Positions 1 through 64,000 are shown, counted from the stretch's first letter. The stretch: 64,000 nucleotides of DNA from Actinomycetota bacterium (GCA_018268595.1 JAFDWH010000026.1:62001-126000), one strand, 5' to 3'. Numbers and translations are program-made. Notes: a model not told the origin generated them from the sequence alone.

Positions 1-274
1 GGTCGTCGACGACCGCGCCGGCCCGCGCGATCAGGCGGTCGAACTCGTCGCTCTCGATCAGGCGGTCGAGCTGTGTGCGCTCGCCGTGGATCAGCATGAA
101 GCCGCCGAGCTGGCCGCCGTGCGGCTGCAGGAAGCAGGGCTCGAAGCTCTCCACGCGCCCGTCGTCTCTCGCCGCCTGCCAGTAGGCAACGGTCTCGCCG
201 AACACCTCCACCGCTCGCTGCTCCCGGCCTCGCACGACGGGGCCCCAGCCGATGAACAGCGCGTCGTCGGCCAT
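1..274 (-). CDS. Small conserved protein of unknown function (3' end outside window)
   Basis: The first 91 codons are visible, beginning MADDALFIGWGPVVRG; the rest lies beyond base 1. The start is set by a good GGAGGA ribosome site just upstream of ATG 274. The product looks like a small soluble alpha/beta protein, with no signal peptide or membrane segment. The pattern (IGWG.. near the start, then SFEP..L.PHGG.L.GF.LI.G) recalls short conserved hypothetical proteins of actinobacteria; I cannot name a function. It lies 61 bp downstream of metH on the same strand and may be its last co-transcribed gene, though nothing links it to methionine synthesis. Confidence 0.7.
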   Translation of the reverse strand, partial: MADDALFIGWGPVVRGREQRAVEVFGETVAYWQAARDDGRVESFEPCFLQPHGGQLGGFMLIHGERTQLDRLIESDEFDRLIARAGAVVDD

Positions 275-335
275 CGTCGTTCCTCCTTCGGTAGGTCGCC
301 GTTACGAGCGGCGTATGCCCAGAAGGCGGTGCGGG

Positions 336-3300
336 TCAGTCCACGCCGGCCGCGTCTGGCGCGCGATCGACATCCTCGGACTCGACGGCGCCGTCGCGCG
401 GCTCCTCGTCGAACCGCGAGGGGTCGCGGTCGGAGCCGGCGATCAGGTCGTCGGGCGCCTTGTCCTTCGGCAGGAAGCCGCTTCTCATGCCGAAGTAGAC
501 GGCCTGCGGGTGGTGGGCGACGATCGCGACGGTCGACTGCTCGGGTTCGACCGCGTAGCCGCCGGAGAGGCGCATCCCGATCGACGGTGCGTCGAGCAGC
601 GCGAAGACCTTCTCGTGCTCGGACTGGTCCGGGCAGGCGGGGTAGCCCCACGAGTAGCGGCGGCCCTGGTCGAGGTCGACGCCGAGGTCGGAGCGGACTC
701 TCGCGTGCAGCCACTCGGCCATGCCCTCGGCCGTCTGCACGCCGAGGCCGTGGACGAACAGCTGCTCGGCGAACTCGCCTTCCCGCTCCAGTCTCGCCAT
801 CAGCTCGGTGACCTCGTCGCCGGCGGTCACGACCTGCAACGCCACCACGTCCCGCTCGCCGTTGTCGAGCGGGCGGTAGAAGTCGGCGATGCAGATGCGG
901 TCGTGGCGCGGCTGGCGCGGGAACACGAGCCGGCAGATCTCCTTGTCGTGGTCGTCGGGGTCGAACACGACGACCTCGTTGCCGTCGCCGGCGGCGGGGA
1001 AGTAGCCGAGCTTCGCGCGCGGGTGCAGGTAGGTCTGCTCGCGCCACATGCGCTCCAGCCGCGGCTGGAAGTCGCCCTCGACCAGCTCGCGCCACGCCTC
1101 GCCCTTCACGCCGCGCCCGCCCCAGTGCAGCTTGAAGAGGACGTGCGTGTCGAGGTGGCGGTAGACCTGGTCCATGTCGACGGGGACCTCTTGGACGCCC
1201 CACCACGGCGGCGTCGGCACGGGCACGTCGGTGCGCGCGGCCGAGCGCACCGAGTCGTCGGTGACCGGCGGCGCGTCGTCCACGACGACCGGCTTCGCGC
1301 GCAGCGTTCTCGCCGCCTCGCGCGTCTTCGCGACCAGCGCGGCGCGCGCCTCCGCGTCGACCAGCTGGTCCATCTTCGCGAGCCCCTCGAACGCGTCCTT
1401 GCAGTAGAAGACGCCCGGCGCGTAGACGTCGTCGTCCTCGGTCCCGTGCGGGTAGAGGATGCGCAGCCCGAAGTCGCGGTTGATCGCGGCGCCGCCGACG
1501 AGGACCGGGTAGTCGAGCCCGCGCTCGTGCAGCTCCTGCACGCACAGCGGCATCTGCTTCGAGGTCGAGACGAGCAGGGCGGAGAGGCCGATCGCGTCGG
1601 CTCTGTGCTCCTGCGCGGCGTCGAGGATCGTCGAGATCGGCACCTGCTTGCCGAGGTCGACGACCGTGTAGCCGTTGTTCGTCAGGATCGTGTTGACGAG
1701 CGACTTGCCGATGTCGTGCACGTCGCCGAAGACGGTCGCGACGACGACGGTGCCCTTCGTGTAGCCCTCGATGCGGTCGAGGTATCTCTCCAGCTGCGCG
1801 ACGGCCTTCTTCATCACCTCGGCCGACTGCAGGACGAACGGCAGGATCAACTCGCCGGCGCCGAACTTGTCGCCGACCTCCTTCATCGCGGGGAGGAGGA
1901 CGTCGTTCAGCGTGGGGACCGCTCCGATCTTGTCGACCGAGCGGTCGATCCAGTCCTCGACGCCGTCCTTCTTGCGGCGCAGGATGTGGAAGTGCAGCGC
2001 TTCCTCCGGCTCCATGCCGGCGGTCGGGTCGGCCGCTTCCTCCTCGGCGCTCTCGCCCTTCGACTCGAAGTGCTCGATGAAGCGCTGCGTCGCATCGTCG
2101 CGCTTGTTGAACACCAGGTCATCGGCCAGCTCGCGCTCCAACTCCGGGATCTCGGCGTAGGGCGTGATGTCCTTCGGGTGCACCATCGCGAGGTCGAGAC
2201 CGGCCTCGACGCAGTGGTGCAGGAAGACGCTGTTGAGGACCTCGCGCGCCGCTCTGCCGAAGCCGAAGGAGACGTTGGAGACGCCGAGCGAGGTCAGCAC
2301 GCCCGGCAGCTCCGCCTTGATCTGGCGGATGCCCTCGATCGTCTCGATCGCGGACGTCTTGAACTCGTCCGAGCCGGTCGCGAGCGTGAACGTGAGCGCG
2401 TCGAAGATCAGCAGCTGCGGGTCCATCCCGTGCTCGTCGCAGACGTAGCCGTGGATGCGCTTGGCGATGTCGAGCTTGCGCTGGGCCGTCTTGCCCATCG
2501 ACTCCTCGTCGATCGTCAGCGCGATCAGCGCGGCGCCGTGCTGGAGGCACAGCGGGACGACCTTGTCGAGCTTGTCGCGGCCGGCCTCGAGGTTGACGCT
2601 GTTGACGATCGCGCGGCCGGGGATCTGCTCGAGCGCCGCCTGCATCACCTCGGGCTCGGTCGAGTCGACCTGGATCGGCGCCGGCAGCGACAGCGAGACC
2701 TTCTTGACGAGCTTGCGCATCTGCTCGTCCTCGTCCTGGCGCTCGGTCAGCGCGACGCACAGGTCGAGCACGTGCGCGCCGCCCTCGACCTGGTCCTCGG
2801 CGATCTGCAGGAGGCCGTCGTAGTCGTCGGCGAGCAGCAGCTCCTTCGCTCTGCGCGAGCCCTGTGAGTTGACGCGCTCGCCGACGATCGTCGGGCGCGG
2901 CTCCTGCGCGAGCGGGGTGGCGGCGATCATCGAGGAGACGTGCGGCGGGCGGGCCTGCGGACGCTGGGACGGCGTGAGGTCCTTCACGCGCTCGGCGATC
3001 GCGCGGATGTGGTCCGGCGTCGTGCCGCAGCAGCCGCCGACGACGTTCACGCCGTAGCGCTCGACGAACTCGCCGAGCGTCGCTGCGAGCGGCTCGGGCT
3101 TCTCGGGGAAGATCGTCTCGCCGTTGGGGCCCTGCAGCGGCAGGCCGGCGTTCGGGATGCAGTGGACCGGGATGGGGGAGAGCTCCCCGAGGAAGCGGAT
3201 CGCGTCGCGCATGTCCTCGGGACCGGTCGAGCAGTTGAGCCCGATCACGTCGATGCCGAGCGCGGTGAGCGTCGTCAGCACCGCGCTGATGTCGGTGCCG

Positions 3301-3899
3301 AGCAGCATCTTGCCGCCGTTCGGCAGGAGGCTGACGGAGCACTGGATCGGGACCTGCCGGCCCGTCGCCGCGAATGCCTCGCGCGCGCCGAAGATCGCCG
3401 CCTTGACCTCGAGGATGTCCTGCGCGGTCTCGACGATGAGGAGATCCGAGCCCCCTTCGACGAGGCCTCTCGCCTGCTCGGCGAAGACGTCCACGAGCGC
3501 GCGGAAGGAGATGTTGCCGAGCGTCGGGTCGTCGGAGGCGGGCAGGAAGCCGGTCGGGCCGATCGAGCCGGCGACGAAGCGGTCCTCGCCGGCGGCTCTG
3601 CGCGCGATCTGCGCCGCCTTGACGTTGATCTCGTGGGTGTGGTCGGCGAGGCCCCACTCGTCCAGCTTGAGGCGACTCGCCTGGAACGTGTCGGTCTCGA
3701 CGACCTGCGCGCCGGCGTCGAGCATCGCCTGGTGGACGCCCTCGATCACGTCGGGGCGGTGCAGCACGAGCGCCTCGTGGCACTTTCCCTCCAGTCCGCC
3801 GTAGTCGGCCTGGGTCAGGTCGAACTGCTCCAGCGTGGCGCCCATGCCGCCGTCGAACACGACGATTCTGCGGCGGATCGCGTCGAGGTAGTCGCGCAT
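336..3899 (-). CDS. metH: Cobalamin-dependent methionine synthase
   Basis: Transfers a methyl group from 5-methyltetrahydrofolate to homocysteine through methylcobalamin in the cytosol. All four modules of a full-length MetH are present in 1187 residues: the homocysteine domain with zinc-binding Cys near 221 and the Cys-Cys pair near 286 (GGCCGTTP), the pterin-binding domain, the cobalamin domain with DVHDIGK near 725-731 (His is the lower cobalt ligand), and a C-terminal SAM-binding activation domain. I start at ATG 3899 ([11 protein letters not shown]), where family similarity begins; an in-frame ATG 39 bases further upstream would add an unconserved leader. I see no B12 riboswitch upstream. 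Confidence 0.95.
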
Positions 3900-3984
3900 T
3901 GCAGGCGATCCTAGCAGCGGACGCGCCAACCTTGACACAAGCGTGGGAAGGTTGCGTGGGGCGCTCGCGTGGAGCGCCGCACGC

Positions 3985-4143
3985 CTACCCGCGCTGCATC
4001 GGGAACGGCAGCCGCAAGGGCTCGGCCGGACGGCAGATCGAGTCGTCGCAGACGAACTTCCGGCCGTCGTCGGCGATGTGGTAGTGAACGTGGGCGGGGA
4101 GCGGGCTCTCGGTGCGAAGCAGAGCCCGAAGCTGGCGAAGCAT
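3985..4143 (-). CDS. 52-aa protein of unknown function
   Basis: Begins MLRQLRALLRTESPLPAHVHYH, with a strong GGAGG ribosome site six bases before ATG 4143, which favours it over the upstream in-frame ATG at 4179. The short product has an HVHYH stretch and two cysteines (VCDDSICRPAEPLRL), a layout that could bind metal, and no membrane segment. It lies 85 bp upstream of metH on the same strand. I do not recognise a family. The ribosome site and non-random composition make it more than a chance frame, but coding is not proven. Confidence 0.5.
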   Translation of the reverse strand: MLRQLRALLRTESPLPAHVHYHIADDGRKFVCDDSICRPAEPLRLPFPMQRG

Positions 4144-4229
4144 CAGTGCCTCCGGGTCTCGTCGGGTGGGTACGCCCACGACGGTACGGCAGCGCGGCGT
4201 GCGCGTCTGTGCGTCAGCTCACGGAGGGC

Positions 4230-4895
4230 TCACGCGGCGGCCGGCGTCGGCAGCGGGAACAGCTCGGTGAAGCGTCTCGCCTTGCGCTTGTCGCCGGCGA
4301 AGCGCATCGTGCCGGCGTGCAGCGCGTCGGCGAGGGGGCGATGGCCGTGCAGCACGTCGATCAAGGTGGCCGGGTCCGTCTCGATCACCGCGTCGGCGCC
4401 GGGCAGCTCGCCGCGATCGGCTTCGACGTGCCCGTCGGCGACCACGATGCGCAGGCGCTCCTCGCCGAGCCGCAGCTCGACGCGCGCCGCGAAGGCGCCC
4501 GCGCGCGCCGGGTCGAACAGCGCACGCAGGGACAGCGCGTACGCGTCCGGGCTCATGCACATGTCGTCGCTCGGCGGCGGCGCGAAGGTCCCGCCCCAGC
4601 GGCCCAGCTCCATCAGCACCGGCTCCAGGGCGCGGCCGCTCGCGGTCAACTCGTAGACCTGGGACGCGTACGGCGGCGGCAGTCTGCGATGTTCGACGAC
4701 GCCGGCCTCCTCGAGGTCGCGCAGGCGCTGCGCGAGGACGTCGGGGCTGATGTGCGGCAGCCCCGCGCGGAGGTCGGTGAAGCGCTTCGGCCCGAGCAGC
4801 AGCTCGCGCACGACCATCAGCGCCCAGCGCTCGCCGACCACGTCGAGCGCGCGGGCGATGCCGCACGCATCGCCGTAGCTGCGCTTGTTACCCAT
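4230..4895 (-). CDS. HxlR-family transcriptional regulator with C-terminal SCP2-like domain
   Basis: Winged-helix DNA-binding protein, 221 aa. Residues 1-100 carry the HxlR signature (ARALDVVGERWALMVVRELLLGPKRF, then ISPDVLAQRLRDLEEAGVV). Residues 120-215 resemble the small sterol-carrier-like domain found in many actinobacterial HxlR proteins and may bind a hydrophobic ligand. A cysteine at position 11 (GDACG) sits where some family members sense oxidants or electrophiles. It is divergent from the DHA2 pump, 99 bp between start codons, and probably represses that pump and perhaps itself through the inverted repeat at 4936-4950. The ligand is unknown. Confidence 0.85.
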   Translation of the reverse strand: MGNKRSYGDACGIARALDVVGERWALMVVRELLLGPKRFTDLRAGLPHISPDVLAQRLRDLEEAGVVEHRRLPPPYASQVYELTASGRALEPVLMELGRWGGTFAPPPSDDMCMSPDAYALSLRALFDPARAGAFAARVELRLGEERLRIVVADGHVEADRGELPGADAVIETDPATLIDVLHGHRPLADALHAGTMRFAGDKRKARRFTELFPLPTPAAA

Positions 4896-4930
4896 GATGC
4901 AATCCTATCATCTATTAGGAAGAACCAATC

Positions 4931-4958
4931 TTGAAGTTGGTAATCCCAACCATATGAT
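4931..4958 (+). promoter_or_regulatory. Promoter of the DHA2 pump with operator in the spacer
   Basis: TTGAAG (4931-4936) and TATGAT (4953-4958) are separated by 16 bp and form a good housekeeping promoter. The spacer holds the inverted repeat GTTGG-TAATC-CCAAC (4936-4950), a likely site for the divergent HxlR repressor. Transcription from here would begin near 4964-4967, so the in-frame ATG at 4959 cannot be the translation start, leaving ATG 4995. A second weak inverted repeat, CCTA-N8-TAGG, lies at 4904-4919. Confidence 0.6.
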
Positions 4959-4994
4959 ATGACTCCTGGGGTGACGACGACCGAGGGAGCCACG

Positions 4995-6464
4995 ATGACT
5001 GCCGCAACGACCGATCGAACGCGCTGGCTGGCGCTCTACGTGCTGTGCGCCGGCGTGCTGATGATCGTGCTCGACGCGACCGTCGTGAACGTCGCGCTGC
5101 CGTCGATCCAGGACGACCTCGGCTTCTCGCAGACGAGCCTCGCGTGGGTCGTCAACGCCTACCTGATCGCGTTCGGTGGGCTGCTGCTGCTCGGCGGCCG
5201 CATCGGGGACCTCGTCGGCCACCGGCGCATCTTCCTGATCGGCCTGACCGTCTTCACCGCCGCCTCGCTGCTGTGCGCGCTGTCGCAGACGCAGGGGATG
5301 CTGATCGCCGCGCGCTTCGTGCAGGGGATCGGCGGCGCGCTCGCCTCCGCGGTCGTGCTGGGGATGATCATGATGATGTTCCCGGAGCCGCGCGAGCAGG
5401 CGAAGGCGATCGGCGTCTACGGCTTCGTCGCGTCCGCCGGCGGCTCGATCGGCCTGCTGCTCGGCGGCGTGCTGACCGAGTCGATCAGCTGGCACTGGAT
5501 CTTCTTCATCAACGTGCCGATCGGCGTCGCGGCCGGCCTGCTGGCGCGGCGGCTGGTGGCGGCGCGGCCCGGGCTCGGACTCGGCGCGGGCGCCGACCTG
5601 CCGGGGGCCGGGCTGATGACAAGCGGTCTGATGATCGGCGTCTATGCGATCCTGCAGGTGAGCGAGAAGGGCTGGACCTCCGGCGAGGTGCTCGGCCTCG
5701 GCGCGCTGTCGCTCGTGCTGGTGACGGCGTTCGTGCTGCGCCAGGCGCGCGTCGCGAACCCGCTGATGCCGCTGCGGCTGTTCCGCTCGCGCAACGTGGC
5801 CGGCGCCAACCTCGTGCTGATCCTGCTCGTCGTCGGCATGTTCGGGATGTTCTTCCTGGGCGCGCTCTACCTGCAGCGGATCCTCGGCTACGACCCGCTC
5901 GAGGTCGGCCTCGCGTTCCTGCCGGGCACGATCGTGATGGGCGCGATGTCGCTCTACCTGTCGGGCCCGGTCACGATGCGCTTCGGCGCGAAGCGGGTGC
6001 TCGTGGTGTGCCTCGCCGCGATGGGCGGCGCGATGCTGCTGTTCGCGCGCACGCCGGTCGACGGCAACTACGTCGTCGACCTGCTGCCGATCATGCTGCT
6101 GTTCGGCTTCGGCGCCGGCCTGTCGTTCCCGTCGCTGATGCAGCTCGCGATGTCGGGCGCGGCGCCGAGCGACATGGGGCTCGCGTCGGGGCTGGTGAAC
6201 ACGTCGCCGCAGGTCGGCGGCGCCGTCGGCCTCGCCGTCCTCGCGACGATCGCGTCCGACCGCACCGACGCGCTGCTGTCGAACGGCCATTCCGCGATGT
6301 CTGCGCTCAACGGCGGCTTCCACACGGCCTACCTCGTCGGCGCGGCGCTCGTCGTCGTCGCGATCGCGACCGCGATCGCGCTGCTGGAGCCCGTCGCGCA
6401 CCCGGCGATGGCCGGCGCGCATGCGCCCGCGCAGGCCGGCGAGCCGGCGTACTCGGAGGCGTAG
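4995..6464 (+). CDS. DHA2-family MFS drug/metabolite efflux pump, 14 TM segments
   Basis: Proton-driven exporter of the EmrB/QacA type in the cytoplasmic membrane, 489 aa. The first helix ends in the family motif LDATVVNVALPSIQ, followed by the loop motif GGRIGDLVGHRR and the antiporter motif C region (ASAGGSIGLLLGGVL). I start at ATG 4995, preceded by a GAGGGAG ribosome site at 4983-4989; the promoter overlaps the earlier ATG at 4959. The divergent HxlR gene suggests ligand-induced expression. The protein ends GEPAYSEA, identical to the end of the second DHA2 pump at 16245-17822. The substrate is unknown. Confidence 0.9.
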   Translation: MTAATTDRTRWLALYVLCAGVLMIVLDATVVNVALPSIQDDLGFSQTSLAWVVNAYLIAFGGLLLLGGRIGDLVGHRRIFLIGLTVFTAASLLCALSQTQGMLIAARFVQGIGGALASAVVLGMIMMMFPEPREQAKAIGVYGFVASAGGSIGLLLGGVLTESISWHWIFFINVPIGVAAGLLARRLVAARPGLGLGAGADLPGAGLMTSGLMIGVYAILQVSEKGWTSGEVLGLGALSLVLVTAFVLRQARVANPLMPLRLFRSRNVAGANLVLILLVVGMFGMFFLGALYLQRILGYDPLEVGLAFLPGTIVMGAMSLYLSGPVTMRFGAKRVLVVCLAAMGGAMLLFARTPVDGNYVVDLLPIMLLFGFGAGLSFPSLMQLAMSGAAPSDMGLASGLVNTSPQVGGAVGLAVLATIASDRTDALLSNGHSAMSALNGGFHTAYLVGAALVVVAIATAIALLEPVAHPAMAGAHAPAQAGEPAYSEA

Positions 6465-6472
6465 CTGGGACT

Positions 6473-6503
6473 GACGCAACGCGCCGCGTGAGCGGGTTGC
6501 GTC
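6473..6503 (+). terminator. Hairpin after the DHA2 pump
   Basis: GACGCAAC (6473-6480) pairs perfectly with GTTGCGTC (6496-6503). Inside, CCGC-GTGA-GCGG (6484-6495) forms an inner stem, with GCG as a bulge. It begins nine bases after the stop codon of the pump, as expected for a terminator lacking a T tract. Confidence 0.55.
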
Positions 6504-6510
6504 GATTCAT

Positions 6511-6543
6511 GCCAGGCAAGCCGCAGAGTGGGGCTTGCCTGGC
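6511..6543. terminator. Perfect 12-bp hairpin
   Basis: GCCAGGCAAGCC (6511-6522) and GGCTTGCCTGGC (6532-6543) are perfect complements around a 9-nt loop. No T tract follows. It may be a second, bidirectional terminator that insulates the biosynthetic cluster from the pump, or a processed RNA structure. Confidence 0.5.
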
Positions 6544-6936
6544 GGCGGTAAGCTACGTGGCGTTCGGGGGATCGGCTTTCCGCTGCGGGGCAGACGCCTC
6601 GGGTGCTTCGCGGCCGACTGCGCGAGAGGGGGCTCAGCGCTGGGCTGGACAGGGATGCAGAGTCACGATGGAAGGCAGCTTTCACTACAGGGCGTTCGAC
6701 AAGGCCGCCAGTGCCCGCATCGGCGCGATGACGGACATGAGGGTCGAACATCCGTGCACCGGTGGTGAAATGTGGGCCTACAACGGTACGGAAGTCCTAC
6801 ATGCGACAACGCTACCAACAGCTTGCCGTGGCGGATACTTTACCCGAGCTTCATAGGGACGCTACCGAACATAAGTGAAGTCACCCTGCGGCCGCAGCTT
6901 GACCGTCCCGTGCGACGACTCCTAGGATCCGCTGCG
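6544..6936. other. Gene-free stretch upstream of the biosynthetic cluster
   Basis: I see no convincing gene here. The one forward frame of moderate length (6535-6768) is arginine/glycine-rich without a ribosome site. Base composition drops in 6740-6880 compared with the neighbours, which fits a promoter or a junction. No riboswitch that I recognise. Confidence 0.4.
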
Positions 6937-6962
6937 CCCGGCCATCGCGGGGGATGGCCGGG
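6937..6962 (+). promoter_or_regulatory. 10-bp hairpin just upstream of the cluster
   Basis: CCCGGCCATC (6937-6946) pairs perfectly with GATGGCCGGG (6953-6962) around a 6-nt loop. It ends 20 bases before the GGGGGAG ribosome site of the first cluster gene, so it would sit in the 5' leader. It could be an attenuator, a stabilising hairpin or an operator. Confidence 0.4.
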
Positions 6963-7000
6963 GTGAGGCTCGATCGCTCAAAGGGGGAGCTGTGGAATTC

Positions 7001-8122
7001 ATGTCAGAGGAGCGCCGCGCGCTGCACGCGCTCCTTCCCGGCTTGGACGAGCAGCTTGCCGACTTTCCGCTGGCCACGCTCGAGGCGTGCGACAGCCCCG
7101 CGATCGAGCTGTTTCGCGCCGCGGGTGGCCCTGGGTTGCTCGTTCCCACTGAGCATCGCGGGCACGGGATCGACGCTCGCACCGCGTTGCTGGTGCAACG
7201 CGCGCTGGGGGCGCGCTCGCCGTCGCTCGCGGTCGCCACGACCATGCACCACTTCTCCACGGCCACACTCGTCGAGGTCTGGCGTCGCGAACAGGGGCTC
7301 GAGTGGATGCTGCTGCAGGGCATCGCCGAACGGGGCCTGCTGCTTGCTTCCGGGTTTGCCGAGGGGACACACGGGCAGGCCGTTCTGCGGCCGACGATGC
7401 GTGGCCGGCGTGTAGCTGGCATGGTGCGACTCAACGGCAGCAAGCGTCCGTGCAGTCTGGCCCGCTCCATGGACATCCTCACGACATCGGTGGCGATCCT
7501 CGGAGAGGACGGGCGAGATGAGCTTGCGATCGCGCTTGTGTCCGCGGATCTGCCAGGGATCGAGGTCACGCCGTTCTGGTCGACGCCGCTGCTTGCCGGT
7601 GCGCAGAGCGACGCGGTGACGCTGCGGGACGTAGCGGTCGAGGAGAGACTCGTGGTGCCCGTCGGGGTGCTTGGCGCGTCGGAGCTCGATGCGGTGCAGG
7701 CGGCCGGCTTCCTGTGGTTCGAGCTGTTGATCGCGGCCGCCTACCTCGGTGTGGCGAGCGCGCTCGTGGAGCGCCTCCTGGAGGCGCGGCGCGGTGACGC
7801 GGCGGTGCGTGTGACCGCCGTGGCCGAGCTTGAGAGCTCGATGGCGGCCCTGTGCGGAATCGCGCGGGCGGTCGACGACGGAGCTGATCGGGCCGGCTTG
7901 CTGGGGCCGGCGTTGCTGTGCCGCTACGCGACGCAGGACGCGATCGTGCGTGCGACCACCCTGGCCGTTGAGCATCTCGGTGGTATGGCGTTCATCAGCT
8001 CCTCGGACGTCGGCTATCTGAGCGCCGCGGCGCGTGCGCTGGCATTCCATCCACCTGCCCGGAGTGTGGCGGCCAGGGCTGTCGACGCAGCGCTCGGAGG
8101 CGCTCCACTGCAGCTTCCATGA
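7001..8122 (+). CDS. Acyl-CoA dehydrogenase-like flavoprotein
   Basis: 373 aa with the acyl-CoA dehydrogenase plan: an alpha-helical N-terminal domain (residues 1-110), a central beta domain (about 115-210) and a C-terminal helical domain ending ARSVAARAVDAALGG. The C-terminal segment HLGGMAF sits where typical enzymes have HGG.G. These FAD enzymes put a double bond into acyl thioesters. As first gene of a cluster with its own acyl carrier protein, it probably acts on a carrier-bound fatty acyl chain (inference). The ribosome site GGGGGAG (6983-6989) is 11 nt from ATG 7001 and only 2 nt from the alternative GTG 6992, so I prefer 7001. The chain length handled cannot be read from sequence. Confidence 0.75.
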   Translation: MSEERRALHALLPGLDEQLADFPLATLEACDSPAIELFRAAGGPGLLVPTEHRGHGIDARTALLVQRALGARSPSLAVATTMHHFSTATLVEVWRREQGLEWMLLQGIAERGLLLASGFAEGTHGQAVLRPTMRGRRVAGMVRLNGSKRPCSLARSMDILTTSVAILGEDGRDELAIALVSADLPGIEVTPFWSTPLLAGAQSDAVTLRDVAVEERLVVPVGVLGASELDAVQAAGFLWFELLIAAAYLGVASALVERLLEARRGDAAVRVTAVAELESSMAALCGIARAVDDGADRAGLLGPALLCRYATQDAIVRATTLAVEHLGGMAFISSSDVGYLSAAARALAFHPPARSVAARAVDAALGGAPLQLP

Positions 8123-8266
8123 GCGCGCTGGACGGTTGCATCGGGCTGAGCCCACCACTAATCTAGAAGCAGGTGTAACGCCGATGGGGCCTTGGATCGA
8201 GTCCCTCGACGCGTTCGCTTCGGGGATGGCGCCGTGCTGCGGCGCCCATGACAGGTGGGGGGACCG

Positions 8267-8755
8267 ATGGACGCTGTCAACACGTTCGAGACGCCGGCGA
8301 CGTACCGTGCGCTCCGGGCCGAGTACGGCTTGCTGGCACTTGTAGCCGGCTACATGCTGTGGCGAAAGCGAGGCAGCGTGCGCTGGCCTGCCGCCGCGGC
8401 GCTGTTCTTCTACAACGATCTGGTCGGGTATGTGCCCGGAGCGCTTGCATACCGCCGCAGTGCGGACGGACGTATCGGGCGCCGCTACTACGCCGCGTAC
8501 AACGCCGCGCACAGCGCGCTGACTGCGAGCGCGGTCGCGGCTGGTTGGTCGAAGGCACGTGGGCCCGAGTGGGCGCTGCTGGCAATACCGCTGCACATCG
8601 GCATCGATCGTGGGCTGTTCGGGAACTTCTTGAGGCCCTTCAGCGTTGCGTTCGAGCCGAGACCGCATCCGGCATGGGTACAGGTGCGGGAGCAGCTGAG
8701 GACGCCGTGGCCAGGCGATGTGCGGCCTGCAGCAGATGCGGAGGCGGCTCGTTGA
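8267..8755 (+). CDS. Small membrane protein of unknown function in the biosynthetic cluster
   Basis: 162 aa with three or four hydrophobic stretches: YGLLALVAGYMLW, PAAAALFFYNDLVGYV, the AAHSALTASAVAAG helix, and LLAIPLHIGIDRGLFG. The conserved-looking pieces FYNDLVGY, NAAHS and HIGIDRGL recall small membrane proteins of the DUF4260 type, but I am not certain. The start is ATG 8267, with GGGGGGA six bases upstream. It follows a 144-bp gap after the dehydrogenase and overlaps the next gene by four bases. Valanimycin-type clusters also encode small membrane proteins of poorly known role; correspondence is possible but untested. Confidence 0.6.
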   Translation: MDAVNTFETPATYRALRAEYGLLALVAGYMLWRKRGSVRWPAAAALFFYNDLVGYVPGALAYRRSADGRIGRRYYAAYNAAHSALTASAVAAGWSKARGPEWALLAIPLHIGIDRGLFGNFLRPFSVAFEPRPHPAWVQVREQLRTPWPGDVRPAADAEAAR

Positions 8756-9777
8756 CGTCGCTCACTAAGCGCGTTGTCGCCGACCGCGACAGCTCCGCGT
8801 TCGACTGCTTGCGACGCGTCGGCCAGCACTCCAGCGGCTTCTTGACGCTGAACGAGGGCACGAGCCGCTATGTCGACCCGCGACTCGCGGGCTTCATCGC
8901 GTATCGCCCCGCTGGACGTCGCCACGCGATCCAGCTCTGCGGTCCGGTGGCGCCGGCACGCGACCGGCAAGCGCTGCTGCGGTCGTTTCTGCGCTGGGCC
9001 GCCAGCGAGGAGCGCCGCGTCACGGCAGTCCAGCTGACGCGCGGCGACGCGATCCTCTATGCGGAGCATGGCTTCACCGTCAACCAACTGGGCGCGAGCT
9101 ACAGCATCGACCTGAGGTGCTTCACGCTGAGCGGGACACGTTTTATGAGACTCCGCAACAAGGTCAAGCGCGCGCGACGCAGCGGGGTGACAGTGCGGGA
9201 GTGGGGCTGGGACGAGCAACGAGGCGCCAGGGGTAGCCACCAGCTCGCCGAGATCGACCGCGCATGGCTGCGCGGCAAAGGAGCGTTGGCGAAGGAGCTG
9301 GTGTTCATGGTGGGGGAACGGAACGGGCCCAATGCTCGCGAGCGCCGGCTCTTCGTCGGTGCCGACGGTGCCGGGCCGCTTGCATACGCGACCTACTCGC
9401 CATGCTTCGGCGACCGGCCGGGTTGGCTCTACGACCTCACTCGTCGTCGCCCGGATGCCCCGGCGGGAGCGATCGAGTTGCTGTTCCTCACAGCGCTCGA
9501 GCGCTTCGTCGACGAGGGCTGCGGCTGGCTTCACCTGGGCTTCACGCCGATGGCACAGCTCGACGCACGACACGAGCTGCCGTCGAGCTCGCGAACGGTG
9601 ACGGCGGTGCTCAGGCTGGTCGCGCGCCACGGAGAGCTGATCTATCCCGCCCGCTCGCAAGAGCACTTCAAGCTCAAGTGGGCGCCGCACGCGATCGAGC
9701 CCGAATACATCGCATTCGCTCCCCGCGTCAGTGTCGGCGCGCTGTGGCATCTGCTGCGGGTGACGCGGGCGATCTGA
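8752..9777 (+). CDS. DUF2156 aminoacyl-tRNA-dependent transferase-like protein (MprF C-terminal type)
   Basis: 341-aa soluble protein matching the catalytic domain of lysyl-phosphatidylglycerol synthases, a GNAT-like fold that takes amino acids from aminoacyl-tRNA. Visible family pieces are RLRNKVKRARRSGVTV (near 130-145), the block YDLTRRRPDAPAGAIELL (near 225-242), GWLHLGFTPMA, and HFKLKWAP near the end. The MprF membrane flippase half is absent, so a small soluble acceptor is as likely as a lipid. The start is TTG 8752, preceded by GGAGG and overlapping the stop of the membrane gene. Surrounded by amine-forming genes, it may act like VlmA of valanimycin biosynthesis, which moves serine from seryl-tRNA to a hydroxylamine. 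The family call is firm; the VlmA role is inference. Confidence 0.75.
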   Translation: MTSLTKRVVADRDSSAFDCLRRVGQHSSGFLTLNEGTSRYVDPRLAGFIAYRPAGRRHAIQLCGPVAPARDRQALLRSFLRWAASEERRVTAVQLTRGDAILYAEHGFTVNQLGASYSIDLRCFTLSGTRFMRLRNKVKRARRSGVTVREWGWDEQRGARGSHQLAEIDRAWLRGKGALAKELVFMVGERNGPNARERRLFVGADGAGPLAYATYSPCFGDRPGWLYDLTRRRPDAPAGAIELLFLTALERFVDEGCGWLHLGFTPMAQLDARHELPSSSRTVTAVLRLVARHGELIYPARSQEHFKLKWAPHAIEPEYIAFAPRVSVGALWHLLRVTRAI

Positions 9778-9786
9778 GGGGGGCGA

Positions 9787-11412
9787 GTGAGGAACCTGAT
9801 CTGGGAGGCGTACGAGACGGCGCGCGACGACAGACCGCTCGTGCACATCTGGGAGGACGACGGCTACGTGCCGCGCACGTGGGACTACTGGCGCGCGCAG
9901 GCCGAGCGCGTCGCCGCTGGCCTGCGCAGGCGGGGCGTGACACCCGGGACGCGAGTAGCGGCGGTCCTGACGAACACGGCGGACGTCGGCTGCGCCGTGA
10001 TCGGCACATGGCTGGCGGGCGCCGTCCTGGTCTCGCTGCCGACTCCGCGGCGCGGGCAGGAACCATTCGACTATCTCGCACAGTTGCAGCGCATCTGGCG
10101 TGACGCGGACGCGCATGTGCTGTTGATCGAGCAGCGCTTCCTCACGCTGCTCGACGGGCGCGACGTCGGCATACCGGTCGCAGCCTTCGACGCACTCGCC
10201 GCCGACGGTCCGTTCGAGCCCACGCCGCCGGCTGACGACGAGGTCGCGTTCATCCAGTACTCGTCTGGCAGCACGAGAGAGCCGAGCGGCTGCATGCTGA
10301 CCATGGCTGCGATCTCCGAGCAGGAGCGCATGATCCAGGCGCGCCTGGGCGTCGACGAAGGCACGGTCGGCGTGTCGTGGCTGCCGTTCTCGCACGACAT
10401 GGGGCTGTTCGGATCGCTGCTGCTGACGTGGGTCAGCGGCATGCGCGGCTGGCTCGGTTCGCCGGAGCGTTTCCTGCGCCAGCCGGGCACGTGGTTCGAG
10501 GACTGCGCCGCGTTCGGCGCGCATCTCACGATGGGGCCGAGCTTCGGGCTCGCGCTTGCCGTGCGACGCGCGCGCACGCGTCCCCCCAAGGGGGGCATAC
10601 CGCTGCGCGCGATCATTCTCGGCGGGGAGCGGATCGAGTGGGAGACGTTGCTGGAGGCGGACGAGGTGCTCGGGCCGTCCGGTCTGCGGCTCGAGACGAT
10701 GCTGCCCGCCTATGGGCTCGCAGAGGCGGCGCTCGCGGTGACGATGAAGCGTGGCGACGGTAGGCCGCCGACGGTTCGCCACGTCGACGCTCCGGCGCTC
10801 TACGCCGGTGAGCTGACGCCCGCGGATGCCGGCGCGGGTCTCGCGGTCGTCTCGTGCGGCCCGCCGGTCGACGGGGCCGCAGTGCGGATCGACGGCGACG
10901 GGCCGGTCGGGCGCATCTGCCTCCGCACCCCCTCACTGACGGTCGGCTACCTCGGTGACGAGGGGCTCACGCAGCGCTCGTTCGTCGACGGCGAGCTGTT
11001 CACAAACGACCTTGGGTTCCTCGAGGAGGGCGAGCTGTACGTGATCGCCCGCGTGGACGACGTCCTCACGATCGGCGGTCGCAACATCCACGCGCGCGAC
11101 GCTGAGCTGCTGGTCGAGCGCTGCGAGGGCGTCCGCACCGGCTGCGCGGCGCTGCTGGAGATGCCGCACCCGAGCGGGGCGCGCCTGCTGCTCGCGGTCG
11201 AGGCGCGCGGCGAGCTGGCCGGCGGCGGCGTGCCGCTCGCGCGTGAGATGGCGGCGGTCGTGTACCGTGCCGTCGGGCTGCGCGTGGAAGAGTGCGTGTT
11301 CATGGCGCCGGGGACGATGCCGAAGACGCCGAGCGGGAAGATCCAGCGCTTCCGCTGCCGCTCGCTGCTGGTGGACGGTGCGGACGTGATCCTTGAGCGA
11401 GTGGCGCTCTAG
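9787..11412 (+). CDS. Fatty acyl-AMP ligase (FAAL-like)
   Basis: 541-aa member of the adenylate-forming superfamily. The ATP-binding motif is IQYSSGSTREPSG (about residues 155-167), followed by the FAAL-like run LPFSHDMGLFGSLL and the motif YGLAEAALAV; the hinge region DDVLTIGGRNIHARD precedes a C-terminal domain with the lysine-containing end MPKTPSGKIQRF. FAALs activate a fatty acid as acyl-AMP and load it on an acyl carrier protein; the cluster has one at 14207. The start is GTG 9787, with an AGGGGGG ribosome site, nine bases after the previous stop. Alternatives such as an acyl-CoA ligase are less likely given the neighbouring carrier protein. Confidence 0.85.
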   Translation: MRNLIWEAYETARDDRPLVHIWEDDGYVPRTWDYWRAQAERVAAGLRRRGVTPGTRVAAVLTNTADVGCAVIGTWLAGAVLVSLPTPRRGQEPFDYLAQLQRIWRDADAHVLLIEQRFLTLLDGRDVGIPVAAFDALAADGPFEPTPPADDEVAFIQYSSGSTREPSGCMLTMAAISEQERMIQARLGVDEGTVGVSWLPFSHDMGLFGSLLLTWVSGMRGWLGSPERFLRQPGTWFEDCAAFGAHLTMGPSFGLALAVRRARTRPPKGGIPLRAIILGGERIEWETLLEADEVLGPSGLRLETMLPAYGLAEAALAVTMKRGDGRPPTVRHVDAPALYAGELTPADAGAGLAVVSCGPPVDGAAVRIDGDGPVGRICLRTPSLTVGYLGDEGLTQRSFVDGELFTNDLGFLEEGELYVIARVDDVLTIGGRNIHARDAELLVERCEGVRTGCAALLEMPHPSGARLLLAVEARGELAGGGVPLAREMAAVVYRAVGLRVEECVFMAPGTMPKTPSGKIQRFRCRSLLVDGADVILERVAL

Positions 11413-11414
11413 CG

Positions 11415-12485
11415 GTGCCGACCGTCCTCGTCACTGGCGGCACCGGACTCGTCGGGAGCGCTGTCGTCGACGCGCTGCGCCCGCTGCCCGTCCTGTCGCT
11501 GACGCGCCACGGCGCGCTCGGCTGGTCCGGGGCGCCGGAGCGCGCTGCCCGCTCCGTCAGCGCGCTGCTGCCCGCTGACAGCGGGCACGTCGTCCGCGCC
11601 CGCGAGGACCTCGACGTCGAGCACGTGCGCGGCGACATGACGCAGCCGCTGCTCGGCTTGTCCGCAACCGACTACGCAAGGCTCGCGGAGCGGGTGGACG
11701 TGGTGATTCATGCGGCTGGCGTCACCGACTACACGACGCCTCGCGCCGCGACGGAAGCGCTGAACGTCAACGGGACGCGTGGCGTCGCGCGCTTCGCTGA
11801 GCACGCGGGCGCGCCGCTCTACCACGTCAGCACCGGCTACGTTCGTGCGCCGGGCACGGCGGTGCGCGGCCGCTTCGGTGCACAGGTCTACCTCGACTCG
11901 AAGCGCGCTGCGGAGCTGGTCGCGCAGGAATGCACGATGCTTGCGGCGATCGTGCGGCCGTCGCTCGTCCTGGGGCACTCCGCCGACGGCTCGACGCCGA
12001 GCTTCCAGGGCCTGCACTACCTGCTGGGCTTGATGCTGAGGAATGAGCTGCCGCTGCTGCCGTTCTCCCCGGAGACGCGCATCGACTTCCTGCCGCGCGA
12101 CCTTGTCGGGGCGGTGATCGCGCGGCTCGCGCTGGAGCGATTCGAGGGTGAGCACTGGCTGACGGCGGGCGCGGATGCGCCGACGTTCGGTCGCGCGGTG
12201 GAGCTGTCGCGGGCTTTCGCCGCCGGCTGCGGACGGCAGCTCGATCCGCCGCGTTTCATCTCGCACGAGATGATCGACCGGCTGCTGCGTCCGATCGGCG
12301 GTCCGGCGCTCGTGCGCCGCCTCGAGCTGCTGCTGGCCTTGAGCTCGCACCTCAGGGCCGACCCGCTTCCCTGCTCGCGCGAGCGCCAGGACGACCTGGA
12401 CCTCGAGGCCGTGCTGTGGAGAAGCACGGCGTACTGGGCCGAGCGCACGGGCTGGGCGCGGACACGGGATCCGGTGCCCGCATGA
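11415..12485 (+). CDS. NAD(P)-dependent thioester reductase / extended SDR
   Basis: 356 aa. The N terminus holds the nucleotide-binding motif TGGTGLVG (residues 7-14), and the active-site pair YLDSK lies near residues 158-162. The region HAAGVTDYTTPRAATEALNVNGTRG is typical of thioester-reductase (male-sterility type) domains rather than sugar epimerases. These enzymes release a carrier-bound acyl chain as an aldehyde. It is immediately followed by a class III aminotransferase, which would turn an aldehyde into an amine. The GTG 11415 start is two bases after the ligase stop, and the end overlaps the next gene by four bases. Whether reduction stops at aldehyde cannot be read from sequence. 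Confidence 0.75.
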   Translation: MPTVLVTGGTGLVGSAVVDALRPLPVLSLTRHGALGWSGAPERAARSVSALLPADSGHVVRAREDLDVEHVRGDMTQPLLGLSATDYARLAERVDVVIHAAGVTDYTTPRAATEALNVNGTRGVARFAEHAGAPLYHVSTGYVRAPGTAVRGRFGAQVYLDSKRAAELVAQECTMLAAIVRPSLVLGHSADGSTPSFQGLHYLLGLMLRNELPLLPFSPETRIDFLPRDLVGAVIARLALERFEGEHWLTAGADAPTFGRAVELSRAFAAGCGRQLDPPRFISHEMIDRLLRPIGGPALVRRLELLLALSSHLRADPLPCSRERQDDLDLEAVLWRSTAYWAERTGWARTRDPVPA

Positions 12486-13744
12486 GCACGGTCGCGGTCA
12501 CGCCGGACGTCGATGCGACCTACCGGCGCCATCTCGGCGCCGGTCGCGCGCGCCTGGCAGCGGCGCTCGGCGGCCAGGTCGAGATCGCTGCGCACGGGGC
12601 GGTCGTCATCGACGCGCGGCAGGACGTCTACCTCGACTGCGGTGGCTACGGCGCCTTCTTGCTCGGCCACAGTCATCCGCGCGTGGTGGCGGCGGTCCAG
12701 GAGCAGGCGGCCCGGCGCGCGCTCGCGACACGGCTGTTTCTCGACCCGGTCCACGCCGGCGCCGCGCGGGCGCTTGTCGGCGTCGCCCCGCCCGGCCTGG
12801 ACCGCGTGTACTTCGCGACGTCCGGCGCCGACGCCATGGAGGCGGCTTTGAAGCTCGCGCGACTGCACGGCAAGCACCGGCTGATCGGCGTGCACGGCGG
12901 CTTCCACGGCAAGACGCTCGGAGCCCTTAGCGCGTCCGGCAACCCGACCTTCCGCGATCCGTTCGTGCCGCTGCTGCCGGGCGTCGTCCACGTTCCGTTC
13001 GGCGACGCCGGCGCGCTGGAGCGCGCCCTCGGGCAGGCCGGCGAGGCGGCATGCGTGGTGATCGAGCCGATCCAGGCAGAGGGCGGCGTGCGGCTGCCGG
13101 CGACCGGCTATCTGGCCGCCGCCGCCGATGCCTGCCGTGCGCATGGAGCGCTGCTCGTGCTGGACGAGATCGCGACCGGCGTGGGGCGCGTCGGCGCGTG
13201 GTGGGCGTGCGAGCAGGAGGCTGTGGTGCCGGATCTCCTGCTCGCCGGCAAGGCGCTCGGCGGCGGGGTCGTGCCGGTCGGCGCGGTGCTCGCGACCGCC
13301 GACGCGTTCGCGCCGCTGGACCGCGACCCGTTCATCCACAGCGCGACGTTCGCTGCGGCACCGCTCGTGATGGCTGGCGTGCGCGCGGCGCTCGAGGCTC
13401 TGGTGGAGGAGGAGGTGCCGTCGCGCGCGGCGCAGCTCGGAGTCCGGCTCCTCGCCGGGCTGCGGGCGGAGCTCGCCCATCTGCTCGAGGCGGGGTTGGT
13501 GCGAGCGGTGCGCGGCCGCGGTCTGCTCCTCGGCGTCGAGTTCGCGGCGCCGGCGATGGCGGGCGAGTTCGAGTACGAGCTGGTGGCGCGGCGCGTCATC
13601 CCGAACCACTGCCTCAATCACCACAGCGTCGTTCGCTTCACACCGCCGGCGTGTCTCGGAGACGACGAGCTGCGCTGGCTGCTCGACGCCGTTGCCGACG
13701 CCGGTGCCGCAGTCCTTGCCCGAAACGCGCGCCGGAGCCGGTGA
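12482..13744 (+). CDS. Class III aminotransferase (PLP)
   Basis: 420-aa aminotransferase of the ornithine/omega-amino-acid type. The fold is complete: GGYGAFLLGHSHPRVVAA near 55-70, FATSGADAMEAALKLAR, HGGFHGKTLGAL, the cofactor aspartate in LLVLDEIATGVGR, and the PLP lysine in LLAGKALGGG near residue 257. Family members aminate aldehydes or ketones using an amino acid donor. Directly after a thioester reductase, its expected substrate is a fatty aldehyde, giving a long-chain primary amine (inference). ATG 12482 overlaps the reductase stop (ATGA), implying translational coupling. An upstream in-frame ATG at 12416 lies deep inside the reductase and is unlikely. Confidence 0.85.
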   Translation: MSTVAVTPDVDATYRRHLGAGRARLAAALGGQVEIAAHGAVVIDARQDVYLDCGGYGAFLLGHSHPRVVAAVQEQAARRALATRLFLDPVHAGAARALVGVAPPGLDRVYFATSGADAMEAALKLARLHGKHRLIGVHGGFHGKTLGALSASGNPTFRDPFVPLLPGVVHVPFGDAGALERALGQAGEAACVVIEPIQAEGGVRLPATGYLAAAADACRAHGALLVLDEIATGVGRVGAWWACEQEAVVPDLLLAGKALGGGVVPVGAVLATADAFAPLDRDPFIHSATFAAAPLVMAGVRAALEALVEEEVPSRAAQLGVRLLAGLRAELAHLLEAGLVRAVRGRGLLLGVEFAAPAMAGEFEYELVARRVIPNHCLNHHSVVRFTPPACLGDDELRWLLDAVADAGAAVLARNARRSR

Positions 13745-13745
13745 G

Positions 13746-14210
13746 ATGTCGGCGGTGCGGCTGACGGCCGTCGTCGACGACGTCGACCCGCAGACGGCCC
13801 TGCTGCGTGTGACCGACTACCGCCGGTGGCCTGAGGCAAGCGACGCGGTGCGCTCGGTCAGCGTGGAGCAGACCGGCGTGTCCACCGCCGTGTCGACCTG
13901 GGAGGTGAGCTTCCGCGGCGGGCTGATGCGCTGGACCGAGTGCGACGTCCTGTGCGCCGACGCGCTCGAGCAACGCTTTTCGTTGATCGAGGGCGATCCG
14001 CTCGAATTCGCCGGCGCGTGGACGGCGTCCGAGCGCTCCGGCGGCTGCACGCTGCGGCTGACGGGAGAGTTCGATCTTGGCATGCCGAGCCTGCGCCACG
14101 TGCTCGATCCGATTGCGATCGAAGCGCTGGAGGACGCGATCACGGACGTGCTGGAGACGATGTTCGCCGGAAGGATCCGCGTCGGCCGGGCAGAGCCGGT
14201 GGCGCGATGA
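13746..14210 (+). CDS. SRPBCC/START-fold protein (cyclase/aromatase-like)
   Basis: 154 aa with the pattern of the SRPBCC superfamily: an N-terminal strand, VTDYRRWPEASDAVRSV, then repeated strands (TWEVSFRGGLMRWTE, LEFAGAWTASE) and a long C-terminal helix. Such proteins enclose a hydrophobic pocket and act as polyketide cyclases or lipid carriers. No ketosynthase is present, so a polyketide role is unlikely; it may hold the greasy intermediate or catalyse a dehydration or rearrangement (inference). ATG 13746 is one base after the aminotransferase stop, and the end overlaps the carrier-protein start by four bases. Confidence 0.65.
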   Translation: MSAVRLTAVVDDVDPQTALLRVTDYRRWPEASDAVRSVSVEQTGVSTAVSTWEVSFRGGLMRWTECDVLCADALEQRFSLIEGDPLEFAGAWTASERSGGCTLRLTGEFDLGMPSLRHVLDPIAIEALEDAITDVLETMFAGRIRVGRAEPVAR

Positions 14211-14479
14211 CGCAGCTCAGCGCGGCGCTTGTGGTCGACGCGGTGAACGAGGTGCTGGGCGTCAAGCGCCAGCGGTTCGAGCCGGTCGAAGCGCGCACGC
14301 CGCTCGCCGACCTGCAGCTCGACAGCCTCGACGTGGCCGAGCTGTTCATGGCGATCGAGGATCACTCCGGCTGCGAGTTGGACCCGGAGTCGGCGCGGTC
14401 GTTCGAGACGGTCGGCGACCTCGCAGAGCTGCGTCCGGCCGCGCCAGCCAACGACAACGACAGGGGGACGACCGTATGA
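14207..14479 (+). CDS. Acyl carrier protein
   Basis: 90 aa with the phosphopantetheine site LQLDSLDVAELFM; the serine of DSLD (near residue 38) is the attachment point. Helix 1 (SAALVVDAVNEVLGV) and the acidic helix around AIEDHSGCELDPES fit the family. It is the probable partner of the fatty acyl-AMP ligase and the substrate platform for the dehydrogenase and reductase. It overlaps both neighbours by four bases. The C-terminal tail (AAPANDNDRGTTV) looks disordered. A phosphopantetheinyl transferase must be supplied from elsewhere; none is in the window. Confidence 0.85.
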   Translation: MTQLSAALVVDAVNEVLGVKRQRFEPVEARTPLADLQLDSLDVAELFMAIEDHSGCELDPESARSFETVGDLAELRPAAPANDNDRGTTV

Positions 14480-15474
14480 ACGCCAAGCAGCCGATCGCCG
14501 CCGAGGCGGACTGGGAGCAGGCACCCAGCCTGCTGGAGGCGTCGGACGAGATCGAGCTCGCCCTCGACGACTGCGAACTGGAGTACTGGCTCAAGAACGT
14601 CGCGCAGGGCTCGATCGTCGGAACGGTCCACGGCCGCCGCGCCGACGCCGTGATACCGCCGATGCTGCGCGAGCCCGGCCCGCTGCGAGACAGCCGAATC
14701 GAAGAGGCCGCGTTCCGCGCGCTCTCGGAGGACGCGGCGACGAGAATCTGCGCGCTGATCGCCGCCGCCGCGCCGAACGTCGCCGGGATGGAGTTCTTTA
14801 CCACGCAGGCACTCGACGAGGCACGCCACGCGAACAGCATGCGCCACCACCTGCTCGACCTCGGCGTGCCTGCTGGCGAGCTGTTCGAGACGATCGAGCG
14901 CGTCGCGGGTCCCGATCGCGACCGCATCATCGAACCGTTGTGGGACTGGGCGCTGCCTGAGGTCGAAGACCACGCGGGCGACCTGCTGAGCCTGCGCGAA
15001 GCAGGGCACGTGGAACGCGTGTACATCAACGGAGTGGTCGTCATCACGATCCTGCTGGAGGGTGTGCTGGCGCCGACGACCGAGCTGGCCGAGCGCAAGT
15101 GGAAGCCGATCAGCGAGGCGAGCGCCGACGTCGAGCGGGGCGCGTGCGTCGACGAGATCCGCCATCTCGCCGTCGGCAGCTGGATCGTGCGCGAGCACGT
15201 GCGGACGCATGACGCCGACGAGAAGGAACGGATTCTCGCGCTGCTGGAGGAGGGACGCGCGAAGTGGGAGTCGGTTCCGGTTGTCGACATGCTGATGACG
15301 CGCGAGCGGCGCTTCCAGGAGGGCATCGAAGAGCATCGCTCCGCGATCGGCGACGGCGAGATCTGGCCCGGCCGGCGACTCGTCGACACCACCGTCGAGG
15401 AGCGCGTAATGAAGGCTGCGACGTGGTCGGTCGAGGTCCAGGAGCAGCGGATGCGCTACATGGGGCTCGGCTGA
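14476..15474 (+). CDS. Ferritin-like diiron protein with two DExRH motifs, putative N-oxygenase
   Basis: 332-aa helical protein. Two motifs, DEARH (near residue 115) and DEIRH (near 228), supply Glu-x-x-His ligands; acidic residues on preceding helices (GMEFF, LLEGVL) complete the set expected for a carboxylate-bridged diiron centre. The pattern resembles AurF/CmlI-type arylamine N-oxygenases (EX28-37DEXXH twice) and the ferritin-like proteins of N-N bond clusters. Substrates of related enzymes are amines or hydroxylamines. In this cluster it probably oxidises the amine nitrogen from the aminotransferase product (inference). ATG 14476 overlaps the carrier-protein stop. A fatty-acid desaturase or hydroxylase role cannot be excluded. 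Confidence 0.7.
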   Translation: MNAKQPIAAEADWEQAPSLLEASDEIELALDDCELEYWLKNVAQGSIVGTVHGRRADAVIPPMLREPGPLRDSRIEEAAFRALSEDAATRICALIAAAAPNVAGMEFFTTQALDEARHANSMRHHLLDLGVPAGELFETIERVAGPDRDRIIEPLWDWALPEVEDHAGDLLSLREAGHVERVYINGVVVITILLEGVLAPTTELAERKWKPISEASADVERGACVDEIRHLAVGSWIVREHVRTHDADEKERILALLEEGRAKWESVPVVDMLMTRERRFQEGIEEHRSAIGDGEIWPGRRLVDTTVEERVMKAATWSVEVQEQRMRYMGLG

Positions 15475-15486
15475 CTTGCGCGCGGC

Positions 15487-16167
15487 TCAGCGGAGCGCGC
15501 GGCGCACGCGCGAGCCGATTCGCGCCACGAGCGCGTTCTGGAATTCCAGGTCTTTCGAGGCTGGTTCCCAAACGATCGACACGCTCGAGATTGCACGGCC
15601 TATCCGGTTCAGGAGGGTGTCGACCGCGACGTCGTGACGGGGGATCGGGATCGTGAGTCGGTAGCTGGTGCTCTGCTGGCCGACGGGTTCCACAAGCAGC
15701 GTTTCCCTCGTCAGCGGCGCCAGCGGCTGATGCACTCGACTGACCGCGACGGCGTGCGTGTAGCTCACGATGCAGCGTCGGTTGGCTGGCGAGTCGAGAC
15801 GTGCGAACGCCGCGGCTGCCGTTCGCACGTCTCGGAACAACAGGACCGATTGCTGCGCTCTCGCCGCGTCGGTCACATACCTCGGCGTGGTGGCGACGCC
15901 GGTCGCGCTGTCGCGGAACAGCACGCGGGGGCTGCATGGCGCGTGGTTACGCAAGTCGCGCGCCGCGACGACGTTCCCCGGAATGTCGTCGCGGCGTACC
16001 AGCGCCGACTCCGCGCGTGCCGGATCGTCGAGCCTGCGAGGCGCCGCGACGACCGCTGCGCTCTGCCTGCGCGTGCCTGTCCGGTCGGGCTTCGTGCTCT
16101 CTCCGCATCCGGCGGCGAGGAGCGCTGCGCATGCACCGCATGCCAGTCTCCGTGTCCAGCGCTGCAC
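15487..16167 (-). CDS. Secreted lipoprotein, sensor-like domain
   Basis: 226 aa. The signal sequence MQRWTRRLACGACAALLAAGCG ends in a lipobox (LAAGC), so the mature protein is lipid-anchored outside the membrane. The body (QQSVLLFRDVRTAAAAFARLDSP, then SYRLTIPIPRHDVAVDTLLNRIG) resembles the extracellular PknH-type sensor domain of actinobacteria, which usually has paired cysteines; two or three occur here. The start is GTG 16167 with an AGGAGGGGG ribosome site. It converges on the biosynthetic cluster (12-bp gap) and diverges from the second DHA2 pump. Function unknown. Confidence 0.65.
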   Translation of the reverse strand: MQRWTRRLACGACAALLAAGCGESTKPDRTGTRRQSAAVVAAPRRLDDPARAESALVRRDDIPGNVVAARDLRNHAPCSPRVLFRDSATGVATTPRYVTDAARAQQSVLLFRDVRTAAAAFARLDSPANRRCIVSYTHAVAVSRVHQPLAPLTRETLLVEPVGQQSTSYRLTIPIPRHDVAVDTLLNRIGRAISSVSIVWEPASKDLEFQNALVARIGSRVRRALR

Positions 16168-16244
16168 GACTCCCCCTCCTGCTGCTTATACTGAAAAATA
16201 GGCTAACAGGAGATGGCCGGTCAGGCGGGGGAAGGGGGAGCGTC

Positions 16245-17822
16245 GTGCGACGGTTGAGTCAGCAGACGACCACGCTCGTCGTGGTCTCAGCGGGCTTGTT
16301 CATGCTGCTGCTCGACCTGACGGTCGTGTACGTCGCGTTGCCGAGCGTCAAGCGCTCGCTGCACGCGAGCCTCGCCGAGCTCCAGCTGGTGGTCGACGTC
16401 TATGCGATGGCGCTCGCCGCGACGCTGCTGGCATCCGGGGCGCTCGCTGACATCGTCGGTCGCCGCAAGGTCTTCTGCCTCGGACTGGCGCTCTTCTCGC
16501 TTGCATCGCTCGCCTGCGGGTTGGCTCAGAACCCCCCGGAGCTGATCGCCGGTCGTGCCGTCCAGGGCGTCGGCGGCGCGATGATCTTCGCAACGTCGTT
16601 CGCCATCGTCGGTGTGACGTTCGAGGGCCACGCACGTGCGAAGGCATTCGGCGTGATCGGTGCGGTCGCGGCGGTCGCCGGTGCGCTCGGACCGCTCGTC
16701 GGTGGGATGTTGACGGAAACGCTCGGGTGGCCGACGATCTTCGTCGCAAACCTCCCACTGGGTGTGGGCGCCCTCGCGCTCGCCCTTCGCGGCGTCCCCG
16801 AGACGCGGCGGCCGGACCCCCCGCCGGTCGACTGGGGCGGGACGGTTCTGCTGTGTGCGCTCCTTGCATTGCTGGTCCTCGCGCTCCTGCGTGGGAACGA
16901 CCTCGGCTGGAGCAGCGCGCCGATCCTCTCCTTGTTCGCAGGAGGTGTCGCGTGCTTGGTCGCATTCGTGCTGGTGGAGCGGCGGCGATCCGAGCCGCTG
17001 CTCGACCTGCGGCTGCTGCGGAGACCGACGTTCGTCGGGGTCTCGCTCGTGGCGTTCACGCAGGCCGCGTCGCTGTTCGCGCTGCTGCTGTACGTCTCGA
17101 TCTATCTCCAAGGCGTCCTCGGCTACTCGCCGCTGGAGAGCGGGCTCTGCTTGCTCCCGATCCCGCTTTCCGCGATGCCCCCGGGCCTCGCGGCAGCTTG
17201 GCTGGCCGCGCGAATCCCCGCACGTGCGCTGCTGACGGCTGGGCTGCTGCTGATCGCCGCCGGCGTTGCACTGTTGGCGCAGGTCGAAGCGACAGGCACC
17301 TGGATTCAGATGCTCCCCGCCTGCGTGCTTGCTGGCACCGGCCTCGGCCTCCTGAACCCGCCGCTCGCGGCAGCTGCTGTCGACGTGGTTCCGCGGGGCC
17401 GTGCCGGCGTCGGCTCGGGCATCAACGCCACCTTCCGCCAGGTGGGGATCGCGCTGGCGATCGCGGCGTACGGAGCGATCTTCGAGCATCGCGTCGTCTC
17501 CGACGTGACTGAACGTCTGCGCGGGACGTCGCTCCAGCTGTACGCCGGTCGCATCGCCGACGCGGTCGTCGCCGGCGGGAACGGCGAGACGCTGGCCGAT
17601 GCACCCGCGGGGCTGCGGCCACACATCCGCGATGTTGCGCTCCACGCGTTCCTCGGGGGTCTGCACGCGATCGTTCTCATCGCGGCCGTCGTGGCCGCCG
17701 TCAGCGCGGTGGCGACGGCTGCGCTCGTGCGCAAACGCGACCTCGGACCTGCCGGACCCCACCATGCACACGCGCGCGGCGAGCATGCGCCGGCCGGCGA
17801 GCCGGCCTACTCGGAGGCGTAG
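16245..17822 (+). CDS. Second DHA2-family MFS efflux pump, 14 TM segments
   Basis: 525 aa. Family motifs are LDLTVVYVALPSVKRSL in the first helix, SGALADIVGRRKVF in the loop, and AAVAGALGPLVGGML (motif C). The start is GTG 16245 after GGGGGAG; longer in-frame extensions run through the divergent lipoprotein gene and are not credible. It lies within 1 kb of the biosynthetic cluster on the same strand and is the natural candidate exporter or self-resistance gene for its product, in the way valanimycin clusters carry an MFS pump (inference). It shares the C-terminal GEPAYSEA with the pump at 4995-6464, so the two are probably paralogues. Confidence 0.85.
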   Translation: MRRLSQQTTTLVVVSAGLFMLLLDLTVVYVALPSVKRSLHASLAELQLVVDVYAMALAATLLASGALADIVGRRKVFCLGLALFSLASLACGLAQNPPELIAGRAVQGVGGAMIFATSFAIVGVTFEGHARAKAFGVIGAVAAVAGALGPLVGGMLTETLGWPTIFVANLPLGVGALALALRGVPETRRPDPPPVDWGGTVLLCALLALLVLALLRGNDLGWSSAPILSLFAGGVACLVAFVLVERRRSEPLLDLRLLRRPTFVGVSLVAFTQAASLFALLLYVSIYLQGVLGYSPLESGLCLLPIPLSAMPPGLAAAWLAARIPARALLTAGLLLIAAGVALLAQVEATGTWIQMLPACVLAGTGLGLLNPPLAAAAVDVVPRGRAGVGSGINATFRQVGIALAIAAYGAIFEHRVVSDVTERLRGTSLQLYAGRIADAVVAGGNGETLADAPAGLRPHIRDVALHAFLGGLHAIVLIAAVVAAVSAVATAALVRKRDLGPAGPHHAHARGEHAPAGEPAYSEA

Positions 17823-17858
17823 CGAGGAGATGCGCCGCCGCGTGCACGGCGCCGCCCC

Positions 17859-18944
17859 TCACACCTCTCCGCGCGGGCGCGGCCCGTGGCCGACGTACTT
17901 GGCCGTGGGCCGGATCAGCCGCCCCTCGCGCTTCTGCTCCAGGACGTGGGCCGACCAGCCGGCCGTGCGCGCGCACGTGAACATCGGCGTGAACAGCTCC
18001 GGCGGGACCTCGGCGTAGTCGAGCACGACGGCGGACCAGAACTCGACGTTGGTGGCCAGCACGCGGTCGGGCTTGCGCGCGTGCAGCTCGGCGAGCGCCG
18101 CCTGCTCGAGCGCTTCCGCCACCTCGACGCGCGCGGAGCCCAGCTCGCGCGCGGTGCGGCGCAGCACGCGGGCGCGCGGGTCCTCGGCGCGGTAGACGCG
18201 GTGGCCGAAGCCCATCAGGCGCTCGCCGCGGTCGAGCGCCTCCTTGACCCACCGCTCCGCGTCCCCGCTTGCCTCGACCTCGTCGAGCATCTTCAGCACG
18301 CGCGAGGGCGCGCCGCCGTGCAGCGGGCCGCTCAAGGCGCCGACGGCCGCGCTCAGCGCCGCCGCCACGTCGGCGCCGGTCGACGCCACCACGCGTGCGG
18401 TGAAGGTGGAGGCGTTCATGCCGTGCTCGGCGGCGGAGATCCAGTAGGCGTCGATCGCCTTCGCGTGGTCGGGGTCGACCTCGCCGCGCCAGCGCATCAG
18501 GAAACGCTCCGGGATCGACGTGGCCAGGTCGACCTCCGACTGCGGCACCGGCGGCCGGCCCGTCCCGCGCGCCGACTGCGCGACGAACGAGAGCGCCATC
18601 ACCGACGCGCGCGCGAGCTGGTCGCGCGCCTGCTCGTCGCTGATGTCGATCAGCTGGCCGAAGCCCCACTCGGGCGCGAGCATCGCCAATGCCGACTGCA
18701 CGTCGACGCGGGGGTCGCCGGAGCGGACCGTCAGCGCATGCGGCTCGGCCGGCGGCAGCCCGGGCAGGTACCTGCCGTCGACGAGCAGGCCCCAGACCTG
18801 CTCGAACGGGACCGTCCCGACCAGCTCCTCGATGTCGACGCCGCGGTAGCGCAGCGCGCCGCCGGCGCGGTCGGGCTCGGCGATCTCGGTCGCGAAGGCG
18901 ACGACGCCCTCGAGGCCGGACTGCACGTCGGTTGTGGCGCTCAT
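17859..18944 (-). CDS. Citrate synthase
   Basis: 361 aa, the length of the short bacterial type. Condenses acetyl-CoA with oxaloacetate. Catalytic features: histidine in EHGMNASTF (near 175), histidine in GPLHGGAPSRV, the motif MGFGHRVYRAEDPRA with substrate-binding arginines, and the aspartate in NVEFWSAVVLDY near 310. The related 2-methylcitrate synthases share these motifs, so propionyl-CoA use cannot be excluded. ATG 18944 overlaps the stop of the upstream CGNR regulator by four bases, coupling their translation, which is an unusual partner for a citrate synthase. It converges with the DHA2 pump (36-bp gap). Confidence 0.9.
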   Translation of the reverse strand: MSATTDVQSGLEGVVAFATEIAEPDRAGGALRYRGVDIEELVGTVPFEQVWGLLVDGRYLPGLPPAEPHALTVRSGDPRVDVQSALAMLAPEWGFGQLIDISDEQARDQLARASVMALSFVAQSARGTGRPPVPQSEVDLATSIPERFLMRWRGEVDPDHAKAIDAYWISAAEHGMNASTFTARVVASTGADVAAALSAAVGALSGPLHGGAPSRVLKMLDEVEASGDAERWVKEALDRGERLMGFGHRVYRAEDPRARVLRRTARELGSARVEVAEALEQAALAELHARKPDRVLATNVEFWSAVVLDYAEVPPELFTPMFTCARTAGWSAHVLEQKREGRLIRPTAKYVGHGPRPRGEV

Positions 18945-19627
18945 GTTCGAACCTCTGGAAGTGGGGATGGGACGCTGGTGCTCGCGCGGACGCGGTGCCG
19001 GCGCGCCTTGGCGGCGTTGCCACATGTGCGCATCGAGCACCAGCGACGCGTCGCGGGTCGCGAACGATCGTAGAAGCGGGCGCTGCAGCGCACGCCGGCG
19101 CAGATGCGCAGGCGCGCGCGCTCGGCCGGCTCGCCGAGCGCGCGGGCGGCGTCGAGCGCGACGACGCCGATCGCGGCGCGCAGCGGGTCCTCGCCTGCGC
19201 GCTCGGCGAGCTGCGGCGCACCGTCGGGACCGATCGCGAGGTGCGGGCGCGGCGCGGTCTCGTGCAGCCAGCCGTCGATCGCGGCGAGGGCGGCCGGCGG
19301 GATCGGAGCGCCTGCGACGGCGGCCGCGACCGCGGCGTCGATCGCCTCGCGCAGCGCGATCGCAGCGGCCAGCTCGCGCGCGCCGGCGCACACGTCCGGA
19401 GCCGTCAGCAGGCCGGCCGCGCGCAGCCACGTCACGAGGTCGCGCGGGGTGACGAGCGTCTCGACGTCGCGTCGCCAGCGCTCGCGCCGCGTGTTGACGA
19501 AGTCGAGCGCGGGGCGCCCGCCGAGCCAGTACCAGTGCGGCGCCCCGCTCGCGAGCGGCAGCGCCAGCGCGTCGGGAAGGTCGTGCGGCGGCTGCGCCGC
19601 GCCGGGCGGGTCATAACCTGCATGCAT
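18941..19627 (-). CDS. ABATE-domain / CGNR zinc-finger regulator
   Basis: 228 aa. The N-terminal half has the ABATE opening (GGRPALDFVNTRRERW, near 36-51). The C-terminal zinc finger reads CAGVRCSARFYDRSRPATRRWCSMRTCGN in pieces: Cys at GVRC, then CSM and CGN. The canonical CGNR is here CGNA, so the arginine is lost. Family members are thought to be DNA-binding regulators. It lies upstream of and overlaps citrate synthase. An inverted repeat (TAACCTG-N14-CAGGTTA) overlaps the predicted start, suggesting autoregulation. The start may be further downstream, because the first 30 residues are poorly conserved in type. Confidence 0.75.
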   Translation of the reverse strand: MHAGYDPPGAAQPPHDLPDALALPLASGAPHWYWLGGRPALDFVNTRRERWRRDVETLVTPRDLVTWLRAAGLLTAPDVCAGARELAAAIALREAIDAAVAAAVAGAPIPPAALAAIDGWLHETAPRPHLAIGPDGAPQLAERAGEDPLRAAIGVVALDAARALGEPAERARLRICAGVRCSARFYDRSRPATRRWCSMRTCGNAAKARRHRVRASTSVPSPLPEVRT

Positions 19628-19641
19628 GGCTATACAGGTTA
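19614..19641. promoter_or_regulatory. Operator-like inverted repeat at the CGNR gene start
   Basis: TAACCTG (19614-19620) and CAGGTTA (19635-19641) are perfect complements with a 14-bp spacer, placing half-sites two helical turns apart. The site straddles the CGNR start codon at 19625-19627. The spacing suits a dimeric repressor, plausibly the CGNR protein itself. Confidence 0.45.
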
Positions 19642-19681
19642 CGGCATTCGTCGCCCGGCGCAGCAGCCGCCGCCCCGGCGG

Positions 19682-20131
19682 TCAGCTTGTGCGGCGCAGC
19701 GGCGGGTCGTAGTGCCACGCCATGCGCGTCAACGCGAGCGCGCCGACCATCAGCCCGAAGTCGCGCAGGGCGATGTCGTACCAGCCGGAGAACGTGAGCA
19801 GGTTGACGACGATCCCGGCCAGCCACGCCGCGACGAGCGGCGCGCCATAGCGCGGCTTGAGCGCGACGAGCAGGCCGGCGGCGATCTCGATCACGCCGAC
19901 CGCGTACATCGCCGACTGTGCGCTGCCCGGCACGATCCGGTCGATCCACGGTGCCAGGTACTGCGGCCAGTGCACCAGCACGTTGAAGAACTTGTCGAGG
20001 CCGAACGCGATCGGAGCGACGGCGAACCCGATACGCAGCATCAGGAACGCCTGATAGCCGGCGTCGGCGGTCGCGGGACGGGATGCGGCGGCGCCTGAGG
20101 CGCTGTGGCGGGGCAGGGCGGCGGACTCCAT
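19682..20131 (-). CDS. DoxX-family membrane protein
   Basis: 149 aa with four predicted membrane helices: FLMLRIGFAVAPIAFGLDKF, AMYAVGVIEIAAGLLVAL, APLVAAWLAGIVVNLL and FGLMVGALALTRMAW. FGLDKFFN is the DoxX-type loop after helix 1. Members are small integral proteins linked to thiol or redox stress in some bacteria, though the role is unsettled. I start at ATG 20131, with a GGAGAT site. It is divergent from the sigma-factor operon, and an inverted repeat lies between them. Regulation by that sigma factor is possible but unproven. Confidence 0.8.
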   Translation of the reverse strand: MESAALPRHSASGAAASRPATADAGYQAFLMLRIGFAVAPIAFGLDKFFNVLVHWPQYLAPWIDRIVPGSAQSAMYAVGVIEIAAGLLVALKPRYGAPLVAAWLAGIVVNLLTFSGWYDIALRDFGLMVGALALTRMAWHYDPPLRRTS

Positions 20132-20188
20132 CGGATCTCCGTTTCGTCGTCGGGACGTGTGACCGCTTCGCGTCGCCGCACCGCCACG

Positions 20189-20217
20189 TCTTACCGAGGC
20201 GGATGATGTGGGTAAGA
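20189..20217. promoter_or_regulatory. Inverted repeat between doxX and the sigma operon
   Basis: TCTTACC (20189-20195) and GGTAAGA (20211-20217) are perfect 7-bp complements with a 15-bp spacer. It sits in the divergent intergenic region, immediately before the small gene at 20219, where an operator controlling one or both directions would be expected. Confidence 0.4.
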
Positions 20218-20218
20218 G

Positions 20219-20476
20219 ATGCGCGCGAGCCGACGCCAACCCCACATGCGCCGCGAACACACCACCTTCAGGCCGGCCGCCCCGCCCGACGCGGTGCGCG
20301 CCTGGCGGCGCGAGCAGCTCGTCGCCGCCGGCGTCCGCCGCGAGCGCGCGCAGCAGCTCGCGGACGACGCCCGCTGGGACCTGCACGCGCTGCTTGAGCT
20401 GGTCGGGCGCGGCTGCCCGCCGGAGCTGGCGGAGCGGATCGTCGCGCCGCTCGACGCCGGACCGGGCGGATGCTGA
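20219..20476 (+). CDS. Small protein preceding the sigma factor
   Basis: 85 aa, charged and helical (DAVRAWRREQLVAAGVRRERAQQLADDARWDLHALLELVGRGCPPELAERI). The pattern, with a C-terminal GCPPELA.RI.APL, recalls small hypothetical proteins next to sigma factors in Thermoleophilia. The last seven bases overlap the sigma-factor start, suggesting coupled translation. The start is uncertain: ATG 20219 has a weak GGGTAAG site, and ATG 20246 is an alternative without one. Function unknown; a cofactor or anti-sigma-like role is only a guess from position. Confidence 0.6.
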   Translation: MRASRRQPHMRREHTTFRPAAPPDAVRAWRREQLVAAGVRRERAQQLADDARWDLHALLELVGRGCPPELAERIVAPLDAGPGGC

Positions 20477-21150
20477 GGGGCCGCGCCCTGCCCGCTGCGG
20501 CGCCCGTCTCCGCGGCCGGGGCGGCGGCCGCGGACGACGCCGCGACGTGGCTGGAGCCATTGCGCTCCGACGGCCCGGCGCGCGACCGCGCGATCGCCGA
20601 GCTGCACGCGCTGCTGCTGCGCGCGACGCGCTTCGCGGTGCGGCGCGCCGGCGCCGGGCGGCCGCACCTGCGCGAGGCGCTCGAGGACCTCGCGCAGCAG
20701 AGCGCCGACGACGCGCTCGTGGCGGTCCTCGCCAAGCTCGACGGCTTCCGCGGCGAGAGCCGCTTCACGACGTGGGCGTACAAGTTCGCGATCCTGGAGG
20801 CGTCGGTCGCCCTGCGCCGCCACGAGTGGCAGGGGCGCGAGATCCCGCTCGAGCACGACGGCTGGCGGACGCTCGGCGACCGCGCCGCGTCGCCGGGAGA
20901 GCGCGCCCACGCGCGCGAGCTGCTCGCCGCCGTGAGCGCGGCGATCGCGACCGAGCTGACCGGCCACCAGCGCCGCGTGCTGGTGGCGGTGACGCTCGAC
21001 GACGTGCCGATCGACGTGCTGGCGGAGCGGCTCGGCACGACGCGCGGAGCGCTCTACAAGACGCTGCACGACGCGCGCCGGCGCCTGCGCGCGCGGCTCG
21101 TGACGGACGGCTACGACCTCGACCTCGCCGACCGGGAGGAGCACCGATGA
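20470..21150 (+). CDS. ECF-like RNA polymerase sigma factor
   Basis: 226 aa. Region 2 is visible as ALEDLAQQSADDALVAVLAKLDGFRGESRFTTWAYKFAI in pieces, with FRGES.F.TW.YK.A typical of promoter melting. Region 4 is a helix-turn-helix (RVLVAVTLDDVPIDVLAERLGTTRGALYKTLHDARRRLR). The 40-residue alanine-rich N terminus is not typical and the true start may be later. The next gene is a zinc-finger anti-sigma-like protein overlapping by four bases, the classic sigma/anti-sigma arrangement. Target promoters are unknown. Confidence 0.85.
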   Translation: MLRGRALPAAAPVSAAGAAAADDAATWLEPLRSDGPARDRAIAELHALLLRATRFAVRRAGAGRPHLREALEDLAQQSADDALVAVLAKLDGFRGESRFTTWAYKFAILEASVALRRHEWQGREIPLEHDGWRTLGDRAASPGERAHARELLAAVSAAIATELTGHQRRVLVAVTLDDVPIDVLAERLGTTRGALYKTLHDARRRLRARLVTDGYDLDLADREEHR

Positions 21151-21380
21151 GCGCCCGCGAGGAGCGGCTGGCGCGCCGGCTGCTCGGCCCCGCCGGGCCG
21201 GAGGTGACGTGCGAACAGTGCTTCGACGAGCTCGACCGCTACGTCGAGCTGGAGCTGCAGGGCGCCGACGCGGAGGCGGCGGTGCCGGGCATGGCCGCGC
21301 ACCTCGACGGCTGCCCGGCCTGCGCCGAGGAGCACGCGCTGCTGCACGCGCTGCTCGCCCCGGCGACGGCCGATCGCTGA
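21147..21380 (+). CDS. Zinc-finger anti-sigma-type protein
   Basis: 77 aa with an anti-sigma zinc-binding layout: CEQCFDELDRYV followed by HLDGCPACAEEH (H-x3-C-x2-C). It has no membrane segment, so it would be a soluble redox- or metal-responsive inhibitor. ATG 21147 overlaps the sigma-factor stop (ATGA). By family and position it should bind the sigma factor encoded just upstream; that pairing is inference. Confidence 0.75.
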   Translation: MSAREERLARRLLGPAGPEVTCEQCFDELDRYVELELQGADAEAAVPGMAAHLDGCPACAEEHALLHALLAPATADR

Positions 21381-21401
21381 GCGCGCGGCGGGCGCTCGCG
21401 C

Positions 21402-21707
21402 TTACGTCGCGTCCTCGCCGTTCGCTGCGACGGCGCGCGCATGCAGCCGCGCGGCGATCAGCCGCACTGACGCGTCGCGCGTCGCGAGCCGGGGGCCGGG
21501 TCCCCGGTCCAGCTCGCGCAGACGCTGCTCGACGTGCTGCAGCTCGCGCCCGAACTCGGTGATGCCCTGACGCAGCGGCGCCGGCACCGAATCGCGGCCG
21601 CCGGCGAGTTGGCGCATCGCCTCCATCGTCTGACGGATTCGGAGCGCCCGGCGGCGCAGAGGCCGCGCGTCGCCCGTCGTCCCGTCCGTTCGTGTGTCCG
21701 CGCTCAT
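21402..21707 (-). CDS. Small helical protein of unknown function
   Basis: 101 aa, charged and likely coiled-coil (LRRRALRIRQTMEAMRQL, then ELQHVEQRLRELDRG). A GGGAG ribosome site precedes ATG 21707 by seven bases. It converges with the sigma/anti-sigma operon, separated by 21 bp. I do not recognise a family and see no metal-binding or membrane motif. The upstream 21708-21925 stretch contains no gene that I can support and presumably carries its promoter. Confidence 0.5.
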   Translation of the reverse strand: MSADTRTDGTTGDARPLRRRALRIRQTMEAMRQLAGGRDSVPAPLRQGITEFGRELQHVEQRLRELDRGPGPRLATRDASVRLIAARLHARAVAANGEDAT

Positions 21708-21925
21708 CGCGCTGCTCCCGCTCCCGTCGGCTGGTCAGTCGAGCGTTACCCGGTTCCGTGGGAGAGCCGTCGCGACCGGGGCGCCGTGCGTTGCAAAGCA
21801 ACGGCGGGCTGCCGGCCGGAGCCGGGATCGCGTGAGCGGCGCGGCCCGCCGGGCTTGCGTCAGTCGTCGAGCTTGGGCGGCTCGGGGAAGCCGGGCAAGC
21901 CGACGGGGCGCGGACGAGTCGCAGC

Positions 21926-22492
21926 TCAGCCGGTCGGGGTCCCGCCTGCGGCTGCGTCGGCGCGTCCGCAGATCGTGTTGTGGACCTCGGCGGTCAGCGC
22001 GCTGAGCTGCTCGGCGAGCGCGTGGATCTGCTCGGTCAGCTCGGTGTTGCGCTGGAGGAGATCGGTCTGGAACTGCCCGATCTCGTCGCGGTGTCGCGCC
22101 GCCGCCTCCTCGTTGGCCTTGTCGGTCCGCGTCTGCGCCTTCTGGGCGATGATCACGAGCGCGCCGGTGTAGAACGCGACGGCCGAGAAGACGAGGTTGA
22201 GCAGGATGAACGGAGCGGGGTCGAAGCCGCTCCCGTTCAGCAGGCCGTGCCACGAGTTGGACAGGAAGCGCACGACGTGGTTCGTGAACGCCCAGGCGAG
22301 GATGACCGTCGTGCTGACGAGGAGGAAGCCGACGGTGCCCATCCCGCTCGCGACGGCCTCCGCCACCCGCTCCATGAAGCTGCTGCCGCCGGCGTAGGGC
22401 GAGGGGCCGTGTCTGCTGTCCTGGTAGTGCTTGTGGTGGCGCAGCGGGTCCGCGCCTGCGGGCGGAGACACCGCACCGACGTCCGTCGCCAT
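21926..22492 (-). CDS. DUF1003 membrane protein
   Basis: 188 aa. Two membrane helices (TVGFLLVSTTVILAWAFTN and the helix after FDPAPFILLNLVFSAVAFY) are separated by the family-typical F-D-P-x-P-F-I-L-L-N-L. A cytoplasmic coiled coil follows (KANEEAAARHRDEIGQF, LQRNTELTEQIHALAEQL). DUF1003 proteins have no settled function; some are annotated as cyclic-nucleotide or ion-related without proof. The start ATG 22492 follows AGAGGAGCAGGAG. An in-frame extension upstream is arginine-rich and unconvincing. Confidence 0.8.
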   Translation of the reverse strand: MATDVGAVSPPAGADPLRHHKHYQDSRHGPSPYAGGSSFMERVAEAVASGMGTVGFLLVSTTVILAWAFTNHVVRFLSNSWHGLLNGSGFDPAPFILLNLVFSAVAFYTGALVIIAQKAQTRTDKANEEAAARHRDEIGQFQTDLLQRNTELTEQIHALAEQLSALTAEVHNTICGRADAAAGGTPTG

Positions 22493-22596
22493 CTCCTGCT
22501 CCTCTCGCCGTGATCGACCGAAAGGCGGAGTCTTCCAGGGGCGCAGGCGGCGGGGATCCGGCTCGGCACGGTCGTCGGGGCTGCGCCCGTGCTCGA

Positions 22597-23007
22597 TTAG
22601 GCGAACGGGTTCTCGACGACGACCTCGCTGAAGCGCTGGCCGGCATTGAGGTCCTCGGTGAGGATCGTTTGGCAGCGAGAGCGTTGGGCGGCGCACACGA
22701 TTGCGGCGTCGAAGATCGACAGTTGGGCCGTCGCCGCGAGTTGCAGCGCGTCGACGGCGAGCGCGCGATCGGTGTGCGTGACGGGAAAGTCAGCCACTGC
22801 GCGAACCGCGGCGCGAGCGTCGCTGCGGTCCATGCCGAGCTTGCGCGTGCACACCGCGTAAAGCTCGAACAGGATCTGCGTGCTGACGACGATCTCACGA
22901 CGATGCTCGTGGATGACGTCCTGCGCGAGGCGTTGCTTGGTCGTGTCGGCGCGGTCGAGCGCGTAGGCGAAGACGTTGGTGTCGACGAAGACGAGTGCGC
23001 TCGTCAT
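22597..23007 (-). CDS. PIN-domain ribonuclease toxin, VapC type
   Basis: 136 aa with the full PIN acidic quartet: Asp in VFVDTNVFAYALD (residues 7-9), Glu in ILFELYAV, Asp in SIFDAAIVCAA, and Asp in ILTEDLNAG. VapC toxins are Mg-dependent endoribonucleases that cut tRNA or rRNA. ATG 23007 overlaps the stop of the antitoxin gene by four bases. It belongs to the accessory island that begins here. Confidence 0.85.
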   Translation of the reverse strand: MTSALVFVDTNVFAYALDRADTTKQRLAQDVIHEHRREIVVSTQILFELYAVCTRKLGMDRSDARAAVRAVADFPVTHTDRALAVDALQLAATAQLSIFDAAIVCAAQRSRCQTILTEDLNAGQRFSEVVVENPFA

Positions 23008-23285
23008 CCCGGCTCGTTGTCCTCGTCGTGCATGCGTCGCTCGACCGGGAGCCGCTCGAGGTGGAGCTCCTCGCGGCTCCACGAGCGCCGCCCGCCGGTG
23101 CTGTGCCCGGCGCGCTCGCGCGCGAGCGCGAGGAAGCCGTCGGCGGCACGATCGCCGGCGGCTGGATCGGCGAAGCGGATCAGTTGCTCGCGCAGCACGG
23201 CGTTGACCGAGGTGCCCTGTTCCGCCGCTCGCACGCGCGCGCGCTGCAGAACGTCTTCGTCGACCGCGATGGTGAGATTGGCCAC
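23004..23285 (-). CDS. VapB-type antitoxin, ribbon-helix-helix
   Basis: 93 aa. The N terminus (ANLTIAVDEDVLQRARVRAAEQGTSVNAVLREQL, in pieces) is a ribbon-helix-helix DNA-binding domain. The C-terminal half, rich in Arg and Glu (RSWSREELHLERLPVERR), is the expected toxin-wrapping tail. The start is GTG 23285, lying inside a direct repeat that may be the autoregulatory site. It overlaps the PIN gene by four bases. Together they form a type II toxin-antitoxin pair. Confidence 0.8.
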   Translation of the reverse strand: MANLTIAVDEDVLQRARVRAAEQGTSVNAVLREQLIRFADPAAGDRAADGFLALARERAGHSTGGRRSWSREELHLERLPVERRMHDEDNEPG

Positions 23286-23311
23286 GGGATCAGTGTAACA
23301 CGGGATCAGTG
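23283..23311. promoter_or_regulatory. Tandem 13-bp direct repeat at the vapB start
   Basis: CACGGGATCAGTG occurs at 23283-23295 and again at 23299-23311, three bases apart (16-bp period). It covers the GTG start and the region just upstream, where a VapBC complex would bind. Direct rather than inverted half-sites suit cooperative ribbon-helix-helix dimers. Confidence 0.45.
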
Positions 23312-23384
23312 CTCTCCGCCCGGCCTCGGCTGTCTCAGGGAGACTCCCACCGGTCGTCACCGCTAGCGCAGTCCGAGCCTCCGC

Positions 23385-23590
23385 GCTGCCAAAGATGCTG
23401 CCCAAAACGACCCCAGGAACGACGAAAGCCCCTGCATGTGCAGGGCTTTCGTACAACGTCTGAGGCAGCGCGAGGCTACTTGATGAGTCGTCTACGGCTA
23501 TCGCATCCTGTGGGGTTCTGTAGCCACCCCGGGGCGATGCGATCCTGTGGGGTTCTGTCGCATCCTGCGGCTGCCAAGAATGCTGGCAAT
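23385..23590. repeat. Dispersed repeat, copy R1 (left of the DUF4143 gene)
   Basis: About 205 bp bounded at each end by GCTGCCAA-type sequence (23385-23405 and 23570-23590). It contains the hairpin GAAAGCC..GGCTTTC (23424-23450), a piece matching the glnA 3' end (near CTACTTGATGA), and two copies of the motif ATCCTGTGGGGTTCTGT (23505-23522 and 23541-23558). R2 at 25191-25421 is a direct-orientation relative. No protein is evident inside. Confidence 0.65.
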
Positions 23591-23597
23591 CTGGTCC

Positions 23598-23638
23598 GTC
23601 AGGCGGCGCTGTACCGACGTTCTCGCGGATAGGGCGGC
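23598..23638 (-). pseudogene. Remnant of an XRE antitoxin 3' end
   Basis: The sequence from GTCAGGCGGCGCTG to ACGTTCTCGCGGAT matches the last codons of the XRE gene at 31178-31615 (which encode IRENVTYSSAA), with a small deletion. Only about 35 bases remain, between repeat R1 and the DUF4143 gene. It suggests that a similar NTase/XRE pair once stood here, or that recombination occurred between the two sites. Confidence 0.4.
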
Positions 23639-24907
23639 TCAGGGGCCGAGCGCGCCGATCGGGACGACCTGGATCCCGTCGTCGCGCATGTAGCCGAAGC
23701 CCGTCGCGACGATCACACCGAGCGCTGCGGGCTGGCCGCATTGCTCGGTGTCGATCTGGCGGATGAAACGCTGCAGGCTGAGCACCGCGTCTTCGACCTG
23801 CCCGGCGCCCAGCTTCACCTCGAAGGCGGCCCAACGCCCGTCGTGCGCCTGGACGATCGCGTCGACCTCATGGCCGTTGCTGTCGCGGTACTGGAGCACG
23901 TCGGCATCGCTCGCCTGCGCATAGACGCGCAGATCGCGGACGACGAGCGACTCGAAGAGGAAACCGAGCAATCGCAGGTCTCTCAGCAGCCGATCTGGTG
24001 TGGCACGCAGCGCAGCGACGGCGAGCGACGGATCGACGAAGTGGCGCTTGGGAGCACTGCGCAGGACGTAGCTCGAGCGCAGGTGCGGCGCCCAGGCCGG
24101 CTGGTCCTCGACGATCATGAGCCGGGCGAGCGCGTCGATATACGCGCTCGTCGCTTCGTGCGACAACGGCCCGTCCGCGCCGCCGGCGTCGCGTGCAAGT
24201 GTCGCCCGGCCGGCATGTGTGGCGACGTTCCGGGCGAGGCTGCGAATCAGCGCCCCGACTCGCGCCGGATCGCGTCGCGTGCCGCCGACACGCGCCACGT
24301 CTACCCGGCGGATCTCTTCCAGGTAGTCGCGCACGCCGCGCTGCGCGCGCACACGCGAAAGGTCGCGAAAGCCAGGCCACCCGCCGACGGCGATCTCCTG
24401 CGCGAGCTGGGGGACGGTCATGCCGGGGTCGGCACTGCGCGCGGGCTCACCGGCGAGCAGTGCAGCGAGCGATACCGCGCCGGTGCTCACGCCGCACTCG
24501 TGGAGGCTCATCGGCCGCATCCGCAGGCGCGTGATCCGGCCTGCGCCGGTATGGCGCGTGGCGTCGTCGGCCGGAACGGCGGAGCCCGTGAGGACGAACT
24601 GGCCAGCGGCGCCGCGGTCGTCGACCGTGCGCCGGACGTGGTTCCAGATTGCGGGCTCGAGCTGCCACTCGTCGATCAAGCGTGGGGTTGCGCCGGCGAG
24701 CACGAGCGCCGGGTCCACGCCGATCGCCGCGCGCGCGTTCTCGTCGACGTCGAGCAGCACCTCGCTGGCTGCGACCCGCCGTGCTGTTGCCGTCTTGCCG
24801 CAGGCCTTCGGGCCCTCGACGACGACCGCGCCGGTCGCGGCAAGGCGCTCGGTCAGCTCGCGGTCGACGATCCGCGGCCGGTAGTTTGTAGAGGTCTCGA
24901 CCGGCAT
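23639..24907 (-). CDS. AAA-type ATPase with DUF4143 domain
   Basis: 422 aa. Walker A is EGPKACGKTATARR (residues 31-44), and a Walker B-like LIDEW follows near 80. The C-terminal half is the DUF4143 region: DIADALARL-type helices, KRHFVDPSLAVAAL, and a nuclease-like strand set HEVDAIVQAHDGRWAAFEVKLG, whose E-V-D..E-V-K resembles a PD-(D/E)xK core. Such proteins are common, mobile-looking accessory ATPases of unknown role, often discussed with toxin-antitoxin or defence genes. The start ATG 24907 is uncertain because the ribosome site is weak. It stands alone between two direct repeats and behind an AT-richer promoter region. Confidence 0.8.
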   Translation of the reverse strand: MPVETSTNYRPRIVDRELTERLAATGAVVVEGPKACGKTATARRVAASEVLLDVDENARAAIGVDPALVLAGATPRLIDEWQLEPAIWNHVRRTVDDRGAAGQFVLTGSAVPADDATRHTGAGRITRLRMRPMSLHECGVSTGAVSLAALLAGEPARSADPGMTVPQLAQEIAVGGWPGFRDLSRVRAQRGVRDYLEEIRRVDVARVGGTRRDPARVGALIRSLARNVATHAGRATLARDAGGADGPLSHEATSAYIDALARLMIVEDQPAWAPHLRSSYVLRSAPKRHFVDPSLAVAALRATPDRLLRDLRLLGFLFESLVVRDLRVYAQASDADVLQYRDSNGHEVDAIVQAHDGRWAAFEVKLGAGQVEDAVLSLQRFIRQIDTEQCGQPAALGVIVATGFGYMRDDGIQVVPIGALGP

Positions 24908-24930
24908 TTCATTGGAAGGATACCCTGAAG

Positions 24931-24960
24931 AAAATAGATCCTCAACCTTGAGAAATATAG
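24931..24960. promoter_or_regulatory. AT-rich palindrome upstream of the DUF4143 gene
   Basis: CTCAACCTTGAG (24941-24952) is a palindrome with a CC centre, flanked by AAAATAGATC on one side and AAATATAGAT on the other. The stretch is unusually AT-rich for this genome. It probably combines the promoter and an operator. I cannot assign exact -35 and -10 boxes. Confidence 0.4.
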
Positions 24961-25190
24961 ATACCAGTGTCCGGGACGTACCGGCTGCTGCTCGACGGGC
25001 GGGGGAGCGAGGTGCAGTCGAGTTGTGCGCCCTTCCGTGGCGACCGTGACGTGCAGCGGAACCGACCGATGATGAACGGCTGGCCTGCAAGGGGGTCCTC
25101 TGGCGAGAGGCTTGGAGTGTCGCCGAACGCGGGAGGGCAAAGCGCAACGACGAGTGCGCAAGGTGGCCGGTCGGCCCGTCATGCGATCCC

Positions 25191-25421
25191 GCTGCCAAAT
25201 ATGCTGCCAAAAACGCGCCGCTGAACGACGAAAGCCCTGCATTTGCAGGGATTTCGCACAACGTCTGAGGCGGCGCGAGCCTACTTGATGAGTCGTCTAC
25301 GACTGTCGCACCCTGTGGGGTTCTGTAGCAACTACGGGGGTTTTCGGCCTCATCGACGACTGGCGCGATTCCATCCTGTGGGGCCCTGTCGCATCCTGTC
25401 GCTGCCAAGAATGCTGCCAAT
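25191..25421. repeat. Dispersed repeat, copy R2 (right of the DUF4143 gene)
   Basis: Direct-orientation relative of R1 with the same order: GCTGCCAA..ATGCTGCC boundary, hairpin (25230-25255, one mismatch), glnA-end-like segment (25280-25296), two versions of the ATCCTGTGGGG motif, and a closing GCTGCCAAGAATGCTGCCAA (25401-25420). It differs from R1 by several substitutions and a roughly 25-bp insertion. The left part matches the glnA-associated copy at 32091-32177. Confidence 0.65.
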
Positions 25422-25468
25422 TCCGCTGGCATGCGCTGGCGGCTTCCGGTCGGTCTGCTCTGTTTGTC

Positions 25469-25663
25469 TCAGCGTGAGCCAGTGGGCGGCGGAACGCCGA
25501 GGTCCTTGCAGATCTTGCGAGCAAGCCCGTAGGCGACCTCGCGATGCCGCGGAACGGCGGTAGAGCGCTCGGCGTCGAAGCCCCAAAAGCTGTGGTTGCC
25601 GCCCTCGCGCAGTAGCGCCGCGCCGTGGGCGCGCAGATGGCGCTCGAGGTCGCGGCGCTTCAC
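25469..25663 (-). CDS. hicA: HicA-type mRNA interferase toxin
   Basis: 64 aa with the compact dsRNA-binding-like HicA fold: MKRRDLERHLRAHGAAL, then the catalytic histidine in REGGNHSFWGF (near residue 24), and a basic C-terminal helix (ARKICKDLGVPP). HicA cleaves mRNA independently of translation. ATG 25663 overlaps the HicB stop by four bases, so here antitoxin precedes toxin. Confidence 0.85.
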   Translation of the reverse strand: MKRRDLERHLRAHGAALLREGGNHSFWGFDAERSTAVPRHREVAYGLARKICKDLGVPPPTGSR

Positions 25664-25890
25664 GCAGCGATGACGAGCTCGAGTGACTCGCTGTCGGGTG
25701 CAGCCTCGCTGCTCGGATGCGCTCCGAACCGCAGCTCCAGCATGCCGCGCAGAGCGTCGATCACGTTCGCGCGAGCCTCGTCGCGACTTCTGCCTTGGCT
25801 GTGCACGCCGGGCACCTCGGGGATTGACGCGATGATCCAGCCGTCCTCGCCAACCTCATACACGATCGTCACGCGCAGGGATTCGCTCAT
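25660..25890 (-). CDS. hicB: HicB-type antitoxin
   Basis: 76 aa with the partial RNase H-like fold of HicB: VTIVYEVGEDGWIIASIPEVPGVHSQG, then SRDEARANVIDALRGMLELRFG. The C-terminal DNA-binding domain seen in longer HicB proteins is absent, so any autoregulation may rely on a partner or on the short tail. It is translated just before and overlapping hicA. Confidence 0.85.
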   Translation of the reverse strand: MSESLRVTIVYEVGEDGWIIASIPEVPGVHSQGRSRDEARANVIDALRGMLELRFGAHPSSEAAPDSESLELVIAA

Positions 25891-26022
25891 GACCTACACA
25901 GTACCCGACCCCTTCGCCTCGGACTGCGAGGCGCATGAGACCTTCCGGGGGGCGCCCTTGGCGCCTACTCGCTTCGCTGCCGTTCAGGGTTGCGTGAGCC
26001 TTGACGGCTCCGGGCCCACCGG

Positions 26023-26040
26023 CGCCGGGCACGCCCGGCG
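26023..26040. terminator. GC hairpin after the secreted protein
   Basis: CGCCGGGC (26023-26030) and GCCCGGCG (26033-26040) are perfect complements. It lies 11 bases beyond the stop codon of the leftward secreted-protein gene and could end its transcript. A second palindromic pair, GGCGCC-CTT-GGCGCC, lies nearby at about 25952-25966. Confidence 0.45.
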
Positions 26041-26050
26041 AGCTTCCCGT

Positions 26051-27007
26051 TTATGGTGTGAACTGCGGGCAGGGGACTAGGAGCGTCGTCGTGATGCTTG
26101 GCGTGGGCGGGGCGAAGGCTGCGAAGAGCTGTGCGCTCAGCCCTGCGGGCGGACATTTCGCAAGCATGAGCCAGGAGAGGTCTGTCCGCCGTCGCGCGCG
26201 GCACCGCCCGCTGCGGCCCCTGCGGACGCATGTTTCCTTCGGGATCGTGATCCCCGACACCGTCCCCCTCACCTCCGCGATGCTGACGCGGAGGCCGTTG
26301 ATCGGGCCGGTCGGCAGCAGCACCTTGTAGCCGTAGCGGCCGTCCGGAGTCGGGTCCTTCAGGAAGTTGACCATCAGCGCCGCGTGCAGCCCGGCGATAA
26401 CTGGGAAGCGCCGCACGAGCGACCCGCGCATGTCGGCGGCGCCGAGCACGGCGACGCCCGCGATCGCGCCCGGCACCGTTCCACGGCTGAGGAACCCCGA
26501 GAATCTCGCCGGGATCAGCTCGGAGAGCACTGGTGTGAGTGTGCGCGCGTCGATCTGGGCCGTCCCGACTGCGACGCGTGCGCGGTCGCACACTCGTGCG
26601 TTCGCGAGAGCGGCCAGATCCGCCTTCGATCTGCTGCGCGCGAGCGAGCGGATGAACGGCTTGAGGTTCGCGACCCGCTGTGTGAACGGGGCGCCCGTCT
26701 GCCGCGCGTCGAGCGCGTCGCGCAGTGCGGGGCCGTTGCAGTAGTAACGCGCGTTGAGGAACTCATGGCGCAGGGTCAGCCCAGCTGGGAGCCGTGCGTA
26801 AAAGGTAGTCATCGGAGGTGGGACGGCTCCGGTCGTGTCGTAGAAGCGCTCGGAGATCCGAAACGTGATCGGGCCGCCGGGTCTCAGGCTCGTCAGCTGC
26901 AGGCCGGCTTGCAGGACGGGCTGTGCGCGCACCGTGGCAGTGCCCGCCACCGCCAGGACTGTGACCGTCAATACGACAAGGACGCCCAGCATCTGCTTCT
27001 TGCTCAT
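26051..27007 (-). CDS. Secreted protein of unknown function
   Basis: 318 aa. The start MSKKQMLGVLVVLTVTVLAV is a signal peptide with likely cleavage after VRAQ (near residue 28). Ribosome site CAGGAG six bases before ATG 27007. The mature part begins as a beta-rich domain (LTSLRPGGPITFRISERFYD, then LPAGLTLRHEF) and has several cysteines (YYCNG, ARVCD, KETCV, KCPP, VPCPQF) that could form disulfides once exported. It resembles secreted hypothetical proteins of soil actinobacteria; I cannot give a function. It is divergent from the LuxR regulator, which could control it. Confidence 0.65.
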   Translation of the reverse strand: MSKKQMLGVLVVLTVTVLAVAGTATVRAQPVLQAGLQLTSLRPGGPITFRISERFYDTTGAVPPPMTTFYARLPAGLTLRHEFLNARYYCNGPALRDALDARQTGAPFTQRVANLKPFIRSLARSRSKADLAALANARVCDRARVAVGTAQIDARTLTPVLSELIPARFSGFLSRGTVPGAIAGVAVLGAADMRGSLVRRFPVIAGLHAALMVNFLKDPTPDGRYGYKVLLPTGPINGLRVSIAEVRGTVSGITIPKETCVRRGRSGRCRARRRTDLSWLMLAKCPPAGLSAQLFAAFAPPTPSITTTLLVPCPQFTP

Positions 27008-27189
27008 GGCAGCTCCTGGTGGCCACCGCGCGAGGCCCACCGAAGCGGGTCCTGCTGGACGCCGTCGATGACATCATCAGCCGTGCGCGGCTCGATCGGG
27101 AGGACGTTCATGCGGCATGAGTCTCGGCGACATCGGCACGGTCCGCTACGGGGAGACCACCCTCGAATTGACCCTAAGATCGGGGCTCG

Positions 27190-30021
27190 ATGAGCACGCT
27201 GCTCGAGCGCGAGCGCGAGCTGACCGAGTTCGACGCGATCATCAGCGAGTCAGGCGCAGGAGACGGTCGCCTCGTCGTCATCGAGGCACAGGCGGGGCTG
27301 GGAAAGACACGGCTGCTTCAGGCCGTGCGCGAAGCTGGCGCGCACGCCGGGATGCGAGTGCTGTCGGCTCGCGCGACCGAGCTCGAGCGCGACTTCCCGT
27401 TCGCGCTCGTGCGCCAACTGCTCGAGCCTCCGCTTGCGGCGACGACCGCCATGGAGCGGGATGCGCTGTTCGAGGGAGCGAGTGGCGCGGCCCGCGGTGC
27501 GCTGGGCCTTGCGGACGGCTCGTCGTCGGCGCCTGCCGGAGACACGTTCGCGGTGCTGTACGGGTTGTACTGGCTGACCGTTGCGCTGGCCGAGCAGGAA
27601 CCGCTGCTGCTCGCGATTGACGACGCGCACTGGGCCGACGCCGCCTCGCTCGACTACCTGGGCTTCCTGCTGCCACGGCTGGAGGAGTTGCCGGTGCTGC
27701 TGGTCGTCGCGAGTCGCCCTGACGAGGCGGACGCACACAGCAGCCTCGCGCGGCTCGCCACCGACCCCCTCGCGCGACGTCTCACGCCGCGCCCGCTCAG
27801 TCGCGAGGCGGCAACCGCGCTGCTCGCGGCCGAGCTGGGTGCGCAACCAGAGGAGGCGTTCGCCATAGCCTGCCACGAGGTCAGCGGCGGGAACCCCTTC
27901 TACCTGTACGAGCTGGCGCGCACGCTCGGTGAGAAGGCGATCGTCCCCGGCGCCGGGCAGGCTGACCGGGTGCGTGAGCTGGCGCCCGAACGCGTCACCC
28001 GCACGGTCATGCTGCGCATCGCACGGCTCCCGCCGGAGGCACGCACGGTGGCGCGAGCGCTGGCTGTGCTCGGCGAGGACAGCGACCCTCGCCTCGTGGC
28101 AGAGCTCGCCGGGCTCGACGCGGACGCCGTGCTCGACTGCGCCGACGCGCTGCGCGCTGGTGCCATCCTCGACGCGGAGGCGCCGCTGCGCTTCATCCAC
28201 CCGCTCGTGCGCACCGCGCTCTACGCGGACCTCGCCGCCGGCGAGCGCGCCGGGATGCACGCGCGTGCAGCCGCGCTGCTGCGGGACCGGGGCGCCGATC
28301 CCGAAGGGATCGCCACACATCTGATGGCGAGCGACGCATGCGAGCAGCGTGAGACGGTCGAGACGCTGCTCGCCGCGGCGACGCGGGCGCTCGGACGTGG
28401 CGCCCCTCAGTCGGCGATCGCCTACCTCAAGCGTGCGCTCACAGAACCTCCGCCAGCGGACTTGCGCGCTGCGGTGCTGCAGGCGCTGGTCACCGCCAGC
28501 TACCGTGCGGTCGACCGCACGGTGCTCGACGCGATCGCAGCGGACGTGTTCGCCGAGCTCGAGCGCGATCCACACCTGCTGACGAAGTGGGCCGTCGATC
28601 TGGCGCCCTGGCTGTGGTTCGGCGGGCGTCACGAAGCGGGCGTTGCGCTGCTGGAGCGGGCGATCGACGCGGCCGACCGGGAAGGCGACCTCGATCTCGC
28701 AGTGCAGCTGGAGGCACAGCTGATCATGTTCGTCCAGCCGAGACCGACGGTGGTGCAGGAGCGCCTCGCGAGCTACCGCCGGCGGCTCAAGCCGGACAGC
28801 AGGGGCGAGCGGATCGCGGCGGCGCTCGGCGCACGCTGGACGATGGTCGACGGCAGCGCGGCGGCGGCGGTCGAGCTCGCCCGGCGTGCCCTGCGGGACG
28901 GCAAGATCTTCGTCGATCATCCGGAGCTCCTGACGCCCGCCCAAGCGGTGGTCGCGCTGCTGTTCGCCGACCAGTTCGACGAGGCCCAGATGGCGACGGA
29001 CCAGGCGACTGCGGCCTCCCGGCGACGCGGTGAGGCGCACGCAGCGGCGTTTTGCATGCGCGCGTGGTTGGCGCTCGCGCGCGGAGACCTCAAGGCCGCG
29101 GACGCCGATGCGCATCAGGCGATGGACGTGGCGTGCATGCGGGGGTTCCTTGCCGAGTTCCCCCTGGTCTTCGCGCTGCTGATCGAGGTCCTGACCGCGC
29201 GCGGCGAGCTGCGTGAGGCCGAGGCGACGCTGAGCGCGAACGGCATGGCCGGTCCCATCGCGGAGACGCAGTGGCTCAGCACCACGCTGTACGCCCGCGG
29301 GCGCCTGCGGCTCGCGCAGGGCAGGGCCGAGCAGGCCGCCGAGGACCTGATCGAGCTGCGGTGCCGGATGGAGCGATGGGGGACGATCGGGAGCCCGATG
29401 ATGCAGCCGGGCGTGTACGCCGCGTTCGCGCTTGCCGCGCTCGGGGAGCCGGAGCGGGGGCGCGAGCTGGCCGAGGCGGAGCTGGTCCACGCCAGGCGCT
29501 GGGGCGCTCCGAGCGTGATCGCGCGGGCGCTGCGGGCGCTGGGCGCCACGACCGAGGGAGCGAGCGGGATCGCGCTGCTCGAAGAGGCGGTGGCGGTGCT
29601 CGAGGGATCGCCGGCGCGGCTCGAGCACGCGCTAGCTCTCTGCGACGTGGGCGCTGCGCTGCGCCGTGCCAACCGCCGCGCCGATGCGCGGGAGCCGCTG
29701 CGTGGCGCGCTCGAACTTGCGCGCCGCTGCGGAGCCGCCGGCCTCGCCAAGCGCGCGCATGACGAGCTACAGGCCAGCGGTGAGAAGGTTCGTCGCTACA
29801 CGCCGTTCGGGGTCGACTCGCTGACTCCGAGCGAGCGGCGCGTCGCCGAGATGGCCGCCTCGGGCATGACCAACCGCCAGATCGCCCAGACCCTGTTCCT
29901 CACCGTCAAGACGATCGAAGCCCATCTCAGCGCCGCCTACAACAAGCTCGGCATCCGCTCCCGACAGCAGCTTGCCGACGCGCTCCGCGAACGCGCCGGC
30001 GACTCCTCGCCCGTCAGATAA
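27190..30021 (+). CDS. Large LuxR-family regulator with AAA ATPase (LAL type)
   Basis: 943 aa. An N-terminal ATPase begins at residue 1, with Walker A EAQAGLGKTR near 32-41 and Walker B LLLAIDDAHW near 136-145. The middle 500 residues are a helical TPR-like sensor region. The C terminus has the LuxR helix-turn-helix: LTPSERRVAEMAASGMTNRQIAQ followed by TVKTIEAHLSAAYNKLGI (about 878-925). LAL regulators bind an inducer and ATP, then activate target operons. It is divergent from the secreted protein (182-bp gap) and is not next to a metabolic operon, so the target is not evident. A strong hairpin five bases after its stop probably terminates it. Confidence 0.9.
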   Translation: MSTLLERERELTEFDAIISESGAGDGRLVVIEAQAGLGKTRLLQAVREAGAHAGMRVLSARATELERDFPFALVRQLLEPPLAATTAMERDALFEGASGAARGALGLADGSSSAPAGDTFAVLYGLYWLTVALAEQEPLLLAIDDAHWADAASLDYLGFLLPRLEELPVLLVVASRPDEADAHSSLARLATDPLARRLTPRPLSREAATALLAAELGAQPEEAFAIACHEVSGGNPFYLYELARTLGEKAIVPGAGQADRVRELAPERVTRTVMLRIARLPPEARTVARALAVLGEDSDPRLVAELAGLDADAVLDCADALRAGAILDAEAPLRFIHPLVRTALYADLAAGERAGMHARAAALLRDRGADPEGIATHLMASDACEQRETVETLLAAATRALGRGAPQSAIAYLKRALTEPPPADLRAAVLQALVTASYRAVDRTVLDAIAADVFAELERDPHLLTKWAVDLAPWLWFGGRHEAGVALLERAIDAADREGDLDLAVQLEAQLIMFVQPRPTVVQERLASYRRRLKPDSRGERIAAALGARWTMVDGSAAAAVELARRALRDGKIFVDHPELLTPAQAVVALLFADQFDEAQMATDQATAASRRRGEAHAAAFCMRAWLALARGDLKAADADAHQAMDVACMRGFLAEFPLVFALLIEVLTARGELREAEATLSANGMAGPIAETQWLSTTLYARGRLRLAQGRAEQAAEDLIELRCRMERWGTIGSPMMQPGVYAAFALAALGEPERGRELAEAELVHARRWGAPSVIARALRALGATTEGASGIALLEEAVAVLEGSPARLEHALALCDVGAALRRANRRADAREPLRGALELARRCGAAGLAKRAHDELQASGEKVRRYTPFGVDSLTPSERRVAEMAASGMTNRQIAQTLFLTVKTIEAHLSAAYNKLGIRSRQQLADALRERAGDSSPVR

Positions 30022-30025
30022 CGGC

Positions 30026-30051
30026 GAAAGCCCTGCATTTGCAGGGCTTTC
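30026..30051. terminator. Perfect 12-bp hairpin terminator of the LuxR gene (palindrome family)
   Basis: GAAAGCCCTGCA (30026-30037) - TT - TGCAGGGCTTTC (30040-30051), followed by TTATC. It starts five bases after the stop codon. The same palindrome occurs at 23424-23450, 25230-25255 and 32124-32149. Here it stands without the flanking glnA-like sequence, so the hairpin alone is the mobile or conserved core. Confidence 0.6.
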
Positions 30052-30063
30052 TTATCACAGCGA

Positions 30064-30346
30064 GGTGCTACACAACAAGCTCCGTGGCCGTCATGCTGGC
30101 GTGACCGTCGACTACTGGGGTGCGGGCGCGGTGAGCTCACGGCTACTGGCCGACGATCGTGATGAGCGCATTGCCCGGCGCTTCTTCGGTGTGGCTGATC
30201 CGATCGGCTTGATCGAGCGAGCCCAACGCGCGGGAGGAGAGCTGTCGCGGGGGCAACATGTTCTCGACCGCGAGTCGGCTGTGCATGAGTTCCTTCACGC
30301 CCGTTCCAGGACATGGTCAAGAGCCCCGTCGGGGGCGAGGTGCTGA
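30064..30346 (+). pseudogene. N-terminal part of a probably frameshifted gene
   Basis: The frame beginning near GTG 30064 reads VLHNKLRGRHAGVTVDYWGAGAVSS, then ERIARRFFGVADPIGLIERAQRAGG and HVLDRESAVHEFLHA: protein-like, but there is no good ribosome site. It runs out soon after EFLHA, where the next frame (30313-30711) takes over with PFQDMVKSP. A single-base change near 30290-30300 would join them. I do not recognise the family. Confidence 0.35.
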
Positions 30347-30711
30347 TCAAGTCGGTGCCCACGCCGTCGCCGTTTTACACGACGGTTGAAGCCTCCGGCG
30401 ATCTGGGCGACGGCAGACTCGAACTCGACCTGATGCCGATCGAGGAACCCGACGACTGGGACCTTGGATGGCATGGCTCTCGCGGTGGGTTGGAGCTGAC
30501 CGTCTTGATGCGTTGGTCTGTCAACGACGGTATTGGCCAGACGCAGTACAGCGTCCACTATCGGCCTGGTCGGCAATCCGCGCCGCTTGTCGACCGAGCC
30601 GCAGCTGCCCGGCTTATGGTCGCGCTACACGGTGAAGGTCGCTTGACGATCGTCGATCGAGCTGGGGACCGGCCCACCTTTCGAGCGACCATTGGAACGA
30701 CGGAAACTTGA
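30313..30711 (+). CDS. Hypothetical protein, or middle part of a frameshifted gene
   Basis: 132 aa beginning MVKSPVGGEVLIKSVPTPSPFYTT, beta-rich in appearance, with acidic segments (MPIEEPDDWDLGW) and no membrane helix. No clear ribosome site is visible before ATG 30313. The preceding frame (30064-30346) and the following one (30692-31141) overlap it at both ends by 20-34 bases in other frames, the pattern expected if one ancestral 350-residue gene has suffered two frameshifts. If it is a true separate gene, it belongs to no family that I know. Confidence 0.4.
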   Translation: MVKSPVGGEVLIKSVPTPSPFYTTVEASGDLGDGRLELDLMPIEEPDDWDLGWHGSRGGLELTVLMRWSVNDGIGQTQYSVHYRPGRQSAPLVDRAAAARLMVALHGEGRLTIVDRAGDRPTFRATIGTTET

Positions 30712-31141
30712 TCCTGATGTCGCTGACATGGCACTGGAGATCGAGCGTTCCTCCGGGCTGCCCGCGCCATCGATCCCGGACGAGTTCCCGCGAAGCGACA
30801 TAGACCACCTAGAAGCAGCCGCGCGGGTAGTACGTGAAGGTGGCGAAGTCGTTCCGGTGCGCACGACGGAGCTCAGGGGCAGTTCGAGACTGGTCGAGCA
30901 CATGCGCCGAATAGGCACGGACATCGTCCTGAAAGCCACAGCAACCGTCTCGGCCCTGGGGCAGGAGATCCCGTACGCCGATTTCGTAGCCAGATTGCCG
31001 CCGATGCAGGTTTCCCACGCGGAGCGCGTGCCCGGAGCAGAGGACGACTGGAACGTCACGCTGGTACCCGTTGCAGCCGAGGAGATCGAGGTTTTCCTCG
31101 AGTATCTACCTCTCGGCTCTGCCAGTGAGGCCGACCAGTAG
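30692..31141 (+). CDS. Hypothetical protein, or C-terminal part of a frameshifted gene
   Basis: 149 aa from TTG 30692 (MERRKLDPDVADMALEIERSS); ATG 30728 is an alternative start. It is acidic and mixed alpha/beta (DIDHLEAAARVVREGGEVVPV, then NVTLVPVAAEEIEVFLEYL), without membrane segments. It overlaps the previous frame by 20 bases and may be the end of the same broken gene. Its stop lies 36 bp from the convergent XRE gene. Family not recognised. Confidence 0.4.
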   Translation: MERRKLDPDVADMALEIERSSGLPAPSIPDEFPRSDIDHLEAAARVVREGGEVVPVRTTELRGSSRLVEHMRRIGTDIVLKATATVSALGQEIPYADFVARLPPMQVSHAERVPGAEDDWNVTLVPVAAEEIEVFLEYLPLGSASEADQ

Positions 31142-31177
31142 GGGCGACGCTCGTTCCGCCCCCTGGAAGCCGGTTGG

Positions 31178-31615
31178 TCAGGCGGCGCTGCTGTATGTGA
31201 CGTTCTCGCGGATGCGGGTGTCGAGGGCGTCGGCGATGTCCTGCAGGCGTTCGAGACCGACGCCGGCGTAGCCGGTGGCCTCCCAGCGCTGGACCTGTTG
31301 CTCGGCGACGCCGAGGCGGTCGGCGAGCACTCGCTGGGTGAGCTTGGCCGCGATGCGGGCCTCGATGAGGGCGGTGGGCAGCTCACGGAGCGAGTCGAGT
31401 TCTCGGCCGGTGATCGTGCCGTCGCGGAGCTGCTCGTAACGCTTGAGCTGCTCTCGCAACTCGTCAGTCTCGCTGACGAGCGCGTCGCGCATCGCGCGGT
31501 GCAGCCGCGTGTCGACGCCGGCGCCTGGAGTGCGGGCGTCATGGGCGGCGACGTCGTCCTCGAAGCGCTTGAGCTGCGCCTTGGTGATGCGGTACTGGCG
31601 CTCGTTGGTGATCAC
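31178..31615 (-). CDS. XRE-family helix-turn-helix protein, likely antitoxin
   Basis: 145 aa. The N-terminal half is helical and charged (AQLKRFEDDVAAHDART, SETDELREQLKRYEQL). The C-terminal half is an XRE/Cro helix-turn-helix: LIEARIAAKLTQRVLADRLGVAEQQVQRWEATGYAGV (near 86-122). GTG 31615 overlaps the upstream NTase-fold gene by four bases. The overlap, sizes and order fit a type II toxin-antitoxin pair in which this protein represses the operon. A decayed copy of its last codons lies at 23598-23638. Confidence 0.75.
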   Translation of the reverse strand: MITNERQYRITKAQLKRFEDDVAAHDARTPGAGVDTRLHRAMRDALVSETDELREQLKRYEQLRDGTITGRELDSLRELPTALIEARIAAKLTQRVLADRLGVAEQQVQRWEATGYAGVGLERLQDIADALDTRIRENVTYSSAA

Positions 31616-32052
31616 GGGAGGGCTCCGAGGTCGATGGCAATGATGCCCTTCGCCTGACCGGTATCGCGGTCGCGCTGGAAATAGTCGAGGAAGGTTGTCC
31701 CGGCTGGCTCGGCGGCAGTCTCTGCCGGGAACAGCTCGCCGCCGTAGCGGGCTTTCTGCGCGGCGCGGCGGTTGCTGAAGTCGAGCAGCTCGCGATCGAG
31801 GCGACCGGCGTCGACGCCTGCGATCTCCCAGCAGGCATCGAAGTCGCCGGGAACCTCCTCGGCGGTCACGAAGCTGCCGTCGAGGTGCGCGGCTTGACAG
31901 CCGGCGTGCTTGAGCGAGCGCAGCGCGTCGAGGAGGCCGTCGAGCAGGTCGCGGCGACGGGGGTTGGTGGCGTAACGGGTCACGATCTCGTCCCAACTCG
32001 CCGGGTGGAGCCCCGGCGGGAGATTACCTCCGGCATCGAATGCCGGAATCAC
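31612..32052 (-). CDS. DUF6932-like, minimal nucleotidyltransferase-fold protein (putative toxin)
   Basis: 146 aa. The segment LDGSFVTAEEVPGDFDACWE has the nucleotidyltransferase signature G-S-x(9)-D-x-D, and WDEIVTRYATNPRRRDLLDGLLDAL precedes it as the usual first helix. The C-terminal half includes TFLDYFQRDRDTGQAKGIIAIDLG. This matches small proteins annotated DUF6932, often beside a helix-turn-helix gene. I infer an AMP- or nucleotide-transferring toxin neutralised by the XRE protein; no experiment that I know settles this. The start is GTG 32052. It lies just downstream of glnA on the same strand. Confidence 0.65.
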   Translation of the reverse strand: MIPAFDAGGNLPPGLHPASWDEIVTRYATNPRRRDLLDGLLDALRSLKHAGCQAAHLDGSFVTAEEVPGDFDACWEIAGVDAGRLDRELLDFSNRRAAQKARYGGELFPAETAAEPAGTTFLDYFQRDRDTGQAKGIIAIDLGALP

Positions 32053-32090
32053 GACCCAATCCTAGCGTTGTGTTGTTCCTCCGGCAAACA

Positions 32091-32174
32091 GCTGAATGCT
32101 GCCAAAACGCGCCGAAGACCGACGAAAGCCCTGCATTTGCAGGGCTTTCGCACAACGTCCGAGGCGGCGCGAGC

Positions 32175-32177
<3 letters not shown>
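32091..32177. repeat. glnA-associated copy of the dispersed repeat with perfect hairpin
   Basis: ATGCTGCCAAAACGCGCC, then the hairpin GAAAGCCCTGCA-TT-TGCAGGGCTTTC (32124-32149), then CGAGGCGGCGCGAGCC up to the glnA stop. The hairpin lies 25 bases past the glnA stop and is very likely its terminator. Copies R1 and R2 share this whole segment, including the last glnA bases, which makes the glnA 3' end the probable source. Confidence 0.6.
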
Positions 32178-34331
<2,154 letters not shown>

Positions 34332-34543
34332 GGACGGGTTTCCCTCTCGGTGTGTTTCCGTGCGGAGCGAGCGTATGAAGGCGGCGGCGTTGCGGCACTA
34401 TCCGCATGTCCAAAGGAACGCCTGCGCGCTCCGCCCGCCGTCGAGGCAGGGTCCCGCAGACTTTCCCTCGCGCGGGACTATAAGGGCCGGCCGCTTCCCC
34501 ACGTGACGGAACGCTCCTGAGCGGGCCGTGGCGAAAGGCGCGC

Positions 34544-34575
34544 CGCGATCTCTCGCCATCTGGCCAAAGATCGCG
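34544..34575. promoter_or_regulatory. Inverted repeat between glnN and amtB
   Basis: CGCGATCT (34544-34551) and AGATCGCG (34568-34575) are perfect complements with a 16-bp spacer, 50 bp upstream of the amtB start. It is a candidate site for a nitrogen regulator. It does not match the GlnR or AmtR consensus that I know. Elsewhere in the 293-bp intergenic region I see only a possible TATAAG box near 34480. Confidence 0.4.
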
Positions 34576-34624
34576 CGCGTTCACTGGCGCAGACTCGCCG
34601 CAGTCCCGTCAACCAGGAGGGAAT

Positions 34625-36088
34625 ATGAAGCGGACGACGATCATCTGCGCCAGCGTGACGGCGCTCGTCGCCTTGATGCTCTTGCCGACCGTCGCGTCGG
34701 CTGACACGTTCGACGCAGCCAGCGCCGGCAGACTCGCCGACTCCGTCGGAATCAACTCGATGTGGGTGATCGTCGCGGGCGTCCTCGTGATGCTCATGCA
34801 GGCGGGCTTCGCGTTCCTCGAGATCGGCTTCTCGCGCGGCAAGAACGCAGGCACGGTGGTGGCGAAGGTGCTGATGAACTTCTCGATCGCCGGCCTCGCC
34901 TACTGGGCGGTCGGCTTCGCGTTCGCGTTCGGCGCGGGCGACATCATCGGGCACACCGGCTACTTCCTGCACGATTTCGGCGACCCGCAGAAGGCGTTCC
35001 CGATCATGGGCGCCTCGGACGCGACCGTCGAGGCGAAGTGGTTCTTCCAGTTCGTCTTCTGCGCCGTCTCGCTGGCGATCGTGTGGGGCACCACGCTCGA
35101 GCGCATCAAGTTCGGCGTCTACGCGATCTACGCCGTGATCTTCGCGGCGGTCATCTACCCGATCGGCTCGCACTGGGTGTTCGGCGGCGGCTGGCTGCAG
35201 TCGAACCTCGGCATGCAGGACTTCGCCGGCTCGACCGCGGTCCACCTGATCGGCGCGACCGGCGCGCTCGCCGCGCTGCTGCACCTCGGTCCGCGGCGCG
35301 GCAAGTACGGCCCCGACGGCAGACCGCGGCCGATCCCCGGCCACAACATGCCGCTGTTCGGCCTGTCGATCTTCATCCTCTGGTTCGGCTGGTTCGGCTT
35401 CAATCCGGGCTCGACGCTCAACGCGCTCGACGGCCGCTTCACCGAAGTCGTCGTCACGACGCAGCTCGCGGCCTGCGCCGGCGTGCTGACCGCGATCGTC
35501 ACCTCGCGGATCATGATGAAGACGATCGACATCGGCATGGCGGGCAACGGCGCGATCGCCGCGCTCGTCGCGATCACGGCCGGCTCGGGCTACGTCGTGC
35601 CGTGGGCCGCGGTCGTGATCGGCGCGGTCGCCGGCGTGCTCGTCGTCGTCGCGGTGCTCGCGATCGACAAGAAGCTCGACGACCCGGTCGGCGCGCTCTC
35701 CGCGCACGGCTTGGCGGGCGTCTGGGGCACGCTCGCGTGCGGGCTGTTCACGAGCCCCGCGCTGGCGAAGTTCAACACGGTCGGCGACGGCGGCCTCGTC
35801 TACACCGGCTCGTTCCACCAGCTCGGCGTCCAGGCGCTTGGCGTGGTGGTCGTGTTCGCGTTCGTGTTCGTCGCCAGCTACGTCGTCTTCGGCGTCATCA
35901 AGGCCACGTACGGCCTGCGCGTCAGCGCCGAGGAGGAGGACGCCGGCCTCGACATCTCCGAGCACGGCATGTACGGCTACCCGGAGCAGTTCATCCCGGC
36001 GCCCGAGCTGATCGGCGTGGGTCCGGTGCAGCGCCCGGTCGGCGCGACCGCGACGTCCGGCCTCAACCCCACGGAGGTGCCGGCATGA
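34625..36088 (+). CDS. amtB: Ammonium transporter Amt
   Basis: 487-aa membrane channel protein. A cleavable signal-like start (MKRTTIICASVTALVALMLL..ASA) is followed by about eleven helices. The pore histidines lie in VHLIGATGALAALLHLG (near 215) and in SAHGLAGVWGTLACGLF. FEIGF-type, NPGSTL and GKNAGTVVAK segments are typical. The AGGAGGG site is ideally spaced before ATG 34625. The stop overlaps glnK (ATGA), the universal arrangement in which GlnK plugs the AmtB pore when nitrogen is plentiful. Confidence 0.93.
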   Translation: MKRTTIICASVTALVALMLLPTVASADTFDAASAGRLADSVGINSMWVIVAGVLVMLMQAGFAFLEIGFSRGKNAGTVVAKVLMNFSIAGLAYWAVGFAFAFGAGDIIGHTGYFLHDFGDPQKAFPIMGASDATVEAKWFFQFVFCAVSLAIVWGTTLERIKFGVYAIYAVIFAAVIYPIGSHWVFGGGWLQSNLGMQDFAGSTAVHLIGATGALAALLHLGPRRGKYGPDGRPRPIPGHNMPLFGLSIFILWFGWFGFNPGSTLNALDGRFTEVVVTTQLAACAGVLTAIVTSRIMMKTIDIGMAGNGAIAALVAITAGSGYVVPWAAVVIGAVAGVLVVVAVLAIDKKLDDPVGALSAHGLAGVWGTLACGLFTSPALAKFNTVGDGGLVYTGSFHQLGVQALGVVVVFAFVFVASYVVFGVIKATYGLRVSAEEEDAGLDISEHGMYGYPEQFIPAPELIGVGPVQRPVGATATSGLNPTEVPA

Positions 36089-36453
36089 AGCTCGTCGTCG
36101 CATACATCCGCCACGAGGCGTTCGAGCCGATCCGCCAGGAGCTGCTCGAGCTGGGCTTCCCCTCGATGTCGATCACCGAGGTCAAGGGGTCGGGGCGGCA
36201 GAAGGGCATCACCGAGCAGTACCGCGGCTCGTCGGTGACGAACTACCTGCGGCCGAAGATCAAGATCGAGTGCGTGGTCGCCTCCGGCGACGTGCAGACG
36301 ATCGTCGACTCGATCCTGCGCCACGCGCGCACCGGGTCGATCGGCGACGGGAAGATCTTCGTGCTGCCGGTCGAGCAGTCGTACCGGATCCGCACCGGCG
36401 AGTCGGGGGAGGAGACGCTCCAGTCCCACCCCGACGCGGCGGCGGCGCTCTGA
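36085..36453 (+). CDS. glnK: P-II signalling protein GlnK lacking Tyr51
   Basis: 122 aa with the complete P-II fold: MKLVVAYIRHEAFEPIRQEL, the T-loop entry EVKGSGRQKG (residues 32-41), Y46-R47-G48-S49-S50, PKIKIECVV, and the ATP/ADP site GKIFVLPVEQSYRIRTGE. The residue aligned with the uridylylated or adenylylated Tyr51 of other P-II proteins is Val. Ser49, the site phosphorylated in cyanobacteria, is present. The protein should therefore respond to ATP/ADP and 2-oxoglutarate directly, without the usual tyrosine modification (inference). It is translationally coupled to amtB. Confidence 0.92.
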   Translation: MKLVVAYIRHEAFEPIRQELLELGFPSMSITEVKGSGRQKGITEQYRGSSVTNYLRPKIKIECVVASGDVQTIVDSILRHARTGSIGDGKIFVLPVEQSYRIRTGESGEETLQSHPDAAAAL

Positions 36454-36458
36454 GTTAC

Positions 36459-36487
36459 GCGGCGGCGGTCTCCGGGGCCGCCGCCGC
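36459..36487 (+). terminator. Hairpin terminator of amtB-glnK
   Basis: GCGGCGGCGG (36459-36468) pairs perfectly with CCGCCGCCGC (36478-36487) around a 9-nt loop, five bases after the glnK stop. There is no T tract, which is common at this GC content. Confidence 0.65.
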
Positions 36488-36539
36488 GCCCCTCTCGGCT
36501 CCGGCGTCGTAATGACGGGCGGCGCCGGTTCCGTGCACC

Positions 36540-36577
36540 GTGGGGGTCCGTGGCGCTTCGGCGCGGCGGGCCCCCAC
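36540..36577. terminator. Second hairpin between glnK and the convergent lipoprotein gene
   Basis: GTGGGGGTCCG (36540-36550) and CGGGCCCCCAC (36567-36577) pair over 11 bp with one G-T pair. It begins nine bases beyond the stop of the leftward lipoprotein gene and probably terminates that transcript. Confidence 0.55.
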
Positions 36578-36586
36578 GCGTTGCAG

Positions 36587-37198
36587 CTACCGCGCGACCT
36601 CGACGATTCTGCCGTCGCGCGTGACGTGCACCTGCGGCGGCGTGCCGCTCACGTCCACGCTGAACGAGCCGCGCGCCGCGCCGCCGTCCGCGAGCCGCAG
36701 CCGCGAGCTGCCGCCGGTCGAGCCGGTCAGCTGGTAGCGCAGCGTGTAGCGGCCGGCTCTCACCGGCACGACGTGCCACGCGAAGCTGCGCGTCGCGTGC
36801 GGCCTGATCGGCCCGAGCGCCCACGTGTTCGCGTAGGCGGTGTCGCCGCTCACCGGGCTCTCGTCGACGACCCACACCGGCCGCGAGCGCGACGCGAGCG
36901 CGGACCCGTCGAGCGACGCGCCGAAGGCCTGCACGCCCGCCCCGTCCGAGGCGCTGCCGGTCTCGATCGTCGCGGCGACGTCGGGGATCGTGCGCGCGCT
37001 CTCGTTGCGCACGTCGATGCGCAGGACGACGTGCTGCGCGAGCAGCTGTCTGGCCGGGAAGGAGCTGACCGGGATCGCGACCGAGTAGCTGGCGGCGGTC
37101 TCGGAGGGGCCGTTCGACCCGCCGCAGCCGGCGAGTGCGAGCGCGACAGCCGCGGCGGCTGCCGTGGCGCCTCGGACGATGGGCTTGCTGCCGGGCAC
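36587..37198 (-). CDS. Secreted lipoprotein
   Basis: 203 aa. The signal sequence ends in the lipobox ALAGCGG (Cys near 25), so the mature protein is lipid-anchored outside the membrane. The rest is beta-strand-rich with alternating hydrophobic residues (LLAQHVVLRIDVRNESARTIPDVAATIE, RAGRYTLRYQLTG), like an immunoglobulin/CARDB-type domain. Function unknown. It is divergent from the mce operon, with 210 bp between, and may share its control region. Confidence 0.7.
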   Translation of the reverse strand: MPGSKPIVRGATAAAAAVALALAGCGGSNGPSETAASYSVAIPVSSFPARQLLAQHVVLRIDVRNESARTIPDVAATIETGSASDGAGVQAFGASLDGSALASRSRPVWVVDESPVSGDTAYANTWALGPIRPHATRSFAWHVVPVRAGRYTLRYQLTGSTGGSSRLRLADGGAARGSFSVDVSGTPPQVHVTRDGRIVEVAR

Positions 37199-37240
37199 GG
37201 CGGCGCGAACATAGCACGGCGCACGCGGGGGTCCGCCGGT

Positions 37241-37295
37241 AAGGGAACGGCGTCTATTGCCGATAGGAACGGTATATAGACCTGCGTGTTCCCTT
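37241..37295 (+). promoter_or_regulatory. Nested inverted repeats and ECF-like promoter upstream of the mce operon
   Basis: Outer arms AAGGGAAC (37241-37248) and GTTCCCTT (37288-37295), and inner arms GTCTAT (37252-37257) and ATAGAC (37276-37281), are each perfect. The inner region also contains TATATA (37273-37278). Read as an extracytoplasmic sigma promoter, GGAAC (37266-37270) - 17 bp - GTT (37288-37290) fits the classic spacing. This is the only structured element in the 210-bp gap before the permease gene. Whether it acts as promoter, operator or RNA hairpin cannot be decided from sequence. Confidence 0.45.
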
Positions 37296-37408
37296 CACAG
37301 AAGCTCAACGGTTCACGTTTGGCATGCGCAACTTTCGTGCCATACCCTGTCCGTTCGGAGGCGCTATTCCGGCGCCATCCGTGACGTCCCACAGGAGGAC
37401 TTGAGGAG

Positions 37409-38215
37409 ATGGTCCGAGCAGTCGCCGACCGCGCGTTCGTGCCGACGCGCAACACGCTCGAGGAGATCGGCGACATGATCATCCTCACGGGCAAGACGGT
37501 GGTCTCGGCCCTGCGCCCGCCGTATCCGTACGGCGGGGAGTTCGTGTCGCAGTTCCTGTTCGCGCTGAAGCTGTGCTGGTTCCCGCTGCTGGTGACGACG
37601 CTCGTCGCCTCCTATGCCGCTCCGGGGCTCCAAGCGGCGAACTTCCTGATCCTGTTCGGCGCGCTCGACCGCATGGGCGGCTTCTTCGTGCTCGCCGTGA
37701 TCCGCGAGTTCGCGCCGATCTTCTGCGGCATCATCGTCGCGGGCGTCGCCGGCACCGCGATCTGCGCCGACCTCGGTGCGCGCAAGATCCGCGAGGAGCT
37801 CGACGCGCTGCAGGTGCTCGGCGTCGACCCGGTCAAGAACCTCGTCGTGCCGCGCTTCCTCGCGCTGATGCTCGTGACCGGCCTGTTCGACGTCTTCGCG
37901 ATCTTCGCCGGGCTCGCCGGCGGGCTGCTCGCGAACGCCGTGAACGGCGGCGCCAGCGGGCACTTCTTCGCGACGTTCCTCGCCAACGCCAACACGACGG
38001 ACCTGTGGGGCTCGGTCGTCAAGTGCACGCTCTACGGGGCCGTCACCGCGATCGTCTGCTGTTACAAGGGGATGACCGCGTCCGGCGGCGCGGAGGGCGT
38101 GGGGCGCGCGGTCAACCAGGCGGTCGTGATGACGTTCCTGCTGATCGCGGCGACCGACTACGTCTTCACCCAGACGCTGCTGGCCACCCATCCGGAGATC
38201 AACATCATCCGCTGA
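37409..38215 (+). CDS. MlaE/YrbE-type permease of the mce operon
   Basis: 268 aa with five or six membrane helices (ALKLCWFPLLVTTLVASYA, FFVLAVIREFAPIFCGIIVAGVAGTA, FLALMLVTGLFDVFAIFAGL, and others). The family motif VIREFAPIFCGIIVAGVAGTAICADLGARKIREELDALQVLGVDP is present in order, including the coupling-helix E-E-L-D-A-L. Paired AGGAGG..GAGGAG ribosome sequences precede ATG 37409. This is the membrane core of a lipid transporter. Mycobacterial mce operons have two YrbE genes; here only one is seen, so a homodimer as in MlaE is likely. Confidence 0.9.
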   Translation: MVRAVADRAFVPTRNTLEEIGDMIILTGKTVVSALRPPYPYGGEFVSQFLFALKLCWFPLLVTTLVASYAAPGLQAANFLILFGALDRMGGFFVLAVIREFAPIFCGIIVAGVAGTAICADLGARKIREELDALQVLGVDPVKNLVVPRFLALMLVTGLFDVFAIFAGLAGGLLANAVNGGASGHFFATFLANANTTDLWGSVVKCTLYGAVTAIVCCYKGMTASGGAEGVGRAVNQAVVMTFLLIAATDYVFTQTLLATHPEINIIR

Positions 38216-38243
38216 TGCCCGCGCTCGCCGACAGGAGGACGAC

Positions 38244-39230
38244 GTGACCCCCTCGGACTACGACCGCGATCGGATCGAGGAGGAGGAGCCGCGGGCGGAG
38301 GTCGAGCCCGACGTCGAGCGCGACGCGTACGACGACGAGCCCTACGAGGACGACTTCGAGCCGCTCGACGATCCGCACGTGTCGGTCGTCTCGGAGCCGG
38401 CACCGCGCGGCGCCGCCGACGGCGACGAGGACGAGTTCCAGTACCACAGCGAGGCGCACCACGCGGTCGAAGGCGCCGAGGTCGCGATCCAGTTCATCGA
38501 CGTGCACAAGGCGTTCGGCCGCAACCGCGTGCTGCGTGGCCTGAACCTCGGAATCCCCGAGGGCCAGATCTCGATGATCCTTGGGCCGTCCGGCACCGGC
38601 AAGTCCGTCTGCATCAAGCACATGGTCGGCCTGTTGTACCCCGACAGCGGGGACATCCTCATCGAGGGCGACTCGGTCCCGAGCATGCCCGACGACGAGC
38701 TGTTCGAGATGCGCAAGAAGTTCGGCGTGCTGTTCCAGGACGGCGCGCTGTTCGGCTCGATGAACCTGTACGACAACGTCGCCTTCCCCTTGCGCCAGCA
38801 CACCGACAAGGGCGAGGACGAGATCGCCGAGATCGTCAATCGGCGCCTCCAGGAGGTCGGCCTCGCCGACTCGCCCGACAAGATGCCGAACGAGCTGTCC
38901 GGCGGGATGCGCAAGCGTGCCGGCTTCGCGCGTGCGCTGGTGCTCGACCCGCGCATCGTCCTGTTCGACGAGCCCGACTCCGGCCTCGACCCGGTGCGCA
39001 CGGCGCTGCTGTGCGAGCTGATCAAGGAGGTCCACCAGGAGAACGGCGGGACCTACGTCGTGATCACGCACGACATCATGAGCGCGCGTCGCGTGGCCGA
39101 GTTCATCGCCGTGCTGTGGCGCGGGCGGATCGTCGAGTCCGGGCCCGCGCAGGAGCTGTTCAACTCCGGCAACCCGTTCGTGCGGCAGTTCCTCACGGGG
39201 GAGTCCAGCGGACCGCTCGGGATGGAGTGA
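38244..39230 (+). CDS. MlaF/Mkl-type ABC ATPase with acidic N-terminal extension
   Basis: 328 aa. The ATPase core runs from about residue 75: Walker A ILGPSGTGKSV, Q-loop VLFQDGALF, signature LSGGMRKRAGFARAL, Walker B RIVLFDEPDSGLDPV, and the switch histidine in VITHD. The first 70 residues are strikingly acidic (IEEEEPRAEVEPDVERDAYDD and more) and absent from MlaF, so they are probably disordered and perhaps regulatory. It powers the permease encoded just upstream. In mycobacteria the ATPase (Mkl) is encoded away from mce loci; here it is inside the operon. The start is GTG 38244. Confidence 0.9.
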   Translation: MTPSDYDRDRIEEEEPRAEVEPDVERDAYDDEPYEDDFEPLDDPHVSVVSEPAPRGAADGDEDEFQYHSEAHHAVEGAEVAIQFIDVHKAFGRNRVLRGLNLGIPEGQISMILGPSGTGKSVCIKHMVGLLYPDSGDILIEGDSVPSMPDDELFEMRKKFGVLFQDGALFGSMNLYDNVAFPLRQHTDKGEDEIAEIVNRRLQEVGLADSPDKMPNELSGGMRKRAGFARALVLDPRIVLFDEPDSGLDPVRTALLCELIKEVHQENGGTYVVITHDIMSARRVAEFIAVLWRGRIVESGPAQELFNSGNPFVRQFLTGESSGPLGME

Positions 39231-39237
39231 CGCCTCG

Positions 39238-40575
39238 ATGACGATCGCCCGCGGCGCCGTGCTCGGCGCGTTGATCGCCGTGGTCGCCGTGGTCGCGATC
39301 CTCGTGCTCTCCAACGGCGGCGGCGCGCAGTACAAGCTGATCTTCCAGAACGCGGGCCAGCTCGTGAAGGGCGACGACGTGCAGATCGGCGGCCGGCGCG
39401 TGGGCGGCGTCACCGACATCCTGCTGACGAACGACAACCAGGCCGAGGTCGTCGTCAGCGTCGACAAGCCCTACGCGCCGCTGCACGAGGGCACGACGGC
39501 GACGATTCGCCTGACCTCGCTGTCGGGCGTCGCGAACCGCTACGTCGCGCTCTCGCCGGGGCCGAACAACGCGCCGAAGATCAAGGACGGCGGACAGCTC
39601 GGCGTCGAGCAGACGACCTCGGTCGTCGACCTCGACCAGCTCTTCAACACGCTCGACCCGAGAACGCGCCGCGGCCTGCAGCAGTTCATCCAGGGCTCGG
39701 CGACGCAGTACGAGGGCCAGGGCGCGAACGTGAACGCCTCCGCCAAGTACTTCAACCCGTTCCTGTCTACGACCGACCAGCTCGTGAAGGAGATCGCGCG
39801 CGACCAGACGACGCTCGAGCAGGCGATCGTTGCGGGCGCGAGCGTGACCGGCGCGCTTGCTCAGCGCGCACCGCAGCTGACCTCGCTGGTGACGAACCTG
39901 AACGGGATGATGGGCGCGATCGCGGCCCAGAACGGCTCGCTCTCGCAGGCGCTCGCGGTGCTGCCCGACACGCTGCGGCAGGGCAACTCGACGTTCGTCG
40001 ACCTGCGCTCGACGCTCGACGACCTCGACCCGCTGCTGGCCGCCTCGAAGCCGGCCGCGGCCGTGTTGCCGAGATTCTTCCGGGAGTTCACGCCGCTGCT
40101 GAACGCGTCGGTGCCGACGTTCCAGAACCTCAGCGCGATCGTGCACCAGCCCGGCGCGTTCAACGACGCGACCGACGCGGTGCAGCACCTGCCGGAGCTG
40201 CAGCGGATCGGCAGCCAGGCGTTCGGCAGCTCGATCACCGCGATGCGCAAGGGCCAGCCGGTGATCGACTTCCTGCGGCCGTACTCGCCCGACCTCGTCG
40301 GCTGGTTCCGCGACTTCGGCCAGTCGGCCGCCAACTACGACGCGAACGGCCACTACGCGCGCGTGATGCCGATGTTCGGCGCGTTCAGATACGTCGCGAA
40401 CAGCTCGGGCGGCTCGCTCGAGCCGGTGCCGCCGTCGCAGCGGCTCGCCGACCTCAGAAGCGGCTTCACGCGCCGCTGCCCGGGCGCCGCCAGCCAGCCG
40501 CGGCCCGACGGCTCGAACCCGTACGTGCCGGCCGGCTTCGACTGCAACCCCGCGGACGTGCCGCCCGGCCCATGA
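39238..40575 (+). CDS. MCE-family protein 1
   Basis: 445 aa. One N-terminal membrane anchor (GAVLGALIAVVAVVAILVL), then the MCE domain (YKLIFQNAGQLVKGDDVQIGGRRVGGVTDI, residues 30-60, to YVALSPGP), then a long helical region (residues 130-370) that in related proteins forms the shaft of a lipid tunnel. The C terminus has cysteines (RRCPGAAS, FDCNPAD) that may form a disulfide outside. It starts seven bases after the ATPase stop; its stop overlaps the next MCE gene. Substrate lipid unknown. Confidence 0.9.
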   Translation: MTIARGAVLGALIAVVAVVAILVLSNGGGAQYKLIFQNAGQLVKGDDVQIGGRRVGGVTDILLTNDNQAEVVVSVDKPYAPLHEGTTATIRLTSLSGVANRYVALSPGPNNAPKIKDGGQLGVEQTTSVVDLDQLFNTLDPRTRRGLQQFIQGSATQYEGQGANVNASAKYFNPFLSTTDQLVKEIARDQTTLEQAIVAGASVTGALAQRAPQLTSLVTNLNGMMGAIAAQNGSLSQALAVLPDTLRQGNSTFVDLRSTLDDLDPLLAASKPAAAVLPRFFREFTPLLNASVPTFQNLSAIVHQPGAFNDATDAVQHLPELQRIGSQAFGSSITAMRKGQPVIDFLRPYSPDLVGWFRDFGQSAANYDANGHYARVMPMFGAFRYVANSSGGSLEPVPPSQRLADLRSGFTRRCPGAASQPRPDGSNPYVPAGFDCNPADVPPGP

Positions 40576-42020
40576 TCTCCACCGTCTCCCCGTCGATGAA
40601 GCGTGCGCTGGCCGGCGGCCTGCTGCTGGCGGCTGCGCTCGTCGTGCTCGTGCTCGGCACGGGCGCGTCGGGCGGTGGCGGCGGCACGTATCGCGTGCGC
40701 GCGATCTTCGACAGCGCGAGCTTCCTCGTGCCGGGGGAGGACGTGAAGGTCGCGGGCGTGAAGGTGGGGGCGATCGAGTCGCTCGACGTCACGCGCGCCA
40801 ACAAGGCGGCGATCGTCCTGCGCATCGACGACCCAGCGTTCCAGGACTTCAAGCGCGACGCGTTCTGCACGATCAGACTGCAGTCGCTGATCGGCGAGAA
40901 GTTCGTCGCGTGCGTGCCGACGCAGCCGAAGAGCGCGAACAGCGAGCCGGCGCCGTCACTGCGCCAGATCAAGGCCGGGCCGAACAAGGGGCAGTACCTG
41001 CTGCCGGTGACGAACACCTCGGCGCCCGTCGACCTGGACATGCTGAACAACATCATGCGGGAGCCGGAGCGCCAGCGCTTCGCGATCATCATCAACGAGC
41101 TGGGCGTCGGGCTGGCGGGCAACGGTAGAGAGCTGAACACGGTGATCCGCCGCGCGGACCCGGCGCTCTACCAGTTCGACAGAGTGCTGACGATCCTCGC
41201 GTCGCAGAACAGAGTGTTGGCGCGGCTGGCGACCGAGTCGGACGCCGCGCTCGCGCCGGTCGCGCAGCAGAGCCAGTCGATCAGCGACTTCATCGACAAG
41301 GCCGGGAGAACCGCGGCCGCCACCGCTGCGCGCGGCGACGCGCTGGAGCAGAACTTCGCGAAGTTCCCGGCGTTCCTCACGCAGCTCCGTCCCACGATGC
41401 GGCGGTTGGGCGAGTTCGCCTCGGCCGGCACGCCGGTGATGACCGACCTGCGCGCGGCGGCGCCGTCGATCAACACCGTGTTCAGGCAGCTCGGTCCGTT
41501 CAGCACCGCGGCGCTGCCGACCTTCCGCACCCTCGGCGACCTCGCCGACACCGGCAGAAAGGCGCTCCCCGCCGCCGAGCCGATCATCAGAGACATCCAC
41601 GGGTTCGCGACGGAGGCGAAGCCGTTTGCGGACGTGCTGGCGAGAGGGCTTGTGAACCTGAGAGACCAGCACGGGATCGAGCGGCTGCTGGACGTGATCC
41701 TGTACACGACGGGGACGTCGAACGGGTTCGACTCGCTGGGGCATTACCTGCGGACCTGGATCAAGGTGAACACCGACTGCTTCTTCTCCGTAAGACAGAG
41801 CGATTTCAACTGTCCGTCGACCTTCAACCAGAACGGAGCGGCGGCCTCCACCACGATCACGCCGCCGGCAGACGCGTTTGATGCATCGACCGCGAACACG
41901 AGCCAGTCGGGGTCGCTGGTCGACGCGCCGGCGTCGGCGTCGACCGGCGCGGCCGTGCCCAGCGCACCGGCCACCAACGGCGTCCTCAACTACCTCCTCG
42001 GCGGGAGCGGCGGAAGATGA
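40572..42020 (+). CDS. MCE-family protein 2
   Basis: 482 aa. N-terminal anchor ALAGGLLLAAALVVLVLG, MCE domain YRVRAIFDSASFLVPGEDVKVAGVKVGAIESL through IGEKFVACVP, and a long helical part (LDMLNNIMREPERQRFAII onward). The last 60 residues are rich in Ala, Ser and Thr and look disordered. The arrangement fits one of six subunits of a heteromeric Mce assembly. It overlaps its neighbours by four bases on both sides, so the six proteins are probably made in fixed proportion. Many AGA arginine codons. Confidence 0.9.
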   Translation: MISTVSPSMKRALAGGLLLAAALVVLVLGTGASGGGGGTYRVRAIFDSASFLVPGEDVKVAGVKVGAIESLDVTRANKAAIVLRIDDPAFQDFKRDAFCTIRLQSLIGEKFVACVPTQPKSANSEPAPSLRQIKAGPNKGQYLLPVTNTSAPVDLDMLNNIMREPERQRFAIIINELGVGLAGNGRELNTVIRRADPALYQFDRVLTILASQNRVLARLATESDAALAPVAQQSQSISDFIDKAGRTAAATAARGDALEQNFAKFPAFLTQLRPTMRRLGEFASAGTPVMTDLRAAAPSINTVFRQLGPFSTAALPTFRTLGDLADTGRKALPAAEPIIRDIHGFATEAKPFADVLARGLVNLRDQHGIERLLDVILYTTGTSNGFDSLGHYLRTWIKVNTDCFFSVRQSDFNCPSTFNQNGAAASTTITPPADAFDASTANTSQSGSLVDAPASASTGAAVPSAPATNGVLNYLLGGSGGR

Positions 42021-43468
42021 ACCGCCGAAGCACGTCCGTGGCCGCGAACCCCGTGCTGATCGGCGCGGCGACCGTGCTCGTCGTCATCGTCGCCGTCTTC
42101 CTCGCCTACAACGCGAACAACGGGCTGCCGTTCGTGCCGACGTACAACATCTGGCTCCAGATGCCGAACGCGTCGAACCTCGTCACCGGCAACGAGGTGC
42201 GGATCGGCGGCGACCGCGTCGGGATCATCGACAAGATCGAGCCGCAGACGCACAAGGACGGCAGCGTCACGGCAAGACTGCACGTGAAGCTGGAGACGAA
42301 CGTCAAGCCGCTGCCGGCCGACTCGACGGTGATCGTGCGCCCGCGCTCGACGATCGGCCTGAAGTACGTCGAGCTCACGCCCGGCCGCTCCTCGAGAGGC
42401 ATCCCCGAGGGCGGCACGCTGCCGCTCAGAAACGCGACGCCGAGACCGGTCGAGTTCGACGACTTCTTCTCGATGTTCGACAGACCCACGCGCGCGGCGA
42501 ACCAGGTGAACCTGCGCGAGTTCGGCGACGCGCTCGCGGGGCGCGGCACGAGCATCAACGAGGCAATCGTCGCGCTCGACCCGCTGACGAAGAACGCGAT
42601 CCCGGTCCTGAAGAACCTCGCCGACCCGCAGACGCGGCTCGGCCAGCTGTTCCAGGCGCTGGAGCAGACGGCGGCTGCGGTGGCGCCGGTCGGCGAGCAG
42701 CAGGGCCAGCTCTTCCGCAACCTCGCGACGACGTTCGACGCGTTCGACGCGATCGCGATCCCGTACCTGCAGGACACGATCAGCGGCGGTCCGGCGGCGC
42801 TCGACACGGCGATCCGCTCGTTCCCGATCGAGCGTCCGCTGCTCGCGAACGCCGCGGGCTTCTTCCGCGACCTGCAGCCGGGGGCGCGGGCGCTGCGCGC
42901 CTCCGCGCCGGCGCTCGCCACCGCGTTCGAAGTCGGCACGACGCAGGTGCGCCGCGCCGCGTCGCTCAACCACGAGCTGGCGCTGACGCTGAGATCGCTG
43001 CAGGACTTCGCGCAGGATCCGCAGGTGCCGCTCGGCATCCACGGCCTGCGGCACACGGTCGAGGCGCTGACGCCGACGGTGAACAACCTCGCGTTCGCGC
43101 AGCTCAACTGCAACTACATCGCGCTGCTGTTCAACAACGCGGCGAGCCTCGAGAGTCAGGGGACGTCGGAAGGCACGTGGATCCGGTCCATGCCTCTGGC
43201 GCTGCCGGACGGCGCGAACAGCGAGCTCGGGCCTTCATCTGCGCCGGCGGACGGCCCGGCTGGCGCAGCCGCGGTCGATGGAACTGCCAACCACCTTCAT
43301 GCAAACCCGTATCCCCTGGTAGGAGCGAAGGGACAGAACGGCATCTGCATGGCTGGTAACGAGAGATATCTCGACAACCAGCTCGTCATCGGAAACCCCG
43401 CCGGTCAATCGCCTCGGTCGACGGCGAGAGTGCCGGCGGTTCTCAACGATCTCCCTCCAGTCAGATGA
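42017..43468 (+). CDS. MCE-family protein 3
   Basis: 483 aa. Membrane anchor LIGAATVLVVIVAVFLAY, MCE domain YNIWLQMPNASNLVTGNEVRIGGDRVGII and the strand GLKYVELTPG, then a helical tunnel region up to about residue 370. A C-terminal tail with the cysteine GICMAGN follows. At least nine in-frame AGA arginine codons occur and I saw no AGG, which is characteristic of the resident genes here. Four-base overlaps occur on both sides. Confidence 0.9.
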   Translation: MNRRSTSVAANPVLIGAATVLVVIVAVFLAYNANNGLPFVPTYNIWLQMPNASNLVTGNEVRIGGDRVGIIDKIEPQTHKDGSVTARLHVKLETNVKPLPADSTVIVRPRSTIGLKYVELTPGRSSRGIPEGGTLPLRNATPRPVEFDDFFSMFDRPTRAANQVNLREFGDALAGRGTSINEAIVALDPLTKNAIPVLKNLADPQTRLGQLFQALEQTAAAVAPVGEQQGQLFRNLATTFDAFDAIAIPYLQDTISGGPAALDTAIRSFPIERPLLANAAGFFRDLQPGARALRASAPALATAFEVGTTQVRRAASLNHELALTLRSLQDFAQDPQVPLGIHGLRHTVEALTPTVNNLAFAQLNCNYIALLFNNAASLESQGTSEGTWIRSMPLALPDGANSELGPSSAPADGPAGAAAVDGTANHLHANPYPLVGAKGQNGICMAGNERYLDNQLVIGNPAGQSPRSTARVPAVLNDLPPVR

Positions 43469-45042
43469 CGCCTCGCGCTCGACACTCCGACACGCCTCAG
43501 CGCTGGACGCGCTTCCGCGTCGGCCTGCTCGCGATCGTGCTGATCGCGATCGGCGTCTACTTCGGCTTCACGAAGGACATCCCGTTCACGCACGGCTACT
43601 ACCTGCATGCCGTGTTCGAGTCCTCGAACAACCTCCGGCCCGGGTCGCCCGTGCGCATCGCGGGCGTGAACGTCGGCAAGGTCAAGAGCGTCGATCGTTA
43701 CAAGGACACGAACCTCACCGAGGTCACGATGGAGATCAACGGGGACGGCCTGCCGATCCATCGCGACGCGACGCTGAAGATCCGCCCGCGCATCTTCCTG
43801 GAGGGCAACTTCTTCGTCGACCTCAAGCCCGGCTCGCCGTCCGCTCCGAAGGTGCCGGACGGCGGCACGATCGGCTCGGCGCAGACCTCGACGCCGGTCC
43901 AGCTCGATCAGCTCCTCACGGCGCTCCAGTCCGACCAGCGCGCCGACCTTCAGACCGTCCTCCAGCAGTACGGCAAGGCGCTCGACTCGACGCCGACCGC
44001 ACAGCAGGATCTGACGCTCGACGCGGACGTGCGAGGGAAGACCGGCGCTCAGGGCCTGAACGGGTCGTACACCTACGGCGCCGACGCGCTCAAGGGCGGC
44101 GCGCTCGTCAACAGCGCGCTGCTCGGCACGCAGCCGCACGACCTCTCGCGGATGATCGCGGGCATCGCCCGCCTCACCACGGCGCTGCGCACGAGAGAGA
44201 GCGCCCTGCAGAGCCTGATCGTGAACTTCAACACGACCGCCGGCGCCTTCGCCGCGCAGAGCAGCGCGCTGACGCAGGCCGTCGGCCTGCTCGGACCGAC
44301 GGTCACCGCCGCCGACGCGGCGTTCAAGAGCCTCGACGCGTCGTTCCCGCCGACGCGCGCGTTCGCGCGCGAGTTCACGCCCGCGGTGCTGGAGACGCCC
44401 GCGACCGTCGAAGCCGCCTTCCCGTGGATCGCGCAGACGCGCGCACTGCTGCGTAGAGACGAGCTGGGCGGCCTGCTCGCGCAGCTCCAGCCGGCGACGG
44501 CCGACCTCGCGCGGTTGGAGGGCGAGTCGCTGACGTTCCTGCCACAGCTCGACACGGCCAACCGCTGCTTCGCGAGAACGATCATCCCCGCTGGGAACAT
44601 CGGCGTGAGAGACGGCGCCAACACCACTCGCCGCAGCGACGGCTCGATCGTCGAGAACTACAAGGAGTTCTGGTACACGATGGTCGGCCTTGCCGGCGAG
44701 GCCGCGAACTTCGATGGGAACGGCAGCACGATTCGCACCGGTCTGGGAGGCGGCTCCTGGCTGGTGAACTTCGGGAAGGTGGGTAGCAGCCCAGTAGCCG
44801 GCAACGCCGATTGGCAGCCGCTTGGCACGAGCCCGCTGTACCCGTCGACGCCTCCTCCCTACAAATTGAGAGCGCCGTGCTACCGCCAGGCGCTTCCGAA
44901 CGTGAACGGGCCGCAGGCGGGACCTGGCAAGGCCACGCCGAGCAGACAGATGCCCACTCCTGCAGCGCTTCCCGACCCCACGGTGAACACTTCGTCTTCG
45001 ACCGCGTCCACCACCAGTTCAGCGAGTGAGGCGACGCCGTGA
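43465..45042 (+). CDS. MCE-family protein 4
   Basis: 525 aa, the longest MCE protein of the operon. Anchor VGLLAIVLIAIGVYFGF, MCE domain YLHAVFESSNNLRPGSPVRIAGVNVGKVKSV to LEGNFFVDLKPG, then a region containing DQLLTALQSDQRADLQTVLQQYG and a helical stretch to about 400. The C-terminal part has the cysteine KLRAPCYRQ and a Ser/Thr-rich tail. It lacks the lipobox of mycobacterial MceE lipoproteins, as do the other five. Four-base overlaps on both sides. Confidence 0.9.
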   Translation: MTPRARHSDTPQRWTRFRVGLLAIVLIAIGVYFGFTKDIPFTHGYYLHAVFESSNNLRPGSPVRIAGVNVGKVKSVDRYKDTNLTEVTMEINGDGLPIHRDATLKIRPRIFLEGNFFVDLKPGSPSAPKVPDGGTIGSAQTSTPVQLDQLLTALQSDQRADLQTVLQQYGKALDSTPTAQQDLTLDADVRGKTGAQGLNGSYTYGADALKGGALVNSALLGTQPHDLSRMIAGIARLTTALRTRESALQSLIVNFNTTAGAFAAQSSALTQAVGLLGPTVTAADAAFKSLDASFPPTRAFAREFTPAVLETPATVEAAFPWIAQTRALLRRDELGGLLAQLQPATADLARLEGESLTFLPQLDTANRCFARTIIPAGNIGVRDGANTTRRSDGSIVENYKEFWYTMVGLAGEAANFDGNGSTIRTGLGGGSWLVNFGKVGSSPVAGNADWQPLGTSPLYPSTPPPYKLRAPCYRQALPNVNGPQAGPGKATPSRQMPTPAALPDPTVNTSSSTASTTSSASEATP

Positions 45043-46379
45043 CGACCGCGATCCGCAAGCACCTGCGCGACTTCATCGCGATCGTCGTGCTGGTCCTGAT
45101 CGCGGGCTTCGTTGGCCTCTACGTGCTCGCGCACCAGCGCACGACGCTGCCTGGCTGGGTGCCGATCTTCGGCAGAGACGTCTTCACGCTCAAGGGCGAG
45201 TTCGCGACCGCGCAGGCGATCACGCCGGGGCAGGGCCAGACGGTCGACATCGCCGGCGTCGAGGTCGGCCAGATCACCCAAGTGAACCTCGTCAACGGCC
45301 AAGCCATCGTCACGATGGAGCTGAAGCCGAAGTACGCGCATCGCATCTATCCGAACGCGACGATGCTGCTGCGACCGAAGACCGGCCTCAAGGACATGAT
45401 CGTCGAGCTGAATCCGGGCACGCCCTCTGGTGGCTCGGCGGTGAAGGACGGCTACACCGTGCCCGTCTCGAACACGCAGCCGGACGTGAACCTCGACGAG
45501 ATCCTCGCCGTCCTCGACGGCGACACGCGCACGTATCTCCAGATGCTGCTCAACGGGGCGGCGACGGGTCTGGAGAACAACGGCGGCAACCTCGCGCAGG
45601 TCTTCCGACGCTTCGAGCCGACCGCGCGCGACGCCGCCAAGTTCACGGGCCTGCTCTCCCAGCGCCGCCAGTACATCCGCCGCTCGATCCATAACTTCGG
45701 CGTCTTCACCAACGCGCTCGCGGCGCGCGACCAGCAGCTCGCGGCGTTCGTCGACAACTCGAACACGGTCTTCCAGCACTTCGCGAACCAGGACGCGAAC
45801 TTGCAGCGCACGATCGCGCTGCTGCCCGCGGCGCTGCGCGATACGAACCAGGCGCTCCGGCAGGCGGCGGCGTTCGCCGACCAGGCCGGCCCGGCGCTCG
45901 AAGCGCTGCGTCCGGGCGCCCGTGCGCTCGGACCCTCGCTTGTCGCGACGCGGCCGTTCCTGCGCGAGACAACGCCGATCATCCGCGATCAGTTGCGGCC
46001 GTTCACGAGAGTCGCGACGCCGGTCGTGAAGGAGATCCGGCCGGCGGCGTCCGCGTTCGCCGACGCGACGCCGAACCTCACGACGACGTTCAGAGTGCTG
46101 AACGCGTTCCTGAACGGGCTGGCCTACAACCCGCCGGGCAGCAGAGAGGGCTACCTCTTCTACCTGGCGTGGCTCAACCACGTGACGAACTCCCTCTTCT
46201 CGACGCAGGATGCCGAGGGGCCGATCCGGCGAGGCGTGCTCGTGGTCGGGTGCGGCGACCTCGACGGTGTCAACGGCGTGCGCAGACTCACCAAACTGCC
46301 GCTCCGGTACATCCCCGTGTGGCTGCTGACGCAGCTCGTCAACCTGCCGCTCGACTGCAAGACACTGCCGGGACGCTAA
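45039..46379 (+). CDS. MCE-family protein 5
   Basis: 446 aa. Anchor FIAIVVLVLIAGFVGLYVLA, MCE domain LKGEFATAQAITPGQGQTVDIAGVEVGQITQV with LKDMIVELNPG, then the helical tunnel region (LDEILAVLDGDTRTYLQMLL to about residue 350). A short C-terminal domain holds cysteines at VVGCGD and LDCKTL. It starts by overlap with protein 4 and is followed by a four-base gap and protein 6. No lipobox. Confidence 0.9.
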   Translation: MTTAIRKHLRDFIAIVVLVLIAGFVGLYVLAHQRTTLPGWVPIFGRDVFTLKGEFATAQAITPGQGQTVDIAGVEVGQITQVNLVNGQAIVTMELKPKYAHRIYPNATMLLRPKTGLKDMIVELNPGTPSGGSAVKDGYTVPVSNTQPDVNLDEILAVLDGDTRTYLQMLLNGAATGLENNGGNLAQVFRRFEPTARDAAKFTGLLSQRRQYIRRSIHNFGVFTNALAARDQQLAAFVDNSNTVFQHFANQDANLQRTIALLPAALRDTNQALRQAAAFADQAGPALEALRPGARALGPSLVATRPFLRETTPIIRDQLRPFTRVATPVVKEIRPAASAFADATPNLTTTFRVLNAFLNGLAYNPPGSREGYLFYLAWLNHVTNSLFSTQDAEGPIRRGVLVVGCGDLDGVNGVRRLTKLPLRYIPVWLLTQLVNLPLDCKTLPGR

Positions 46380-46383
46380 GGAC

Positions 46384-47931
46384 ATGCAGAAGCAAGCACC
46401 CACACTCGGACGCATCCTCGTCATGGCGGGCTTCGCGCTCTCGTGCTTCGGCCTGCTCCTGTACCTGTGGGTGTCGTTCGGCGGCGGCTTCCCGCTGAAG
46501 CCCAAGGGCTATCGCTTCCACATCCGCTTCGGAGAGGCGGCGCAGCTCGCGCAGCAGGCGGACGTGCGCATCTCCGGCGTGCCGGTCGGCAAGGTCGTCG
46601 CGCTCAGACTCGGCTCCGGCCGGACGACCGATGCAACGATCCAGCTCGACGAGCGCTACGCGCCGATCCCGAGAGACTCGCACGCGATCCTGCGCACGAA
46701 GACGCTGCTCGGCGAGACGTTCGTCGAGCTGACGCCCGGCCACAAGCAGGACGGCCTCCTGCCCGAGGGCGGCACGCTGCCCGACTCGCAGGTCTCGAAG
46801 ACCGTCGAGCTGGACGAGATCTTCCGCTCGCTCGACCCGCGCACGCGCCACTCCTTCCAGGTGTGGATGCAGTCACTCGCCGAGGGCATCCAAGGGCGCG
46901 GCGCCGACCTCAACGCGGCGTTCGGCAACCTCGCCCCGTTCGCGGAGGACACCAACACCCTGTTGGTCGACCTCGACCGCCAGCAGCAGGCGGTCCAGCA
47001 GCTCGTACGCAACACCGGCATCGTGTTCGACGCGCTCAGCAGACGCAGCGGCCAGCTCACCGGCCTGATCCGCAACTCGAACACGGTCTTCGGGACGATT
47101 GCCTCCCGCAACCAGCAATTGCAGGACACGTTCAAGGCGTTCCCGACGTTCGAGCATGAGTCGATCCTCACGCTGAACCGCCTCAACGAGTTCACGCGGA
47201 CCGCGAATCCGATCATCACGCAGCTCCGTCCGGTCGCGCGGCAGCTCACCCCGACGCTGCAGGCGGCCGGCCGGCTTGCGCCGTCGTTCCGTGACTTCTT
47301 CGTCAACCTCGGGCCGCTCATCACAGCGGCGAAGCCAGGGTTGCCGGCGTTCCGCAGATTCCTTGCGGATGCGCGCCCGGCGCTCGGGCAGCTCGACCCG
47401 TTCACGCGCAGCTTGAATCCATTCTTGAGCTACATCGCGGACTACCTGCCGGAGCTCGACGGGTTCGTCGGCAACATCGTCGCGGCGACACAGGGAACGA
47501 TCCTGGAAGGTAATGGGGACAAACCCACCCACTTCCTGCGCGCCGGAACGGTCTTCAGCCCCGAAGGCATGGCGCTCTATCCCCAGCGCCTCGCGACGAA
47601 CCGCCCCAACCCCTACCGCTTCCCCGGTCAGCTCAACGAGCTGAGAACCGGCCTGCCGGTCTTCGAGGACCGCCAGTGCGCGAGCGGGCCGCGTCCGGTG
47701 CCCCACTTCCCGTCGAACTTCGCGGACATCGTCGGCGGCATCTCACCGCTCGCGGCGAACTACATCCTCCAATTCGCCTTCCGCAACGACCCCAGAAACG
47801 TCCCCGCCCCCGCCTGCCGCGCACAGGGCCCGACGCCCGGCTTCGGCACCGACTTCCCGCACGTCGTCGCGCAGCCGCCGGGCGCGAACGCCAGCAGCAC
47901 GCGCACCGCCGGCACTGCCGGCTCGCCGTGA
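46384..47931 (+). CDS. MCE-family protein 6
   Basis: 515 aa. Anchor ILVMAGFALSCFGLLLYLWV, MCE domain YRFHIRFGEAAQLAQQADVRISGVPVGKVVAL and LLGETFVELTPG, then the helical region with the repeated theme of long heptad-like segments (LVDLDRQQQAVQQLV, FDALSRRSGQLTGLI). Cysteines near the C terminus (DRQCASG, APACRAQG) could pair. AAGGAC precedes ATG 46384. It is the last of six MCE subunits; one base separates it from the MMPL gene. Confidence 0.9.
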   Translation: MQKQAPTLGRILVMAGFALSCFGLLLYLWVSFGGGFPLKPKGYRFHIRFGEAAQLAQQADVRISGVPVGKVVALRLGSGRTTDATIQLDERYAPIPRDSHAILRTKTLLGETFVELTPGHKQDGLLPEGGTLPDSQVSKTVELDEIFRSLDPRTRHSFQVWMQSLAEGIQGRGADLNAAFGNLAPFAEDTNTLLVDLDRQQQAVQQLVRNTGIVFDALSRRSGQLTGLIRNSNTVFGTIASRNQQLQDTFKAFPTFEHESILTLNRLNEFTRTANPIITQLRPVARQLTPTLQAAGRLAPSFRDFFVNLGPLITAAKPGLPAFRRFLADARPALGQLDPFTRSLNPFLSYIADYLPELDGFVGNIVAATQGTILEGNGDKPTHFLRAGTVFSPEGMALYPQRLATNRPNPYRFPGQLNELRTGLPVFEDRQCASGPRPVPHFPSNFADIVGGISPLAANYILQFAFRNDPRNVPAPACRAQGPTPGFGTDFPHVVAQPPGANASSTRTAGTAGSP

Positions 47932-47932
47932 C

Positions 47933-50569
47933 ATGAGCGTGCGGGACGGGCTCGAGCGCGTCGCGCGGGCCGCCGCGGCCCGGCCGCTCCCCGTGCTGCT
48001 GACCGTCGCGCTGCTCGCCGTCGCCGGAGGCCTGCTCGCGCTGCGGCTGGAGCCCAGCACCGGGATCGACACGCTCGCGGGCCGCGACAGCGGCGCCTAC
48101 CGGGCGACGCAGGACTTCCACCGCCGCTTCGGCGACGACCCCGTCGTCGTGCTGATCGACGAGCGCGTCGCGAACCTCGTGCTGACGCCCGACCTCGGCC
48201 GCACGATCCGCCTGGAGGGCTGCCTCGGCGGCAACGTCCCGCACGGCGCCAGACCGTACGGCGGCGCGCGCAGCCCCTGCGCCAAGCTCGCCCAGCTCAA
48301 GCCGGTCAAGCTCGTCTACGGCCCCGGCACGTTCCTCAACGAGTCCGTGCGCGCCGTCCAGAACGCCGTCACCGCGCAGCTCCGCGCGATCCAGCAGCAG
48401 GTCGACGCCGCCCCCGCCGACCAGCGCGCGCTCGCGCAGGCGCAGGCGGCCGACGAGATCAAGCGGCTGTGGCTCGCCTCCGGAATCCAGGGCATCCCGC
48501 AGATCGACAGCAAGCCGTTCATCTCGCAGATCGTCTTCGACCCGGCCCGCGGCGCCGACGTCCCCAAGGCCCGCTTCGCCGCCCTCTTCCCGAGCAGGGA
48601 CGCCGCGCTGATCCAGTTGCGCCTGCGCCCGGACCTCACCCCGCACGAGCGCACGCAGGCGATCGAGCTGATCCGCCAGGCGACCCGCATGCCCCTCTTC
48701 AAGCTCAGAGGAGGCGGCCCCTACACCGTCTCCGGCGTGCCGGTCGTCACCGACGCGCTCGCCGGCAGCGTCACCGGCGGGATCGCCGCGCTGCTGATCG
48801 CGGCCGTCGTCGCGATGGCGCTCGCGCTCCTGCTGCTGTTCAAGGCGCGCCTGCGCCTGCTCCCGCTGCTCGTCGCGCTCGCCGCCGCCGGCATGACGTT
48901 CGGCGCGATGGCGCTCGCCGGCGCCGGCCTCACGATGGCTGCCCTCGCCGTGCTGCCCGTCCTGATCGGCCTCGCCGTCGACTACGCGATCCAGTTCCAG
49001 AGCCGCGTGGAGGAGCAGCGGGCGAACGGCGTCGAGGGGGCGGCGGCGGTGCAGGCAGCCGCGCGCTCCGGCACCCCGACGATCGCCACTGCCGCACTCG
49101 CGACGGGGGCCGGCTTCCTCGTCCTGTTGCTGTCGCCCATCCCGATGGTGCGCGGCTTCGGCGTGCTGCTCGTGATCGGCATCGGGATCGCGTTCGCCGT
49201 CGCGCTCGCGGCGGGATCGGCTGCGCTCGCACTGAGAGCGCCGAGCGGGCGGGTGGCGGCGCGGATGCACGTGCCCCGGTGGGCAGGCCGGCGTGCGCGC
49301 CTGGGTGGGTGGGTTCCGGTCCGTCAGGCCCCGTCCGCAGCAGCGTCGGTCCTGCGCCACATGCGCGCCGCGAGCGCCGGCGCGGGCGAGCTGATCGCCG
49401 ACACGGCCCGCGCGATCCTCAACGCCTCCCTGCGGAGGCCGGCCCGCGTCGTCGCCGTCGCCGCCGCGCTCGCGCTCGCCGGCTGGGTCGCCGACACCCA
49501 GACGCACGTCGTCTCCGACGTCCGCCAGCTCGTCCCGCAGACGATGCCGGCCCTGCGAGACCTCGACACGCTCCAGAGCAGAACGGCCTCCTCCGGCGAG
49601 ATCGACGTCCTCGTCGAGGGCAGGGACGTGACGACCCCGCAAAGCGTCGCCTGGATGACCGGCTACCAGCAGCGCGTGCTGAGACGCTTCGGCTACGACG
49701 AGGCGAGAGGCTGCCGCGCCGCCACGCTCTGCCCGGCCTTCTCGCTGCCCGACCTGCTGCAGGGCTCCGACGTCAGATCCCAGCGCGCGATCGACGCGCT
49801 CCTCAGGTCCGTCCCGCCCTACTTCTCGCAGGCGGTCCTCACGCGCCGGCACGACGCCGCGACGCTCGCGTTCGGGATCCGCCTGATGGACCTCGCGGAC
49901 CAGCAGCGCGCGATCGACACGATGCGCGCCGAGCTGAACCCGCCGCCGGGGATCAGCGCCCGCCTCGCCGGCACGCCCGTCATCGCCGCGCAGGCGAACG
50001 CGCAGCTCGCCTCCCCGTGGCGGCGCCTGCTGACGCTGCTGGCCGGCCTCGCGGCGGTCGCGCTCGTGCTGCTGGCCGTCTTCCGCCGCGCCGAGCGCGC
50101 GCTCGTGCCGCTCGCGCCGATCGCGCTCGCGACCGGCTGGTCGGCGCTCGTGCTGTTCGCGACGCGCGTCCCGCTCAACCCGATGTCGGCGACGCTCGGC
50201 GCGCTCGTGATCGCGATCTCGACCGAGTTCGCCGTGCTGCTGTCCGAGCGCTACCGCCAGGAGCGCGCCGGCGGGCACGACGTCGAGGCCGCGCTGCGGC
50301 GCACCTACCGCTCGACCGGCCGCGCCGTGCTGGCGTCCGGCGTGACCGCGATCGCCGGCTTCGGGGTCCTCGCCGTGTCGGACTTCCGCATGCTGCGCGA
50401 CTTCGGCATCGTCACGCTCGTGGACCTGACCGTCTCGCTGCTCGGCGTGCTGGTCGTGCTGCCGTCCGTGCTGGTGCTGGCCGAGCGGGGCGTGCTGCTG
50501 CGGCGGATCGCGCGGCTCGGCACGCGCCCGCGCGCCCGCGCCGAGACGCGCTCCGCGCCGGTCGCGTGA
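47933..50569 (+). CDS. MMPL/RND-family transporter
   Basis: 878 aa with the two-fold RND plan: helix 1 (LPVLLTVALLAVAGGLLAL), a large external domain, five clustered helices (GGIAALLIAAVVAMALALLLLF, MTFGAMALAGAGLTMAALAV, PVLIGLAVDYAIQFQSRV), then a second half with the same order ending VDLTVSLLGVLVVLPSVLVL. The motif GLAVDYAIQF carries the proton-relay-type Asp; the matching second-half residues are ISTEFAVLLSERY. Such proteins export lipids. Being inside the mce operon, it probably hands lipid to or from the Mce tunnel, as MmpL proteins do in mycobacteria (inference). Coupled to the next gene by a GTGA overlap. Confidence 0.88.
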   Translation: MSVRDGLERVARAAAARPLPVLLTVALLAVAGGLLALRLEPSTGIDTLAGRDSGAYRATQDFHRRFGDDPVVVLIDERVANLVLTPDLGRTIRLEGCLGGNVPHGARPYGGARSPCAKLAQLKPVKLVYGPGTFLNESVRAVQNAVTAQLRAIQQQVDAAPADQRALAQAQAADEIKRLWLASGIQGIPQIDSKPFISQIVFDPARGADVPKARFAALFPSRDAALIQLRLRPDLTPHERTQAIELIRQATRMPLFKLRGGGPYTVSGVPVVTDALAGSVTGGIAALLIAAVVAMALALLLLFKARLRLLPLLVALAAAGMTFGAMALAGAGLTMAALAVLPVLIGLAVDYAIQFQSRVEEQRANGVEGAAAVQAAARSGTPTIATAALATGAGFLVLLLSPIPMVRGFGVLLVIGIGIAFAVALAAGSAALALRAPSGRVAARMHVPRWAGRRARLGGWVPVRQAPSAAASVLRHMRAASAGAGELIADTARAILNASLRRPARVVAVAAALALAGWVADTQTHVVSDVRQLVPQTMPALRDLDTLQSRTASSGEIDVLVEGRDVTTPQSVAWMTGYQQRVLRRFGYDEARGCRAATLCPAFSLPDLLQGSDVRSQRAIDALLRSVPPYFSQAVLTRRHDAATLAFGIRLMDLADQQRAIDTMRAELNPPPGISARLAGTPVIAAQANAQLASPWRRLLTLLAGLAAVALVLLAVFRRAERALVPLAPIALATGWSALVLFATRVPLNPMSATLGALVIAISTEFAVLLSERYRQERAGGHDVEAALRRTYRSTGRAVLASGVTAIAGFGVLAVSDFRMLRDFGIVTLVDLTVSLLGVLVVLPSVLVLAERGVLLRRIARLGTRPRARAETRSAPVA

Positions 50570-51186
50570 GCGGGAAGCCGACCTGGATCGCGGTCGTCGC
50601 GGGCCTCGCGATCCTCGCGTACATCACCTACAACACGCTCTCGACGCCGGCGACCGGCTCGCGCGGCCTGCCCGCCGGCGCGCAGCTGCCGCCGTTCGCC
50701 GCCCCGCTCGTCACGAGCGATCTGCAGGGCGACGCGAACGTCGCCCGCCACGCCCACCAGGGCGCCGCCGGCGCCGAGCCGGCGTGCACGGTCACCGACC
50801 CGCGCGCGCTCAACGTCTGCACGCTCGCGCGCAGAGGGCCCGTCGTGCTGGCCTTCTTCACCGACGGCGCCGAGCGCTGCACCGCCGCGCTCGACGTGAT
50901 GGCGCTGATCGCGCCCCGCCACCCGCACGTCGGCTTCGCGGCCGTCGCGATCAAGGGCGACCGCGGCGACACGCGCAGGACCGTGCGCGACCACGGCTGG
51001 AAGTTCCCCGTCGCGGAGGACCGTGATGGCGCCGTCGCGAACGTCTACGGCGTCGCGATCTGCCCGACCGTCGTGCTCGCCTACCGCGGCGGCACGGTGA
51101 TGCGCACCGCGCTCGGCAGCGACGAGACGACGCCGGCCGCGCTCGAGCGCGCCGTCGTGCGGCTGGAGCGGGGGAGACCGGCGTGA
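50566..51186 (+). CDS. Membrane-anchored thioredoxin-fold protein without a CxxC pair
   Basis: 206 aa. N-terminal anchor TWIAVVAGLAILAYITY, then a TlpA/peroxiredoxin-like domain: RRGPVVLAFFTDGAERCTAALDVM, VGFAAVAIKGDRGDTRRTV, and the cis-proline loop VAICPTVVLAYRGG. The active-site region keeps one Cys (ERC) where thioredoxins have CxxC; other cysteines (EPACTV, LNVCTL) precede the domain. It may be a peroxiredoxin-like or non-catalytic partner, perhaps tending the cysteines of the MCE proteins (inference). The GTG 50566 start overlaps the MMPL stop. Confidence 0.75.
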   Translation: MSGKPTWIAVVAGLAILAYITYNTLSTPATGSRGLPAGAQLPPFAAPLVTSDLQGDANVARHAHQGAAGAEPACTVTDPRALNVCTLARRGPVVLAFFTDGAERCTAALDVMALIAPRHPHVGFAAVAIKGDRGDTRRTVRDHGWKFPVAEDRDGAVANVYGVAICPTVVLAYRGGTVMRTALGSDETTPAALERAVVRLERGRPA

Positions 51187-51848
51187 GTGCACCGCCCGAG
51201 CGCGAGTCCGAGCCGCGCGACGGGCACGTCGCCGAGGAGCTGCGCGCCGAGCTGCCCGGCCTCGGCGTCGTCTCGCTGCGGCTGCCGGCGCCGCGGACGC
51301 AGCGCAGCCCGAAGGGCGTGCAGGAGCACCTCGACGTGCTGTCGACGCGCTTCCGCGGCGCTGACGCGCTCGCGCTGCGCCAGCGCCCGGTGCCGCACGC
51401 CTACCGCGTCGCCTTCCGTCACGTCGGGCTCGACCCCGACGCGACGCGCACGCCGATCGAGGCGGCGGCGGTCGAGCGGCTGGTGCAGGGCGGCTTCCGC
51501 TCGCGCGGGCTGCTCGACGACGCGCTCACGATCGCGCTGATGGAGACGGGCGTGCCGCTGTGGGCGCTCGACGCCGACGCCGTCCACGGCGACCTGTGGC
51601 TGCGCCTCGCGCGCCACGGCGAGCAGCTCGGGGGCGAGCCGGAGGGGATGCCCCTGCCGGATGGCCAGATCGTCGTAGCCGACGCGCACGCGCCGCTCGC
51701 GCCGCTGTTCGGCGACCCCGCCGCCAGCCGCGCCGCCCGCAAGGGCACGCGCAACCTCCTGCTGTTCGCGCTGCGCGTCGACGGCGTCCCGCTCATGCAC
51801 GTCGAGGAGGCGCTGTGGCAGTGCGTCGGCGTGCTGGACGGGGCCTAG
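51183..51848 (+). CDS. B3/4-domain protein
   Basis: 221 aa matching the B3/4 domain of phenylalanyl-tRNA synthetase beta chains, found alone in many bacteria: RPVPHAYRVAFRHVGLDPDATRTPIEAAAVERL, then LLDDALTIALMETGVPLWALDADAV and EGMPLPDGQIVVAD. Stand-alone members may edit or bind aminoacyl-tRNA, or may have moved to other work. It overlaps the previous gene by GTGA and is the last gene of the mce operon; the connection to lipid transport is unclear and may be simple co-transcription. Confidence 0.8.
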   Translation: MSAPPERESEPRDGHVAEELRAELPGLGVVSLRLPAPRTQRSPKGVQEHLDVLSTRFRGADALALRQRPVPHAYRVAFRHVGLDPDATRTPIEAAAVERLVQGGFRSRGLLDDALTIALMETGVPLWALDADAVHGDLWLRLARHGEQLGGEPEGMPLPDGQIVVADAHAPLAPLFGDPAASRAARKGTRNLLLFALRVDGVPLMHVEEALWQCVGVLDGA

Positions 51849-51878
51849 GACCTGTTCGACGCCGCGTCGAGTCTGTCC

Positions 51879-51895
51879 GGCGGCGGGTTGCCGCC
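51879..51895 (+). terminator. Hairpin after the mce operon
   Basis: GGCGGC (51879-51884) - GGGTT - GCCGCC (51890-51895), 30 bases past the B3/4 stop. Short but perfect and GC-only. It is the likeliest end of the operon transcript. The remaining sequence to 52013 shows no gene. Confidence 0.45.
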
Positions 51896-52013
51896 ACGGT
51901 TCTCCGGAATGAAGACCCAGGTCGGAAGGCCGGGAATCTCATCCGACGGCATTCTCGGAGGAGCCGGCTGTGGCTCAGGTGTTCTCTTTCCGCGCATCTT
52001 CAGCATCGAATCC

Positions 52014-52517
52014 TCACAGGAACGCCAAGGCCCAACCCCAACATACGATCTGCATCACCAAGGCGACCGCGCTGATCGCTACACCGCCAGCGAGCCAGTC
52101 GACCCGACGGCCGTTCTGCGTACGCGTATCGCGCAATCCGAATGCGAGCAGGAGATGGAGTGGCTCAGGATCGGCCACGTCTTGGAGCGCGTCGTACAGG
52201 CGTCGTGCATCGGCGGCGAACTGCATTCTGTGCGGGTAGAGCACGAACAGGCCACTGAGCACGGTGACACCAAGCGCGATCCCGGCAAGGACGATCGGCA
52301 GGCTCGTGCCGTCGTGACCGAGTGCCGCTGAGCCGAAGAACGACGCGGTCAGCGCGGCTGCTCCGAGCAGCGTGCCCATACGCTGTCGCAGCTCGTTGAC
52401 CTGGCGCTCCTGCTGCTCGAGCGCCTTCTGCGCCTGCTCGTACGTCAGCTCTGCGAGGGTGGAAGGGGGCACGCCGCAGAGGCTGACAAACGGCTGGGCC
52501 TCCCGTCTACACAACAT
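52014..52517 (-). CDS. Two-helix membrane protein with coiled coil, unknown function
   Basis: 167 aa. After an N-terminal coiled coil (LTYEQAQKALEQQERQVNELRQRM) come two membrane helices (LLGAAALTASFFGSAAL and LPIVLAGIALGVTVLSGLFVLYP), a soluble part (FAADARRLYDALQDVADPEPLHLLLAFGL) and a final hydrophobic helix (GGVAISAVALVMQIVCWGWAL). The layout resembles small SLATT-like membrane proteins, without certainty. I start at ATG 52517; a longer in-frame form is arginine-rich and has the divergent gene's promoter inside it. Confidence 0.6.
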   Translation of the reverse strand: MLCRREAQPFVSLCGVPPSTLAELTYEQAQKALEQQERQVNELRQRMGTLLGAAALTASFFGSAALGHDGTSLPIVLAGIALGVTVLSGLFVLYPHRMQFAADARRLYDALQDVADPEPLHLLLAFGLRDTRTQNGRRVDWLAGGVAISAVALVMQIVCWGWALAFL

Positions 52518-52558
52518 GCATGTCAACCCCGTGCGGCGGGGGTAAACTCGGTAGACCG

Positions 52559-53047
52559 ATGGTCGTGATTGCGGATCGTCAGGCGGCACCGTGTCTCGGC
52601 GGGGAGACCGACGAGGCCCCCGCACGGCGCGCGCTGCGCGCGCAGATCGCGCGGCTCGAGCACGAACTGGCGTCGCTGACGGCGGAGGTCAAGCCGCGCG
52701 ACGGCGTCTCGTGGCCGATCGGCGGCGAGAACGGCCCGCGCCTGCTCGGCATCGGCGCGCTGGAGCGCGTGCGCGACGACCTCGCCGAGCGCCTGCACGA
52801 GGTGCGCGAGACGCTCGCCGCGCGCGCCGCGCGCGAGGCCGAGAAGCGCGCGCTGCTGGAGCGGATGCTGCGCGACCCGGCCCGTCACCGCTTCGTCCGC
52901 ATCAGCGCCGCCGACGTCGGCGAGCCCGGCTGCGGCGTGTGGCATGTGCGACCGCGCCTCGGGCTGATCGGCATGCTGATGGGCTGGTGGCAGGTCAAGC
53001 TCTCCTCCGGATGTCCGCTACCCCGGCCGGCCGCCGGGCCGGCGTGA
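52559..53047 (+). CDS. Conserved hypothetical protein with coiled coil
   Basis: 162 aa. A long helical segment (RRALRAQIARLEHELASLTAEV, DDLAERLHEVRETLAARAAREAEKRALLERML) is followed by a conserved-looking tail: HRFVRISAADVGEPGCGVWHVRPRLGLIGMLMGWWQVKLSSGCPL. The tail resembles proteins seen in Solirubrobacterales; function unknown. A TAAACT box at 52542-52547 lies 12 bp before ATG 52559, so the message may be nearly leaderless; no ribosome site is evident. Divergent from the two-helix membrane protein. Confidence 0.65.
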   Translation: MVVIADRQAAPCLGGETDEAPARRALRAQIARLEHELASLTAEVKPRDGVSWPIGGENGPRLLGIGALERVRDDLAERLHEVRETLAARAAREAEKRALLERMLRDPARHRFVRISAADVGEPGCGVWHVRPRLGLIGMLMGWWQVKLSSGCPLPRPAAGPA

Positions 53048-53067
53048 GCTGAGGACGAAGCCAGCCG

Positions 53068-53577
53068 ATGGGCCGCCGCAGTCGCCAGCGCGCGAGCGCG
53101 CCGCAACGCGAGCACGCGCCCGCGGCGTCGCCGGCACCGCCCGCCGCCCCGCCGCCGCCCGCCCGGCCCGCGCCGCCGGCACCGCCCACCACGGCCGCCC
53201 GCCGCAGCCGACGCGCGGCCGCCCCCGCGCCGCCGTGGGGCAGCTTCCCGCTCATCGAGCTGTGCGCGCTCGCGGCGATCGTGATCGGCGTGTGGGGGAT
53301 CCTCGCCCACGACGGCGTGCTGCTGACCGGCGCCGCCTTCCTCGGCTCGGTCGCCGGGCTGGAGGTCGCGCTGCGCGAGCACCTCGGCGGCTACCGCTCG
53401 CACACGCTCGTGCTGACCGGCGCGCTCACCGTCGCGACGCTCGCGCTGCTGCTGCTCGCCGGCGTCGCGCGCGCGACCGTGCTGATCGTCGCGCCGGCGA
53501 TGCTGGTGGCCGGCTTCGTCGGCTTCCGCCAGCTCTTCAAGCGCCGCTCGGGCGGCGTCGGCATGCGCGTCCGTTAG
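53068..53577 (+). CDS. Small membrane protein with Pro/Ala-rich N terminus
   Basis: 169 aa. Residues 1-55 are Arg-, Ala- and Pro-rich (APPAAPPPPARPAPPAPP) and probably disordered in the cytoplasm. Four hydrophobic helices follow: LIELCALAAIVIGVWGILA, GVLLTGAAFLGSVAGLEVAL, TLVLTGALTVATLALLLLAG and ATVLIVAPAMLVAGFVGF. No enzymatic motif. It lies 20 bp after the coiled-coil gene on the same strand, so an operon is likely. Not recognised. Confidence 0.6.
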   Translation: MGRRSRQRASAPQREHAPAASPAPPAAPPPPARPAPPAPPTTAARRSRRAAAPAPPWGSFPLIELCALAAIVIGVWGILAHDGVLLTGAAFLGSVAGLEVALREHLGGYRSHTLVLTGALTVATLALLLLAGVARATVLIVAPAMLVAGFVGFRQLFKRRSGGVGMRVR

Positions 53578-53588
53578 CCTCCCGGCCG

Positions 53589-54032
53589 ATGTCAGCGGAC
53601 TCCTCGCCGGGCGCGCCGCGCCGCATGCGCCTCACCGGCCTTCACCACGTCACGGCGATCTGCCGCGACCTCGACGCGACGACCGCCTTCTACCGTGACA
53701 CGCTCGGCCTCGCGCTCGTCAGCGAGGGCGTCAACGACGACGACCCCGGCACGCGTCACTTCTGGTTCGGCGACGCAGAGGGAACCCCCGGCACGCTCGT
53801 CACCTTCCTCGAGTACCCGCAGATCGAGGAGGGGGTGACGGGCGCCGGATCGATCCATCACCTCGCCTTCACCGTCGACTCGGCGGAGGAGCAGGTCGCG
53901 TGGCGCGACTACCTGCGCGAGCGAGGGGTCGAGTGCAGCGAGGTGCTCGACCGCGGCGCGTTCCGCTCGCTGTACGTGCGCGATCCCGACGGGCACATCG
54001 TCGAGATCGCCACGCGCGGGCCGGGCTTCTGA
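53589..54032 (+). CDS. VOC-superfamily (glyoxalase/ring-cleavage dioxygenase-like) protein
   Basis: 147 aa, one VOC module pair: LTGLHHVTAICRDLDATTAFYRDTLGLALV (metal-binding His in HHVT), then SIHHLAFTVDSAEEQVAWRDYLRERGVE (second His) and the end SLYVRDPDGHIVEIAT (metal-binding Glu). The H..H..E set of a divalent-metal site is intact. The match is closest to extradiol-dioxygenase-like members such as the linear-substrate LinE/MhqO type, but the substrate cannot be told. The start ATG 53589 has no clear ribosome site. Confidence 0.8.
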   Translation: MSADSSPGAPRRMRLTGLHHVTAICRDLDATTAFYRDTLGLALVSEGVNDDDPGTRHFWFGDAEGTPGTLVTFLEYPQIEEGVTGAGSIHHLAFTVDSAEEQVAWRDYLRERGVECSEVLDRGAFRSLYVRDPDGHIVEIATRGPGF

Positions 54033-54056
54033 GCCCGCCCCGCGCGTGGCGCCCGC

Positions 54057-54446
54057 TCAGACGGTGACGAGCTCCCGCACGACGCCGCCGGTCATGACCG
54101 GCTCGCAGTCACGCTCGATGCTCGCGTGCGCGTCCAGCTGCGCAGCGAGCGCGTGACGTTGACGCTCGGTGAGCGACCCGACCGTCTTCGTCTCGGAGAT
54201 GCGGAACATCGCGAGGAACTTGCGGCAGCGCGTCCCGCCCCACCGGTGCTGGCTCATCAGCACGTCACCGATCGCCATGCTGGAGGTCTCCCACGGTGAG
54301 GTGAGGATCACCTCCGCGGCCGTCACCTCACCGTCGGCGATGCGGCGCTTCAGGTCCGCGCGGGCGAGGCGCACGCGGTTGGCACGTTGAAGGGCCTGCA
54401 GGTGCTGGGGCCCGGGGGACGTCGTCGGCAACGTGTCCGTCTGCAC
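54057..54446 (-). CDS. Actinobacterial integration host factor (mIHF-like)
   Basis: 129 aa. The central part (LQRANRVRLARADLKRRIADGEVTAAEVI, then SMAIGDVLMSQHRWGGTRCRKFLAMFRI, TVGSLTERQRHALAAQL) matches mIHF: a basic N-terminal helix followed by the helix-two-turn-helix that bends DNA. mIHF is an actinobacterial nucleoid protein. Compared with the usual 105-aa form there are about 10 extra residues at the start and a 20-residue tail. The start is GTG 54446, with GGAGG ten bases upstream. It converges with the VOC gene. Confidence 0.75.
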   Translation of the reverse strand: MQTDTLPTTSPGPQHLQALQRANRVRLARADLKRRIADGEVTAAEVILTSPWETSSMAIGDVLMSQHRWGGTRCRKFLAMFRISETKTVGSLTERQRHALAAQLDAHASIERDCEPVMTGGVVRELVTV

Positions 54447-54691
54447 TCTTCTCTTGCCTCCGTACGTAGGCCGTGGATCAGCGTGCCGAGCGGGGGTGCT
54501 CGGCCGCCGAGGGGGGATGCCGTCGCGCGCGATCTCGGTCCCAACTCCCTGGCTCGGCTGGCGGTGCCGTGTGCCTGAGACGAGTCGACCCGGCGGCAGT
54601 GGAGAAGCTATGCGAGCGGGTGGCTCCGGGTCAATCCCGAACCGTCCGGGACATACGCTAGGAGCGGCCTTTTCGTGCTGCCACCTGATGC

Positions 54692-54709
54692 CGGTGCGTC
54701 AAGGCACCG
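54692..54709 (-). terminator. Hairpin after the serine palmitoyltransferase-like gene
   Basis: CGGTGC (54692-54697) - GTCAAG - GCACCG (54704-54709), directly beyond the stop of the leftward gene. The downstream sequence on that strand continues to an AAAA run, not a T tract. The rest of the 54447-54691 gap is promoter-sized and shows no gene. Confidence 0.45.
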
Positions 54710-54710
54710 A

Positions 54711-55973
54711 TCAGGCGGCTGACGGCAGCGGCCCGTGCTCGTCCTCGAACGCGCGCTTGACGCTCGCGAACGCCGCGAGCGCCTCGTCGAGCACCTCGCG
54801 CGAGTGCGTCGCCATCACGCTCGTGCGCAGCAGCGCGCCGCCCGGCGGCACGGCGGGGTGGAGCGCGACGTTGACGTACACGCCCGCCTCGTAGAGCGCC
54901 TTCCACAGCAGCGCCGCCTTCCAGTCGTCGGCGACCAGCACCGGCACGATCGGCGTCGCGACGCGCGTCCCGTCCGGCAGCGCGACCGGGTCGACGACGT
55001 GGAAGCCGAGCGCGCGCAGCCCCTCGTTGAGGTAGCGGCCGTTGTCGAGCACGCGCGCGAACAGCTCGCGCCCCTCGTCCGAGCGGCAGATGCGCGTCGC
55101 GGCGAGCGCGGCGCCGACGGCGGCCGGGACGCCCGAGGCGGTGAACAGGAACGGCCGCGACTGGATCCGCAGGAAGTCGATCACGTCGGCCGGGCCGGCG
55201 ATCACGCCGCCGCACGAGGCGAGCGACTTCGAGAACGTCGCCATCCGCAGGTCGACGCGCTCCTCGACGCCGAGCAGCTCGCTCGCGCCTGCGCCGCGCT
55301 CGCCCAGCACGCCGAGCCCGTGCGCCTCGTCGACCATCAGCCGCGCGCCGAAGCGCCCGCACAGGTCCGCGATCTCCGGCAGCGGCGCGACGTCGCCCTC
55401 CATCGAGAAGACGCCGTCGACGACGACGAGGATGCCGCCGCCGTCGGCCTCCGCCTGCGCGAGCCGCTTCTCCAGCAGGTCGAGCCGGTTGTGGCGGAAG
55501 GCGCGCAGCTTCGCGCGCGACAGCAGCACGCCGTCGAGGATCGAGGCGTGGTCGCCCGAGTCCACCACGACGGTGTCCGCCGGCCCGAGGATCGTGCCGA
55601 TCGCGCCGAGGTTCGCCTGGTGGCCGGTCGAGAACACCAAAGCGTCCTCCGTCTCCATCCAGCCGGCCAGCTCCGCCTCCAGCTCCAGATGCAGGTCGAG
55701 CGTGCCGTTCAGCAGGCGCGAGCCGGTCACGCCGGTGCCGTAGCGGCGGATCGCGTCGTGCGCCGCCTCGATCACGCGCGGGTCCGCCGTCAGCCCCAGG
55801 TAGTTGTTGGAGCCGAGCATGATCCGGCGCTCGCCCTCCATCTCCACGACGGGCGCCGCGGCCGACTCGAGGCGCCGGAAATAGGGCACCGCGTCGATCT
55901 CGCGGGCGGCCTGAAGCTGGGCGACCCGCTCGTGCGTGCGGGCCTTGCTGAAGACGTCGATGGTGGTGGGCAT
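54711..55973 (-). CDS. Alpha-oxoamine synthase, serine palmitoyltransferase-like
   Basis: 420-aa PLP enzyme of the family that joins an amino acid to an acyl thioester with loss of CO2. Family marks: LGSNNYLGLTADPRVIEAA, YGTGVTGSRLLNGTLDLH, DHASILDGVLLS, VVVDGVFSMEGDVAPLPEI, MVDEAHGLGVLG and the PLP lysine in ATFSKSLASCGG (near 246). FSKSLAS and the N-terminal VPYFRRLES resemble bacterial serine palmitoyltransferases more than BioF or KBL (TLGKA..). It is divergent from an acyltransferase-like gene, with only 17 bp between start codons. The product could be 3-ketosphinganine or another alpha-oxoamine. Confidence 0.75.
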   Translation of the reverse strand: MPTTIDVFSKARTHERVAQLQAAREIDAVPYFRRLESAAAPVVEMEGERRIMLGSNNYLGLTADPRVIEAAHDAIRRYGTGVTGSRLLNGTLDLHLELEAELAGWMETEDALVFSTGHQANLGAIGTILGPADTVVVDSGDHASILDGVLLSRAKLRAFRHNRLDLLEKRLAQAEADGGGILVVVDGVFSMEGDVAPLPEIADLCGRFGARLMVDEAHGLGVLGERGAGASELLGVEERVDLRMATFSKSLASCGGVIAGPADVIDFLRIQSRPFLFTASGVPAAVGAALAATRICRSDEGRELFARVLDNGRYLNEGLRALGFHVVDPVALPDGTRVATPIVPVLVADDWKAALLWKALYEAGVYVNVALHPAVPPGGALLRTSVMATHSREVLDEALAAFASVKRAFEDEHGPLPSAA

Positions 55974-55990
55974 ATACAGTCCGCCGCGAA

Positions 55991-57178
55991 ATGGGTCTCG
56001 ACGTCCGGCCTGTCGCGTCCAAGCGCGACCTCATGACCTTCATCAAGCTGCCGTGGCGGCTCTATCGTAACGAGCCGAACTGGGTGCCGCCGCTCATCTC
56101 CGAGCGCCGCCAGTTCCTCGACCGCCGCAAGAACCCGTGGTTCGAGCACGGCCAGGCGGAGTACTTCCTCGCCTGGCGCGACGGGCGCGCGGTCGGCCGC
56201 ATCACCGCGCAGGTCGACCGCATCTTCAACGAGTTCCAGGACAACACCTGGGGCCTGTTCGGCTTCTTCGAGTGCGAGGACGACCCCGAGGCCGCCGCCG
56301 CGCTGCTGAGCGCCGCCGAGACGTGGCTGCGCGCGCGCGGCCGCGACCGCATGGTCGGCCCGATGGACTTCACGATGAACGACGAGTGCGGCGTGCTGAT
56401 CGACGGCCATGAGCGCACGCCGATCATCCTCACGAACTGGACCCACCGCTACTACCCGCGGCTGCTCGAAGGCGTCGGGATGGTCAAGGCGATGGACACG
56501 CTCATGTGGGAGCTGAGAATCCAGGGCCGCGACAGAGTGCACCCGGCGATCTGGAGAATGGCCGACGCCGTCGAGACGAAGCACGGCATCACCGTGCGGC
56601 CGATGCGCAAGAAGGACATGCAGGGCGAGATCGACCGCTTCCTCGAGGTCTACAACGCGGCGTGGGAGAGAAACTGGGGCTTCTCGCCGCTGACCGAGGC
56701 GGAGGTGCGCCACTACGCCAAGACGCTCAAGCCGCTGCTCGACGAGCACTGGGCGTTCATCGCGGAGAAGGACGGCGAGACGGTCGGCGCGGCGCTCTCG
56801 CTGCCGGACTACAACCAGGTGCTCAAGCGCATGAACGGCCGCTTGCTGCCGTTCGGCTGGGCGAAGTTCCTCTGGCACCGCAGAAGGATCGACCGCGTGC
56901 GCGTGTTCGCGCTGGGCGTCAAGCGCGAGTGGCAGCACACCGGCGTCGCCGCGCGCTTCTACCAGCTGCACTTCGACTCGGCCGAGGCGACGCCGCAGAC
57001 GTACGGCGAGATGGGCTGGATCCTCGAGTCGAACAAGTCGATGAACCGGGCGATGGAGGGGATGGGCGGCACCGTCGTGCGCCGCTACCGCCTCTACGAG
57101 CGGCTGTTCGACGAGGCGCTGCCCGACGAAGCGGCCGAGTTCGAGGCCGTGCCCGTCGGCGCCGGCGCTCCCGTCTGA
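55991..57178 (+). CDS. GNAT-type acyltransferase-like protein, bacterial ceramide synthase candidate
   Basis: 395 aa with a duplicated GNAT-like layout. The N-terminal signature is VASKRDLMTFIKLPWRLYRNEPNWVPPLISERRQFLDRRKNPWFEHG in pieces, then FLAWRDGRAVGRITAQVD. The second half holds FLEVYNAAWERNWGFSPLTEAE and VRVFALGVKREWQHTGVAARFYQLHF, with the acetyl-CoA-type loop near R-E-W-Q-H-T-G-V-A. Proteins of this type occur next to serine palmitoyltransferase in sphingolipid-making bacteria, where a GNAT protein acts as ceramide synthase. I infer an N-acyltransferase acting on a long-chain amine; substrate unproven. Native-style AGA codons suggest long residence. Confidence 0.65.
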   Translation: MGLDVRPVASKRDLMTFIKLPWRLYRNEPNWVPPLISERRQFLDRRKNPWFEHGQAEYFLAWRDGRAVGRITAQVDRIFNEFQDNTWGLFGFFECEDDPEAAAALLSAAETWLRARGRDRMVGPMDFTMNDECGVLIDGHERTPIILTNWTHRYYPRLLEGVGMVKAMDTLMWELRIQGRDRVHPAIWRMADAVETKHGITVRPMRKKDMQGEIDRFLEVYNAAWERNWGFSPLTEAEVRHYAKTLKPLLDEHWAFIAEKDGETVGAALSLPDYNQVLKRMNGRLLPFGWAKFLWHRRRIDRVRVFALGVKREWQHTGVAARFYQLHFDSAEATPQTYGEMGWILESNKSMNRAMEGMGGTVVRRYRLYERLFDEALPDEAAEFEAVPVGAGAPV

Positions 57179-57203
57179 CCGCCGCCGCTGTCACCATGGC
57201 CCG

Positions 57204-57515
57204 ATGGATCCCGAGCCGGATCTCGTCGAGCCAGAGGAGACCGTCGACGGCGTGCCCGTGCTCGCCGCCGAGGTGCGCGCGCTCGAGCGCGCCGTGCCGC
57301 GGCGCAACCTGCCGGCCGTGCAGGCCGGCGCCGTCGCGGCGGCCGGCTTCGTCGCCGGCGCTGCGACGGTCGTCGCGATCAGCCGGCGCGTGAGCCGCCC
57401 CGCCGGCCGGCCGGTCAGGCGCCGCCGCAAGCGCGATCCCGGCCCGGAGGTGATGTCGGTGCTCGGCACGCGCTCGTTCCTGCTCGACGTGCACCTGCTC
57501 GGGCGCGGCGAGTGA
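57204..57515 (+). CDS. Small protein with one hydrophobic segment
   Basis: 103 aa. An acidic start (MDPEPDLVEPEETVDG), one hydrophobic stretch (VQAGAVAAAGFVAGAATVVAI), then a basic patch (RRVSRPAGRPVRRRRKR) and SVLGTRSFLLDVHLLGRGE. The basic patch after the helix predicts a cytoplasmic tail. It overlaps the AlkA-like gene by four bases. Not recognised; small proteins of this shape are common in Thermoleophilia. Confidence 0.6.
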   Translation: MDPEPDLVEPEETVDGVPVLAAEVRALERAVPRRNLPAVQAGAVAAAGFVAGAATVVAISRRVSRPAGRPVRRRRKRDPGPEVMSVLGTRSFLLDVHLLGRGE

Positions 57516-58468
57516 GCGCGCTGCGCGCCCGCCCGCGAGCGGCGGTCCCAGCGCCCGGCACGCGCGAGCTGCGCGTCGAGGTCAGACCGGCGTGGCCCTT
57601 CCGCCTCTCGCGCGCAAGCGGTCCCGACGGCGTGCTGCGCGTGCGCGGCGGCGTGGTGCATCGCCTGCTGCACCACGGCGAGGAGGGGACGCCGGTCGTC
57701 GTGCGCGTCGCGCAGACGGCGCGCGACCGCGTGCTGTTCGGCGCGGCCGCGGCGGAGCCGGAGGCCGCCGCGTGGGGGATCGAGCGGATGCGCTTCGCGC
57801 TCGGCGTCGACGACGACCTGCGCCCGTTCCACGACCGCTTCCGCGACGACCCGCTGATCGGGAGCGCGGTGCGCGCGAGGCCGGAGGTGCGGCTGCGGCG
57901 CCGGCCGCAGCCGTTCGAGGCGCTCGCGTGGGCGGTCACCGAGCAGCTGATCGAGTACGTGCGCGCGGCCGCGATCCAGCGGCGGATGGTGGCGCGGCTC
58001 GGCCGCCGCTGCGGGCGCACCGGCCTGCGCGACGCGCCGAGCGCCGCGGCCGTCGCCGCGCAGGCGCCGGCGCTGCTGGCGTCGTTCGACCTCGCGCCCA
58101 AGCGCGCGCTCGCGCTGCGGCGCTGCGCCGAGGAGGTCGCCTCGGGCCGCGTCGACCTGCACGCCGAGGACCCGGCCGCGCTGCAGGCCGGCTGGCGCCG
58201 CCTGCGCCGCATCCCCGAGATCGGCACGTGGACCTTGTCGATCCTCGCGCTGCTCGGCCAGGGCCGCTACGACGCGCTGCCGGCCGGCGACCTCGCGTAC
58301 GTGAAGCTCGTCGGCCGGCTGCGCAGCGGCGGCGACCCGCGCGAGCGCGCGAGCGAGGACGAGGTGCGCGCCTTCTTCGCGCCCTACGGCGAATGGGCCG
58401 GCCTCGCCGCCGCCTACGCGCTGCGCGCGACCGCGCCGGAGCTGCGCGCGGTCGCGGCGGCGGCGTAG
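57512..58468 (+). CDS. AlkA-type DNA-3-methyladenine glycosylase
   Basis: 318 aa. Removes alkylated bases from DNA. The helix-hairpin-helix plus Gly/Pro-Asp loop is clear: WRRLRRIPEIGTWTLSILALLGQGRYDALPAGDLAYVKLVGRL, where Asp in PAGDLAYVK (near 256) is the catalytic position. The glycosylase domain starts near PFEALAWAVTEQLIEYVRAAAIQRRM. The N-terminal third fits the AlkA beta domain. The start is GTG 57512, overlapping the previous stop. No Ada-type fusion. Confidence 0.85.
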   Translation: MSALRARPRAAVPAPGTRELRVEVRPAWPFRLSRASGPDGVLRVRGGVVHRLLHHGEEGTPVVVRVAQTARDRVLFGAAAAEPEAAAWGIERMRFALGVDDDLRPFHDRFRDDPLIGSAVRARPEVRLRRRPQPFEALAWAVTEQLIEYVRAAAIQRRMVARLGRRCGRTGLRDAPSAAAVAAQAPALLASFDLAPKRALALRRCAEEVASGRVDLHAEDPAALQAGWRRLRRIPEIGTWTLSILALLGQGRYDALPAGDLAYVKLVGRLRSGGDPRERASEDEVRAFFAPYGEWAGLAAAYALRATAPELRAVAAAA

Positions 58469-58475
58469 TGGCTCG

Positions 58476-59483
58476 CTAGGAGCCCTGCCCGGCGAGGAAC
58501 TCGTTCGTGAGCGCGGTCGAGCCGGCGTTCGGGGTGACGCCGAGCAGGTCGTGCGCGAACATCCATCTGCCGTAGGCGTCCCACACCTTCGGGTCCTGCC
58601 AGCCCCACGGCTTGCCGGCGGGCGGGGCGAAGGCCGGCAGCGACGCCTTCACGCTCGCGAGCGCGAAGCCCTTGTCGAGGTCCGGCGCCGCTCTCACCAA
58701 AGCGTCGGTCGCCGCCTGCGGGTCGGCGCTCGCGGCGGTGTAGCCACGCGCCAGCGCCTGCACGAACGCGCGCACGTCGTCGCCGCGGTTCGCGAGCGTG
58801 TCCTTGCGCGCGACGAGGATCAGCTCGTCGTACGTCGGCACGCCGACCTGCTCCATGCGGATGATGTGCGGTCTCTTGCCGGCGCGCTGGAGCTGCACGC
58901 CCTCGACGTTCCAGTACGCGCCGAGCGTCGCGTCGACCTTCTTCGACAGCATCGCCGGCACGAGGTTGAAGCCGACGTTCGTCTCCTTCACGGAGCCGAC
59001 CGGCACGCCCGCGCGTTGCAGGATCGTCTGCAGGTAGGCGCTCTGGTACGGGATCCCGGCGGTGCCGACGCGACCGCCTCTCAGGTCGCGCGGCGAGCGC
59101 ACGCCTCTCTTGAGCGACATCAGCGTGGTGAGCGGCACCTGCGAGATCGCGCCGACCGACACGAGCTGCGCGCCCTTGTCGCGCGCGATCAGCAGCTCCG
59201 GCTCGTACGAGATCGCGAGGTCGACCTTGCCGGCCTCGAGCAGCTTCAACGGCGCGGCGGGGTCCGACGGCGTCTGCACCTTCACGTCCAGGCCGGCTCT
59301 CGCGAAGCCGCCCGCGGCGAGCGCCTCGTAGAGGCCGACGTGGTCGGGGTTGGGCAGGTAGTCGAGCATCAGCGTCAGCGGGCGCGTCGAGCCCGCCGAC
59401 GTGATCGTGTCCCGCTTCTCGCCGCAGGCGCCGAGCGCCAGCATCGCCACGAGCGCGGCCGCGATCGGGAGCAGTCGTTTCAT
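58476..59483 (-). CDS. thiY: Thiamine-precursor ABC transporter, substrate-binding lipoprotein (ThiY-like)
   Basis: 335 aa. The signal sequence MKRLLPIAAALVAMLALGACG ends in a lipobox. The NMT1/ThiY fold is visible as LTLMLDYLPNPDHVGLYEALAAGGFARAGLDVKVQTPSDPAAPLKLLEAGKVDLAISYEPELL and GGRVGTAGIPYQ. ThiY binds formylaminopyrimidine, a degraded-thiamine product salvaged to HMP. The upstream TPP riboswitch makes a thiamine-related ligand very likely. ATG 59483 has GGAAGG upstream and overlaps the permease stop by four bases. Confidence 0.88.
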   Translation of the reverse strand: MKRLLPIAAALVAMLALGACGEKRDTITSAGSTRPLTLMLDYLPNPDHVGLYEALAAGGFARAGLDVKVQTPSDPAAPLKLLEAGKVDLAISYEPELLIARDKGAQLVSVGAISQVPLTTLMSLKRGVRSPRDLRGGRVGTAGIPYQSAYLQTILQRAGVPVGSVKETNVGFNLVPAMLSKKVDATLGAYWNVEGVQLQRAGKRPHIIRMEQVGVPTYDELILVARKDTLANRGDDVRAFVQALARGYTAASADPQAATDALVRAAPDLDKGFALASVKASLPAFAPPAGKPWGWQDPKVWDAYGRWMFAHDLLGVTPNAGSTALTNEFLAGQGS

Positions 59484-60334
59484 CGGTTCCTTCCGTTGGG
59501 GGATTCGTGCGCCCACGGCACGAGCAGCCGCTCGGCCAGCGTGAGCAGGCCGAACAGCACGATCGCGAACGCGGACAGGATCAGGACGGCGGCGTAGGCG
59601 CGGTCCGTTCTGAGGTTGGGGATCGCCTGCTGGACGAGGTTGCCGAGGCCCGACGAGGAGCCGCCGAACACCTCGGCGAACACGGCGCCGATCACGGCGA
59701 CCGCGACGGCGACCTTCGCGCCGCTGAAGAGGCCGGGCAGCGCGGCCGGCAGCTCGACGTGGCGGAGGATTCGCCAGCGCGAGGCGTCCAGCGTGCGCAG
59801 CAGCTTGAGTTGCTCGGGATCCACGCGCGCAAGCGCATCGAGCGTCGTCACGACGATCGGGAAGAACGAGATCAGCCCGATGATCACGAGCTTCGGGCCG
59901 AGGCCGAAGCCGAGCCACACGACCAGCAGCGGCGCGACGAGCGGGATCGGGATCGTCTGCGAGGCGACCAGCAGCGGATAGGTGGAGCGGCGCAGCGCGA
60001 GCGACACGTGCAGCGCGACGGCGCAGGCGAAGCCGGCCACGCCGGCCACGAGGATGCCGAGCAGCACCTCGCCGGCCGTGACGCGCAGGTTGTCCCACAG
60101 CAGCGAGCGGTCGAGCCACAGGCTCGACGCGACCTGGTGCGGGGCGGGGAGGATCAGCGGGTCGACCCCGCCGACCTGCGCGTACAACTCCCACGCGCCG
60201 AGCAGCGCAAGCAGGATCGCCGCCGTCCCGAGCGCCCCGAGCAGCCCGCTCGGTCGCCGCCGGCCGCCGCGCCGTCGCGGGCGCGGCACCGACAGCGTCG
60301 CCGGCGGGTCCCCGATGCGGCCGAAGCGCGTCAC
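59480..60334 (-). CDS. thiX: Thiamine-precursor ABC transporter permease (ThiX-like)
   Basis: 284 aa, six membrane helices, preceded by about 30 basic residues (PRPRRRGGRRRPSGL). The coupling segment near the end of the core (VTTLDALARVDPEQLKLLRTLDASRWRILRHVELPAALPGLFSGAKVAVAVAVIGAVFAE) carries the EAA-type motif of NitT/TauT-family permeases. It overlaps both neighbouring transporter genes by four bases, so the three subunits are translated together under the riboswitch. Confidence 0.88.
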   Translation of the reverse strand: MTRFGRIGDPPATLSVPRPRRRGGRRRPSGLLGALGTAAILLALLGAWELYAQVGGVDPLILPAPHQVASSLWLDRSLLWDNLRVTAGEVLLGILVAGVAGFACAVALHVSLALRRSTYPLLVASQTIPIPLVAPLLVVWLGFGLGPKLVIIGLISFFPIVVTTLDALARVDPEQLKLLRTLDASRWRILRHVELPAALPGLFSGAKVAVAVAVIGAVFAEVFGGSSSGLGNLVQQAIPNLRTDRAYAAVLILSAFAIVLFGLLTLAERLLVPWAHESPNGRNR

Positions 60335-61062
60335 GCCGGCGCTCCCAACGCCTCGAGCGCCCGCTCGCGCAGCGCCACGACCGCCACGTCGGTGCGGTGC
60401 CGCGGCCGCGCCAGGCCGACCTCCAGCTCCGCGACCGCGCGCCCCGGCCGCGGCGACATCACGACGACGCGGTCGGCCAGCACGACCGCCTCCTCCACGT
60501 CATGCGTGACGAGCACGACCGTGCGCGGCTCCTCCGCCAGCACGCGCGCGAGCCAGCCCTGCATCTCCTGCCGCGTCAGCGCGTCGAGCGCGGCGAACGG
60601 CTCGTCGAGCGCCAGCACCGGCTTGCCGGCCAGCAGCGTGCGCACGAACGCGACGCGCTGGCGCATCCCGCCCGACAACGCCGCCGGGCGGGCGTCCTCG
60701 AAGCCGCTCAGGCCGAACCGCTCGAACCACGGCACCGCCTCCACGCGCGCGCGCCTCGCCGGCACGCCGCGCACCCGCAACGCCAGCGCGGCGTTGTCGA
60801 GCGCGCTCGCCCACGGCAGCAGCAGGTCGCGCTGCGGCATCAGCACGGCCGGGTCGGCGGCCACGGTCCCGGCGTCCGGCGCCTGCAGCCCGCAGACCAG
60901 CTCCAGCAGCGTCGACTTGCCGCAGCCGCTCGCGCCGACCACGGCGACGATCTCGCCGGGCGCCGCGCGCAGGTCCATCCCGTGCAGTGCGACGACCTCG
61001 ACGCCACGACGGCCACGGGCGCGGAACACCCGCTCCACTCCGTCGACCCGTACGCCTTCCAT
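60331..61062 (-). CDS. thiZ: Thiamine-precursor ABC transporter ATPase (ThiZ-like)
   Basis: 243 aa. Walker A VVGASGCGKSTLLELVCG, Q-loop VLMPQRDLLLPW, signature LSGGMRQRVAFVRTLL, Walker B PVLALDEPFAALD, and the switch His in VLVTHDVEEAV. I start at ATG 61062 (MEGVRVDGVERVFR), because GGAGGGA at 61066-61072 is both its ribosome site and the last conserved element of the TPP riboswitch. In-frame starts further up lie inside the aptamer. First gene of the thiZXY operon. Confidence 0.9.
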   Translation of the reverse strand: MEGVRVDGVERVFRARGRRGVEVVALHGMDLRAAPGEIVAVVGASGCGKSTLLELVCGLQAPDAGTVAADPAVLMPQRDLLLPWASALDNAALALRVRGVPARRARVEAVPWFERFGLSGFEDARPAALSGGMRQRVAFVRTLLAGKPVLALDEPFAALDALTRQEMQGWLARVLAEEPRTVVLVTHDVEEAVVLADRVVVMSPRPGRAVAELEVGLARPRHRTDVAVVALRERALEALGAPA

Positions 61063-61065
61063 CGC

Positions 61066-61168
61066 TCCCTCCGCGGGCATTACCCCACAGGTTCGAAGGG
61101 TCAGCACCCGGTCGCTCGTCGCGATGAGGCGCTATCTCAGCCGGCTTGCCTGCCAGCACCCCTGGTTG
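61066..61168 (-). ncRNA. TPP (THI-box) riboswitch
   Basis: Read on the minus strand, the conserved elements occur in order: CAGGGGTGC, GGCTGAGATAG, GGTGCTGACCC, CTTCGAACCTGTGGGG, TAATGCCCGCGGAGGGA. CTGAGA and the ACCTG..GGTAATGCC block bind thiamine pyrophosphate. The aptamer runs straight into the ribosome site of the ATPase gene, so ligand binding would hide that site and block translation. It identifies the downstream transporter as thiamine-related. Confidence 0.93.
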
Positions 61169-61216
61169 TCGCTGCAGCCGCGCATGCTAGCGCGCGCGAA
61201 CGTCGGGCCGCGGGCC

Positions 61217-61885
61217 TCAGGCGAGGATGTTGACCGCGCGCGCGACGACGAGCCCCACCGTGACGAGCGCCGCCAGCGACTGGACGCCCATCAGCGTCTT
61301 GGCGACCGGCGTGAGCGGCATCGTGTCCGTCGGGCTGAACGCGGTCGCGTTCGTGAACGAGGTGTAGAGGTAATCGACGAAGCCGGGACGCCAGCCCTCC
61401 GGTGCGAGCTGGGGGCTCTCCATCTGCGGGAACAGGAAGTCGGGCAGGTGCGCGGGCTCGCGGAAGCGAGCGACGGGGCCGCCGCGGTCGAGCTCCCAGT
61501 ACCAGACGGCGAACAGCAGCACGTTCGTCAGCCACGCCAGCGCACCGGACAGGATCAGCGGGCGCCCGGCGACTCTGCCGCCGCCGACGAGGAAGTGCAC
61601 CAGCAGCGCGAGCGTCACCACGTTCGTGAGGCTGACGAGCCCGGTCACGAGCAGCGACAGGCGCCGCCGGCTGCGCGAGTGCGTCGTCGCGCGGCGCGGG
61701 GCGACGACGAAGAGGGCCACGAGCAGCAGCGCCTCGACGCTCGGCAGCACCCAGCGCGGACCGACGAGCACCTCCTTCGAGAGGCCGAGGTTGAGCAGGA
61801 TCGCGACGGCGACCGCGAGCTGGGCCGGCCAGAACGCGTCGCCGCGCTCGATCCGCTCGTGCACGTGCCGGATGTCGACCCGCAT
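61217..61885 (-). CDS. DUF1345-like membrane protein
   Basis: 222 aa, five or six helices (PAQLAVAVAILLNLGLS, PSVEALLLVALFVVA, LSLLVTGLVSLTNVVTLALLVHFL, LAWLTNVLLFAVWYWELDR). The C-terminal part VDYLYTSFTNATAFSPTDTMPLTPVAKTLMGVQSLAALVTVGLVVARAVNIL resembles the pore and last helix of two-TM potassium channels as well as DUF1345. The expected channel filter (TVGYG-like) is replaced by TAFSPTD. No function can be assigned. It lies 19 bp after the VWA gene on the same strand. Confidence 0.7.
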   Translation of the reverse strand: MRVDIRHVHERIERGDAFWPAQLAVAVAILLNLGLSKEVLVGPRWVLPSVEALLLVALFVVAPRRATTHSRSRRRLSLLVTGLVSLTNVVTLALLVHFLVGGGRVAGRPLILSGALAWLTNVLLFAVWYWELDRGGPVARFREPAHLPDFLFPQMESPQLAPEGWRPGFVDYLYTSFTNATAFSPTDTMPLTPVAKTLMGVQSLAALVTVGLVVARAVNILA

Positions 61886-61904
61886 GCCGTGCGTCCGTCG
61901 CCGG

Positions 61905-63296
61905 CTACCGGCCCGGGGTCGCGCCGTGCGGCCCCGCCAGCGCCTTGACGAAGTCCTCGAGCTGGTTCGCGGTCCAGCACTCGAACGCCGTGCAGTGACG
62001 TTCGTAGGCGGCGATCACGGAGTCGCCGTAGTTCCAGTAGAGGCGCGGCTCGGGGTTGAGCCAGAAGGTGCGGCCGGCCTTCGCGGCGATCGCGGCGAAC
62101 ACGTCGTCGCGCGGCGGGCGGCCGTTCGTGCGCGCGTCGCCGAGCACGATCACGGTTGCGCGCGGGTGCAGGTCGTCCTCCACCTCGGTGAGGAACTCGG
62201 TCCACACGCGGCCGTAGTCGGTATAGCCGGAGATGTCGGCGACGCCCGCATCGCGCGAGATCGCCTCGCTCGCTCTGCGGAAGTCGCGCTCGCGCTCGAA
62301 CACGTCCGTCACCTCGGAGATCCGCTCGATGAAGACGAACGAGCGCAGCTTGCGGAACGAGTCGTGCAGCGCGTGCAGCACGGACAGGAAGAACACGCTC
62401 GCCGACGTGACCGACGTGGAGACGTCGCACAGCACGAACAGCTCCGGGCGCCGCGGGCGCAGCGGCCGGTAGCGCAGCTCGACCGGCACGCCGCCGGTCT
62501 GCAAGGACGCCCGCATCGTGCGCCGCACGTCCACGTGCGCGTGGCGTCTGCGGCCGCGCAGCTCCTTGCCCTGCGTCGCGAGTCGGCGCTTGAGCTGCGC
62601 CACGACCCGATGCACGGCTGCCAGGTCCTGGATCGGCCCGCCCGGCAGGGAGCGGTCGAGCTCGCTCAGCGGCCGCGCCGGCGGCAGCTGTCTCGTGCGC
62701 TCGATCTGGCCGCGCTCCAGCTCGCGCCGCAGCTGCTGCTCGAATCTGCGCAGCTGCTCGCGCGGCACGCCCTCGCGGCGCGGGTCGCCCTCCGGGTAGT
62801 CCGGCTGCGGCTCGGCGCGCAGGCCGAGCGAGCGGCGGATCCGCTGCACGTCGACGCCGATCACGCCGGAGCCCTCGCCGCGCTCCCCGAAGGCCGCGAT
62901 CGCCAGCCGCGCGAGGTCGCGCATCGCGCCCTCCGAGCCGTCCTGCATGGCCTGCGCGATCGCCTCCCGCAGCGCGTCGACGTCGATCGAGGCGGCGTCG
63001 TCGAAGCCTTCGCCCTCCTGCACGCCCTGCACGACCGCCTCCGCCTCGGCGGCGCGGAAGAAGAAGCGGTCGAACACCAGCTCGAACACGCGCCGGTCCT
63101 CCGGCGACTTCGCGAGTGTCGCGGCGAGCGCCTCCTTGAAGTCGGCGCGCACGTCCCACGGGACCTCCGCCAGCGCCGCGAACGCGTCGAGCAGCTCGGA
63201 CGTGCCGATCGCGACGCCCTCGCCGCGCAGCTCCTCGGTGAAGGAGATCAGCCGTGCGTCGAGCGACGACGGCTCAGCCGCGCGAGGCCGCGCCAT
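61905..63296 (-). CDS. VWA-domain protein (CoxE-like)
   Basis: 463 aa. An N-terminal helical domain (SFTEELRGEGVAIGTSELLDAFAAL onward) is followed by a von Willebrand A domain with the metal site DVSTSV (D-x-S-x-S, near 285), later TVIVLGDART. Such proteins work with a MoxR ATPase as a chaperone pair that inserts metals or assembles complexes, for example CoxD/CoxE of carbon-monoxide dehydrogenase. The MoxR gene is immediately upstream and overlaps by 23 bases. No target enzyme genes are within the window; they may lie beyond its end. Confidence 0.85.
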   Translation of the reverse strand: MARPRAAEPSSLDARLISFTEELRGEGVAIGTSELLDAFAALAEVPWDVRADFKEALAATLAKSPEDRRVFELVFDRFFFRAAEAEAVVQGVQEGEGFDDAASIDVDALREAIAQAMQDGSEGAMRDLARLAIAAFGERGEGSGVIGVDVQRIRRSLGLRAEPQPDYPEGDPRREGVPREQLRRFEQQLRRELERGQIERTRQLPPARPLSELDRSLPGGPIQDLAAVHRVVAQLKRRLATQGKELRGRRRHAHVDVRRTMRASLQTGGVPVELRYRPLRPRRPELFVLCDVSTSVTSASVFFLSVLHALHDSFRKLRSFVFIERISEVTDVFERERDFRRASEAISRDAGVADISGYTDYGRVWTEFLTEVEDDLHPRATVIVLGDARTNGRPPRDDVFAAIAAKAGRTFWLNPEPRLYWNYGDSVIAAYERHCTAFECWTANQLEDFVKALAGPHGATPGR

Positions 63297-64000
63297 CGGG
63301 CGCCCCCTCGGAGAGCCGCACGCCGACGCGCGCCGCGACCGTGTCGAGGTCGGTGCGGTGCTTGACGATGACGCTCATCGTCTCGCGGAACGTGCGCGCG
63401 TCGAGGTCCTCGGCGCCGAGCAGCAGCAGCGCACGCGCCCAGTCGATCGACTCGGCGATCGACGGCGGCTTCTTGAGGTCCAGCTCGCGCACCTCCTGCA
63501 CGATCCCGACGAGCTTGCGCGCGATCGTCTCGCTCAGCTCGGGCGTGTGGAGCCGCACGATCTGCAGCTCGTGCTCGACGTCCGGGTAGTCGAGCCACAG
63601 GTACAGGCAGCGGCGCTTCAGCGCCTCCGTCAGCTCGCGCGAGTTGTTCGACGTCAGCAGCACGACCGGCTGGGTGCGCGCCTCGACGCGGCCCAGCTCG
63701 GGGATCGAGATCTGGAAGTCGCTCAGCAGCTCGAGCAGCATCGCCTCGAACTCCTGGTCGGTCTTGTCGATCTCGTCGATCAGCAGCACGACCGGCTCGG
63801 GGCTCGCGATCGCCGTCATCAGCGGGCGGGCGAGCAGGAACTCCTCGCCGAAGATGTCCTCCTGCACGGCGTCCCAGCCGGTCCCGGACGCCTCCGCCTG
63901 GATCCGCAGCAGCTGCTTGCGGTAGTTCCACTCATACAGCGCCTTCGCCTCGTCGAGCCCCTCGTAGCACTGCAACCGCACCAGCTCGCGGCCGAGAAAG
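63274..64000 (-). CDS. MoxR-family AAA ATPase (5' end outside window)
   Basis: About 241 codons of the C-terminal part are visible; the reading frame stays open to base 64000 (FLGRELVRLQCYEGLDEAKALYEWNY). Walker B is VVLLIDEIDKTD, with sensor 1 PVVLLTSNNSRELTEALKRRCLYLWLDYP and arginine finger RR. The N-terminal Walker A lies beyond the window. MoxR proteins act with VWA partners, here the next gene. The C-terminal lid ends in SVIVKHRTDLDTVAARVGVRL. Annotate as partial. Confidence 0.88.
   Translation of the reverse strand, partial: FLGRELVRLQCYEGLDEAKALYEWNYRKQLLRIQAEASGTGWDAVQEDIFGEEFLLARPLMTAIASPEPVVLLIDEIDKTDQEFEAMLLELLSDFQISIPELGRVEARTQPVVLLTSNNSRELTEALKRRCLYLWLDYPDVEHELQIVRLHTPELSETIARKLVGIVQEVRELDLKKPPSIAESIDWARALLLLGAEDLDARTFRETMSVIVKHRTDLDTVAARVGVRLSEGAPDGAASRG

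What the first reader, a model, noticed from the sequence alone, without database searches (positions are those of the whole stretch)
7001..15474. Nine-gene cluster that looks like an undescribed alkylamine-to-N-N-bond (azoxy-type) pathway
Seen: acyl-CoA dehydrogenase, small membrane protein, stand-alone DUF2156 transferase, fatty acyl-AMP ligase, thioester reductase, class III aminotransferase, SRPBCC protein, acyl carrier protein and a two-DExRH diiron protein. All are co-directional, mostly with 4-bp overlaps, and an MFS pump is nearby. Known: valanimycin uses an amine N-hydroxylase and VlmA, which takes serine from seryl-tRNA; elaiomycin comes from an octylamine unit and serine. Inferred: fatty acid to acyl-carrier, desaturation, reduction to aldehyde, transamination, N-oxidation, then tRNA-dependent aminoacyl transfer. 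Not seen: a flavin N-hydroxylase, flavin reductase or dedicated seryl-tRNA synthetase.
Basis: partly seen in the sequence, partly recalled or inferred. Interest (0 to 1): 0.88.

Follow-up and report, generated by a model that had tools for sequence, protein, structure and literature searches.

The report
Deep-branching azoxy-lipid gene cluster
A soil actinobacterium of the family Solirubrobacteraceae carries a nine-gene operon that very probably turns a fatty acid into a fatty amine and then welds that amine's nitrogen to the nitrogen of an amino acid, making an azoxy natural product by the chemistry known from Streptomyces antibiotics such as valanimycin, but with a different front end and in a lineage where the papers searched describe no such product.

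Summary
The nine genes are real, co-directional and tightly packed. The azoxy reading is right in outline, but several roles change. The 'acyl-CoA dehydrogenase' is a VlmH-type flavin N-hydroxylase, so the N-hydroxylase reported missing is present. The 'small membrane protein' is VlmO, the N-N-forming hydrazine synthase: the four essential VlmO residues D51/H82/H110/D114 sit at identical numbers and are conserved across 55 sequences. DUF2156 is VlmA. The diiron protein is VlmB (PDB 6d9f 'Putative VlmB homolog', E=3e-122). All four are 38-49% identical to proteins of a valanimycin-type Streptomyces cluster. FAAL, ACP, thioester reductase and aminotransferase form a tambjamine-like fatty-acid-to-amine module; nearly all other fatty-type azoxy loci use an aldehyde dehydrogenase. 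SRPBCC co-occurs with the aminotransferase in 49/49 loci. The same cluster, plus VlmJ- and VlmK-like genes, occurs in a second Solirubrobacteraceae genus. In the VlmH and VlmA trees the window groups with that genome and one Streptomyces locus that also has a thioester reductase. Flavin reductase, seryl-tRNA synthetase, VlmJ and VlmK are absent from the cluster. The amino-acid donor and the product are not known. Verdict: new variant of a known kind.

The parts
6992..8122 (+). VlmH-type class D flavin N-hydroxylase (acyl-CoA-dehydrogenase fold, 376 aa; alternative ATG start at 7001)
   Evidence: 45% identity over 364 aa to the VlmH-position protein of valanimycin-type cluster L075; own-genome ACAD paralogues only 23-26%; best PDB sequence match DszC; AF2 pLDDT 90, Foldseek hits DszC/TdsC and N-oxygenases KijD3 and DnmZ among ACADs; FHPP invariant in homologues
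8267..8755 (+). VlmO-type membrane hydrazine synthase (N-N bond former; 162 aa, four predicted long helices)
   Evidence: weak DUF4260 match as reported for Ady6/VlmO (PMC9379638); D51, H82, H110, D114 identical in number to the essential VlmO residues (PMC11705231) and conserved in at least 98% of 55 sequences; 49% to L075 VlmO; AF2 model weak, pLDDT 68
8752..9777 (+). VlmA-type aminoacyl-tRNA:hydroxylamine transferase (DUF2156/LPG_synthase_C, 341 aa)
   Evidence: LPG_synthase_C E=9e-55; 38% over 328 aa to L075 VlmA against 25% for the own-genome paralogue; K307/K309 conserved
9787..11412 (+). Fatty acyl-AMP ligase (541 aa)
   Evidence: AMP-binding E=9e-40, no AMP-binding_C; best NCBIfam matches include FAAL and MbtM-type models; 58% to L010
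11415..12485 (+). Stand-alone thioester reductase (356 aa)
   Evidence: NAD_binding_4 E=3e-30; TIGR01746 thioester reductase E=8e-24; YLDSK (YxxxK); 61% to L010, 36% to L016
12482..13744 (+). Class III PLP aminotransferase (fatty aldehyde to fatty amine; 420 aa)
   Evidence: Aminotran_3 E=4e-74; NCBIfam matches include PigE aminotransferase; 46-55% to aminotransferases of about 50 azoxy loci
13746..14210 (+). SRPBCC (START-like) protein, probable carrier of the lipophilic amine or hydroxylamine intermediate (role inferred)
   Evidence: Polyketide_cyc2 E=8e-11; co-occurs with the aminotransferase in 49 of 49 loci and absent from the 7 without it
14207..14479 (+). Acyl carrier protein (90 aa, DSL phosphopantetheine motif)
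   Evidence: PP-binding E=5e-10; 59% to L011
14476..15474 (+). VlmB-type diiron oxidase (hydrazine to azo/azoxy; 332 aa)
   Evidence: A1 profile vs PDB 6d9f 'Putative VlmB homolog' E=3e-122; 42% over 326 aa to L075 VlmB; E77, E85, E115, H118, E195, E227, H230 conserved in at least 98% of 59 sequences
6899..6928 (+). Promoter-like site upstream of the operon (weak evidence)
   Evidence: single sigma-70-like match, 0.3 expected by chance
4971..6464 (+). MFS exporter, possibly part of the cluster
   Evidence: MFS_1 E=3e-54; 35-38% to MFS proteins in azoxy loci L054, L016, L024; membership not shown
16254..17822 (+). Second MFS exporter, possibly part of the cluster
   Evidence: MFS_1 E=7e-55; 32-35% to MFS proteins in L054, L024, L010, L016; membership not shown

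Best explanation
The operon encodes an aliphatic azoxy pathway of the VlmH/VlmA/VlmO/VlmB kind, fed by a fatty-acid-to-amine module. Proposed order: (1) the FAAL adenylates a free fatty acid and loads it on the small ACP; (2) the thioester reductase releases it as the fatty aldehyde; (3) the class III aminotransferase makes the primary fatty amine; (4) the VlmH-like flavoprotein, supplied with reduced flavin by a reductase encoded elsewhere, N-hydroxylates it; (5) the VlmA-like enzyme moves an aminoacyl group (Ser or Ala most likely) from aminoacyl-tRNA onto the hydroxylamine oxygen; (6) membrane-bound VlmO rearranges this ester to an N-N bonded hydrazine; (7) VlmB oxidises the hydrazine through azo to azoxy. 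The SRPBCC protein probably carries the greasy amine or hydroxylamine between enzymes. The product would be an N-alkyl azoxy amino acid, exported by a neighbouring MFS pump. Shown here: homology, conserved catalytic residues, synteny and co-occurrence. Inferred from published work on relatives: every reaction step. Not known: chain length, amino acid, final tailoring.
For: All four core proteins match a valanimycin-type cluster (L075: ilvC/N and acetolactate synthase, PLP decarboxylase, flavin reductase, serS, MmgE/PrpD) over most of their length: VlmH 45%, VlmO 49%, VlmA 38%, VlmB 42%. VlmO metal residues D51/H82/H110/D114 are at identical positions and conserved in 55 sequences (PMC11705231). 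VlmB: PDB VlmB homologue E=3e-122; plasmid homologues are annotated 'VlmB-like protein'. VlmH: closest solved sequences are DszC, and the model's top Foldseek hits include N-oxygenases KijD3 and DnmZ; own ACAD paralogues are far away. Of 56 VlmB loci counted, 55 carry the VlmH-like gene. The fatty-type Streptomyces loci have the gene run VlmH-AT-SRPBCC-VlmO-VlmB. The sister cluster L010/L011 has the same nine genes plus VlmJ-like DAG kinase and VlmK-like MmgE/PrpD, the valanimycin dehydration pair. FAAL/ACP, TR and AT together parallel TamA (adenylation+ACP) and TamH (TA+TR), shown in vitro to turn fatty acids into amines (PMC9594044).
Against: No flavin reductase in the cluster (four elsewhere in the genome); some related loci (L016, L062, L072) show none either within the stretches held. 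No dedicated serS (one good genomic match at 41%) and no VlmJ/VlmK match in the genome, so the amino acid and the final steps are open. The window lacks the KASIII, desaturase and methyltransferase genes seen in other azoxy clusters. The reference VlmH/A/O/B sequences themselves were not in hand; comparison was to a cluster identified by its gene content. Nothing is known about expression or product.
Confidence: 0.87

Rival explanations
1. Fatty-amine or lipid-aminoacylation pathway with no N-N bond: the DUF2156 protein aminoacylates a lipid or fatty amine (MprF-like), the ACAD desaturates an acyl-ACP, and the diiron protein is a fatty-acid oxidase.
For: DUF2156 is the MprF catalytic domain and P0003 matches solved MprF/LpiA structures; ACAD, diiron and FAAL families are common in lipid metabolism.
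Against: P0003 is 38% identical to the VlmA of a valanimycin-type cluster and co-occurs with VlmO, VlmB and VlmH in nearly all loci. The diiron protein falls in the VlmB family, not a fatty-acid family. The ACAD is VlmH-like and has FHPP invariant near the C terminus. The VlmO metal residues are kept.
Confidence: 0.06
2. The pathway stops at a hydrazine, hydrazone or azo compound, or the N-N intermediate is processed into something other than an azoxy group.
For: Tailoring genes (VlmJ, VlmK, methyltransferase, KASIII) are absent from the window, and the window's VlmB carries an insertion of about 16 residues between helices relative to L011.
Against: The candidate diiron ligand residues of VlmB are kept, and VlmB is reported to take the hydrazine to azoxy in the valanimycin system (PMC11705231).
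Confidence: 0.1
3. The cluster is decaying or non-functional in this genome: VlmJ/VlmK, flavin reductase and tailoring genes were lost after divergence from the L010/L011 type.
For: The sister cluster has VlmJ, VlmK, ACAD2, CMAS methyltransferase and desaturase genes that the window lacks; the cluster is in only 2 of 146 family genomes.
Against: All nine ORFs are intact and tightly spaced, and the catalytic residues checked are conserved; a decaying operon would be expected to show frameshifts.
Confidence: 0.08

Closest known systems
Valanimycin cluster (VlmH, VlmR, VlmA, VlmL, VlmO, VlmB, VlmJ, VlmK)
   Same: Same four-enzyme core: N-hydroxylase, tRNA-dependent transferase, membrane hydrazine synthase, diiron oxidase, at 38-49% identity to a valanimycin-type cluster.
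   Different: The amine comes from a fatty acid through FAAL/ACP/TR/AT, not from valine by a decarboxylase; no VlmR, VlmL, VlmJ or VlmK in the cluster.
Azodyrecin (ady/azd), elaiomycin (ela) and KA57-A (ka) clusters
   Same: Azoxy clusters with VlmA/O/B homologues; azodyrecin also has a transaminase and a VlmH/R-type pair, and likewise lacks a cluster-borne aminoacyl-tRNA synthetase (PMC9379638). The related fatty-type Streptomyces loci also carry the SRPBCC gene.
   Different: Azodyrecin and the Streptomyces loci here use a dehydrogenase (Ady2 or ALDH), and most of the loci also carry KASIII; the window uses FAAL + ACP + thioester reductase and has no methyltransferase or desaturase. The authentic elaiomycin and KA57-A clusters were not compared directly.
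Tambjamine YP1 TamA/TamH fatty-acid-to-amine cascade (PMC9594044)
   Same: Adenylation, ACP loading, thioester reduction and transamination of a free fatty acid to a fatty amine.
   Different: Four separate proteins here, two fusion proteins there; the TamH reductase domain is described as related to acyl-ACP reductases, the one here is a TIGR01746-like SDR; the amine goes to a pyrrole compound there and probably to an azoxy group here.
Streptomyces sp. DSM 15324 locus L016
   Same: Has a thioester reductase (36%) and no ALDH match; groups with the window in VlmH and VlmA trees.
   Different: No FAAL or ACP match near it; has an alpha/beta hydrolase; different gene order.

Membership tests
Bacterial aliphatic azoxy (VlmH/A/O/B) pathway | VlmO-type membrane protein with essential D51, H82, H110, D114 | tested here: met
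   Same residues at the same numbers; conserved in 55 sequences; numbers from PMC11705231
Bacterial aliphatic azoxy (VlmH/A/O/B) pathway | VlmB-type diiron oxidase | tested here: met
   PDB 6d9f VlmB homologue E=3e-122; 42% to L075 VlmB; candidate ligands conserved
Bacterial aliphatic azoxy (VlmH/A/O/B) pathway | VlmA-type DUF2156 transferase | tested here: met
   38% over 328 aa to L075 VlmA; tree with cluster VlmAs
Bacterial aliphatic azoxy (VlmH/A/O/B) pathway | VlmH-type flavin N-hydroxylase | tested here: met
   45% to L075 VlmH over 364 aa; class D monooxygenase relatives
Bacterial aliphatic azoxy (VlmH/A/O/B) pathway | Partner flavin reductase (VlmR) in the cluster (auxiliary, not treated as defining) | tested here: not met
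   None in the cluster; four Flavin_Reduct proteins elsewhere in the genome. Several related loci also show none in the stretches held
Bacterial aliphatic azoxy (VlmH/A/O/B) pathway | An azoxy product | not testable with these tools
   Needs expression and mass spectrometry
Valanimycin/elaiomycin subtype (serine donor, VlmJ/VlmK dehydration) | Dedicated serS, VlmJ kinase, VlmK MmgE/PrpD | tested here: not met
   Absent from the cluster; no genomic VlmJ or VlmK match; one good serS match at 41%. VlmJ- and VlmK-like genes are present in the sister cluster L010
Azodyrecin subtype | Ady1 methyltransferase, Ady2 dehydrogenase, Ady9 desaturase | tested here: not met
   No methyltransferase, aldehyde-type dehydrogenase or desaturase among the nine genes; no ALDH match in window 1-30000
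TamA/TamH-type fatty acid to amine module | Fatty acid adenylation, ACP, thioester reduction, transamination encoded together | tested here: met
   FAAL, TR, AT and ACP in one operon; works alike, but is not a member by fusion architecture
MprF/LPG synthase | N-terminal flippase domain and LPG synthase function | tested here: not met
   Stand-alone 341-aa protein with only the C-terminal synthase domain; the lipid substrate was not tested
Acyl-CoA dehydrogenase (desaturating) | ACAD domains above curated cut-offs and a canonical catalytic base | tested here: not met
   Both Pfam ACAD domains below curated cut-off; FHPP invariant in the C-terminal region where, by my reading of the motif, canonical ACADs have the catalytic Glu; no significant match to the true ACAD in L010

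The most novel reading that the evidence does not exclude
The window, its Solirubrobacteraceae sister and the Streptomyces L016 locus belong to a separate, early-diverging branch of azoxy pathways that makes its fatty aldehyde with a thioester reductase. In the window the VlmA enzyme of this branch uses an ordinary cellular aminoacyl-tRNA, possibly not Ser or Ala, and makes an untailored N-alkyl azoxy amino acid, a new azoxy-lipid chemotype from a class of soil bacteria without described N-N natural products.
Probability: 0.4. Interest if true: 0.65.

Novelty: new variant of a known kind. Interest (0 to 1): 0.52.

Why it matters
It puts the complete azoxy N-N-bond cascade in Solirubrobacteraceae (two genera), outside the Streptomyces-centred set in which it has been characterised, joined to a fatty-acid-to-amine module like that of tambjamine. 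That gives divergent VlmO, VlmA and VlmB sequences (38-49% to the valanimycin type) for testing which residues and which aminoacyl-tRNA matter, and points to an untapped source of azoxy lipids. The 49-of-49 co-occurrence of the SRPBCC protein with the aminotransferase gives a testable role to a protein to which the passages read assign none.

Tried and rejected
The VlmO model was too weak (pLDDT 68) for a fold search, and metal-site geometry was not tested. The VlmH tree mistakenly included non-ACAD neighbours of two own-genome loci as extra rows; only the starred window/L010/L016 group is used from it. The serS label on the VlmA tree did not settle the donor amino acid. A literature search for azoxy in Thermoleophilia gave nothing relevant.
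Full report
Observation. The window is 62001-126000 of contig C18 of a 3.57-Mb genome.

Core enzymes. Gene 2, the 'small membrane protein', has only a weak DUF4260 match, which is what was reported for Ady6, the azodyrecin VlmO homologue (PMC9379638). VlmO makes the N-N bond and needs D51, H82, H110 and D114 (PMC11705231). Gene 2 numbered from the ATG at 8267 has D51, H82, H110 and D114; all four are conserved in at least 98% of 55 sequences and invariant in the curated alignments. Gene 9 is a VlmB: profile E=3e-122 to PDB 6d9f 'Putative VlmB homolog', and plasmid homologues are annotated 'VlmB-like protein'. Gene 3 is VlmA-like: LPG_synthase_C, 38% to the VlmA of L075, against 25% for the only own-genome paralogue found.

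Gene 1 is the N-hydroxylase. VlmH (isobutylamine N-hydroxylase) is listed among the group D flavin monooxygenases, which share a domain with acyl-CoA dehydrogenases (PMC6165268), and is 378 aa long (PMC7347517); gene 1 is 376 aa. Both Pfam ACAD domains are below their cut-offs, the best solved sequence matches are DszC, own-genome ACAD paralogues are 23-26%, and the true ACAD of the sister cluster gives no significant match. It is 45% identical over 364 aa to the protein in the VlmH position of L075. Its model (pLDDT 90) hits DszC/TdsC and the N-oxygenases KijD3 and DnmZ among the top Foldseek matches, mixed with true acyl-CoA dehydrogenases as expected for a shared fold. In homologues 'FHPP' is invariant near the C terminus, where by my reading canonical ACADs carry the catalytic Glu.

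Reference cluster. L075 (plasmid of Streptomyces sp. NBC_00212) is valanimycin-like by content: ilvC, ilvN, acetolactate synthase, DUF2156, ACAD, hypothetical (VlmO), flavin reductase, VlmB-like, APC permease, PLP decarboxylase, serS, MmgE/PrpD. L072 resembles an elaiomycin-type cluster by content: VlmJ-like kinase, VlmK-like MmgE/PrpD, ALDH, ACAD, aminotransferase, SRPBCC, VlmO, VlmB, KASIII, ACP, serS. The authentic Vlm, Ady, Ela and Ka proteins were not available, so these assignments rest on gene content and published descriptions.

Distribution. A genome scan with the VlmB profile gave 53 loci, nearly all Streptomyces. Of 56 VlmB loci counted, 55 carry the VlmH-like gene and 53 carry VlmO. 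The aminotransferase and SRPBCC occur together in 49 loci and are both absent in 7, so SRPBCC belongs to the fatty-amine subtype; intermediate binding is my inference. Within the window's family the cluster is in 2 of 146 genomes; in a class sample only the window's own genome matched, 1 of 399.

What is different. Only the window and the sister cluster have FAAL + ACP + thioester reductase; L016 has a thioester reductase without FAAL or ALDH; the other loci with an aminotransferase have an ALDH. Window, L010 and L016 group together in the VlmH tree (100/99) and the VlmA tree (100/100), and the window pair sits apart from the rest in the VlmB and aminotransferase trees; long branches make the exact depth unsure. 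The FAAL/ACP/TR/AT set parallels TamA/TamH, which convert fatty acids to amines in vitro (PMC9594044).

Sister cluster. L010/L011 carries the nine genes at 58-69% identity over a contig break, plus a VlmJ-like DAG kinase, a VlmK-like MmgE/PrpD (read as two overlapping frames), a true ACAD, a CMAS methyltransferase and a desaturase. VlmJ phosphorylates the serine part and VlmK dehydrates it in valanimycin (PMC9379638), so these genes point to serine there. The window lacks them and the genome has no match to either query, so its product probably keeps the amino-acid part undehydrated.

Open points. Reduced flavin must come from elsewhere; four Flavin_Reduct proteins are encoded in the genome. 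Only one convincing serS is found. The donor amino acid, chain length, exporter and product are not known. The overall azoxy assignment is strong by homology, but every chemical step is inferred from characterised relatives. antiSMASH 8 has an azoxy rule (PMC12230676), so the class is recognised; the papers searched contained no azoxy cluster from Thermoleophilia, though subscription journals are mostly missing from that library.

Noticed in passing
L053 8351-18618 and L058 8786-14929: Streptomyces albireticuli and S. eurocidicus loci have VlmH, VlmB, KASIII, a ketosynthase and VlmA but no VlmO within the stretch held, even by profile search; either VlmO lies elsewhere or another enzyme makes the N-N bond.
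   Followed up: partly
L064 6949-18402: Yinghuangia seranimata has VlmH and VlmB between two AMP-binding enzymes, with MMPL, FAD-NAD(P)-binding and lyase genes, but neither VlmA nor VlmO nearby: a possible different use of VlmB.
   Followed up: partly
L010 9581-11067: The VlmK-like MmgE/PrpD gene of the sister cluster reads as two overlapping frames: a frameshift or an assembly error in this MAG.
   Followed up: no
window 14476-15474: The window's VlmB has an insertion of about 16 residues (around residues 167-183) absent from its closest homologue L011.
   Followed up: no
window 38244-50569: An mce-like operon: ABC ATPase, five MlaD/Mce proteins and an MMPL protein, all co-directional.
   Followed up: no
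G000:C4:138165-141022: One of the four flavin reductases in the genome lies about 1.2 kb from the only convincing serS match; a link to the azoxy pathway is possible but unsupported.
   Followed up: no
window 15487-16167: A 226-aa protein on the - strand with a lipoprotein-like start and no Pfam match sits between VlmB and the second MFS gene.
   Followed up: no
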